In this document: positions 1-34,199 of the stretch, piece by piece | How the letters are laid out: the number at the start of each line of letters is the position of its first letter | Position numbering within the stretch: position 1 is the first letter of the stretch | Assembly (NCBI GenBank): GCA_013349585.1 | Contig: DUZG01000015.1 | Span: forward strand, 1 to 34,199 | Origin: Nitrospinota bacterium | Lineage (GTDB): Bacteria > Nitrospinota > Nitrospinia > Nitrospinales > VA-1 | DNA length: 34,199 nucleotides | Direction of reading: 5' to 3' | Notes under the pieces: model-generated | What the model saw: only the letters and a program-made list of their open reading frames with translations | Databases searched by the model: none | What the model was told of the DNA's origin: nothing | Translations under genes and position numbers: made by a program

Positions 1-540
1 AGAAGAGAATATATTTCCCCTCCACCTCCTAGACCCGTTGTAGCTCCCGTTCCCATCAAACCTGCTTTGCCACCACCGAACCTAGTTTTGAAAGGGGTTC
101 TGATGCTGGGCGGCACAAAAATTGCTATCTTAGAGGGTAAATACTGGACGTTTCAAGGAAGTAAGAAAGTGCAAAAGAAAGTTAAGAAAAAGGGCTATTC
201 CTTGGGACAAATTGTAGGGGATTTTGAATTGACCTATATAGATAAAAGTAGTGTCACCCTCGATGATAATAAAGGGCGTGTGGTTCAACTACGTTTGGCT
301 AAACGCTCTCCCGAAAAGATCATTCATAGAGATGGAACTGCCTTTTTCCACAAAAATAAAAAGTATGATCCGAGAAAATTCAAGGCCACTCCTGTCAAGA
401 ATCGCCCGATAAGATCCACTACGGCAAAAAGAATAACCAAGCCCACTGCAAGTGCACCTGCGCCGGCTCCAGCTCCTGTGTTCAGGATTTCGGGAGCAAA
501 AACACGTGCACCTGCTGCCGTTCATATTTCAGGAAGATAA
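1..540 (+). CDS. gspC: GspC-like type II secretion inner-membrane protein, 5' end missing
   Basis: The frame is open from base 1 to the stop at 540, so the start and the expected N-terminal membrane segment lie outside the window. What remains begins with a proline-rich linker, then a compact beta-rich segment (about bases 85-300) with the pattern of the GspC homology-region or PilP fold: a hydrophobic strand LKGVLML, then AILEGK, a GQIVGDFEL turn and a strand near VTLDD. The last 60 residues are basic and Ala/Pro-rich and look disordered; no PDZ domain is visible. In type II systems this domain binds the secretin N0 domain in the periplasm, linking the inner-membrane platform to the outer-membrane channel. 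It sits 6 bases before gspE. The assignment rests on fold pattern and position; a PilP-type protein is the alternative. Confidence 0.7.
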   Translation, partial: RREYISPPPPRPVVAPVPIKPALPPPNLVLKGVLMLGGTKIAILEGKYWTFQGSKKVQKKVKKKGYSLGQIVGDFELTYIDKSSVTLDDNKGRVVQLRLAKRSPEKIIHRDGTAFFHKNKKYDPRKFKATPVKNRPIRSTTAKRITKPTASAPAPAPAPVFRISGAKTRAPAAVHISGR

Positions 541-546
541 ATTATC

Positions 547-2256
547 ATGTTGAAAAAAGTTGACCCGGTTGAGCGAATTTTACTCCGCCACAAAAAGATT
601 TCGGAAAAGGTTTTGCAGGAAGTCAAAACCAACAACTTGCATTCCCATAACTTTTTAGGGAAAACTTTAGTTGATCATGGTTATATCCATACCCAAACAT
701 TACTGGAAACCCTAAGTGCCGAGTTACACTTACCGTATGTCAAAAAAAATCAATTTCCGAAGTCCGGATTGCCTGTCGAGGGGCTTTCAATATCCGATAC
801 TTTTCTAAGAGAAAAGATCATCCTCCCATTGCAACTCAAGGACGATACCTTGATCGTTGCAGTTTTCGACCCATTCGACCAATACACTATTGAAGATTTA
901 AAAGTTTCTCTTGGGAAAAACATCCGTGTTGTCTTGAGCAGCGAGCAGGATATTTTGGAATCTATCGAAGCTCACTATGGTGAAGGAGGCAGTTCGGCCA
1001 TGGACCGTATGGTGGGCGATATCAACGATGATGATCTACATGGTTTAGATTCCCTTGATGAGAGTACGGAACATATTCGCGACATGGCTTCAGAGGCTCC
1101 AGTCATCAAACTGGTGAACCACATCATCAGCGAAGCTATTGAGTCACGTGCCAGTGATATCCATTTAGAACCTTTTGATGACGAGCTTCTTTTAAGGTAC
1201 CGGATTGATGGCATTCTTCACGAGTTCGATCCGCCTCCCAAACGTCTGAGCTCTGCCATCACTACGCGTATAAAAATTATGGCGAAGATGGATATTTCCG
1301 AACGCCGACTGCCACAGGATGGCAGGATTAAACTTAAAATTCTGGGCAAAGATATCGATATGCGTGTTTCCACACTCCCTACTTTATATGGTGAAAGTGT
1401 GGTCATGAGAATACTCGACCGCGGAAGTCTGGTATTGGACCTGAGCAAAATGGGGTTCCCAAAAAAAATACTCAAACAGCTCGAAGAGTTGATTCGCAAA
1501 CCCTATGGAAAAATACTGGTAACCGGTCCCACAGGTAGTGGCAAAACTACCACGCTGTATGCCGCCCTGAGCCAGATCAACACACCCGACAAAAAAATCA
1601 TCACCATTGAAGATCCCGTAGAGTATCAAATGCGTGGGATCAACCAGATTCATGTAAAATCAAAGATCGGTCTCGACTTTGCTGGCGGATTGCGATCCAT
1701 AGTAAGACAGGATCCTGATGTGATCATGGTCGGCGAGATTCGTGACCCAGAAACGGCTGACATTTCAATTCAAGCTGCTTTAACTGGACATCTGGTTTTT
1801 AGCACCGTTCATACCAATGATGCGGCAGGTGCCATCACGAGACTCCTCGATATGGGAATCGAAAACTTTCTAATTTCTTCGGCATTGTTAGGTGTGCTCG
1901 CTCAAAGACTGGTGCGCGTCATTTGTCCCAACTGTAAAGAAGAATCTTCATTAACCCCAATCCTTCGCGCAGAGATGGGGCAGTTGGGAAAAGAAGACAT
2001 CAAAGTTTATCGAGGTAAAGGCTGTAAAGCCTGCAGCAACACAGGGTTTAAAGGAAGGTGTGGAATTTATGAACTGCTGGTCATTGATGATGATATTCGC
2101 GAGCTTGTATTAAAAAAATCAACCTCTCAGGCTATCGGTGATCAAGCCCGACAAACCGGCATGAGAACTTTACGAGAAGATGGTTGGGATAAAGTGGCAA
2201 AAGGCATCACCACAGTTGAAGAAATTCTCCGCGTCACCTTGAGCGACCGAAACTAG
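547..2256 (+). CDS. gspE: Type II secretion ATPase GspE
   Basis: This 569-residue cytoplasmic hexameric ATPase drives pseudopilus assembly. Residues about 40-150 form the GspE/MshE N-terminal domain. The core has ASDIHLEP (about 202), Walker A GPTGSGKT with Lys333, the Asp box ITIEDPVEY, Walker B VGEIRDPETA and the His-box TGHLVFSTVHTND. A zinc-binding CM domain follows, with Cys460 and Cys463 (CPNC) and Cys493 and Cys496 (CKAC), as in true GspE and PilB proteins. Length is normal for the family. The ATG at 547 is preceded by AGGAAG at about 530. It follows gspC by 6 bases and starts the run of core genes. PilB is the alternative, but the pseudopilin set downstream makes GspE clear. Confidence 0.97.
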   Translation: MLKKVDPVERILLRHKKISEKVLQEVKTNNLHSHNFLGKTLVDHGYIHTQTLLETLSAELHLPYVKKNQFPKSGLPVEGLSISDTFLREKIILPLQLKDDTLIVAVFDPFDQYTIEDLKVSLGKNIRVVLSSEQDILESIEAHYGEGGSSAMDRMVGDINDDDLHGLDSLDESTEHIRDMASEAPVIKLVNHIISEAIESRASDIHLEPFDDELLLRYRIDGILHEFDPPPKRLSSAITTRIKIMAKMDISERRLPQDGRIKLKILGKDIDMRVSTLPTLYGESVVMRILDRGSLVLDLSKMGFPKKILKQLEELIRKPYGKILVTGPTGSGKTTTLYAALSQINTPDKKIITIEDPVEYQMRGINQIHVKSKIGLDFAGGLRSIVRQDPDVIMVGEIRDPETADISIQAALTGHLVFSTVHTNDAAGAITRLLDMGIENFLISSALLGVLAQRLVRVICPNCKEESSLTPILRAEMGQLGKEDIKVYRGKGCKACSNTGFKGRCGIYELLVIDDDIRELVLKKSTSQAIGDQARQTGMRTLREDGWDKVAKGITTVEEILRVTLSDRN

Positions 2257-2312
2257 ATGAAAAAATATTAGGGAACAAACGTAAAACCTAAAAAACCCGA
2301 AAAAGGCAAACC

Positions 2313-3539
2313 ATGATGGTTTACTCCTATAAAGCCACGGACAAAAATGGCAAATATGTAGAGGGCAATATCAGCGCGTCCGATTACAAAGGTGCTATAC
2401 AACAAATCCGCAACCTGAATTATTTCCCAGTAAAAATTTCTGAAGACAAAGGTTCCTCCAGGCTTTCTTCTGGAATAGCTTTGTCATTGCCGAGCTGGGG
2501 TTCCCCTATCCCGGCAAAAGACCTCATGACCCTCACCCAGCAACTCGCGACTCTTGTTGACTCCGGTCTGACACTGGATGATGGACTCGCCACCTTAGTC
2601 AAACTTTCAGAAACAGAAAAAATCCGTTCTGTACTTGCTGATGTACGAAAGCAGGTGCATGCAGGCAGTTCTTTTGCCGATGCCTTGGCAGAACACCCGA
2701 AGGTTTTTTCCAAGCTGTACATCAATATGATCCGCGCAGGCGAAGCTGGAGGAATTTTAGGGGAGGCACTTGCAAGACTTGCCCTCTTCATGGAAAAGTC
2801 TGTCGAGTTGAAAAACAGCATTCGATCAGCCATGGTTTATCCGGCCATTCTTAGTTTGGTGGGTGGTTCGGCCGTAATTATCCTCATCACTTTTGTGATA
2901 CCCCAGTTTTCAAAGTTATTTGAAGAAATGGGTGCCGCTCTTCCTCTACCAACCCAGATCATGCTGGGATTAAGTTCTCTAATCATCAATTACTGGCCCG
3001 CATTGATTTTGGGGATTGCGGGATTTATTGCCGCATTTACCGTTTACTTAAGGACAAACAAAGGCAGGCTAAAATGGGATGGATTGCTTTTAAAGCTACC
3101 ACTTTTTGGCCCATTGATCCAAAAGATAGAAGTCTCTCGATTCAGTTTAACACTGGCAACCTTATTAAAAAGTGGTGTTCCCATCTTGCAAGCAATGGGA
3201 ATCGTGCAGTCCATTTTGATCAACCGAGTTGTTTCAGACTCCATAATAGTAATCCAGCAGGCCTTAAAAAAAGGCAAAGGGCTTTCGGGTCCACTTCAAA
3301 AGGCTGGAGTTTTTCCTCCAATGGCGGTCCACATGATCACCGTTGGCGAGACTTCAGGGTCCTTAGATGAAATGCTGACAAAAGTATCTAACACTTACGA
3401 TAAAGAAGTAGAACAGTCTATCAAGCAGGTGATTTCTCTGATCGAGCCAATGATGATTTTATTAATGGCTGTAATCATCGGCTTCATTGTTGTTTCCATG
3501 CTACTGGCGATTTTCAGCGCCAACGATATCGCTTTTTAA
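2313..3539 (+). CDS. gspF: Type II secretion inner-membrane platform protein GspF
   Basis: This 408-residue polytopic protein has two repeated cytoplasmic T2SSF domains. The first (about residues 70-170) has the family pattern TLTQQLATLVDSGLTLDDGLATL and IRAGEAGGILGEALARLA; the second (about 270-370) repeats it as SLTLATLLKSGVPILQAM and ITVGETSGSLDEML. Membrane segments lie near 174-200, 218-246 and 376-400. In the family it forms the platform that couples GspE to pseudopilus growth. The first two codons are both ATG (2313 and 2316), so the exact start is ambiguous by one residue. It is separated from gspE by 56 bases, one of the larger gaps inside this operon. Confidence 0.96.
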   Translation: MMVYSYKATDKNGKYVEGNISASDYKGAIQQIRNLNYFPVKISEDKGSSRLSSGIALSLPSWGSPIPAKDLMTLTQQLATLVDSGLTLDDGLATLVKLSETEKIRSVLADVRKQVHAGSSFADALAEHPKVFSKLYINMIRAGEAGGILGEALARLALFMEKSVELKNSIRSAMVYPAILSLVGGSAVIILITFVIPQFSKLFEEMGAALPLPTQIMLGLSSLIINYWPALILGIAGFIAAFTVYLRTNKGRLKWDGLLLKLPLFGPLIQKIEVSRFSLTLATLLKSGVPILQAMGIVQSILINRVVSDSIIVIQQALKKGKGLSGPLQKAGVFPPMAVHMITVGETSGSLDEMLTKVSNTYDKEVEQSIKQVISLIEPMMILLMAVIIGFIVVSMLLAIFSANDIAF

Positions 3540-3561
3540 ACAAACTCTACGAAGGAAAATT

Positions 3562-3978
3562 ATGAAGGATAATTTGAAAAAATTTCTTCACCTAGGATCA
3601 CAAGGTTTTACCCTAATTGAGCTCATGGTGGTTATGGTAATCATAGGACTGCTGGCAGCCACCGTGGTGCCCAAGTTCTTCGGCCAAGTTGACAAGGCAA
3701 TGCAACAAGACGCTCAAGCGCAAATCGAACTATTGGGACAAGCCCTTGACCTCTACCGCTTGGAAAAACATAAATACCCAACCAGCGATGAGGGGTTGGA
3801 AGCTATTAAATCCTATTTGAAAAAACATGTCCCTAAAGACCCCTGGGGCAATGCCTATATATATGAGTCTCCCGGCAAAGAAGACCGTGGGTATGATTTA
3901 ATTTCCTTGGGTGGAGATAATGCGGAAGGAGGAGAAGGGACTGACATAGATATTGTCAGTTGGAAAAACTTTGAATAA
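3562..3978 (+). CDS. gspG: Major pseudopilin GspG
   Basis: This 138-residue protein has a class III prepilin signal: a basic 15-residue leader ending in Gly, then mature FTLIELMVVMVIIGLL with Glu at +5. The C-terminal part carries the GspG pattern YPTSDEGLEAI, KDPWGNAYIYESPG and YDLISLGGDN, which includes the family's calcium-binding loop near the Asp residues. Upstream in-frame codons reach back to 3487 inside gspF, but the ATG at 3562 is preceded by GAAGGAAA at 3551-3558 and gives a normal leader, so I chose it. GspG forms the body of the pseudopilus that pushes substrates through GspD. The leader peptidase GspO is not in this window. Confidence 0.96.
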   Translation: MKDNLKKFLHLGSQGFTLIELMVVMVIIGLLAATVVPKFFGQVDKAMQQDAQAQIELLGQALDLYRLEKHKYPTSDEGLEAIKSYLKKHVPKDPWGNAYIYESPGKEDRGYDLISLGGDNAEGGEGTDIDIVSWKNFE

Positions 3979-4465
3979 GCAATACGCTCTAGGAAAAGAC
4001 GGTTTCACTTTATTAGAATTGATACTTGTTCTCTTCCTGATGGGACTGATGGCAGGAATTGTTTTGCCGTTTGTGGTTTCAACTCTTGATCGCGTTAAAC
4101 TACAATCGGAGGCCCGACAAATTTCCTCTGCGTTGCAATTTGCGCGTAGCGAGGCTATCACAAAAAAAACATTATTCACCTTCAATGCCGATATCGATAA
4201 AAATCAATACTGGCTCGCTATCCCAAAAGAGAAAGAAGTCACACAAACAAAAATCCTTGATGAAACAGTACGAATAATGAACTACCAAGGATCAGAGGAA
4301 ACCGTATCTGACGGAACATTTATTATAAATTTTTATCCGCGCGGCAATTCGAGTGCCGGAACTATCCACCTGCAATCATCCATCGCCGAAAGCGATGCAC
4401 TTGTTTATGCAATCACCATCGATCCTATTACAGGAAAACCCAGAATCAAGCTCCTTGAAGAATGA
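3953..4465 (+). CDS. gspH: Minor pseudopilin GspH
   Basis: A prepilin of 164-170 residues with mature start FTLLELILVLFLMGLMAG (Glu at +5), followed by the GspH pattern RVKLQSEARQISSALQFARSEAI and a beta-rich C-terminal domain. The start is uncertain. The TTG at 3953 has the purine-rich GGAGAAGGGA about 12 bases upstream, while the TTG at 3971 overlaps the gspG stop and gives an 11-residue leader (KDG before Phe). No in-frame ATG is available. GspH is one of the tip or near-tip pseudopilins. Its 3' end overlaps the start of gspI. Confidence 0.9.
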   Translation: MSVGKTLNKQYALGKDGFTLLELILVLFLMGLMAGIVLPFVVSTLDRVKLQSEARQISSALQFARSEAITKKTLFTFNADIDKNQYWLAIPKEKEVTQTKILDETVRIMNYQGSEETVSDGTFIINFYPRGNSSAGTIHLQSSIAESDALVYAITIDPITGKPRIKLLEE

Positions 4466-5033
4466 GCAGGGGTTCTCTCTCCTCGAAGTCGTTGTTGCTC
4501 TGATGATAATGGCGGGGGGATTTCTCGCTGTTCTCAACCTGTTTTCAGGAAGCGTACGTTCTGTAGATTTTTCAGGCCAATACCTCAAAGGCGTCACTCT
4601 GGCAAATTCGAAAATGAACGAACTGGAAATACAAAACTTCACATTCGAAGACAATTCTGGGAATTTTAAAAACGAAGAAAATTATCGCTGGGAAATTGAT
4701 ATCTCTCCCTACGAGTCAGTCTTGAATAACGAGAAATCGGGGATTCAATTGCAGAAAATTTTATTAAAAGTTTTATGGAACGATGATGGGCATACTCGCA
4801 ATATTGAACTAGCAACACTGCGCCTGAAAGGCCAAACCTATCCGGCAGCCAACACACGATTGGAACAGTTATTTTCTGGGGGAGCAGGCAGAAGTAACAC
4901 AGATGGGGAAGAAGAAATCGTGCCTCCTGAAACTTCTACGCCAAGCACAGGTTCAGGTACAAGAGCAAACATTTGTGGTTCCAGTCAATCCAATATCAGT
5001 GGGTCGGGAACGCAGAATCTTTCAGGGAACTAA
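4455..5033 (+). CDS. gspI: Minor pseudopilin GspI
   Basis: The predicted product is 192 residues with a very short leader, MKNEQG, then mature FSLLEVVVALMIMAGGFLAVL; short leaders of this form are typical of GspI. The frame is open back to 4353 inside gspH, but the TTG at 4455 overlaps the gspH stop (4463-4465) and gives the canonical leader. The segment ANSKMNELEIQ matches the GspI family pattern after the helix. The last 45 residues are rich in Ser, Thr, Gly and Pro and look like a disordered tail, longer than usual for this family. GspI forms the pseudopilus tip with GspJ and GspK, whose genes follow directly. Confidence 0.9.
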   Translation: MKNEQGFSLLEVVVALMIMAGGFLAVLNLFSGSVRSVDFSGQYLKGVTLANSKMNELEIQNFTFEDNSGNFKNEENYRWEIDISPYESVLNNEKSGIQLQKILLKVLWNDDGHTRNIELATLRLKGQTYPAANTRLEQLFSGGAGRSNTDGEEEIVPPETSTPSTGSGTRANICGSSQSNISGSGTQNLSGN

Positions 5034-5902
5034 TGAGTCCAATAACAAATCGCATTTCAAAAAACCAATCTGGATTCACCCTGCTTGAACTGATCCTTTC
5101 TCTAGCTATTGTCGGGATTATTATTGCACTGGGACTCGGCGGTATCCGCTTAGGAATTAGCGCACGCGATGTCGGAGAAAGAAAGGTCGACACCTATCAG
5201 CGTCTGCGCATTATCACCGAACAACTCACGCAAAAACTACAATCTACTTATCCCGTTTTCGTGACTCAAAAAGATGGTAGCGCTATCGCACAAAGCCTTT
5301 CTTCTTCTAAAAGAATTATGGCATTTGAAGGTGAATCGAATTCATTAAGGTTTGTAACTTTTGCTTCACCGATAACATCACAAGGCTCCCAGGTTCACGA
5401 AGTTAAATTTTATTTAGGCAAGCACCCTGAAACTGATAAGTCGGGTCTTATTCTAATGGAGAAAGATATTTCAAAAGGTGATATTTTCTCTCGGATAGTC
5501 CCCAACAACGAAACCACACGTTATTATTTACTTGCTGAAAATGTTACTCAATTGAAGTTCAGATACTACGAAATGAAAAAAAATCAGCCTCAAGAACTGG
5601 AAGATGCTCATAGCAGTCCGACTCACAAAGGAAAATGGGTAAACAGAGTTGTTATGGATCCATTTCTAATCAACCAAAAAGTGCCAACAAACCCAATTCT
5701 CGCTTTCGAAAAAAACAATAAAATTTCCTTACCGCGAGCGGTTGAAATAACCCTTGGCATTAACCCAAAAGTGAATGAAAACAACGAGGATAATGAGGAA
5801 GAACCTGAATTATTTTTTTCGCCGCCTATTGTAGTTTTGATCAACTCTGGAATGGAAATTGCAATCCCTGAGAAGAAGGAAGAAGACAATGAAAAAGCTT
5901 AA
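5033..5902 (+). CDS. gspJ: Minor pseudopilin GspJ
   Basis: This 289-residue protein has a 14-residue leader ending NQSG, then FTLLELILSLAIVGIIIALGLGG with Glu at +5. The body has the GspJ signatures RLRIITEQLTQKLQS, SLRFVTFAS, YYLLAENVTQLKFRYYE and PRAVEITLGI near the C-terminus. The ATG at 5033 shares its A with the gspI stop (TAATG), which suggests translational coupling; an in-frame extension to 4973 inside gspI has no support. The protein is longer than many GspJ proteins (about 200 residues), partly because of an acidic stretch rich in Glu and Asn near residues 250-265. Confidence 0.92.
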   Translation: MSPITNRISKNQSGFTLLELILSLAIVGIIIALGLGGIRLGISARDVGERKVDTYQRLRIITEQLTQKLQSTYPVFVTQKDGSAIAQSLSSSKRIMAFEGESNSLRFVTFASPITSQGSQVHEVKFYLGKHPETDKSGLILMEKDISKGDIFSRIVPNNETTRYYLLAENVTQLKFRYYEMKKNQPQELEDAHSSPTHKGKWVNRVVMDPFLINQKVPTNPILAFEKNNKISLPRAVEITLGINPKVNENNEDNEEEPELFFSPPIVVLINSGMEIAIPEKKEEDNEKA

Positions 5903-6920
5903 AGATAACCAGCAAGGTATTGCCCTTATGGCTGTGCTGTGGGTTCTGGTCTTATTGATAGCTTTAGCTACCGAATTTGCCTTTTCAATGAAAATGGAGG
6001 TCAACACTACCCGAAACTACAAAGAAGACACAGAAAGCTATTATTTATCCCGAGCAGGCCTCAATCTAGCTCTGGCAGAACTTTTTAAAGAGGCCAGTTT
6101 CCACTCTATACATGACGAACATGGTTGGATTACCGGGAACATTATACAGACTTCTGCCAAAATCAAACCCAACCAATCCCCTGGACAGGAAGAATCGGAT
6201 GCAGAACAGACTCCAGGTCAAGAGGAATTAGAGGAAGAAGGAGCAGTTCAAGATTTTGACATCGTCAACAGAACCGACATCGAACTGGAAAATGGCAGCA
6301 TCACCTACACCATTAGAGATGAAAACGGGAAAATTTCCATTAATTCAGCAAGCAAAAATACTCTGGACAAGCTTCTTCAGGTTTCAGGGGTTGAAGACAA
6401 AAGCGAAAGGAGCACCATTTCAGATTCCATACTCGACTGGATCGACACCGATAAAAACCACCGACTCAATGGAGCCGAAGATGATTATTACCGGACACAA
6501 AGTCCATCCTATTACACCAAGAACGGGCCTATAGAAACAATCGATGAACTTTTGAAAATACGCGGCATCACTGAAGAAATTCTTTATGGTTCTGAGGAAA
6601 GCAATGACGAGAATAAAAAAACAGGGATTGCGAACCACCTCACAGTTTATAAAATTTCCACAGTGAATCCCAATACGGCGAGCGAAGAAGTATTAAAAAT
6701 TTTATTCCAACCAGAGCAGACAAAAAAAATTTTGGAAAACAGAAATAGTAAAGGATTCCACTCTAACACGCTGTCCAACTTTTTCCACATCACTTCTACA
6801 GGAAAAATAACTGGCAGTCGTACAGAGCATACGGTGAAAGCAATAGTAGAAAAGAGCATCTCAGGCAACAAAGCAAAAATGGTAATTCATTACTGGAATG
6901 ACAACGTGCTGAACTTATGA
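5889..6920 (+). CDS. gspK: Pseudopilus tip protein GspK
   Basis: This 343-residue protein starts with a 10-residue leader (NQQG), then IALMAVLWVLVLLIALATEF. Position +5 lacks the Glu seen in the other pseudopilins, which is the known mark of GspK, the tip subunit. The periplasmic part has the GspK pattern SRAGLNLALAEL, DENGKISINSAS, a helix-hairpin-helix-like VSGVEDKSERSTISDSILDW, and a second one near STVNPNTASEEVLKIL. An acidic Glu/Gln-rich insert lies near residues 95-120. The ATG at 5889 has a strong purine-rich ribosome site at about 5870-5885 and overlaps the end of gspJ by 14 bases. Confidence 0.93.
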   Translation: MKKLKDNQQGIALMAVLWVLVLLIALATEFAFSMKMEVNTTRNYKEDTESYYLSRAGLNLALAELFKEASFHSIHDEHGWITGNIIQTSAKIKPNQSPGQEESDAEQTPGQEELEEEGAVQDFDIVNRTDIELENGSITYTIRDENGKISINSASKNTLDKLLQVSGVEDKSERSTISDSILDWIDTDKNHRLNGAEDDYYRTQSPSYYTKNGPIETIDELLKIRGITEEILYGSEESNDENKKTGIANHLTVYKISTVNPNTASEEVLKILFQPEQTKKILENRNSKGFHSNTLSNFFHITSTGKITGSRTEHTVKAIVEKSISGNKAKMVIHYWNDNVLNL

Positions 6921-8395
6921 AACCTATCTATTTAGATAAATCTTTAGGACTCGATATCCGCGAAGATTCCATCAGCCTCGCACTAATCGGGAGAAAGCTG
7001 CGCCTTGCCGAAGTGCTCGCCGGTAAATTCATAGACTTAAAATTGCTAACAGGAAAAGACGAAAAAGCAGAGAAGTATTTCCTGGATCAAGTTAATCGGT
7101 TTCTGGTTGAACAAAATACCTGGCCCGAGTCCGTCATAGTGAGTCTACCAAGAAGTTTCGTTATGTTTAAAACATTTGAGCTCCCGGCACCAGACATGAA
7201 AGCTGCTCAAGCAATGGTAGAGTTTGAGTTGGAACGGCATTTTTCATCGGGCTTGAATGATTTGTACTACACCTACCAACTCAATCAAAAATCCGGGAAT
7301 ATTTTTCACATCGCCTCTGCGGCAATTAAAAAAGATACCGCCAACTATTACCTCGAACTCATCAAGAAGCTAAACTTAAAAACCACTGTTCTCGACATCT
7401 CAACATTCGCCAATAGCAATCTTGCTCTGCTACAAGAACCTAAGGATTCTGCTGTAACTGCATTGATCGACATCAGCCCACGTGCTCTAGAAATCGTCCT
7501 GATTAAAAAAGGTGTTATAGAGTTCTCTAGAAATAGAAGCTGGAAAAATACAGATATAAAGGACATATACTCAGAGAAAGACAAATCACTTGGTCTACTC
7601 GATAGCCTTTCTGAGTCCACTACCAAATTAATAATCAGCGAATTGGAGAAAGCACTTTCTTCATGTCGGAATATTGAAGAAAATGAATCAATTGATCATA
7701 TTTTCATATCAGGAGGTGGCACGTTGGCACCCCAAGTCATCAAACAACTTGAAAAAGAAACGCAGGTGTCGACGCAATTTATAAGTATTCCCGGTTCGGT
7801 TTCCCCTTCCCTGCCCGAGTCTTTTTCAAATTATCATATGATGACGGCTTTGAGCTTAGCCATAAGAGATTCCAGGAAAACAAATTTTGAAACCAATTTA
7901 CTACCCCAAAATCTGCGACCAAAAAGGAGAAAAGCAAATCCAAAAACGTCTCTCGCTTTGGCAGTAATCTTGTTACTTTGCCTTGCAGGATGGATCGGCA
8001 GCCAAATACATCACAACAACAAAACACTGGCATCATTAAACGGTCAATTAGATGAGATAAAGGGTGAAGTCTCTAACCTGGAAAAGGTCGATCTAGAATA
8101 TATTTCAATCCAGCAGTATGTAAATATCCTCAACACAATCAATAAACAGCACCCACCCAAGCTTCCTCTTTTGGGCAGGTTGAGCCAGTCACTCCCCAAA
8201 GACACGTGGTTGACAAACATAAAGTTCCACAAGGGTGAAATGGAAATAAAAGGCTTTTCGCCTTCCGCTTCAACATTAATTCCTCTCATCGAAAAATTAC
8301 CTAGCTTTAAGAAAACAGGTTTTGTCGGCACAATACTAAGAGAACCTACAGGCGAGAAGTTTACGATTCGAGCAAAATTGGAATCCAGCTCATGA
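6917..8395 (+). CDS. gspL: GspL-like assembly protein (PilM-type and PilN-type domains fused)
   Basis: This 492-residue protein overlaps gspK by ATGA. Residues 1-330 have the actin-like PilM/GspL cytoplasmic fold (LGLDIREDSISLALI near the start, VIVSLPRSFVMFKTFELP, ISGGGTLAPQV). A single membrane segment lies at about 345-365, followed by a coiled-coil stretch and a periplasmic ferredoxin-like PilN domain with LPKDTWLTNIKFHKGEMEIKG split over residues about 430-460. In type II systems GspL bridges GspE to the membrane platform through GspM. The sequence resembles the PilM-PilN arrangement as much as classical enterobacterial GspL, but the position between gspK and the gspM-like gene supports the call. 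Confidence 0.88.
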   Translation: MKPIYLDKSLGLDIREDSISLALIGRKLRLAEVLAGKFIDLKLLTGKDEKAEKYFLDQVNRFLVEQNTWPESVIVSLPRSFVMFKTFELPAPDMKAAQAMVEFELERHFSSGLNDLYYTYQLNQKSGNIFHIASAAIKKDTANYYLELIKKLNLKTTVLDISTFANSNLALLQEPKDSAVTALIDISPRALEIVLIKKGVIEFSRNRSWKNTDIKDIYSEKDKSLGLLDSLSESTTKLIISELEKALSSCRNIEENESIDHIFISGGGTLAPQVIKQLEKETQVSTQFISIPGSVSPSLPESFSNYHMMTALSLAIRDSRKTNFETNLLPQNLRPKRRKANPKTSLALAVILLLCLAGWIGSQIHHNNKTLASLNGQLDEIKGEVSNLEKVDLEYISIQQYVNILNTINKQHPPKLPLLGRLSQSLPKDTWLTNIKFHKGEMEIKGFSPSASTLIPLIEKLPSFKKTGFVGTILREPTGEKFTIRAKLESSS

Positions 8396-8970
8396 CGTTA
8401 AACATTGGAAAAAGAGATAAGGATTTTCTGGTTGGCGGTGGAGTTTTTTTAGCCTGCTACCTGCTTTTTTTTTTAGTGGCGGAACCCATTTATAATAAAC
8501 AGATAAGCATTGACGGAAAGATAAAGGACAAAATAAACTTCATTGAAAAATACTACGAAGTCATGAATCAGACTTCCTACTATCAGGCAAAAGAAGCAGC
8601 AAATAAGAATACTAAAATAACTCTACAAAAACGGTTTTTCAGCGATAAAGAACCGGGGCTTGCCGCAGCAAGCTTGCAAAAACTTTTACAAGTATTCTCA
8701 AGAGGTGCCGTAACCATTGAAAAAACTCGAGTGGAAAAACCAAAATACGTTGCAAGAATACTCGCTGTCCCTGTTGAAATCACAGTTCGTTCCAGCCTAA
8801 AAAACTTGGCTCTATTTTTAATGCGGATTGAAAACCATGAAAAATTTTTAGTCATTGAAGAACTTCGATCACGAAGAATAAATAAAAAGGAACCAGAAGA
8901 CCTTCAAACACGCCTATTGATCACTGGCTTTATAAAGGAACTGGAACCAAAAAGCGGAAAACCAATATGA
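8392..8970 (+). CDS. gspM: GspM/PilO-like inner-membrane assembly protein
   Basis: The 192-residue product has one N-terminal membrane segment (about residues 12-32, FLVGGGVFLACYLLFFLVAE), a coiled-coil stretch, and a periplasmic ferredoxin-like domain with alternating strands (VPVEITVRSSLKNLALFLMRIEN, then FLVIEELRSRRI). This is the GspM/PilO architecture; sequence conservation in the family is low, so the call leans on architecture and on position between gspL and gspD. It overlaps the gspL stop by ATGA and its own end overlaps the gspD start by ATGA, so the three are probably co-translated. GspM would pair with GspL in the inner membrane. Confidence 0.82.
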   Translation: MTLNIGKRDKDFLVGGGVFLACYLLFFLVAEPIYNKQISIDGKIKDKINFIEKYYEVMNQTSYYQAKEAANKNTKITLQKRFFSDKEPGLAAASLQKLLQVFSRGAVTIEKTRVEKPKYVARILAVPVEITVRSSLKNLALFLMRIENHEKFLVIEELRSRRINKKEPEDLQTRLLITGFIKELEPKSGKPI

Positions 8971-11411
8971 AAAATAATATTCTCGTCACAGTCTTAATAT
9001 CTTTATCCCTTCTTTTGCCAGGGTGTAGCTTCAATAAAAAGTCAACTATGGATCGATTGAAAAAAAAATCGGATTCTGTCGAGGCCATGAAGTTCCCGGA
9101 AAAAGAGTCTCCATCCGGGTTACAAGATGTAGAGCTTATTGACAATAAAAAACTGAAACAAATCAAACCGCAACAGGAAGCTAAAAAAATCCGCGTAACA
9201 GGAACTAAGGTTTCCTTACGCCGAGGACCTGGACCAAAATACATAAAAATTGGTAATGCGGTAAAAGGCGATGAGTTCGAACTGGTTCGAATTGAGCGAG
9301 GCTTTGACAATGGCAGGACCTGGTACCTCGTTCGTGACAATCTGGGGAACAAGTTTTTTATTGCAAAAAGCTTGACCTCTATCGTCAAAAAAGCGCCGAC
9401 AGCTATCCCCGCTGAGTCTCCTATGTCTCCAAAAGAGGGTACTAATAAAGTTGAAAAAGTGGAACTCCAAAAAAAGCAGGATGCGTCCCTGGGTCAGATT
9501 CAAACTCTGGTAGACGTAGAACCCAAGCTCCCTGAGGAGCTTCTTGAGGCCAAGCATATTACTCTGAACTTTGAGGGAACTGAACTTTACGATGTCATCA
9601 CAACGTTTTGCGAATTGCTGAAAATTGACTATGTAATTGAAGGAAGCGTTGAAGGTAAAGTCACACTACAGACTTTCAATAAAATCCCAGTTGAAGACTT
9701 ATATTCCGTGCTCGAGCAGATTCTCGCGTTAAATAATGTTGCTGTTGTAAAAAGTGGGAACTTTTATCGTTTTCTACAAGCACCTGATGCCGCAAAGAAA
9801 CCGTTAAGTATTCATTATGGCAATGATCCTAATATCCCTGACAAGGAGCGGATGATCATACAGATCGTGCCTCTACGATACATCTCGGTCGAGTCCATGA
9901 AAAAAATTATCAGTCCGTTGTTGACGACCAATGCAAGTTTCATAGAAATACCCGAGACTAATAATCTGATGATGATAGAAATGGCCTACAACGTGAAACG
10001 TATCATCAAAGTTGTACAGGCCTTGGATATTGACAAGCTAGCTTCATCAGATATTCAGCTTTATAAACTACGAAATGCTGATTCGGAAACGATGGTCAAG
10101 GAACTTGAGGAAATTTTTACATCCATGGGATATAAAGAAGCTCTTGGCGATTCACTCTCTTTCCTTTCACTCACCCGTCTCAATTCCGTCTTGGTTGTAA
10201 ATGCTTTTGATAAAATTTTACCGACAATAGAGTTTTGGGTGAACCGACTCGACCAACCTGTTTCCGAAGGAGAGGTAAGTACCTTTGTCTACTATGTTCA
10301 AAATGGCGATGCTTCAGCTTTGTCCGGCTTGCTGAATGATATTTTCACTGGAGAAGGCACGTCGGATACAGGGAATACTTCTTCCACTCTGAAAACCAAT
10401 ACGGCAAAGGCAAATATATCAGGAGCAACAACTCCCGCATCAACCAGTGAACCCCGCCCAAATCTTGAGCTAACTGGCGGCATCAGTGATGACATTGAGG
10501 GGAAAATTACTATCATCCCCGATCCAGACACCAATTCTCTGATAATTCGGACGAGTCCCAGAAACTACCCCGCTATTTTGTCACTTATCAACAAACTTGA
10601 TCTATTTCCACAGCAGGTATTAATTGAAGTGCTCATTGTTGATCTTTCCGTGGATGAGACAACGAAAATTGGCGTTGATTGGGCAGCGAAAGGTACCGCC
10701 GGGTCTACCACCGTGCAAGGAGGTGCAAATCAAGCTACTACCACAGGTACCCTCGGCGATTCCATCGGCACAGCCACCGCTTCATTCCTACAAGGTGGAA
10801 GCTTCATTATTGGCGACCCTGAAAAAGTCATTGCCCAGTTGCAAATTTTTGCATCCGACTCGAAAGCTAACATACTTGCGAACCCCATACTTGTGACAGC
10901 TGACAATAAAGCAGCAAACATATCTATTACCGATGAAATTCCTATAGTGCAGGAGGCATCAACACCATCTGGTGGTGGCGCGGTTGTTACCAGTTCCGTA
11001 GAGTACCGTAGCGTTGGAATCAAACTAAATATTACACCAAATATCAACTCCGATAACTACGTCAATCTGAAAATCCAACAGGAAATTTCCAGCCGCGGTG
11101 TTGATGTAGGAAATCAGCCTTCTTTCAACACCCGCGAGGTCAATACCGAAGTGACCTTGAAAGATAATCAGGTTCTTATAATGGGTGGATTAATGCGAAC
11201 TGACTCAACGGATACAATTTCTGGTGTACCCTTCCTAAAAGATCTGCCTCTTGTTGGAAAATTGTTTGGTTCAGAATCGACCACTCTCAAAAAAACCGAG
11301 TTGATGATTTTCATTACCCCACATGTAATTTCTAACAAGGAAGACTCACAATTTGTGACCCGTCAATTCAAAAATCGGTTGCGCGGACTGAAAAAAAGAA
11401 GTCGTTCCTAA
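8967..11411 (+). CDS. gspD: Type II secretion secretin GspD with an SH3-like domain
   Basis: This 814-residue outer-membrane channel subunit has a lipoprotein signal with lipobox LLPGC (Cys20). Residues about 75-135 match bacterial SH3 domains (VSLRRGPGPKYIKIG, then WYLVRDNLGNKFFIA), which is not standard in GspD. The N0 domain starts near 190 (LNFEGTELYDVITTFCELL), followed by N1-N3 repeats with a Ser/Thr/Asn-rich loop near 470-500. The secretin core starts near 550 (QQVLIEVLIVDLS) and ends with VNTEVTLKDNQVLIMGGL, VPFLKDLPLVGKLF and LMIFITPHVI. A lipidated secretin can reach the outer membrane without a separate pilotin. It is the last gene of the operon, unlike the usual gspC-gspD-gspE order. 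Confidence 0.95.
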   Translation: MKNNILVTVLISLSLLLPGCSFNKKSTMDRLKKKSDSVEAMKFPEKESPSGLQDVELIDNKKLKQIKPQQEAKKIRVTGTKVSLRRGPGPKYIKIGNAVKGDEFELVRIERGFDNGRTWYLVRDNLGNKFFIAKSLTSIVKKAPTAIPAESPMSPKEGTNKVEKVELQKKQDASLGQIQTLVDVEPKLPEELLEAKHITLNFEGTELYDVITTFCELLKIDYVIEGSVEGKVTLQTFNKIPVEDLYSVLEQILALNNVAVVKSGNFYRFLQAPDAAKKPLSIHYGNDPNIPDKERMIIQIVPLRYISVESMKKIISPLLTTNASFIEIPETNNLMMIEMAYNVKRIIKVVQALDIDKLASSDIQLYKLRNADSETMVKELEEIFTSMGYKEALGDSLSFLSLTRLNSVLVVNAFDKILPTIEFWVNRLDQPVSEGEVSTFVYYVQNGDASALSGLLNDIFTGEGTSDTGNTSSTLKTNTAKANISGATTPASTSEPRPNLELTGGISDDIEGKITIIPDPDTNSLIIRTSPRNYPAILSLINKLDLFPQQVLIEVLIVDLSVDETTKIGVDWAAKGTAGSTTVQGGANQATTTGTLGDSIGTATASFLQGGSFIIGDPEKVIAQLQIFASDSKANILANPILVTADNKAANISITDEIPIVQEASTPSGGGAVVTSSVEYRSVGIKLNITPNINSDNYVNLKIQQEISSRGVDVGNQPSFNTREVNTEVTLKDNQVLIMGGLMRTDSTDTISGVPFLKDLPLVGKLFGSESTTLKKTELMIFITPHVISNKEDSQFVTRQFKNRLRGLKKRSRS

Positions 11412-11666
11412 AGGGAACCTGGACTCTTGTTTTATTGAAAAAATCAAAACCCTACGGTTCATAAAATAATGGCACTGGGGGAGTTTTTTAGTAATTTATT
11501 AAAGCTAATTTTATTCTCATTTTCCCCTCCTAAAAATCCCATAAATGGCTTGAATTCATGACCGATCTAAAGCATTATATATATAATATAATCGTGTTCG
11601 CCCCTCAATGGCATAACAGGATAAGCTCATCCGCAAAAACTCAATAAAACAAACGTATCCGCCAGA
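11412..11666. other. Intergenic gap between gspD and cysK
   Basis: This 255-base AT-rich gap separates the secretion operon from the sulfur genes. I see no convincing terminator hairpin after gspD: a GGGGGAG-TTTTTT run at about 11475-11487 has the T-tract but only a 3-base stem. The second half is very AT-rich (TATATATATAATATAAT at about 11576-11592) and probably contains the promoter of the downstream gene. Confidence 0.5.
11550..11592 (+). promoter_or_regulatory. Possible promoter upstream of cysK
   Basis: TTGAAT at 11550-11555 could be a -35 element. Two overlapping TATAAT hexamers lie at 11582-11587 and 11587-11592, but their distance (26 bases or more) is too long for a standard sigma-70 pair. 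A shifted -10 near 11573-11578 (CATTAT) gives 17 bases but is weak. The AT-rich tract is real; which hexamers are used is not settled. Confidence 0.3.
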
Positions 11667-12584
11667 ATGAATATGACTAAATCCAAATTTGTTAATAGTT
11701 TAGAGTTGATCGGTGATACTCCTTTAGTTAAACTAAATAGCGTTGTCCCAAAAAACGGTGCCAATATTTTTGCAAAAATGGAGTTTTTCAATCCAGGAGG
11801 CAGCGTAAAAGACCGTATCGCTCTAGCTATGATAGAAGATGCTGAAAAAAAGGGCTTTTTGAAGCCGGGTTCAACAATAATTGAGCCTACTAGTGGAAAT
11901 ACTGGTATCGGCCTTGCCCTAGTAGGTGCGGTTAAGGGCTACAATGTTGTATTGGTCATGTCCGAGAACATGAGCGCTGATAGAAGAATGATTCTGGAAA
12001 GTTTTGGGGCTAAAACAGAGCTAAGTCGAGCTGAGTTTGGTATGGAAGGAACGATTGAAAAAGCTGAAGAGATATTGGCAAAAAATCCAGATTTTTTCAT
12101 GCCGCAACAGTTTAATAACCCGGCTAATCCGGAAGTCCACAGGAAAACAACCGCGCCAGAAATAATTGCGGCAATGAATGGAGAACCAATTGATAGTTTT
12201 GTTGCAGGAATTGGAACAGGTGGAACTATAACAGGTGTAGGAGAAGTATTAAAACAGCATTATGGGGAAGTCAAAATAGTAGGAGTAGAACCTGCCACCT
12301 CGGCGGTTCTATCAGGAAAACCAGCTGGCCCCCACAAAATCCAGGGAATTGGAGCCGGCTTTAAACCAAATGTCCTGAACTTTGAACTATTAGATCGAAT
12401 TTTACCCGTTTCTGATGAGGACGCCTTTCGATTTGCAAAGAGACTTGGTAAAGAAGAGGGCTTTATTGTTGGTAGTTCTTCTGGAGCTGCATGTTTTGCA
12501 GCCAATGAAGTAGCCAAAGAATTAGGACCTAAAAAAAATGTGGTTGTGGTTTTACCTTGCAGGCGAGCTCTTTTTGAAGCTTAA
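11667..12584 (+). CDS. cysK: Cysteine synthase (O-acetylserine sulfhydrylase type)
   Basis: This 305-residue fold-type II PLP enzyme would make cysteine from an activated serine and sulfide. It has DTPLVKL near the start, the PLP lysine Lys48 in GGSVKDR, the phosphate and substrate loop TSGNTG at 75-80, QFNNPANPEVH, the glycine-rich phosphate loop GTGGTITG, and VGSSSGAA near the C-terminus. A second ATG two codons in is possible. The last residues read LPCRRALFEA where the family normally has LPDxGERY; the DNA there looks like a short out-of-frame stretch flanked by two small indels (see findings). The gene lies 88 bases before the threonine-synthase-like gene and opens the sulfur cluster. 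O-phosphoserine as substrate cannot be excluded. Confidence 0.9.
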   Translation: MNMTKSKFVNSLELIGDTPLVKLNSVVPKNGANIFAKMEFFNPGGSVKDRIALAMIEDAEKKGFLKPGSTIIEPTSGNTGIGLALVGAVKGYNVVLVMSENMSADRRMILESFGAKTELSRAEFGMEGTIEKAEEILAKNPDFFMPQQFNNPANPEVHRKTTAPEIIAAMNGEPIDSFVAGIGTGGTITGVGEVLKQHYGEVKIVGVEPATSAVLSGKPAGPHKIQGIGAGFKPNVLNFELLDRILPVSDEDAFRFAKRLGKEEGFIVGSSSGAACFAANEVAKELGPKKNVVVVLPCRRALFEA

Positions 12585-12672
12585 CCTAGAAATTTTAGAT
12601 ATAAAAAGTTACTACTAAAATACCTCTAATTATAATTATTATTTTTCTGCAATAAACTAAGGAAATGCTTGA

Positions 12673-13911
12673 ATGGGTTATGTGAAAGGTTTGATCTGCA
12701 AAGAATGCAAGAAAGAATACCCTAAAGAACCAATTCATGTGTGTGAGTATTGCTTTGGTCCTCTTGAATGTAATTACGACTATGAAGAAATAAAAAAGGT
12801 AGTCAGCAAAAAATCTATCGAAGCTGGTCCTCCAACAATGTGGCGCTATAAAGACCTACTTCCCATTGATGAAAATCCAAAAGTGGGTCTGAATACTGGC
12901 TTCACCCCATTAGTGCGAGCAAAAAATCTGGGTAAAGCCCTGGGAATAAACAATCTTTATATAAAAAATGACAGTGTCAATCATCCTACATTTTCCTTCA
13001 AAGACCGGGTGGTCGCAGTAGCGGTTTCAAAAGCTATCGAGTTTGGATTCGACACCATCTCCTGCGCTTCAACGGGAAATCTGGCAAACTCGGTTGCCGC
13101 ACACGCTGCAGAGGCGGGATTAAAAAGCGTGATTTTTATTCCTGATGGATTGGAAGCAGGAAAAATTCTAGGCACATTAATTTATGGAACGCAGTTGATA
13201 GCGGTTAAGGGGAGTTACGATGATGTCAACCGTTTATGCAGTGAAATTGCCGTCAACCATAAATGGGCTTTTGTAAATATTAATATTCGTCCCTATTATG
13301 GAGATGGTTCCAAATCATACGGTTATGAAATTGCCGAACAATTGGGGTGGAAAACTCCAGACAATGTTGTTGTTCCCGTTGCTGGCAGTTCGCTGATCAC
13401 AAAAATATGGAAAGCATTTCACGAATTCGAAATGCTTGGACTGATCGACAAGGTACAGAGTAAAATTTTTGCGGCACAGGCCACCGGGTGTTCACCCGTT
13501 ACGACTGCAATCAAAAATGGCAGTGAAAACATTACTCCTGTAAAACCCAATACCATTGCCAAGTCAATCGCAATTGGCAATCCCGCTGATGGCTATTATG
13601 GAATTAAAACGGCCAACACAAGTGGCGGCTACGGCGAAGATATTAATGATGAAGAGATAGTCAAGTCGATGAAGCTGCTTGCAGAAACAGAAGGCATATT
13701 TACAGAAACCGCTGGCGGCGTGACGGTAGGGGTTACCAAAAAATTAGTCAAACAAGGACGCATTAAACCCGATGAGACTACAGTAATATGTATCACCGGG
13801 AATGGACTTAAAACCCAGGAAGCCCTGGACGGCTGTTTTGATGCTCCGACTGTGATAGAACCTAAAGTAAATAATTTTGAAGATTTTTTTGCAAACAGTT
13901 TAACGGTTTAA
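12673..13911 (+). CDS. thrC: Threonine synthase (or a sulfur-carrier-linked paralogue)
   Basis: This 412-residue fold-type II PLP enzyme has an N-terminal zinc ribbon (Cys9, Cys12, Cys24, Cys27), a feature of one threonine synthase subgroup. PLP Lys110 lies in FSFKDR, ASTGNLANSVAAHAA is the serine-like phosphate loop, and PVAGSSLITK and ETAGGVTVGV follow. Threonine synthase converts O-phosphohomoserine to threonine. The ATG at 12673 is preceded by AAGGAAA. The gene is followed by a sulfur carrier protein gene after only 12 bases, so it may be a paralogue that uses an O-phospho amino acid and protein-bound sulfur (as in homocysteine or cysteine formation) rather than water. That alternative is an inference from position only. 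Confidence 0.85.
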   Translation: MGYVKGLICKECKKEYPKEPIHVCEYCFGPLECNYDYEEIKKVVSKKSIEAGPPTMWRYKDLLPIDENPKVGLNTGFTPLVRAKNLGKALGINNLYIKNDSVNHPTFSFKDRVVAVAVSKAIEFGFDTISCASTGNLANSVAAHAAEAGLKSVIFIPDGLEAGKILGTLIYGTQLIAVKGSYDDVNRLCSEIAVNHKWAFVNINIRPYYGDGSKSYGYEIAEQLGWKTPDNVVVPVAGSSLITKIWKAFHEFEMLGLIDKVQSKIFAAQATGCSPVTTAIKNGSENITPVKPNTIAKSIAIGNPADGYYGIKTANTSGGYGEDINDEEIVKSMKLLAETEGIFTETAGGVTVGVTKKLVKQGRIKPDETTVICITGNGLKTQEALDGCFDAPTVIEPKVNNFEDFFANSLTV

Positions 13912-13923
13912 AAGGAGTAAAGA

Positions 13924-14205
13924 ATGGCTGTAAAAGTAAGAGTACCCACCCCATTGATGAAATTGACCGACAACAAAAGTGAAGTAACTGCTGACGGTTC
14001 CAACATCACTGAAATTCTCAACAACCTTGAGTCACAATTTGCAGGCATTAAAGAAAGGATCTGTGAAGAAAATGGCTCTCCAAGAAGGTTCATCAATATT
14101 TATCTCAACGAAGACGATATCCGTTTTCTTGATGGAGAAAAAACTGCTGTAAAAGACGGTGATGAAATTTCAATTATTCCTGCTATCGCGGGTGGAACTA
14201 ACTGA
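13924..14205 (+). CDS. ThiS/MoaD/CysO-type sulfur carrier protein with a GGTN tail
   Basis: This 93-residue ubiquitin-fold protein has the family strands VKVRVPTPLMKL, a helix SNITEILNNLESQF, RRFINIYLNEDDI, and the end GDEISIIPAIAGG-TN. The length and the INIYLNEDDIR segment fit CysO/MoaD-type carriers better than ThiS (about 66 residues). Carriers work as C-terminal Gly-Gly thiocarboxylates; here two residues (Thr-Asn) follow the Gly-Gly, so activation would need removal of the tail. The ATG has AAGGAG 7 bases upstream. The stop overlaps the start of the E1-like gene (TGATG), so carrier and activator are coupled. Its likely job is delivering sulfur to the neighbouring PLP enzymes. Confidence 0.9.
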   Translation: MAVKVRVPTPLMKLTDNKSEVTADGSNITEILNNLESQFAGIKERICEENGSPRRFINIYLNEDDIRFLDGEKTAVKDGDEISIIPAIAGGTN

Positions 14206-15011
14206 TGTTCGACTTTTCCGATGAGCAGGTTGAACGATACAGCCGCCATATCATCCTCCCCGAAGTAGGAGGCGAAGGCCAGAGTAAACTTCTAGAGTCC
14301 AAGGTACTACTTGTTGGTGCCGGTGGGCTAGGCTCGCCCGCTGCTTACTATCTTGCCGCAGCGGGAATCGGCAATATGGGCATCATCGATTTTGATACGG
14401 TTGATCTTAGTAACCTGCAAAGACAGATCATCCATAACACCGAGCGCATAGGCATGCTCAAAACTGAGTCTGCAAAGAAAACCATTGAAGCCCTAAATCC
14501 CGATGTCAATGTCACTGTATTCAATGAAAAAGTAACTTCAGAAAATATCATGCGCCTGTTTGAAGGCTATGACTACATATTGGATGGCACCGATAATTTT
14601 GCCACACGTTACCTCATCAATGATGCTTGTGTATTGACCAGAAAAACCAATATTCATGGCAGTATTTACCGGTTTGAAGGTCAGGTAACAGTATTCAAAC
14701 CAAATGATGGCCCCTGTTATCGCTGTTTATACCCTGAACCACCACCCCCTGGCCTTGTGCCCAATTGTCAAGAAGGCGGTGTACTTGGTGTTTTAGCAGG
14801 CATCATTGGCAACCTGCAAGTTGTTGAAACTTTGAAGCTCATTTTAGGTCAAGGAGAAACACTGGTTGGGTCTTTGCTCTTATACGACGCGTTAAAGACC
14901 GAATTTAGAAAATTAAAACTTAAAAGAGATCCAAAATGTCCTATCTGTAGCGATAAACCCACGATCACCGAACTGATCGATTACGAAGAGTTCTGTGGAC
15001 TGTCGCGCTGA
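14205..15011 (+). CDS. moeB: MoeB/ThiF-type sulfur carrier adenylyltransferase
   Basis: This 268-residue E1-like enzyme would adenylate the C-terminus of the carrier encoded just upstream. It has YSRHIILPEVGGEGQ at the start, the nucleotide loop VGAGGLGSPAA (about 32-42), DFDTVDLSNLQRQ, the DGTDNFATRYLINDA segment, and a structural zinc site with Cys171, Cys174, Cys245 and Cys248. Cys188 in NCQEGGVLG is the family's conserved loop cysteine. It ends without the C-terminal rhodanese domain found in MOCS3 and MoeZ, so the sulfur donor must be another protein. Overlap with the carrier stop indicates a dedicated pair; molybdopterin or thiamin roles are possible but no genes of those pathways are nearby. 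Confidence 0.92.
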   Translation: MFDFSDEQVERYSRHIILPEVGGEGQSKLLESKVLLVGAGGLGSPAAYYLAAAGIGNMGIIDFDTVDLSNLQRQIIHNTERIGMLKTESAKKTIEALNPDVNVTVFNEKVTSENIMRLFEGYDYILDGTDNFATRYLINDACVLTRKTNIHGSIYRFEGQVTVFKPNDGPCYRCLYPEPPPPGLVPNCQEGGVLGVLAGIIGNLQVVETLKLILGQGETLVGSLLLYDALKTEFRKLKLKRDPKCPICSDKPTITELIDYEEFCGLSR

Positions 15012-15028
15012 TAAAAACTTTTAAACTC

Positions 15029-15075
15029 ACCCATTGTCTCAGTAAAATGTTCAGGACAATGGGTTAAATTTTTTC
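15029..15075 (+). terminator. Hairpin with T-run between moeB and the second cysteine synthase
   Basis: A perfect 10-base stem, ACCCATTGTC (15029-15038) and GACAATGGGT (15055-15064), encloses a 16-base loop and is followed by TAAATTTTTTC. This has the form of an intrinsic terminator. It ends only 13 bases before the next start codon, so it may act as an attenuator that lowers expression of the downstream gene, or the downstream gene may have another promoter. Confidence 0.6.
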
Positions 15076-15087
15076 TGAAATAATTAT

Positions 15088-16083
15088 ATGTCATCAAAAC
15101 CACTGGGCTTTCCAATTCCCTTTGAGGTGCAGGCTCCTACTTGCCCAGTTATTACCGATAATTCGGTATTAGACGCCATTGGAAATACCCCTTTAATTCG
15201 CATTCATAACGTCGGCAAAGAATATAAGAATGTTGATATTTATGCCAAGGCCGAATGGAAGAATGCTGGTGGCTCAGTGAAATCGCGTCCCGCCCTCAAA
15301 ATGATCGAGGACGGAGAAAAATCCGGAAAGCTGACCAAAGATAAAATTATCCTCGACTCCACATCTGGCAACACCGGTATCTCCTACGCACTAATAGGAA
15401 AAGTCAAAGGCTATAAAGTCAAACTCGTCATGCCAGCCAACGTCTGCAAAGAAAGAAAAGGTCTGATGGCTGAATTTTATGGTGCCGAAATCGTCACGTC
15501 CAGCCCATTTGAAGGTTCCGATGGTGCGATCATACTCGCCCGTGAGATTTATGAAAAAAATCCCGATAAGTATTTCATGCCAGACCAATATAACAACGAT
15601 TCCAACTGGAAAGCCCATTACGAAACCACTGCTCAGGAAATCTGGAAACAAACAAATAATCGTGTCACCCATTTTCTTGCTGGAATCGGAACAGGCGGAA
15701 CAATTATGGGAACCAGCCGCGGCCTACGTGACCTCAACCCCGATATTAAATGCTACGCCGTTGAACCGGCAGAATCTTTACATGGACTCGAAGGACTTAA
15801 GCATATGGAATCATCCATCGTTCCCGGAATTTATAAGGAAGAAGAGCTAGAGGGCAAAATCAGTGTCCCAACTGAAGAAGCATACGACATGGTGGAGACA
15901 CTGGAAAAGCAAGAAGGCATCCTTGTCGGCCATTCATCCGCAGGGGCTTTGGTGGGCGTTCTCAAACTTGCGGCAACAATCGAAAGTGGAGTGATTGTTA
16001 CCGTGTTCCCCGATAGCTGCGAAAGATGCTACGTCAATTTTGGACAGTTCAAAAATACAGCCAAAACAAACCTACCCATATAA
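15088..16083 (+). CDS. Cysteine-synthase-like PLP enzyme (CysM/CysK family)
   Basis: This 331-residue fold-type II PLP enzyme starts with about 23 extra residues (PFEVQAPTCPVI) before the usual DAIGNTPLIRI. PLP Lys65 lies in GGSVKSRPAL, where the family usually has KDR; TSGNTG is at 92-97, DQYNNDSNWKAHYETT follows, then GTGGTIMG and GHSSAGALVG. The C-terminal motif is PDSCERCYVNF, with two cysteines where DSGERY is usual. Its position after a carrier and its activator recalls the CysO-CysM system of mycobacteria, in which CysM takes O-phosphoserine and carrier thiocarboxylate. No clear ribosome site precedes the ATG at 15088, and a hairpin lies just upstream. Substrate choice is inferred from context. 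Confidence 0.85.
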   Translation: MSSKPLGFPIPFEVQAPTCPVITDNSVLDAIGNTPLIRIHNVGKEYKNVDIYAKAEWKNAGGSVKSRPALKMIEDGEKSGKLTKDKIILDSTSGNTGISYALIGKVKGYKVKLVMPANVCKERKGLMAEFYGAEIVTSSPFEGSDGAIILAREIYEKNPDKYFMPDQYNNDSNWKAHYETTAQEIWKQTNNRVTHFLAGIGTGGTIMGTSRGLRDLNPDIKCYAVEPAESLHGLEGLKHMESSIVPGIYKEEELEGKISVPTEEAYDMVETLEKQEGILVGHSSAGALVGVLKLAATIESGVIVTVFPDSCERCYVNFGQFKNTAKTNLPI

Positions 16084-16109
16084 AACCCAAAACTATCTAC
16101 CCCGCATCT

Positions 16110-16427
16110 ATGAGCCGCTTCCAAAAACATATTTTCATCTGCATTAACGAAAGAAAAGGCGATGACAAAAGAGGTTGTTGCTCATCACTAGGTTCGCTTG
16201 ACCTCCTTGACCACATGAAAGGCCGCGTTCACGAATTAGGGTTAAAGAAAAAGATTCGTGTAAATAAGGCCGGCTGCCTCGATGCCTGCGCTCAAGGACC
16301 CACTCTGGTCATATATCCCGATGGTGTATGGTACGCTCCACGCACTAAGGAAGATATGGACGAAATTCTAACAGAACATCTCCAAAACGATCGGCCCGTA
16401 GAACGACTGGTCATACCATTCAAGTAG
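16110..16427 (+). CDS. Thioredoxin-fold [2Fe-2S] ferredoxin
   Basis: This 105-residue protein matches the (2Fe-2S) ferredoxin family with a thioredoxin-like fold: KHIFICINER near the start, RGCCSSLGS, VNKAGCLDACAQGPTLVIYPDGVWY in the middle, then a short C-terminal helix. Likely cluster ligands are Cys11, Cys23 or Cys24, Cys56 and Cys60. The ATG at 16110 was chosen because it begins the conserved fold; the frame extends back to 16026 inside the previous gene without support. The ribosome site is weak. It lies 26 bases after the cysteine-synthase-like gene and could be co-transcribed, perhaps supplying electrons for sulfur chemistry, though this is not shown. It converges with the ABC gene 7 bases away. 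Confidence 0.85.
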   Translation: MSRFQKHIFICINERKGDDKRGCCSSLGSLDLLDHMKGRVHELGLKKKIRVNKAGCLDACAQGPTLVIYPDGVWYAPRTKEDMDEILTEHLQNDRPVERLVIPFK

Positions 16428-16434
16428 AAACAAT

Positions 16435-18204
16435 TTACCTTTCCACTCTGGACTGTTCTAAACTTATCTGCGATTGGCAGAGCTTGTAGAAAATCCCTTT
16501 TTGTTGCAGAAGTTCTTTACGCTTGCCAAACTCAACGACTTCTCCTTTTCTTAAAACCATAACTTTATCAACATGCATTAATGTCGATAACCGATGTGCA
16601 ATTATGATGCTCGTTCTTCCGCGTGTCATTTCTTTAATTCCATTCTGAATTTGACGCTCCGTTTCCAAATCAACATTTGAAGTTGCTTCATCAAGTACCA
16701 GTATTTTTGGTTCGGATGCAAGGGCTCTGGCGAAAGACAACAACTGCCTTTGCCCTGATGAGATATCGCCTTTATTCAACTCCTGTTCATATTTGAATGG
16801 CAGATTGCTGATGAAATTGTGCGAGCTTACCGCATGGGAAATAGACTCTATCTCCTCTTGTCCCATTTGCGGGTTTCCCAAGCGAATATTATCCAGAATA
16901 CTCCCCGAAAATAAAAACACATCTTGCTGGACCAAGGCAATTTGCCTTCGTAAATCATATTTATTGATATCCTTTAAAGAACGGCCATCAAAAAGGATAT
17001 CGCCTTTTGCAATCTCATAAAACTGACAAAGGGCGTTAATGATAGTGGACTTCCCGGATCCAGTAGCACCGACAATCGCAAGACTTTCGCCCGCTTCTAA
17101 AGAAAAAGATAAATCCTTCAAAATAAACCGCTCTTCTTTATAAGCAAACCAAACATTCTTAAACTCCATAGCACCCTGTAATTTGAAATCATTTTTTGAC
17201 GGAACGGATTCAGGTATTTGTTCCGGAGTATCGAGCAATTCAAAAATACGTTCAGAAGATGCCATAGCAGTTTGTATGATATTAAATTTTTCAGCAAGAT
17301 CACGGATCGGTTCAAAAAACTTTTGCAAATACTGGATAAATGCGACCAGAATACCCAATTGAATCTCATCCTGAACAAACCTTCCTCCGCCATACCAAAA
17401 AACCATAGCGATTGCCAGGGAACTGAAAAAATCAATAGACGGCATGTAAAAAGCATTGTATTGAACGGTTCGAAGATCCTCTTTCAACCGCTCTCCATTG
17501 ATAGACGAAAATTTTTCATAGTTTTTAGTTTCACGATTGAAGCACTGAACTGTATCAACTCCAGAAATATTTTCTTCTAAATAAGAATTGAGCTCTGAAA
17601 CATGAATACGGTTTTTTCTTAGTGCGTCCCGTGCCCGAACTCGATACATCCTTGTTGCAATCGCCAAAAATGGAAAAACAATACAAACAACCAGAGTGAG
17701 CCTCCAATCGAGATAAAACATGACGCAGAAAATCCCAAAAAGCGTAAATAAATCGCTAAAAACAAGGATAAGCCCTGAAGTCAGCATTTCATTCAGAACT
17801 TCCACATCGTTCACCACACGAGTAATCATTCTTCCAATCGGGTTTCTGTCAAAATAGGAAAAGGACATTTTGTGGAGATGGGCAAACACCTTTGACCGGA
17901 GATCGAACATGACCCTCTGACCAATGATCTGCATAAGATAAGTCTGACAAAACTGGAATATGAAAGAAAAAATCAATACAACCAAATACACTGCGGCAAT
18001 GACATCCAAGCCCTTCATATCATCTGTTTTTATATGATCATCAATAACAACTTTAGTTAGGTAGGGGCCGGCAAGGTTCAAAACAGAAACTGCTAAAAGG
18101 AGTAAGATTGCAAGAGCCACCAGATTCGAATAGGGTTTTAAATGAATAAGAACCCTTTTAAACAAAACCCAATCTTTATATCTGTGGTTTTCGCTATGGG
18201 GCAT
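16435..18204 (-). CDS. ABC exporter half-transporter with the canonical catalytic Walker B
   Basis: This 589-residue type IV (MsbA-like) half-exporter has six membrane helices in residues 1-310 and a nucleotide-binding domain from about 340. Motifs are Walker A GATGSGKST, Q-loop LVQQDVFLFS, signature ISSGQRQ (departing from LSGGQ), Walker B ILVLDEATSNVD with catalytic Glu506, and switch IIAHRLS. The start ATG at 18204 overlaps the stop of the partner gene (TAATG), which predicts a heterodimer. With the partner, one ATP site is degenerate (this signature plus the partner's Walker B Asp) and one is canonical. Lipid or drug export are the usual roles; the substrate is unknown. Confidence 0.93.
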   Translation of the reverse strand: MPHSENHRYKDWVLFKRVLIHLKPYSNLVALAILLLLAVSVLNLAGPYLTKVVIDDHIKTDDMKGLDVIAAVYLVVLIFSFIFQFCQTYLMQIIGQRVMFDLRSKVFAHLHKMSFSYFDRNPIGRMITRVVNDVEVLNEMLTSGLILVFSDLFTLFGIFCVMFYLDWRLTLVVCIVFPFLAIATRMYRVRARDALRKNRIHVSELNSYLEENISGVDTVQCFNRETKNYEKFSSINGERLKEDLRTVQYNAFYMPSIDFFSSLAIAMVFWYGGGRFVQDEIQLGILVAFIQYLQKFFEPIRDLAEKFNIIQTAMASSERIFELLDTPEQIPESVPSKNDFKLQGAMEFKNVWFAYKEERFILKDLSFSLEAGESLAIVGATGSGKSTIINALCQFYEIAKGDILFDGRSLKDINKYDLRRQIALVQQDVFLFSGSILDNIRLGNPQMGQEEIESISHAVSSHNFISNLPFKYEQELNKGDISSGQRQLLSFARALASEPKILVLDEATSNVDLETERQIQNGIKEMTRGRTSIIIAHRLSTLMHVDKVMVLRKGEVVEFGKRKELLQQKGIFYKLCQSQISLEQSRVER

Positions 18205-19946
18205 TAAAGAATGATCTCCATTTCTCTAGCTAACTCCTGGCTCTGAAATAAGTTTGCATAAATCCCACCCGACTTCACGAGTTTAGAGTGGTTTCCCTGT
18301 TCAACAATACTTCCACCTTCCATAACAATTATATTATCAGCATTCAAAATCGTAGAAAGCCGGTGAGAAATAATTATCTTTGTCGTATCTTTGAAGTGCG
18401 TTTTCAAATTGAACAATAACTTTTCTTCCATTTCAGAATCCAGATTAGAAAACGAATCATCAAGAATCAATAATGGTGGTTTCTTAAATAAAGCGCGAGC
18501 CAGGGCTATTCTTTGTTTCTGTCCTCCAGACAAGGTGACCCCTTTTTCTCCGATCATCGTCTCCAAATGATCAGGGAAGCTCTCCAAGTCAGAAGTCATT
18601 CCGGAAATTTCAACAATTTCCTCAATCTCCGAATCGGACACATTTCCTCTTCCCAACGCAATGTTATTCCGAATGGATGTTGAGAAAAGAAAAGGTTCTT
18701 GACTCACATATCCGATATAATCTCGCAAACCTTTTAATGGCATTTCCTGAATTGATTTTCCATCGATCCAGATATCACCCGAGGAAGGATCATAAAACCG
18801 CAGTAAGATTCTTGCTAAAGTTGTTTTACCCGATCCAATTACACCAACAATACCGAGGGTTTGTCCGCTGGGTATTGTAAGGTCAATTTCTTTTAAGGCC
18901 TCTTGGGTTTCACTTGAATATTTAAATCGAATCCCCGAGATTTTAAGATCACCTTTACTGGCAGAGCTATAATTCTCTCCCTTATCTAAAACTGAAGATC
19001 TTGCTAAAAAAACCTCATTGACTCGCGCCATGCCAACAAGTCCTTTCTGAGTCAGATTGAAGACATAACCTATTCCCATCATAGGCCATGACAAAAGCAT
19101 CAGATATCCATTGAAGGCAACAAACGAGCCCAAAGTAATCTCATCGGCGATCACCGCTCTACCTCCCATCCACAAAGAGATCATGCCCGCAACCCCAATC
19201 GCAAAAACCATGGTCGGGGTAAATACTCCGAACACCTGAGTAACCCGGAGATTTTTTTTAATGTACTCCTGATTTAATTTATTAAACTTATCCTTCTCAT
19301 TTTCTTCCTGCACAAACGCATGCAACACTCGAATACCGGAAAGGTTCTCCTGTACATGTTCAGTAATTTTAGACAAATGTTCTTGAACGGCTTCATGTCT
19401 TTTCCCAATTTCTTTGACAAAAGAAAAGAACAATACTGAAACGATCGGCAGGGGAATGAATACTTTAAGAGTCAATTCAGCATTGATCCAGAACATCATA
19501 CTCACGGCCATAACAATAACGAAAACCGCATCAATCAGAATCAAAACACCCACACCAAAAAACTCACGAACCGCTCTTAAATCATTTGTAGCACGGGACA
19601 TAAGATCCCCTGTCTTTTGTTTTTGGTACCACATTCTATCCAGACTGAGCAGATGACTGAAAAGGTCATTTAAAATATCAAACTCAATCTTTCGGGAAAG
19701 TCCAAACATATATTTACGCCACCCATAACGCCCCACCACCAATACCAATGAAATCAAAAACAGAAAGAGAACATACTTTAACAGTTCTTCGGTTGAAGGT
19801 TTTTGCGGAAGAATATCAACGAATTCTTTTATCAACCACGGAACCATCAACGTCATGCAATCTGCAACAATCAAAGCAACAATACCAAGCAGAAATTCTC
19901 TGTAGTATTTCCGAACATATGGAAAAAATGATTTCAGCTTATTCAA
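18204..19946 (-). CDS. ABC exporter half-transporter with degenerate Walker B
   Basis: This 580-residue type IV half-exporter has six membrane helices in residues 1-310 and a nucleotide-binding domain from about 335. Motifs are Walker A GVIGSGKTT (Lys374), Q-loop YVSQEPFLFS, canonical signature LSGGQKQR, Walker B LLILDDSFSNLD in which the catalytic Glu is replaced by Asp497, and switch IISHRLS. The Asp replacement is the known mark of the non-hydrolysing half in heterodimers such as TM287/288 and LmrCD. The start is a TTG with AGGAG six bases upstream. It is the first gene of the pair, with a candidate promoter in the 91-base gap upstream. Confidence 0.93.
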   Translation of the reverse strand: MNKLKSFFPYVRKYYREFLLGIVALIVADCMTLMVPWLIKEFVDILPQKPSTEELLKYVLFLFLISLVLVVGRYGWRKYMFGLSRKIEFDILNDLFSHLLSLDRMWYQKQKTGDLMSRATNDLRAVREFFGVGVLILIDAVFVIVMAVSMMFWINAELTLKVFIPLPIVSVLFFSFVKEIGKRHEAVQEHLSKITEHVQENLSGIRVLHAFVQEENEKDKFNKLNQEYIKKNLRVTQVFGVFTPTMVFAIGVAGMISLWMGGRAVIADEITLGSFVAFNGYLMLLSWPMMGIGYVFNLTQKGLVGMARVNEVFLARSSVLDKGENYSSASKGDLKISGIRFKYSSETQEALKEIDLTIPSGQTLGIVGVIGSGKTTLARILLRFYDPSSGDIWIDGKSIQEMPLKGLRDYIGYVSQEPFLFSTSIRNNIALGRGNVSDSEIEEIVEISGMTSDLESFPDHLETMIGEKGVTLSGGQKQRIALARALFKKPPLLILDDSFSNLDSEMEEKLLFNLKTHFKDTTKIIISHRLSTILNADNIIVMEGGSIVEQGNHSKLVKSGGIYANLFQSQELAREMEIIL

Positions 19947-19964
19947 GCACCGCTCCTGAAGTTA

Positions 19965-19991
19965 AATATAATTGGATTTTTATGTTTTCAA
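19965..19991 (-). promoter_or_regulatory. Candidate promoter for the ABC exporter pair
   Basis: Read on the minus strand, TTGAAA (19991-19986) is followed after 15 bases by TATATT (19970-19965). The hexamers are good but the spacing is short. It lies 19 bases upstream of the TTG start at 19946, so the leader would be very short. Confidence 0.35.
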
Positions 19992-20037
19992 CTAACTTAG
20001 GCAAAATAGAAGAACCAACAACGAGTTAATTAAAAAT

Positions 20038-21573
20038 TTAATTTTTAGGAAGGGATATTACAAAATAATTTTTCACTATTTTCGCCGCGACAAGTTGATT
20101 TGCAAACTCACTCGCCTTATTTTTTGATGCAAATTGCCCCACTCTCAGCTTATACCAATGCCCACCCGACCTTTGTTTTGACTTAACGATATACAAACCT
20201 TTAACCCCTTTTCCTTTCAACCTTATCACCAGTTTATTGGCCTGCGTCGCAGATATCACTGCCGCAATTTGCACTGTATAAACCCGGTTATCTTCTTTTC
20301 CTTTGGAAGAACCCATTGCAGTAAAAGATCCCTTCTGAGAAACAAAATCTTCCTGTCCTTTAATTGGAAACCATATCTCCTTAACCCCTAGCACAATAAG
20401 GATAAACACTAAAGTAATTGCAAAACTACCAAATTTAATTTTCAAAGAAAGTGTGCCAAACAAATAAGCACTATCCAAAGCTCGAAACAGCACCCATTTC
20501 CCAATATTTTTTATAACCCTTCCGAGCCATTCCAGTCCACCCCACAACAGGGAAACTTTAGATGCAACCAGTCCCATTTCAACTTTCAAATGTTTCAGGT
20601 CACGCAAATCCTCTTTTCTGAACAGTTTTATTTTTTGCAACTTATATGAAATTCGGGTTTCATCAGACTTCGTTTTCAACTCAGTCTGTTCAACTTCGGG
20701 TAATTGATAAAATATTTCTTCGCATTTACTATGCAAACCTGGTGATACCCCCATAAGGTTTCCATCACAAAATGATTGCGCCAAAATAGTTTTCAACTGA
20801 TCTTCTTCAGGGAGAGAGAACTTCAGAACGTGGACATAGAATTTCAAGGCCAGTACATCCGTCCGTTGATATGTCAAATAAATAGGCAGTACAAACCTGA
20901 CAATCTCATCAGAAAGATCACTCCCCTCTTCTAGAGCGCTCAAAAAAAGTGATTCTGTTTGGCCCGTCCATTGCCGGGCTTTTAAAAATAATCCTGCCAA
21001 ATAGGATGTGAGGACAGGATCATGCTTTTCTTCATTCTGAAACATAATGAGCAGTAAGTCCATTTCCTGTGGATTCAGCTCCTGCCCTCTATTCAAGATG
21101 GATAGGAGAGGTTTTCTAAAACGCGAGTTTTGTGGACTTTGAATAAATGCCTGCACATAGACATTTAATGCCTTTGGTGTTTCTTCTCCTATAGAAAGAA
21201 GGTAATCCGCAAATTGCAAGACACTTAAATTTCGATAGCGTTTTCCAGTAGCGGGTAAAAAATAAGAGGAGTAAGTGAATTCAATCAGACTTTCAAACTG
21301 GATTTTTATATTTTCAACTACTGATTTCGGGGAAACATTTTTTAAACCATGGAGTGAATTATAGAATCTTTGTTCGCCCAGCATGCCGTAGCCAACAAAA
21401 CCGAAAAACAGGCAAACCAGAAAAATTGACCACTGGATGGCTAAATCATCAAACATGACACTCGGCAGAGCCACTTCATGGAGAAAATAAAGAGCCGGAA
21501 ACTCAGCCCCAAAAACCAGAAAGAACGATACTGTCAACCTAGCCAAATAAAATTTAATAGTCTGCAACAACAT
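20038..21573 (-). CDS. SPOR-domain membrane protein
   Basis: This 511-residue protein has two N-terminal membrane segments (about residues 8-30 and 45-65), a long helical middle (about 100-330) with the spacing of TPR-like helices (AGLFLKARQWTGQTESLFLSAL), a third membrane segment near 378-396, and a C-terminal SPOR domain from about 432 (VYTVQIAAVISATQANKLVIRL, split by a loop, then WYKLRVGQFASKNKASEFANQL). SPOR domains bind peptidoglycan stripped of stem peptides, usually at division sites. It follows the class A PBP by 6 bases, so a role in wall synthesis or its spatial control is a reasonable inference. No family match for the middle is recognised. Confidence 0.8.
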   Translation of the reverse strand: MLLQTIKFYLARLTVSFFLVFGAEFPALYFLHEVALPSVMFDDLAIQWSIFLVCLFFGFVGYGMLGEQRFYNSLHGLKNVSPKSVVENIKIQFESLIEFTYSSYFLPATGKRYRNLSVLQFADYLLSIGEETPKALNVYVQAFIQSPQNSRFRKPLLSILNRGQELNPQEMDLLLIMFQNEEKHDPVLTSYLAGLFLKARQWTGQTESLFLSALEEGSDLSDEIVRFVLPIYLTYQRTDVLALKFYVHVLKFSLPEEDQLKTILAQSFCDGNLMGVSPGLHSKCEEIFYQLPEVEQTELKTKSDETRISYKLQKIKLFRKEDLRDLKHLKVEMGLVASKVSLLWGGLEWLGRVIKNIGKWVLFRALDSAYLFGTLSLKIKFGSFAITLVFILIVLGVKEIWFPIKGQEDFVSQKGSFTAMGSSKGKEDNRVYTVQIAAVISATQANKLVIRLKGKGVKGLYIVKSKQRSGGHWYKLRVGQFASKNKASEFANQLVAAKIVKNYFVISLPKN

Positions 21574-21579
21574 ATTTAT

Positions 21580-23625
21580 TTAGGGATTTGATGGGGGTTC
21601 AATAGATTCTATTTCTAGAGGAATTTCGGTCTCACTTTCCAATTCCGTATCTACAATAGGCAAAGGGGAAAGATCCACATCCTCTTTTACCGCTACCTGA
21701 ATTTTTTCAAGAGAAAACTCACCGGGCAAACGTCCCGTTTCTACATCGACCGTGACAAATTTAATATTCTCCGGAACGGGAAACTTTACCCTGGTTTTCC
21801 CTGCAAGAGCTTTTTGCATAAAATGCACCCAGATAGGTGCTGCTGCACTCGCCCCAGTCAAACCTTTGCCCGATTTAGTTATCATCGAAGAGTTATCATC
21901 GAACCCCACCCAAACCGATGTAGAGATATCTTTTGTAAATCCATTAAACCAAGCATCTTTAAAATCATTCGTGGTACCCGTTTTTCCTGCCGCCGGATGC
22001 TTGAACCCCATCCTTCGGATGATCCTCCCCGTCCCTCTTTCGACAACCCCCTGCATCATATCCAATAGCGGGTAAAGCGTGTCAGGTGAGAACTGTTGCA
22101 CCCCTTGATAGAAATGTTCATATAGGCGGTTACCCTGAAAATCTTCTATTTGTTGAATCAAATAAGGCTCATTATAGATTCCAAGATTAGCGATCACACT
22201 GTATGCCGATGCGATTTCAAGAGGCGCAATCCCCGACGTGCCTAAAGCAAGAGAAAGATTTTTCCCCAAGGGGCTTTTAATACCAAATTTTCGTGCAGTG
22301 CGAATGACCTTTTCCGGTCCTACTTGTTCCATGAGCTTAGCGGATACAACGTTGATGGATTTCAACAGAGCTTTTTTAAGTACAATACTTCCAGCAAATT
22401 CTTTATCAAAATTCTGCGGCTCCCAAGATTTTGATCCGGGAATTTCTATTGTGATAGACTCATCAATAACAACAGTTGCTGGTGAAATGCCCAAGGTTTC
22501 CATAGCTGTGAAATAAACGAAGGGCTTAAAAGAAGAGCCCGGAAGTCGGTTATTTGAAACAGCTCGATTAAACTGACTATGGGAATAATTTCTCCCTCCC
22601 AATAAAGCTTTGACCGCTCCGCTTTTATTTTCAATAGCTACTAGAGCCACTTGAAGCTTCTCTGACCCAGATTCTTTTTTCACTTTTCCTTTTAAAGCTT
22701 CCAGATGATTGCGGGCGCCACGCAAAGCAAACTGCTGGTATCGCGTATCCAATGTGGTAAAAATCTTCAATCCACCAAAATGAACAAATTCTTTTCCATA
22801 ATCTTTTTCAAGTTTCACTAACACTTCATTCACAAAATAAAGATTAGGGTTGGATTCAATTTTGGGGTTCGCCAGATCAAGTATAGAGTTTAGCGCTTCA
22901 TCCTTATCGCTATTTGAGATTAGCTTCTCCGAGACCATTCGCCTCAATACATAATCCGTTCGCTTCATCGCTCTTTCATAATGGACAAATGGATTAGCAT
23001 TATTAGGAGAGTTGGGCAGTCCTGCTAGCATGGCTGCCTGTAAAAGAGTTAGCTCTCGTGCTCTTCTTTTAAAATAGATCTGGGCAGCTTCTTCTACCCC
23101 ATATGCCCCACTGCCAAAGTAAATTTGATTACCATAGGCCTCCAGAATTTGCTCTTTGCTAAAAGTCACTTCCAATTGGAACGCAATCAACAACTCCTTA
23201 ATTTTCCTTATCCAATTACGCTCAAAGGAAAAAAATAAATTTTTAGACAACTGCTGGGTTATAGTGCTGCCTCCCTGGGCAATCCTCTTAGATCGCAAGT
23301 TAGTTAGCAATGCCCTAATAAGGCCTCGATGATCTATTCCGCTATGTTTATAAAATCGCGAATCTTCAACGGCTATTATTGCTTTGAAAAAATTAGGTGA
23401 GATATCCTCGAAACCTACAGGATGCCTTTCCCCCAGAACCTTAATGAGTTCACCATCAGCAGAATATATCTCAGTAGGCAAACTTAAGTTGATGTGCTCC
23501 AGGCTTTGCGGAAGCTGTGGCAGATCTTTATTCAACCAGACATAAAGACCCCCAACGGTTAAAAACGAAGTAAGAATCAAGGTGACGATTAGCAGATTCA
23601 CAAATTGCAGAAAACGGCCGATCAA
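21580..23625 (-). CDS. Class A penicillin-binding protein (PBP1a type)
   Basis: This 681-residue bifunctional wall synthase has a membrane anchor at about residues 8-30. The glycosyltransferase domain has catalytic Glu87 in VEDSRFYKHSGID and the GGSTITQQLSKNLF motif. The transpeptidase domain has the acylated Ser364 in SSFK, a KSINVVSAKL stretch around the SxN motif, and KTGTTNDFKDAWFNGF. The C-terminus is an acidic, Pro-rich tail. It polymerises lipid II and crosslinks peptides in the periplasm. Its start overlaps the upstream gene by ATGA and the SPOR gene follows by 6 bases, so the group looks like one operon. Length is somewhat shorter than E. coli PBP1a and no OB-like insert is obvious. 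Confidence 0.95.
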   Translation of the reverse strand: MIGRFLQFVNLLIVTLILTSFLTVGGLYVWLNKDLPQLPQSLEHINLSLPTEIYSADGELIKVLGERHPVGFEDISPNFFKAIIAVEDSRFYKHSGIDHRGLIRALLTNLRSKRIAQGGSTITQQLSKNLFFSFERNWIRKIKELLIAFQLEVTFSKEQILEAYGNQIYFGSGAYGVEEAAQIYFKRRARELTLLQAAMLAGLPNSPNNANPFVHYERAMKRTDYVLRRMVSEKLISNSDKDEALNSILDLANPKIESNPNLYFVNEVLVKLEKDYGKEFVHFGGLKIFTTLDTRYQQFALRGARNHLEALKGKVKKESGSEKLQVALVAIENKSGAVKALLGGRNYSHSQFNRAVSNNRLPGSSFKPFVYFTAMETLGISPATVVIDESITIEIPGSKSWEPQNFDKEFAGSIVLKKALLKSINVVSAKLMEQVGPEKVIRTARKFGIKSPLGKNLSLALGTSGIAPLEIASAYSVIANLGIYNEPYLIQQIEDFQGNRLYEHFYQGVQQFSPDTLYPLLDMMQGVVERGTGRIIRRMGFKHPAAGKTGTTNDFKDAWFNGFTKDISTSVWVGFDDNSSMITKSGKGLTGASAAAPIWVHFMQKALAGKTRVKFPVPENIKFVTVDVETGRLPGEFSLEKIQVAVKEDVDLSPLPIVDTELESETEIPLEIESIEPPSNP

Positions 23626-24512
23626 GGAATTACCTCAAACGAAGGTTGTACTGCAGCCAGACCCAAAACATCGGACCTGTCAATTTGAGACATGATGTTA
23701 TTAGCCAATTCCAAAGCGACTGGTATGAATAGAACACCCGTGTAGTAATCCGTATCGTATTCAATTCCAAATACAAGATGCTGCTCCTCTCCTGTCACAA
23801 TATCAGCAATTCCGACCCGGGAGATATGATAGTTTTTTTCTAAAAACCAGCGCGGTTCAGGAAAAACTGCCTTTTGAGTGACCGAGTCCAAACTTTTTAA
23901 TACCGGTAATACTTCATCAATTCTAAAAATACGATTTTGCTTAAAATCGGATTCTTCAAGTGTCCCGCGTTTTATGGAACGAGTGGCGTGGACTTCCGAT
24001 ATCGTATCAATGGATAAGAATATTTCATGGACTGGGATGTTTTGGGGACCAAGGAACTGAAGGGTTACCCAAGGGCCGAATCGTTTTAAAAAAACCTGTT
24101 CCCAGTTATTCCCAGAATCGAGGTTTATCAAATCATACGGAGAAATGATTTGTTCTGATCCCAGGCCAGGGAAATCAAAATAAAGGTGAAGGAATTTCTC
24201 GCGCGTTACCACCAAAGGAAAACCTGGAGAAACATTTTCAAACAGCTGTTTGAGAGAAGAAATACCCGAGGCATTTTCTTCCTGAATATCCAGGGAAGAA
24301 CGGATGGATTGAATTTGGGCTTGTGCGATGAGGGACTGCCTATCTCGCTCCCACATTCGACCTAATTGGGGCCGCTTGTGATTTTGCCACTTTAAGTAAT
24401 GACCAACACTTTTTTCAAACAGATTGGCATAAAACTCAAGGATAATAAAAGCGGAAAGAATGACCAGCCCTGCAACACTGTGCCACGACCTTCTGACACC
24501 AGCAAATTTCAC
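23622..24512 (-). CDS. Unrecognised one-TM protein upstream of the PBP
   Basis: I do not recognise this 296-residue protein. It has one N-terminal membrane segment (about residues 14-32), a helical stretch to about 90, and then a mixed beta-rich domain presumably in the periplasm. The start is a GTG at 24512, 6 bases after the regulator gene. Its end overlaps the PBP start by ATGA, so translation is probably coupled; a role as a PBP partner or in outer-leaflet wall control is a guess from that coupling. No lipobox, catalytic motif or repeat is visible. Confidence 0.75.
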   Translation of the reverse strand: MKFAGVRRSWHSVAGLVILSAFIILEFYANLFEKSVGHYLKWQNHKRPQLGRMWERDRQSLIAQAQIQSIRSSLDIQEENASGISSLKQLFENVSPGFPLVVTREKFLHLYFDFPGLGSEQIISPYDLINLDSGNNWEQVFLKRFGPWVTLQFLGPQNIPVHEIFLSIDTISEVHATRSIKRGTLEESDFKQNRIFRIDEVLPVLKSLDSVTQKAVFPEPRWFLEKNYHISRVGIADIVTGEEQHLVFGIEYDTDYYTGVLFIPVALELANNIMSQIDRSDVLGLAAVQPSFEVIP

Positions 24513-24518
24513 AAATTT

Positions 24519-25148
24519 TTATCTCACGGTGATTTTATTAATAGCTCGGGTTATTATTTTAAGCTTGTCTATCTTTTCTTGCAAAGCTTTTTTATCCAGC
24601 TTTTTCCTACCCGGCTTTCTTTTAGTTATCGGCTTCCAAGGGTTTTTTATTTCAATTTTCACTTTTGGGGTTACCTTTTTTTCCCCTTTACCTGCCCTAT
24701 CTGAAAGTCGGCTGACCACTCGTCCCGCTTCAACAATCTGACCTATCGAGTCCATACAATCTTTTTTTAGACGCGGCGGCATTTTTCGGAACAAGGTCAG
24801 AATGCGTTTTTCGGTATCATCAATTGTCATTAACTCCTGACAATCCGGGTCTTTAAAATTCACCTGACCGACTTTAAAGTCGATCGATTCCACCTGAACA
24901 GTCTCTCCTCTATTTATTTTTTCAAGAGGAGCAATATCATTAGGTTCAATAGCGGTCGTCAACAACTGCTCCAATGAGATGTTACCCAAGCGAGCAATTT
25001 TTACCATTACTGAAACGGGTGCATCTCTCTCCCCAGCTTCGTACCGCACAAAAGTCCGGAATCCAACCTTTAAAATCTCTGACATCACAGATTGGGTACA
25101 GCCTAACTCTTTGCGAATGGTCTTTAGGTTTTTGGCTAAAACTGACAT
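24519..25148 (-). CDS. XRE-family helix-turn-helix regulator
   Basis: This 209-residue protein has an N-terminal XRE/Cro helix-turn-helix in residues 5-60 (LKTIRKELGCTQSVMSEIL, then FRTFVRYEAGERDAPVSVM). A middle region (about 85-145) has acidic helices with TEKRILTLFRKMPPRLKKD, and the C-terminal 65 residues are strongly basic and Lys/Pro-rich with a helical end. The long basic tail is unusual for small XRE proteins and may bind nucleic acid or the membrane. It is the first gene of a run that continues with the one-TM protein, the PBP and the SPOR protein. An inverted repeat overlapping a TATAAT hexamer lies just upstream and could be an autoregulatory site. Confidence 0.82.
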   Translation of the reverse strand: MSVLAKNLKTIRKELGCTQSVMSEILKVGFRTFVRYEAGERDAPVSVMVKIARLGNISLEQLLTTAIEPNDIAPLEKINRGETVQVESIDFKVGQVNFKDPDCQELMTIDDTEKRILTLFRKMPPRLKKDCMDSIGQIVEAGRVVSRLSDRAGKGEKKVTPKVKIEIKNPWKPITKRKPGRKKLDKKALQEKIDKLKIITRAINKITVR

Positions 25149-25503
25149 AGTTTCTCTAAACTTTAAGCATTTTTTACGCTTAATTATAGTTTAATACCTG
25201 ATATAGCTTATTTCAACATAACTTTACACATTCCAGAAGCTGAATAATTACCCCAAAGTATTTGTTAAAAAGAACTAGATAGGGATAGGCAGAACTTATT
25301 AAAATATTAAAAAAGTCAAAAAACATAACTTCTTTATCGATTACGTCAAAAAAAAAGGTTTTCAGAACTCTTTAAAAAACTATAAACCTTTATAAAAAAA
25401 GGCATTCTCATAATCTCCCCGATAAAAATGAAAAATGGCATAGGTTTTGCTAATTAAAAACTAAACCATTAATTTTTTTACAAAACCTAGGGAGTTTCCA
25501 GAC
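25149..25503. other. AT-rich intergenic region between divergent genes
   Basis: This 355-base region separates the XRE gene (minus) from the small + strand gene at 25504. Besides the operator-like repeat at its left end, it has an 8-base inverted repeat AAAGGTTT (25354-25361) and AAACCTTT (25384-25391) with a 22-base spacer, and a weak promoter-like pair TTTTCA (25359-25364) and TATAAA (25381-25386) spaced 16 bases. No open frame of note or RNA gene is visible. Confidence 0.5.
25163..25183. promoter_or_regulatory. Inverted repeat upstream of the XRE gene, possible operator
   Basis: TTAAGC (25163-25168) and GCTTAA (25178-25183) form a perfect 6-base inverted repeat with a 9-base AT-rich spacer, centred 25 bases upstream of the regulator's start at 25148. 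On the minus strand a TATAAT lies at 25188-25183, touching the repeat. Dimeric XRE repressors often bind such sites over their own promoter. A TTGAAA at 25216-25211 is 22 bases from the hexamer, too far for a standard -35. Confidence 0.4.
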
Positions 25504-25896
25504 ATGGATTCATTTTTTGAAAAGGAATATGAAAACTTAAACGATGCCATCTTAAAGGCTATTGTTTCTTCTAAAGAAGTACAAAAAATACTTGTAAAGC
25601 TTAAGGAGCAAGAAGAGATCGACAATATGGCAGTTTTAAACCTTTTCCTCAGCCTGGATGAGTTGTACGAAATGATTTCCGAAAAGGACAATAATTCCAT
25701 CTCATATAAACTAGAGCCTGTGGAATCGAAACAATCTTCGAGTAAAGAAACCAGAAAAGAAATTCCCTCACCTCTCAAAAGTGGAAATATTATCGATGGA
25801 AAAACATTGACCTTAAACGAGACGCTTTTTGAGAATTTCTATCAAGGGAGATTTAACGAGGATACCTGGGTAATGAAGGCGCGCATCCGGCTATAA
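25504..25896 (+). CDS. Small unrecognised acidic protein
   Basis: The 130-residue product is not recognised. Residues 1-60 look alpha-helical and charged (EKEYENLNDAILKAI, then VQKILVKLKEQEEIDNMAVLNLF), followed by a Ser/Lys/Glu-rich linker and a C-terminal stretch ending FNEDTWVMKARIRL. There is no signal or membrane segment. The ATG has AGGGAG about 10 bases upstream, which supports translation. It stands alone between divergent and convergent neighbours. Confidence 0.65.
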   Translation: MDSFFEKEYENLNDAILKAIVSSKEVQKILVKLKEQEEIDNMAVLNLFLSLDELYEMISEKDNNSISYKLEPVESKQSSSKETRKEIPSPLKSGNIIDGKTLTLNETLFENFYQGRFNEDTWVMKARIRL

Positions 25897-25920
25897 TTTT
25901 TTATCGCCGGAAATATTGAA

Positions 25921-26103
25921 CTAATTTTTGAATATTTTGGAATCGCAAGAGATATATTTTATCTGTTTTAATGGAACAACGAAAATTTCATCGGCAGTGG
26001 TAACTTCAAACAACTCCAAGTCATCACTGAAACCATGCTTTTCCGTTGTTTCCAATACAAGTTCCTGCCCATCAACAAATACAATTTTTAATCTGTACTG
26101 CAT
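25921..26103 (-). CDS. Small unrecognised beta-rich protein
   Basis: The 60-residue product reads as alternating strands (YRLKIVFVDGQELVLETTE, then ELFEVTTADEIFVVPLKQIKYIS), the pattern of a small beta-barrel; the ending VPLKQIKYI is reminiscent of short Sm-like or PilZ-like domains, but I cannot name the family. I chose the ATG at 26103 because AAAGGG lies 7 bases upstream; a GTG at 26133 would add 10 residues with no ribosome site. It lies downstream of the radical SAM gene, 61 bases away on the same strand, and may be the last gene of that unit. Confidence 0.6.
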   Translation of the reverse strand: MQYRLKIVFVDGQELVLETTEKHGFSDDLELFEVTTADEIFVVPLKQIKYISCDSKIFKN

Positions 26104-26164
26104 TTCTATGCCCTTTCTATGAAATGGGGCCACCTGAATGCCCCCCGTTCCGCTCTATAATAAA

Positions 26165-27376
26165 TCAATTAGGATGAGGCACACTCTCAAATTTTTTCGA
26201 CAAAGGATTATTAAGATAATCCTCAACGTAGTTCTTCAAGTATCCCTTTTCATACAGTTTTTTATTTGAAAGTGCCGAGTTTATCTTGTGAAGCACTTTA
26301 AAACGAACTCTTGGAAACTGCTCTTTAAATTCATCAAATGACTTTCCGGAAATATCTCTCTCATCATTTGAGGACTTTTCCATTATAACCTGAGGCAAGT
26401 GAATCACTCTCTGATTGGTAATCCTCTTCGCCACATCATCAAAAGTAAGCAGGGTTGTGCAATTCGAATCCCCTCCCAAGGTGTCATTAGGAACATACAG
26501 AAAACGTGCGCGCCCTCGTCTAAACAAGGTTAAAATTCTATGGACGTTTCCTGCCATAACAATCCAGTCCTTTTTCTCCAGCTCACAGGCATCAAAGGTT
26601 TTGATAATTTTATTCCTGTTTAAAAAAGCGGTGATGTCTGACTCGGTGTGAATCATTTGCACATTTGGCAAATTCATATCATAAATTCTCCGGGCTTCAT
26701 CAGGCAAAAACCTTTTCCCTTGTCGCATCACTTTAGTTGTATCAGCATCGATATATTTCAAGGGAGTAAGACACCCCATCCAAAGCAAACAGTCTTTATT
26801 GATATCTGAAATTTTCTTTGCATCCTGAGCCATAGACCCGGGACCAAAGGAGTAAAAATTGGCAGAGGTCACAGCTGGCCCATCCAGAACTGCCAGCACC
26901 TGTTTGACTGAAGGCCCTTTAGGCATTAATTGTTCCCGGTAAGAACCCAGGGTAATTACCGACAATTCGAAATTGATACGGCCGGGGTATTTTTCAGCAA
27001 GTCGATTGATCCTCGATGGGTCAAAATAGCCCACCGAAAACATGGTGATTTTCTTATCCGTTTTCGCCAGAAACTCTTCAATCCAATCCATCGCTTTCGG
27101 GTGAAGAGCAAGGTCTGTCCATTCCATGTACTCATTGCCACCCAGGATCCAAGATTCCGATTCACGGGTCGGAAAGGCTTGGATTTCTTTGAATATAAAT
27201 TCCCAATGCTCCTGCGTGGTCAAGGGAGTCTCAAAAGTCTTGCGGTAGCTATGATCCATCTCATAGCAAAAGGTACATTTTACAGGACAGGTTTTTCCGA
27301 GACTCAGGGGAATTTTTCTATCCTTTATTTCTTTTCGAAAAACACTATATAGAAACTCCTGGTCTTTGATCGACAT
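26165..27376 (-). CDS. Radical SAM protein of unknown substrate
   Basis: This 403-residue protein has the radical SAM motif Cys30-x3-Cys34-x2-Cys37 (CPVKCTFCY) close to its N-terminus. A partial TIM barrel follows, with WILGGNEYMEW in the place of the GGE motif and FELSVITLGSYREQLMP further on. The C-terminal half has more cysteines (DCLLWMGC, DACE, SNC), possible ligands of a second cluster, and a segment VPNDTLGGDSNCTTLLTFDD that faintly resembles the end of DUF512-type radical SAM proteins, without their PDZ part. Function is unknown. It is 4 bases after the small TPR-like gene, so the two are co-transcribed and may work together. Confidence 0.85.
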   Translation of the reverse strand: MSIKDQEFLYSVFRKEIKDRKIPLSLGKTCPVKCTFCYEMDHSYRKTFETPLTTQEHWEFIFKEIQAFPTRESESWILGGNEYMEWTDLALHPKAMDWIEEFLAKTDKKITMFSVGYFDPSRINRLAEKYPGRINFELSVITLGSYREQLMPKGPSVKQVLAVLDGPAVTSANFYSFGPGSMAQDAKKISDINKDCLLWMGCLTPLKYIDADTTKVMRQGKRFLPDEARRIYDMNLPNVQMIHTESDITAFLNRNKIIKTFDACELEKKDWIVMAGNVHRILTLFRRGRARFLYVPNDTLGGDSNCTTLLTFDDVAKRITNQRVIHLPQVIMEKSSNDERDISGKSFDEFKEQFPRVRFKVLHKINSALSNKKLYEKGYLKNYVEDYLNNPLSKKFESVPHPN

Positions 27377-27380
27377 ATCT

Positions 27381-27710
27381 CTACCAGTCCTTAAAGGCGT
27401 TCGTCAATGAATCATCAATGGGCACTTCTTGTTTTTGATCTTCATCCAAGCCATGAATCATTTCATTAAGATGTACCGCCGCACAACCCATATAGGCAAT
27501 GCTTTCCTGCTGCAGCTTAAAGTTCCCCCCTTTTAGCTTTGTCTCAAGCTCACTTATATGCTTTTCATCAAAGGGGTGTATCATTGCAGATTTTTTAAAA
27601 GCTGCAATGGCCTCTTTAAAGTTTTTACCTTCATGCTCGTTTATACCTGTTCTCAGACTATCCTGAGCATCTCGTACTTCATCAACTGTTATAGGGTATT
27701 TTTCTGTCAT
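27381..27710 (-). CDS. Small TPR-like protein paired with the radical SAM gene
   Basis: This 109-residue cytoplasmic protein has a tetratricopeptide-like helical pair (DAQDSLRTGINEHEGKNF, then KEAIAAFKKSAMIHPFDEKH), followed by a helix with AYMGCAAVHLNEMIHG and an acidic end. The ATG at 27710 has an excellent GAGGAAGGAA ribosome site; the frame runs on to 27815 but the extra residues lack support. TPR pairs usually bind partner proteins, and the 4-base gap to the radical SAM gene suggests it is a partner or carrier for that enzyme. It is not a recognised peptide precursor. Confidence 0.8.
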   Translation of the reverse strand: MTEKYPITVDEVRDAQDSLRTGINEHEGKNFKEAIAAFKKSAMIHPFDEKHISELETKLKGGNFKLQQESIAYMGCAAVHLNEMIHGLDEDQKQEVPIDDSLTNAFKDW

Positions 27711-27855
27711 TTCCTTCCTCTCTTTTACTTCACAAACAAAAAGAAAAAGTTTGATCGGGAAAACAAACGGAGCCAAATCCCAGACCAAACCATCACTTTT
27801 TAATAATCCTGTCATATTCTTTTAATAATGCTGACTTGCTGTAAATTAAGCGACT

Positions 27856-27886
27856 ATTGTAGCATTCCTAGAACGGGAACTGTCAA
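27856..27886 (-). promoter_or_regulatory. Sigma-70-like promoter of the TPR/radical SAM pair
   Basis: Read on the minus strand, a perfect TTGACA (27886-27881) is followed by TACAAT (27861-27856) with a TGC extended -10 directly before it. The spacer is 19 bases, slightly long, which an extended -10 can offset. The leader to the ATG at 27710 would be about 140 bases. Confidence 0.6.
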
Positions 27887-27983
27887 GGTATTAGAAAGTT
27901 TGCGAGGGGGTTTTCAAAAATAGGAGGGGGAGATGCACAGAAAAAATGCAGACAGAAACACACATAAGTAAGGGCATTCAAAA

Positions 27984-28004
27984 GGCGGGGAACAATTCCC
28001 CGCC
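27984..28004 (-). terminator. Intrinsic terminator of the small lipoprotein gene
   Basis: A perfect 9-base stem GGCGGGGAA and TTCCCCGCC with a 3-base loop lies 33 bases past the lipoprotein stop on the minus strand and is followed there by TTTTG. The stem is GC-rich and the T-run short. It would insulate the TPR/radical SAM promoter from upstream transcription. Confidence 0.72.
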
Positions 28005-28036
28005 ATCCAAATGAATTCATCTAAAAATCAGACTGA

Positions 28037-28165
28037 TTAATGCTTTTCCTCAACACCCTCAGGTGCATACTGGTGACCTTCACCATTAAAATTTGACTCC
28101 ATCGAACAAGAAGACAAAACCAACACCAGCGAAACCCATATAAATGAAACTACCAACTTTTTCAT
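28037..28165 (-). CDS. Very small lipoprotein (42 residues)
   Basis: A short open frame codes for 42 residues with a textbook lipoprotein signal: basic start MKK, a hydrophobic core, and lipobox LSSC with Cys20. Ser at +2 would send it to the outer membrane under the Lol rule. The mature peptide is only 23 residues, hydrophilic and acidic (MESNFNGEGHQYAPEGVEEKH). The ATG is preceded by GAGGAGAGGG, a strong ribosome site, and a GC-rich terminator follows, so I regard it as a real gene despite its size. It is monocistronic and divergent from the biotin ligase gene. Such mini-lipoproteins are commonly of unknown function or resemble entericidin-type peptides. Confidence 0.8.
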   Translation of the reverse strand: MKKLVVSFIWVSLVLVLSSCSMESNFNGEGHQYAPEGVEEKH

Positions 28166-28270
28166 CCAGCCCTCTCCTCTCAAAAAGATTTAATCCCAGA
28201 CAGAATTATGCTTAGCTGGAATCACCGTATGCTTTTTTACCAATTTTTCCACAATAATTCAATCATTTTT

Positions 28271-28316
28271 TAAGGGTTACCCCTTACAATAGGAAATCTT
28301 GGCCTACAGACAGGCC
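28271..28316. repeat. Two short inverted repeats between divergent genes
   Basis: TAAGGG-TTAC-CCCTTA at 28271-28286 and GGCCT-ACAGAC-AGGCC at 28301-28316 lie between the small lipoprotein gene and birA. Neither has a downstream T-run on the + strand, so they do not look like terminators. They could be operator sites; no regulator is identified. Confidence 0.35.
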
Positions 28317-28343
28317 TAATCTTTATATTACAAGGTGTTCCAT

Positions 28344-29132
28344 TTGTCTAAATCATCAGATATTGATCTGACAGATCTGCAAAATAGCCCCTCTCCTGAA
28401 TGTAGGGAGTGGCATTTTCTTCCCGAAACCGATTCCACCAACGCCGAAATCATCCGCCACCTTCCAAGTCATCCTTCAGGAGAAGGACTGGTTGTCATAG
28501 CAGATTGCCAAACGGGGGGTAAAGGTCGATCGGGGAGAATCTGGCATTCCGCACCTGGAACAGGTATCTATCTCTCGATGTTGATCCAGCCTAAACTCTC
28601 TCCAGAGCAATTACCTATCGTCACCTTAATGGCTGGCCTTGCAACTGCCATAGCAGTGAATGAGTTTATCCCTAGTCCCGCGCAATTAAAATGGCCCAAT
28701 GATCTTTTGCTCAATAATAAAAAAATTGCTGGGGTTCTATGTGAATACCATGCCACAAAAGTTCCTGCGGTAATCATTGGCATCGGCATCAACGTGAACC
28801 ACACCCAGTTCCCTACTGATATCAAAGATATCGCGACCTCCATCAAACTTGAATCCGGCCTTGAAATAAACCGCACCACATTGATCAAGCAGTTAGTAAC
28901 ACAATTGGATTTTCAGTACAGCGAATTAAAAAGCAATAAAGTCCAGTCTCTCATCGACAATTGGACTCTTCATTCCGACCTGTTCGGGAAATCCATCAGC
29001 ATCAGCAAGGGGGGTCAAAGCATCACCGGCAAGGCCGTAAGATTAGACAACCTGGGAAGGCTCGTTATACTCAATGAATCGGGGAAAGAAATCGTTCTAG
29101 ATTCCGGAGAAGTCCGTATTCAGAGGATATAA
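28344..29132 (+). CDS. birA: Biotin--[acetyl-CoA carboxylase] ligase, catalytic domain only
   Basis: This 262-residue enzyme attaches biotin to the carrier protein of acetyl-CoA carboxylase. It has DSTNAEIIRH near the start, the biotinyl-AMP loop GGKGRSGRIWHS, KWPNDLLLNNKKIAGVL, and GIGINVNHT, then the small SH3-like C-terminal domain (GKAVRLDNLGRLVIL). The N-terminal winged helix of the E. coli repressor is absent, so it is a monofunctional ligase. A GTG at 28335 opens the frame, but AAGGTG at 28332-28337 is well placed as a ribosome site for the TTG at 28344, which I prefer. It ends directly against the stop of the HEAT-repeat gene. Confidence 0.93.
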   Translation: MSKSSDIDLTDLQNSPSPECREWHFLPETDSTNAEIIRHLPSHPSGEGLVVIADCQTGGKGRSGRIWHSAPGTGIYLSMLIQPKLSPEQLPIVTLMAGLATAIAVNEFIPSPAQLKWPNDLLLNNKKIAGVLCEYHATKVPAVIIGIGINVNHTQFPTDIKDIATSIKLESGLEINRTTLIKQLVTQLDFQYSELKSNKVQSLIDNWTLHSDLFGKSISISKGGQSITGKAVRLDNLGRLVILNESGKEIVLDSGEVRIQRI

Positions 29133-30254
29133 TTATTTTAGCAAGTGGAGCAGGTTACCCGCTGCATAGGCGCGGATGGCCTCTTTTGAGTCTTCCAACA
29201 TCTTCACCAACAAAGGAAATGCTTCGGGTCCGCCCATCATCCCTACCCCTCTTACAGCAGCAGTACGCACGCGGGAATGAGAATCTTGCAAAGCCGCAGT
29301 CAATATCCGTAGCCTTTGTGGGATAGGAGTCTTCCCCAGCACTCGGGCCATAGAACTTCGCACCTTAAAATCTTCATGGCTCAACAACTCATCAAACACC
29401 ACCTGGCACGAATCTGATCCGATTCGATTAAGGGCTACCGCCGCCGATAGTTTTGTCAATCCGTCTTCATCTGTACATAAGGGAATTAAATCTGCTTCCG
29501 CTTCCTTGAGGTTACTCATCGCCATAGCAGCCGCCTGACGAACAGAAGGATTAGTGTGTTTAGCCAACACTTTCAGCTTCGGCAACATATCCAGAGTTGC
29601 CTTTCCTTCAAGAGCCTTGAGACTGTAAAAAACCATTTCCGTCTCCGAATGGTCGAACAATTTGACGAGATGCGGCAATACTTCGTTGCTACCTATCTTG
29701 CCAAGATATCCAATAGCCTGGTAACGACGGTCAGGAATCGGATGCGTCAATGGGTCCAGCACCTCTTTCATATATTTTTTTTCCCCAAGTTTGACCAGTC
29801 CTGTAGAAGCCGCCAGTTTCATAGGCACATCGTAAGATTTTAGATAGCCACGAATTTCTTCCGCCACTTCCGGCCCACCCTCATCCCCCAGCATTTCAAC
29901 CGCCGCGCTCCTGACCCAGATATCAGGGTCATCTGTAAGTTTGCGAGCCGCTGTAAGAACCACCGTCTGCGAAATATTCTTTAATCCCTGCAAAGCAAAT
30001 AAACGTGCCGTCGGATAATAATCTTCAAGCCCTTTAGTGAGAAGCGGGACCAGCTTAGAGTCATGAGATTCCCCTGCCGCCCGCAGCACCGCCGCGCGCA
30101 CAAAAGAATTCTCATTCTTGTAGGTTTCTATTAATAACGTCTGGCAGTCTTCACGGAGTTTTTGTACAACCCCTTCAGTCCCCGAACCGGCTAAGGCATG
30201 ACCCTGAAAAGCCAAAAAGACAACCACCCATAAATAAATCCATTTTCTCAGCAT
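29133..30254 (-). CDS. Exported HEAT-repeat protein
   Basis: This 373-residue protein begins with a signal peptide (hydrophobic core WVVVFLAFQGHALA, likely cleaved near residue 22), then about ten HEAT repeats of the PBS-lyase type for the rest of its length. The recurring pattern is a helix pair with RxAAxxxLG (VRAAVLRAAGES, VRSAAVEMLGDEG, VRQAAAMAMSNL, VRSSMARVLGK, VRTAAVRGVGM). Such solenoids bind other proteins; here it would act in the periplasm. It follows the glycosyltransferase gene by 27 bases on the same strand. The partner is unknown. Confidence 0.88.
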   Translation of the reverse strand: MLRKWIYLWVVVFLAFQGHALAGSGTEGVVQKLREDCQTLLIETYKNENSFVRAAVLRAAGESHDSKLVPLLTKGLEDYYPTARLFALQGLKNISQTVVLTAARKLTDDPDIWVRSAAVEMLGDEGGPEVAEEIRGYLKSYDVPMKLAASTGLVKLGEKKYMKEVLDPLTHPIPDRRYQAIGYLGKIGSNEVLPHLVKLFDHSETEMVFYSLKALEGKATLDMLPKLKVLAKHTNPSVRQAAAMAMSNLKEAEADLIPLCTDEDGLTKLSAAVALNRIGSDSCQVVFDELLSHEDFKVRSSMARVLGKTPIPQRLRILTAALQDSHSRVRTAAVRGVGMMGGPEAFPLLVKMLEDSKEAIRAYAAGNLLHLLK

Positions 30255-30281
30255 TATTTTTAATCTATAAAATAGTCACGC

Positions 30282-31115
30282 CTATGAATAAGTGGCGACA
30301 AGGTTCTTATAAACCTCAGCCTCTTCATTTTTACCTCTTTTTGCAAAACCTTGAATCAGAACACCGCTTTTTTCAATCAACATCTCGGTCACCCAACCTC
30401 GTTGCACTGAGCTCAGGTCGCCACCGCGCAAAAGTTTTTCCAGAGCATAAACCCGCCATCGATCCATCCCCCAGTATTTGCGCGACAATTGATCTTCATT
30501 TCCGCCACGCTTGACGATCAACTTATCGCTCAAAAATTTAAAAGGATAGCGTATCGCAATTCGTAGCCAAAGATCATAATCTTCACAAACTGGCATCGAT
30601 TCATCAAAAAAACCGACCTCGTCCAACAACGATTTACGCAGCATAACCGAAGAAGGACTGACAATACACAAAGGCAAACATTGCTTAAAAATATCACCAG
30701 AATATTTCCGGTGCTTGTTCATCTGATTAACGCGAACCCCATTACGAATCCATATTTCATCGGTATAGACGGCCTGACACTCCGGGTGTTCTTGCATCCA
30801 TTTGACCTGGGCTTCCAGCTTGCCCTCTACCCATAAATCATCCGAGTCGAGAAAACAAATCAGCGATCCCCGTGCTTCTTCAACCCCTCTGTTTCTAGCA
30901 TAAGAAACTCCATGGTTCTTCGGCAAATGAATGCCCCGGATATCGGGAAAACTTTGAAGCATCTTTTGCGTACTGTCCGTAGAACCATCATCCACCACGA
31001 TCAATTCAAAGCCGCTCTGATTGAGAACCGAGTGGAGGGTCTCAGTCAAACAATAGGCTCTGTTGAAGGTTGGAATAATGACTGAAACCAACGGCAGACC
31101 TTGATCATTTCTCAA
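30282..31115 (-). CDS. Family 2 glycosyltransferase
   Basis: This 277-residue GT-A-fold enzyme has VSVIIPTFNRAYCLTETL at the start, the nucleotide-binding DDGSTDST, YARNRGVEEARGSLICFLDSDDLW with the metal-binding DSD motif, and an acceptor segment CEDYDLWLRIAIRYPF with ED as possible catalytic base. There are no membrane helices, so it probably acts on the cytoplasmic face in cell-surface glycan synthesis. The start is a TTG at 31115 with a weak GCGGA upstream; no better start is near. Acceptor and donor sugars cannot be told. Confidence 0.92.
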   Translation of the reverse strand: MRNDQGLPLVSVIIPTFNRAYCLTETLHSVLNQSGFELIVVDDGSTDSTQKMLQSFPDIRGIHLPKNHGVSYARNRGVEEARGSLICFLDSDDLWVEGKLEAQVKWMQEHPECQAVYTDEIWIRNGVRVNQMNKHRKYSGDIFKQCLPLCIVSPSSVMLRKSLLDEVGFFDESMPVCEDYDLWLRIAIRYPFKFLSDKLIVKRGGNEDQLSRKYWGMDRWRVYALEKLLRGGDLSSVQRGWVTEMLIEKSGVLIQGFAKRGKNEEAEVYKNLVATYS

Positions 31116-31430
31116 TTGATAATATCCGCTAAATTAGGAACTGATACACTAACTCTCAATACTCAAACAAACACGAAAATGTCGTAAGTTCAACGAGAGG
31201 CACACCACATCATATCGCAAACCCGCCCAGATGATGGGCCAAATAGCTCTTCAACGTAAGACAGAGTAGCCTCCCTCTGCTTATGCGGCACAAATGCCTT
31301 GACAAACCCCTAAATATCTCATAACAATGGGGGCTATTCCAAGGAATAAAAGATTTAAAAATAGGCTGCTAGGCATAAAAATAGATGATGCTACCATCGT
31401 CTATTTGAATTCATTTAAAAAGAGTCAAAT
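31116..31430. other. Intergenic region between the glycosyltransferase and prenyl synthase genes
   Basis: This 315-base region separates divergent genes. It contains a good promoter-like TTGACA for the prenyl synthase, a short hairpin GCCCA-GATGA-TGGGC (about 31227-31241), and a second hairpin-like AGATGATG-CTAC-CATCGTCT near 31382-31401 in the leader. I see no open frame or RNA gene. Confidence 0.5.
31299..31328 (+). promoter_or_regulatory. Candidate promoter of the polyprenyl synthase gene
   Basis: A perfect TTGACA at 31299-31304 is followed after 17 to 18 bases by a weaker -10 (TAACAA at 31322-31327 or AACAAT at 31323-31328). It would give a leader of about 95 bases before the ATG at 31431. 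Confidence 0.5.
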
Positions 31431-32441
31431 ATGGATTTCAGAGACGTCACACAAGATTTAAAAAGCGACCTCGCCAAGGTTGAAAAATCCATAAACGAAA
31501 ATTACAAATCCGATGTCCCACTGATACCAGGAATTAGTTCTTACCTGATGAACTGTGGCGGCAAACGGATTCGCCCTATTTTAACGCTTCTAGCGGCAAA
31601 GCTTTGTGGTCGCGATGCAGATGCAATGGTCGTCAAACACGGCTGTGTTGTCGAATATATCCATGCCGCTACCCTGTTACACGATGATGTGGTAGATGAA
31701 ACCACAGTGAGACGTGGCAAAGAGACAGTCAACGCAAAATGGGGTTCCGATGCCAGTATTCTGGTGGGCGACTTCTTGATCTCGCGTGCGATTCTCATTC
31801 TCGCAGAAGACTGTGAAAGAAAAATAATTCAGGCCATCACCGAAGCCACAAAATCTCTGGTTGAAGGTGGCATTCTTGAATACGCTGAGGCCCGAAAAAT
31901 AAAGGTCAATGAAAAGCATATCCTCGATGTTATATACCGGAAAACAGCGTCTATCCTTTCAGTAAGCGCAAGGATAGGAGGGTTGCTCGCCAATGCTACA
32001 GAACAACAAGAAACCGCTATCACTTCTTTTGGCGATGATTTCGGCATGGCATTTCAGTTGATGGATGACGCGCTCGACTACGATGCCGACGAAAAGGTTT
32101 TAGGGAAACCCACAGGAACCGATTTCAAAGAAGGCCATGTCACACTTCCCCTGCATCACCTCTATCACAATGCAGATCGGAAACTGAAAAAAGAAATCGA
32201 AGTATTCATCAAAAATGAAAATATCAACGCTGATGACGTTAAATATATAGTCGGGCATATGCACCAACACAACTCCATAGACTACACGCTCAACCTCGCT
32301 CGTTATTACATCGACCGAGCCAAGTCGCATCTACGCAAAGCCGACTTTCCAGAACCGAAATACATTGAATATTTTGATGCTGTTGCCGAATACATCCATA
32401 GCCGACACACCGCTCCCAGCTCAACCGCCATTGAAAAATAA
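31431..32441 (+). CDS. ispB: Long-chain polyprenyl diphosphate synthase
   Basis: This 336-residue all-helical enzyme extends farnesyl or geranylgeranyl diphosphate with isopentenyl diphosphate to make the quinone side chain. It has GGKRIRPIL, the first Asp-rich motif HDDVVDETTVRRG (Asp85), the second one LMDDALDYDAD (Asp212 and 213), GKPTGTDFKEGHVTLPL, and a normal length for the octaprenyl/IspB group. The residues before the first motif (AATLLHDD) are small, as in long-chain enzymes. The ATG at 31431 has AAGAG upstream. Exact chain length cannot be read from sequence; a geranylgeranyl or heptaprenyl product is possible. It has its own promoter and ends in a hairpin. Confidence 0.94.
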   Translation: MDFRDVTQDLKSDLAKVEKSINENYKSDVPLIPGISSYLMNCGGKRIRPILTLLAAKLCGRDADAMVVKHGCVVEYIHAATLLHDDVVDETTVRRGKETVNAKWGSDASILVGDFLISRAILILAEDCERKIIQAITEATKSLVEGGILEYAEARKIKVNEKHILDVIYRKTASILSVSARIGGLLANATEQQETAITSFGDDFGMAFQLMDDALDYDADEKVLGKPTGTDFKEGHVTLPLHHLYHNADRKLKKEIEVFIKNENINADDVKYIVGHMHQHNSIDYTLNLARYYIDRAKSHLRKADFPEPKYIEYFDAVAEYIHSRHTAPSSTAIEK

Positions 32442-32457
32442 CAGGCGTGTGCCTGTT
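32440..32457 (+). terminator. Terminator-like hairpin after the polyprenyl synthase gene
   Basis: AACAGGC-GTGT-GCCTGTT is a perfect 7-base stem overlapping the stop codon (32439-32441), with A-rich sequence before it and TTTAC after. The T-run is short, so termination may be partial. Confidence 0.45.
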
Positions 32458-33188
32458 TACACTGCATTACTCGTAAAGCAACCGGAACAATAAAGCCCAA
32501 TACTATTATTTTTCTGTCTTTGCTGGCTGGAGTGATTTTCCTGCAAATACAAAACTAGCTATACTGCCAGTATTAACTAGGAGGTTCTTGTGCACCCTCT
32601 CTTAAAACTGGCAAAGCCTGCCCCTGCCCCGACCCATTACCCGACAATCTGAAACAAAACACCGGGACCTTTGTCACCATAAAAAATTAAGGCTCGCTTG
32701 GCGGTTGCATCGGCACCATGACACCAAAGTAAAAAACTTGGCAGAAGAAATTATAAGAAACGCCATCCGCGCCGCTAACGACGACCCGCGTTTTGATCCC
32801 ATCGAGAAAAGAGAACTGCCGTCGCTAATATTTTTCCGTTGATGTACTGACCGAACCGGAAAAATCAGCAATCTAGAAGAACACAATGTCAAACAATTCG
32901 GTCTTATAGTCCGTGGGGAAGGAAAACAAGGCGTGGTACTGCCCGATCTCAATAACATCAAATCAACCAACCAGCAATTCAAAATATGCTTAAAAAAAGA
33001 TAGATTCAAAGATAACGACACTTACGAACTCCTCCACTTTGAAGTGAAACGGTTTAAGTGAACACTGCCTCTTCTCGTCACCAAACGAACCATTGATTTT
33101 GCCGTGTTTTTCTCATACAGTCTAACGGAAACGTAGTAAAATTGTTGATCTACGATTCCTAATCACAGATAAAAAATAAACCCGAATC
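32442..33188. other. Gene-free stretch around the AMMECR1 remnant
   Basis: Apart from the pseudogene, this stretch has a promoter-like TATACT at 32560-32565 without a good -35, left over upstream of the remnant, and a 5-base inverted repeat CGTAG and CTACG near 33133-33154 ahead of the next gene. No intact open frame fits. Confidence 0.5.
32590..33061 (+). pseudogene. AMMECR1-domain protein, decayed
   Basis: Fragments in changing frames read as an AMMECR1 domain in the correct order. A GTG at 32590 with AGGAGG upstream opens HPLLKLAK. Another frame has LPDNLKQNTGTFVTIK, a TAA stop, then LGGCIGT in place of LRGCIGT, and a second TAA. A third stretch gives NLAEEIIRNAIRAANDDPRF and DPIEKRELPSL. 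Then come SVDVLTEPE and finally NLEEHNVKQFGLIVRGEGK, QGVVLPDLNNI and a YELLHFEV end with stop at 33059-33061. At least four frame changes and one in-frame stop break it; two lie in homopolymers (TTTTT near 32831, AAAAA near 32860). AMMECR1 proteins are ordinarily intact single-domain or Memo-fused proteins. The good start and ribosome site show it was once translated. Confidence 0.85.
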
Positions 33189-34088
33189 ATGATTTCCTCA
33201 ACACTTAAAAAATGGATCGGCCTCCCCATTACCTGCGAGAATCCCAAGTCGATATTTGTAGGATTAATTGGCGGAGTCGGTGATTTAATTGCGGCAGCCC
33301 CCTCGGTAGCGGCTTTAAAAAGGAAATATCCAAAAGCTAAATTAACTTTTGGTGTTGGAGATGGAATATTTTTTAATACCATAAAAAACGATCCCAATAT
33401 TGATCATTTTGAAACTCCATTTTCCTATAATGTCTGGAAGAAGAGAGGTCATAGAAAGGCCTATCGAGAAAAATATAAAGAGCATGATCTGGTCTTTCTT
33501 CTAGATAATGGGAATAGAGACTGGTGGAAGCCCCAAAAACACTTGCTCGACATCTATGCGGAAAAATGTGCGGTTACATTGGAGCAACGCAGACCTTTAA
33601 TTTATCTCAATGACAAGGACGTTAAAGAAGCTCAAAAGAAACTGAATGAATTGGGAGTATCCAACGACGACAAGCTGATGATTCTTTCACCAGAAACCCG
33701 ATCTAAAAAAGAAATGAAGGAATGGCCTTATGATCGGTTTATATCCCTCATTGAAAGAATCAATAAAAATTATGATTTTAAAATCATTACCTTTGTTTCT
33801 AAGGAAAACCCCTATGATTATGTCGGAACCATTCTTTTAAAAGGATATCCTTTAGGCCCCTCGTCAGCAATGATTCAAAAAGCAAATTTTTACCTTGGGC
33901 TTGACAATGGGTTGACACATATGGCTTCCTGCTTCGACGTGAAAATGATTTCCATTCATATCGGGTTCCCCGTGGAATGCTGCGGGCCTCTTTCCCCCTT
34001 TGCGACAACAATAGCCCACAAACCTTTCGATCCACCCGATTCCATTTCGGTCGATGAGGTTTACGAAGCGTTGCAACAATCCATTTAA
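33189..34088 (+). CDS. Family 9 glycosyltransferase (heptosyltransferase-like)
   Basis: This 299-residue GT-B enzyme has the family N-terminal pattern GLIGGVGDLIAAAPSVAALKRKYP, which follows the acceptor-side nucleotide loop of heptosyltransferases, ILSPETRSKKEMKEWPYDRF in the middle, and the C-terminal donor-site segment FYLGLDNGLTHMASCFDVKMISIHIG. Relatives add heptose to the lipopolysaccharide core on the cytoplasmic face. The family's usual DTG is replaced by DNG here. It is shorter than WaaC/WaaF (about 320-350). The ATG at 33189 has only a weak ribosome site. Donor sugar is not determined. Confidence 0.88.
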   Translation: MISSTLKKWIGLPITCENPKSIFVGLIGGVGDLIAAAPSVAALKRKYPKAKLTFGVGDGIFFNTIKNDPNIDHFETPFSYNVWKKRGHRKAYREKYKEHDLVFLLDNGNRDWWKPQKHLLDIYAEKCAVTLEQRRPLIYLNDKDVKEAQKKLNELGVSNDDKLMILSPETRSKKEMKEWPYDRFISLIERINKNYDFKIITFVSKENPYDYVGTILLKGYPLGPSSAMIQKANFYLGLDNGLTHMASCFDVKMISIHIGFPVECCGPLSPFATTIAHKPFDPPDSISVDEVYEALQQSI

Positions 34089-34199
34089 AAGATTAGATGT
34101 GAATTTCTTTGTTTTATCATATCTGCATCTACCGCCTAAAATCCGGTACAATATTTTCACATATCTTCTTTTTCGTGTATTTTAGCGGAATTAAATTTG
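34089..34199. other. 3' flank after the glycosyltransferase gene
   Basis: This 111-base AT-rich tail has an imperfect inverted repeat, CCGCCTAAAAT (34132-34142) and ATTTTAGCGG (34179-34188), with one bulged base. It lies too far from the stop and lacks a T-run, so it is not clearly a terminator. No gene is visible to the window end. Confidence 0.4.

Follow-up and report, generated by a model that had tools for sequence, protein, structure and literature searches.

What is the role of a radical SAM gene that stands between two very small genes in a bacterium related to the ocean's main nitrite oxidizers, and which of the two small proteins belongs with the enzyme? The three genes lie in a 34,199-nucleotide stretch of DNA from a Nitrospinota bacterium, called here the window, which is contig 15 of a 2.02-Mb genome that is 76% complete. 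The minus-strand order of transcription is promoter, TPR-like gene, 4 bases, radical SAM gene, 61 bases, 60-residue gene (Table 1). An earlier note on this DNA gave the first two genes as 4 bases apart, which is borne out by the TPR-like stop codon (27381-27383) and the radical SAM ATG (27376-27374). The mechanical ORF of the TPR-like gene starts at 27815 (144 aa), and the alignment of its relatives begins at the methionine at 27710, behind GAGAGGAAGGAAATG. The promoter and ribosome site that the same note had described also stand, although the promoter is missing from a consensus scan that permits spacers of 16-18 nt only; that scan found no excess of promoter-like sites in the region (4 found, 5.8 expected). 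A TTGAC-N16..21-TANNNT motif was looked for in the upstream regions of the window and of 16 loci, picked from the 46 in Nitrospinota that have a TPR match; of these 17 regions 16 contain it, the exception being L019. The three genes probably form one operon, co-transcribed from this conserved promoter.

Table 1. Features of the putative operon, with positions in the window
Feature	Position	Strand	Description or basis
Promoter TTGACA-N19-TACAAT	27856-27886	-	TTGACA at 27886-27881, 19-nt spacer, TACAAT at 27861-27856, TGC immediately 5' of the -10 element; sequence and motif of relatives
Ribosome-binding site of TPR-like gene (GAGGAAGGAA)	27711-27720	-	Sequence and alignment of relatives
TPR-like gene	27381-27710	-	109 aa; one TPR-like hairpin and a conserved C-terminal half; Nitrospinota-only companion
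Radical SAM gene	26165-27376	-	403 aa; ORF and translation; radical SAM core and DUF512/Mmp10-like C-terminal domain
60-residue gene	25921-26103	-	Predicted Sm/Hfq-like small barrel; near-obligate partner of the enzyme

Nearly all bacteria in which the enzyme family was found are Nitrospinota or Nitrospirota, and many of them oxidize nitrite. Scanning a single genome for each species yielded 112 related stretches, of which 80 were kept, all of them from Nitrospinota/Nitrospinae/Nitrospina or Nitrospirota/Nitrospirae/Nitrospira-type records. Among 100 relatives the enzyme is present in 59, and the gene is therefore no chance ORF. The order accounts for 58 of these 59, out of its 64 genomes, and the rest of the class for one, out of 13, with none in the 23 genomes beyond. 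The six genomes of the order without the enzyme include incomplete MAGs, and many of the genomes surveyed are fragmentary. In a set of 387 genomes the enzyme occurs in 60, and its single match outside the class (310 genomes) is a fragment of 108 residues located at one end of a 4.1-kb contig (G565). This fragment is up to 81% identical to Nitrospinota sequences, has a match to the TPR gene upstream, and may be a contamination. The enzyme is also found in 57 of 295 Nitrospirota genomes, counting a 103-position fragment (G375) and dropping a match of 30 positions (G246, E-value = 8 × 10⁻⁴). A phylogenetic tree of 80 enzyme sequences, from which one partial sequence (L048) is omitted, separates 47 Nitrospinota-type from 33 Nitrospirota-type proteins with 100/100 support, and the neighbours of the window enzyme in this tree are Nitrospinaceae.

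The radical SAM core of the window enzyme exhibits a single [4Fe-4S] motif, CX3CX2C-Y at residues 30-38, and GGNE at residues 79-82. The presumed cobalamin-binding C-terminal domain extends over approximately residues 245-363, with VPNxxLGGDSxCTTLLT at 295-311. In an alignment of 80 sequences (the window and 79 of the 80 loci), the cluster motif C30/C34/C37 and the aromatic residue following it, Y38, are invariant, and so are C306, L309 and the PN...LLT core. L309 aligns to the axial L366 of csDUF512 (numbering counted by hand), and C306 lies three residues ahead of it, where csDUF512 has a valine. The remaining cysteines are less constant: C202 is present in 72, C196 in 71 and C264 in 47 of the 80 sequences, and no position from 38 to 195 has a cysteine in more than 30, a number reached at position 77 only. 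The earlier note had placed the cysteine motif at the very N-terminus of the protein. The extra cysteines that it saw in the C-terminal half do exist, but C306 is the only invariant cysteine past residue 37, C196, C202 and C264 being lost in 9, 8 and 33 of the 80 sequences. A second Fe-S cluster, which it had raised as one of two options, is rejected on cysteine conservation, no conserved second Fe-S motif being found among the 80 aligned enzymes.

The same note could give no sure name to the family, and indeed no profile match of the window enzyme (P0001) reaches a curated cut-off; Radical_SAM itself scores 22 of 29.5 bits. No PDZ match was found in the enzyme, and hmmscan gave no DUF512 match for P0001 at E-value≤10. 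When 16 family members were scanned singly, 14 matched Radical_SAM and 11 matched DUF512 (best E-value = 2.9 × 10⁻⁵), several of the latter weakly (E-value 0.05-0.08), so that the link to DUF512 for which a profile check had been proposed was found, at a sub-threshold level. The best DUF512 score is 23.9 bits against a Pfam cut-off of 25 bits (10 members scored), none was seen above it, and all DUF512 matches seen span positions ~110-200 of the 202 in the profile, which is its C-terminal half. Aligned by hhalign with a profile of nine PDZ-type DUF512 proteins, the family profile matched with a probability of 96.8 (E-value = 2.8 × 10⁻¹⁰), and in the C-terminal block the family YVPNDTLGGDSNCTTLLTFDDVAKRI is aligned to DUF512 KVENRFFGPSVTVAGLLTGKDILKAI.

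A sequence search of solved structures found no related one; the only match, to an L-asparaginase (E-value = 0.66), is read as chance. The predicted enzyme model has a pLDDT of 70.5, with values below 50 in the cluster loop and the cobalamin loop. Foldseek returned eight matches at E-value≤0.001, all of which are pfDUF512 (9cg2, the first match, 1.9 × 10⁻⁷) or Mmp10 chains, with TM values to 9cg2 and Mmp10 of 0.34-0.41 and rmsd of 12-15. By VIA, Mmp10 is aligned over 306 residues (Z = 13.3, rmsd 11.3, 12% identity) and pfDUF512 over 274 residues (Z = 11.3, rmsd 11.8), in each case along model residues 18-366 and in both domains. The high rmsd is read as the probable outcome of a wrong inter-domain angle and poor loops in the model. 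VIA matches to NifB, SuiB, spore photoproduct lyase and others (Z = 11-13) concern mainly the radical SAM core and are read as superfamily-level; csDUF512 (9cg1) is absent among the matches listed, which excludes nothing.

These likenesses are accompanied by differences from each known system. Like the DUF512 proteins (PF04459; csDUF512, 9CG1, and pfDUF512, 9CG2), the enzyme carries a C-terminal VxNxxxG...LLTxxD core behind its radical SAM domain, and it shares with them the axial leucine and the aromatic residue after the third cysteine. As in pfDUF512, the N-terminal PDZ domain of the PDZ-type (csDUF512-like) proteins is missing; in the present enzyme GGNE replaces their DDD motif. Unlike csDUF512, the enzyme has A275 aligned with the tail-binding threonine (in an alignment of 21% identity) and the invariant Cys306, and unlike DUF512 proteins in general it has small companion proteins and is found in two phyla holding nitrite oxidizers. 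Mmp10, the B12-dependent arginine methylase of methyl-coenzyme M reductase (PMC8828468), has the same domain order and overall predicted fold and a GG motif in its radical SAM core. However, the four cysteines that form the iron loop of Mmp10 after the cluster motif (C35, C38, C45 and C48; PMC8828468) have no equivalent here, where only C30, C34, C37 and C306 are invariant. SPASM/Twitch maturases, also radical SAM enzymes, likewise go together with a small companion, but the present enzyme lacks their conserved auxiliary-cluster cysteine set and its matches to them are weak. On these comparisons we place the enzyme in a separate divergent family beside DUF512 and Mmp10, below the Pfam DUF512 cut-off, and file it as a DUF512 relative and not as a Pfam DUF512 (PF04459) member. 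The titles and abstracts retrieved on DUF512 and on Nitrospina/Nitrospira radical SAM enzymes contain nothing on this family.

DUF512 was described in 2024 as a C-terminal cobalamin-binding domain, with cobalamin bound by four tested proteins, and the residue roles used here (the aromatic residue after the third cysteine, the leucine below the cobalt and the residue, threonine in csDUF512 or else serine, hydrogen-bonding the dimethylbenzimidazole tail of the cobalamin) come from the same study (PMC11659888). We consider it probable that the present operon encodes a predicted cobalamin-dependent radical SAM enzyme of class 2 (DUF512/Mmp10-type), which would most likely methylate an unreactive carbon. 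A domain descended from DUF512 could also have lost its cobalamin, leaving an enzyme of other chemistry that acts on a small molecule or a peptide with C306 in its active site. Such a loss would be in keeping with the sub-threshold DUF512 match, with the low-confidence cobalamin loop of the model, and with the invariant Cys306 three residues before the axial leucine at the csDUF512 valine. It would also fit position 275, aligned to the tail-binding threonine in a register that 21% identity leaves unfixed, where alanine stands in 70, serine in 9 and glycine in 1 of the 80 sequences (position 277 is Asn in 40 and Ser in 40). Yet the axial leucine, the aromatic residue after the third cysteine and the PN...LLT core are all invariant, and every one of the best structural matches over the whole length is a cobalamin enzyme; we thus regard a cobalamin-free enzyme as unlikely.

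Both small genes accompany the enzyme closely in Nitrospinota. Of the 47 Nitrospinota-type loci, 46 have the TPR-like gene immediately upstream (two genes being partial at contig ends), and the 47th locus has no upstream DNA. The 60-residue gene lies downstream in 46 of the 47, at a distance of 33-509 nt, and the contig ends in the exception. The 60-residue protein was found in 57 of the 59 enzyme-bearing genomes among the Nitrospinota relatives. As to the two others, G008 holds a radical SAM fragment only, and in G026 (locus L028) the contig ends 9 nt past the gene. The 295 Nitrospirota genomes distinguish between the two companions. The enzyme and the 60-residue protein are both present in 56 of them, with the enzyme only in 1, the 60-residue protein only in 2 and neither in 236, when one match (G297, E-value = 0.003) is left out; Fisher's p for this co-occurrence (8.6 × 10⁻⁵⁷) is overstated since the genomes are related. 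In contrast, the TPR-like protein was found in none of the 57 enzyme-bearing Nitrospirota genomes (E-value≤10⁻⁵, with 16 candidates scored per genome where many existed), by which it is rejected as an obligate partner. Two Nitrospirota matches to it, in G234 and G384, are frames of 485 and 490 aa in enzyme-less genomes. The 60-residue protein, not the TPR-like protein, is the near-obligate core partner of the enzyme. The dedicated small TPR partner of the earlier note therefore survives as a Nitrospinota neighbour and not as the defining partner, and its conjecture of a third part in the 60-residue gene is strengthened by the counts in both phyla.

The TPR-like protein itself has a single repeat readable by eye. 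TPR_1/TPR_2 are matched by 6 of 12 members (best E-value = 8 × 10⁻⁴, TPR_1), the window protein has no TPR match in Pfam, and a profile built from 12 sequences finds designed TPR chains (best E-value = 1.4 × 10⁻¹⁶, summed over their many repeats). The enzyme and 60-residue genes of the 56 Nitrospirota pairs are adjacent in one genome (G389), on the same contig at least 24 kb apart in 20, and on separate contigs in 35. They adjoin in the deep Nitrospirota branch formed by L059, L061 and L062; their adjacency is therefore probably the ancestral state, to which Nitrospinota would have added the TPR gene. Around the 60-residue gene, no stable operon was found in 20 Nitrospirota loci; a ProC-like gene (named by eye) stands just upstream of it in 13 of the 20. 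The conserved neighbours of the enzyme gene in Nitrospirota, seen in loci of this phylum only, are a radical SAM gene of a class-1-like, B12-binding kind upstream, a PhzF-like gene downstream and a small divergent protein that carries an HPH J-domain-like motif, the last two named by inspection.

As many of the organisms oxidize nitrite, the distribution of the enzyme was compared with that of nitrite oxidoreductase (NXR), whose NxrA subunit was recognized from a 1706.9-bit match in the PDB to 'Nitrite oxidoreductase subunit A' (7b04_B). In the 295 Nitrospirota genomes, the enzyme occurs together with NXR in 47 and on its own in 10, NXR without the enzyme in 34, and neither in 204; the 81 NXR genomes include partial genes but not 12 genomes in which the relatives reach an identity of only 40-43%. 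The 60-residue gene is also absent from 33 of the 34 NXR-only genomes. Strict coupling of the enzyme to NXR is rejected, and since these 33 genomes have NXR and neither gene, nitrite oxidation as such can do without the enzyme. Of the 100 relatives, 31 gave an NxrA match, which in three of them (G064, G068 and G099) reaches 39-44% identity only, and NxrA was not found in four enzyme-bearing genomes that are 96-97% complete (G017, G020, G047 and G065); either the gene is frequently left out of MAGs or these bacteria really lack it, and the set of 100 cannot decide between the two.

NxrA trees, where this multi-copy gene is a stand-in for the species tree only, were built for 69 of the 81 NXR-bearing Nitrospirota, those whose gene is complete or almost so; 39 of them have the pair, 29 have neither gene and 1 has the 60-residue gene alone. 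Presence of the pair changes three times with an outgroup and five times without it, and three changes are forced by well-supported branches in each. Rooted on the Nitrospina outgroup or on G389, the joint changes read as losses. The genome with the 60-residue gene only (G391) groups with enzyme-bearing ones, so that its lack of an enzyme gene may be no more than a gap in the assembly. Joint occurrence is no proof that the proteins touch or that one is the substrate of the other, and the number of independent changes behind it is small. The two genes might mark the same clades without acting together, as could be expected from their confinement to nearly the same two phyla and from the 3-5 changes counted on the trees. 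This reading appears to us distinctly improbable, given that NXR is kept without the pair in the same lineages (33 genomes), that genes almost never adjacent in Nitrospirota yet change jointly at least three times, and that they are found side by side in both phyla.

A functional tie between the two proteins being preferred, the nature of the small one deserves attention. Among 47 aligned sequences of the 60-residue protein, the invariant columns include H23, S26, D28, E30, P44, Q47, K49, C53 and F58. Its predicted model (pLDDT 92.9) has five strands and finds its nearest folds, weakly, in DUF903/YgdR-type domains and Sm/Hfq barrels (best Foldseek E-value = 6 × 10⁻³, VIA Z up to 6.9). With these small barrels the protein would share the five-strand barrel of the predicted model; it differs from them in having no solid sequence-family match, and no signal peptide or lipobox was seen by eye. 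Pfam ROF, which we take to be Sm-like, is matched by 3 of 12 members (best E-value = 0.025). Both the predicted Sm/Hfq-like fold and the ROF matches would suit a system that methylates RNA, with the small protein as the RNA binder directing the radical SAM enzyme to it. The fold match is weak, however, and fits as well the DUF903/YgdR lipoprotein domains, which are not known to bind RNA. Moreover, the relatives of the enzyme described in the literature consulted (PMC11659888, PMC13331322, PMC8828468) modify a protein or have no known substrate, and an RNA-directed system seems to us very unlikely. We favour a protein or peptide as the putative substrate, because Mmp10, the characterized relative, methylates an arginine in a protein (PMC8828468); among the class members met in the literature consulted it is the only one with a known substrate.

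For the methylase that we consider probable, the following course may be proposed. One SAM would methylate the cobalamin, and a second would be cleaved at the cluster to give a 5'-deoxyadenosyl radical; the methyl group would then move from methylcobalamin to the unreactive carbon of the substrate. The co-inheritance of the two genes suggests that the 60-residue Sm-like protein works alongside the enzyme or is acted upon by it, and would be either a substrate adaptor or the substrate. In Nitrospinota the TPR-like protein would perhaps be a scaffold. In cultured Nitrospinae multiple B12 synthesis genes are missing and B12 uptake genes are present (PMC8026999), and Nitrospira marina requires external B12 (PMC8115632). 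Since these organisms depend on external B12, the cofactor of the enzyme would be imported.

The near-obligate 60-residue partner provides a concrete small candidate substrate or adaptor for a relative of the DUF512/Mmp10 class, and the pairing points to an undescribed B12-dependent modification step. A new B12-dependent enzyme is thereby predicted in marine nitrite oxidizers whose dependence on B12 is known. The 33 NXR-bearing Nitrospirota genomes lacking both genes show where the enzyme is dispensable. More tentatively, and as a possibility that we do not rate as the probable case, the operon may belong to a B12-dependent system special to Nitrospinota and Nitrospira-type bacteria, in which the enzyme methylates the 60-residue protein itself, or an RNA or protein held by it. 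If so, enzyme and 60-residue substrate would persist or disappear jointly even in genomes where their genes are apart, and the system would give a DUF512-type enzyme its partner. Such a system would explain part of the need of these nitrite oxidizers for vitamin B12.

The cysteine C306 of the DUF512/Mmp10-like radical SAM enzyme (codon at positions 26459-26461), which lies three residues ahead of the axial leucine, is invariant in the alignment, being present in all 80 enzyme sequences. In contrast, the characterised DUF512 protein csDUF512 (9CG1) exhibits a valine at the matching position. As judged from the alignment, C306 may be an unusual residue close to the cobalt face.

The gene for a 130-aa protein, for which only a weak match to ABC-3C MC6 (0.01) was obtained, is kept at the same place in 42 of the 47 Nitrospinota loci. 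Upstream of the operon, the gene for a putative 48-aa lipoprotein, present in 34 of these loci, is followed by a terminator-like hairpin (28004-27984).

A second radical SAM gene is found upstream of the DUF512-like enzyme in most Nitrospirota loci (30/33; e.g. L050:5469-7466), and the one product scanned contains a B12-binding domain. The small divergent protein of Nitrospirota loci exhibits a J-domain-like motif, HPH instead of HPD, together with a WHPHRYANLTNNPRKYMQMYKK block; the single representative scanned had no Pfam match. Record titles and the enzyme tree disagree for four loci: L067, titled Nitrospinota, is placed with Nitrospirota, while L024, L045 and L046, titled Nitrospirae or Nitrospirota, are placed with Nitrospinota.

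Positions of the features discussed (window numbering unless a locus is given)
Feature	Position	Strand	Remark
Type II secretion/type IV pilus-like operon	547-11411	+	
Three PLP-dependent PALP-fold enzymes around ThiS-like and ThiF-like genes	11667-16083	+	
ThiS-like sulfur carrier	13924-14205	+	inside PALP cluster
ThiF-like activating enzyme	14205-15011	+	inside PALP cluster
130-aa protein	25504-25896	+	convergent with 60-residue gene
48-aa putative small lipoprotein	28037-28183	-	SSCS motif, by eye
Small divergent protein	L057:7614-7859	-	equivalents in 28/33 Nitrospirota loci

Elsewhere in the window, the secretion/pilus-like operon encodes GspE-, GspF-, pseudopilin-, GspK-, PilM/PilN- and GspM-like proteins and a secretin. 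The PALP cluster looks like a system for sulfur-carrier-dependent cysteine/homocysteine synthesis. It is noteworthy because PMC8115632 reports the known early methionine-synthesis enzymes to be missing in N. marina and N. gracilis.
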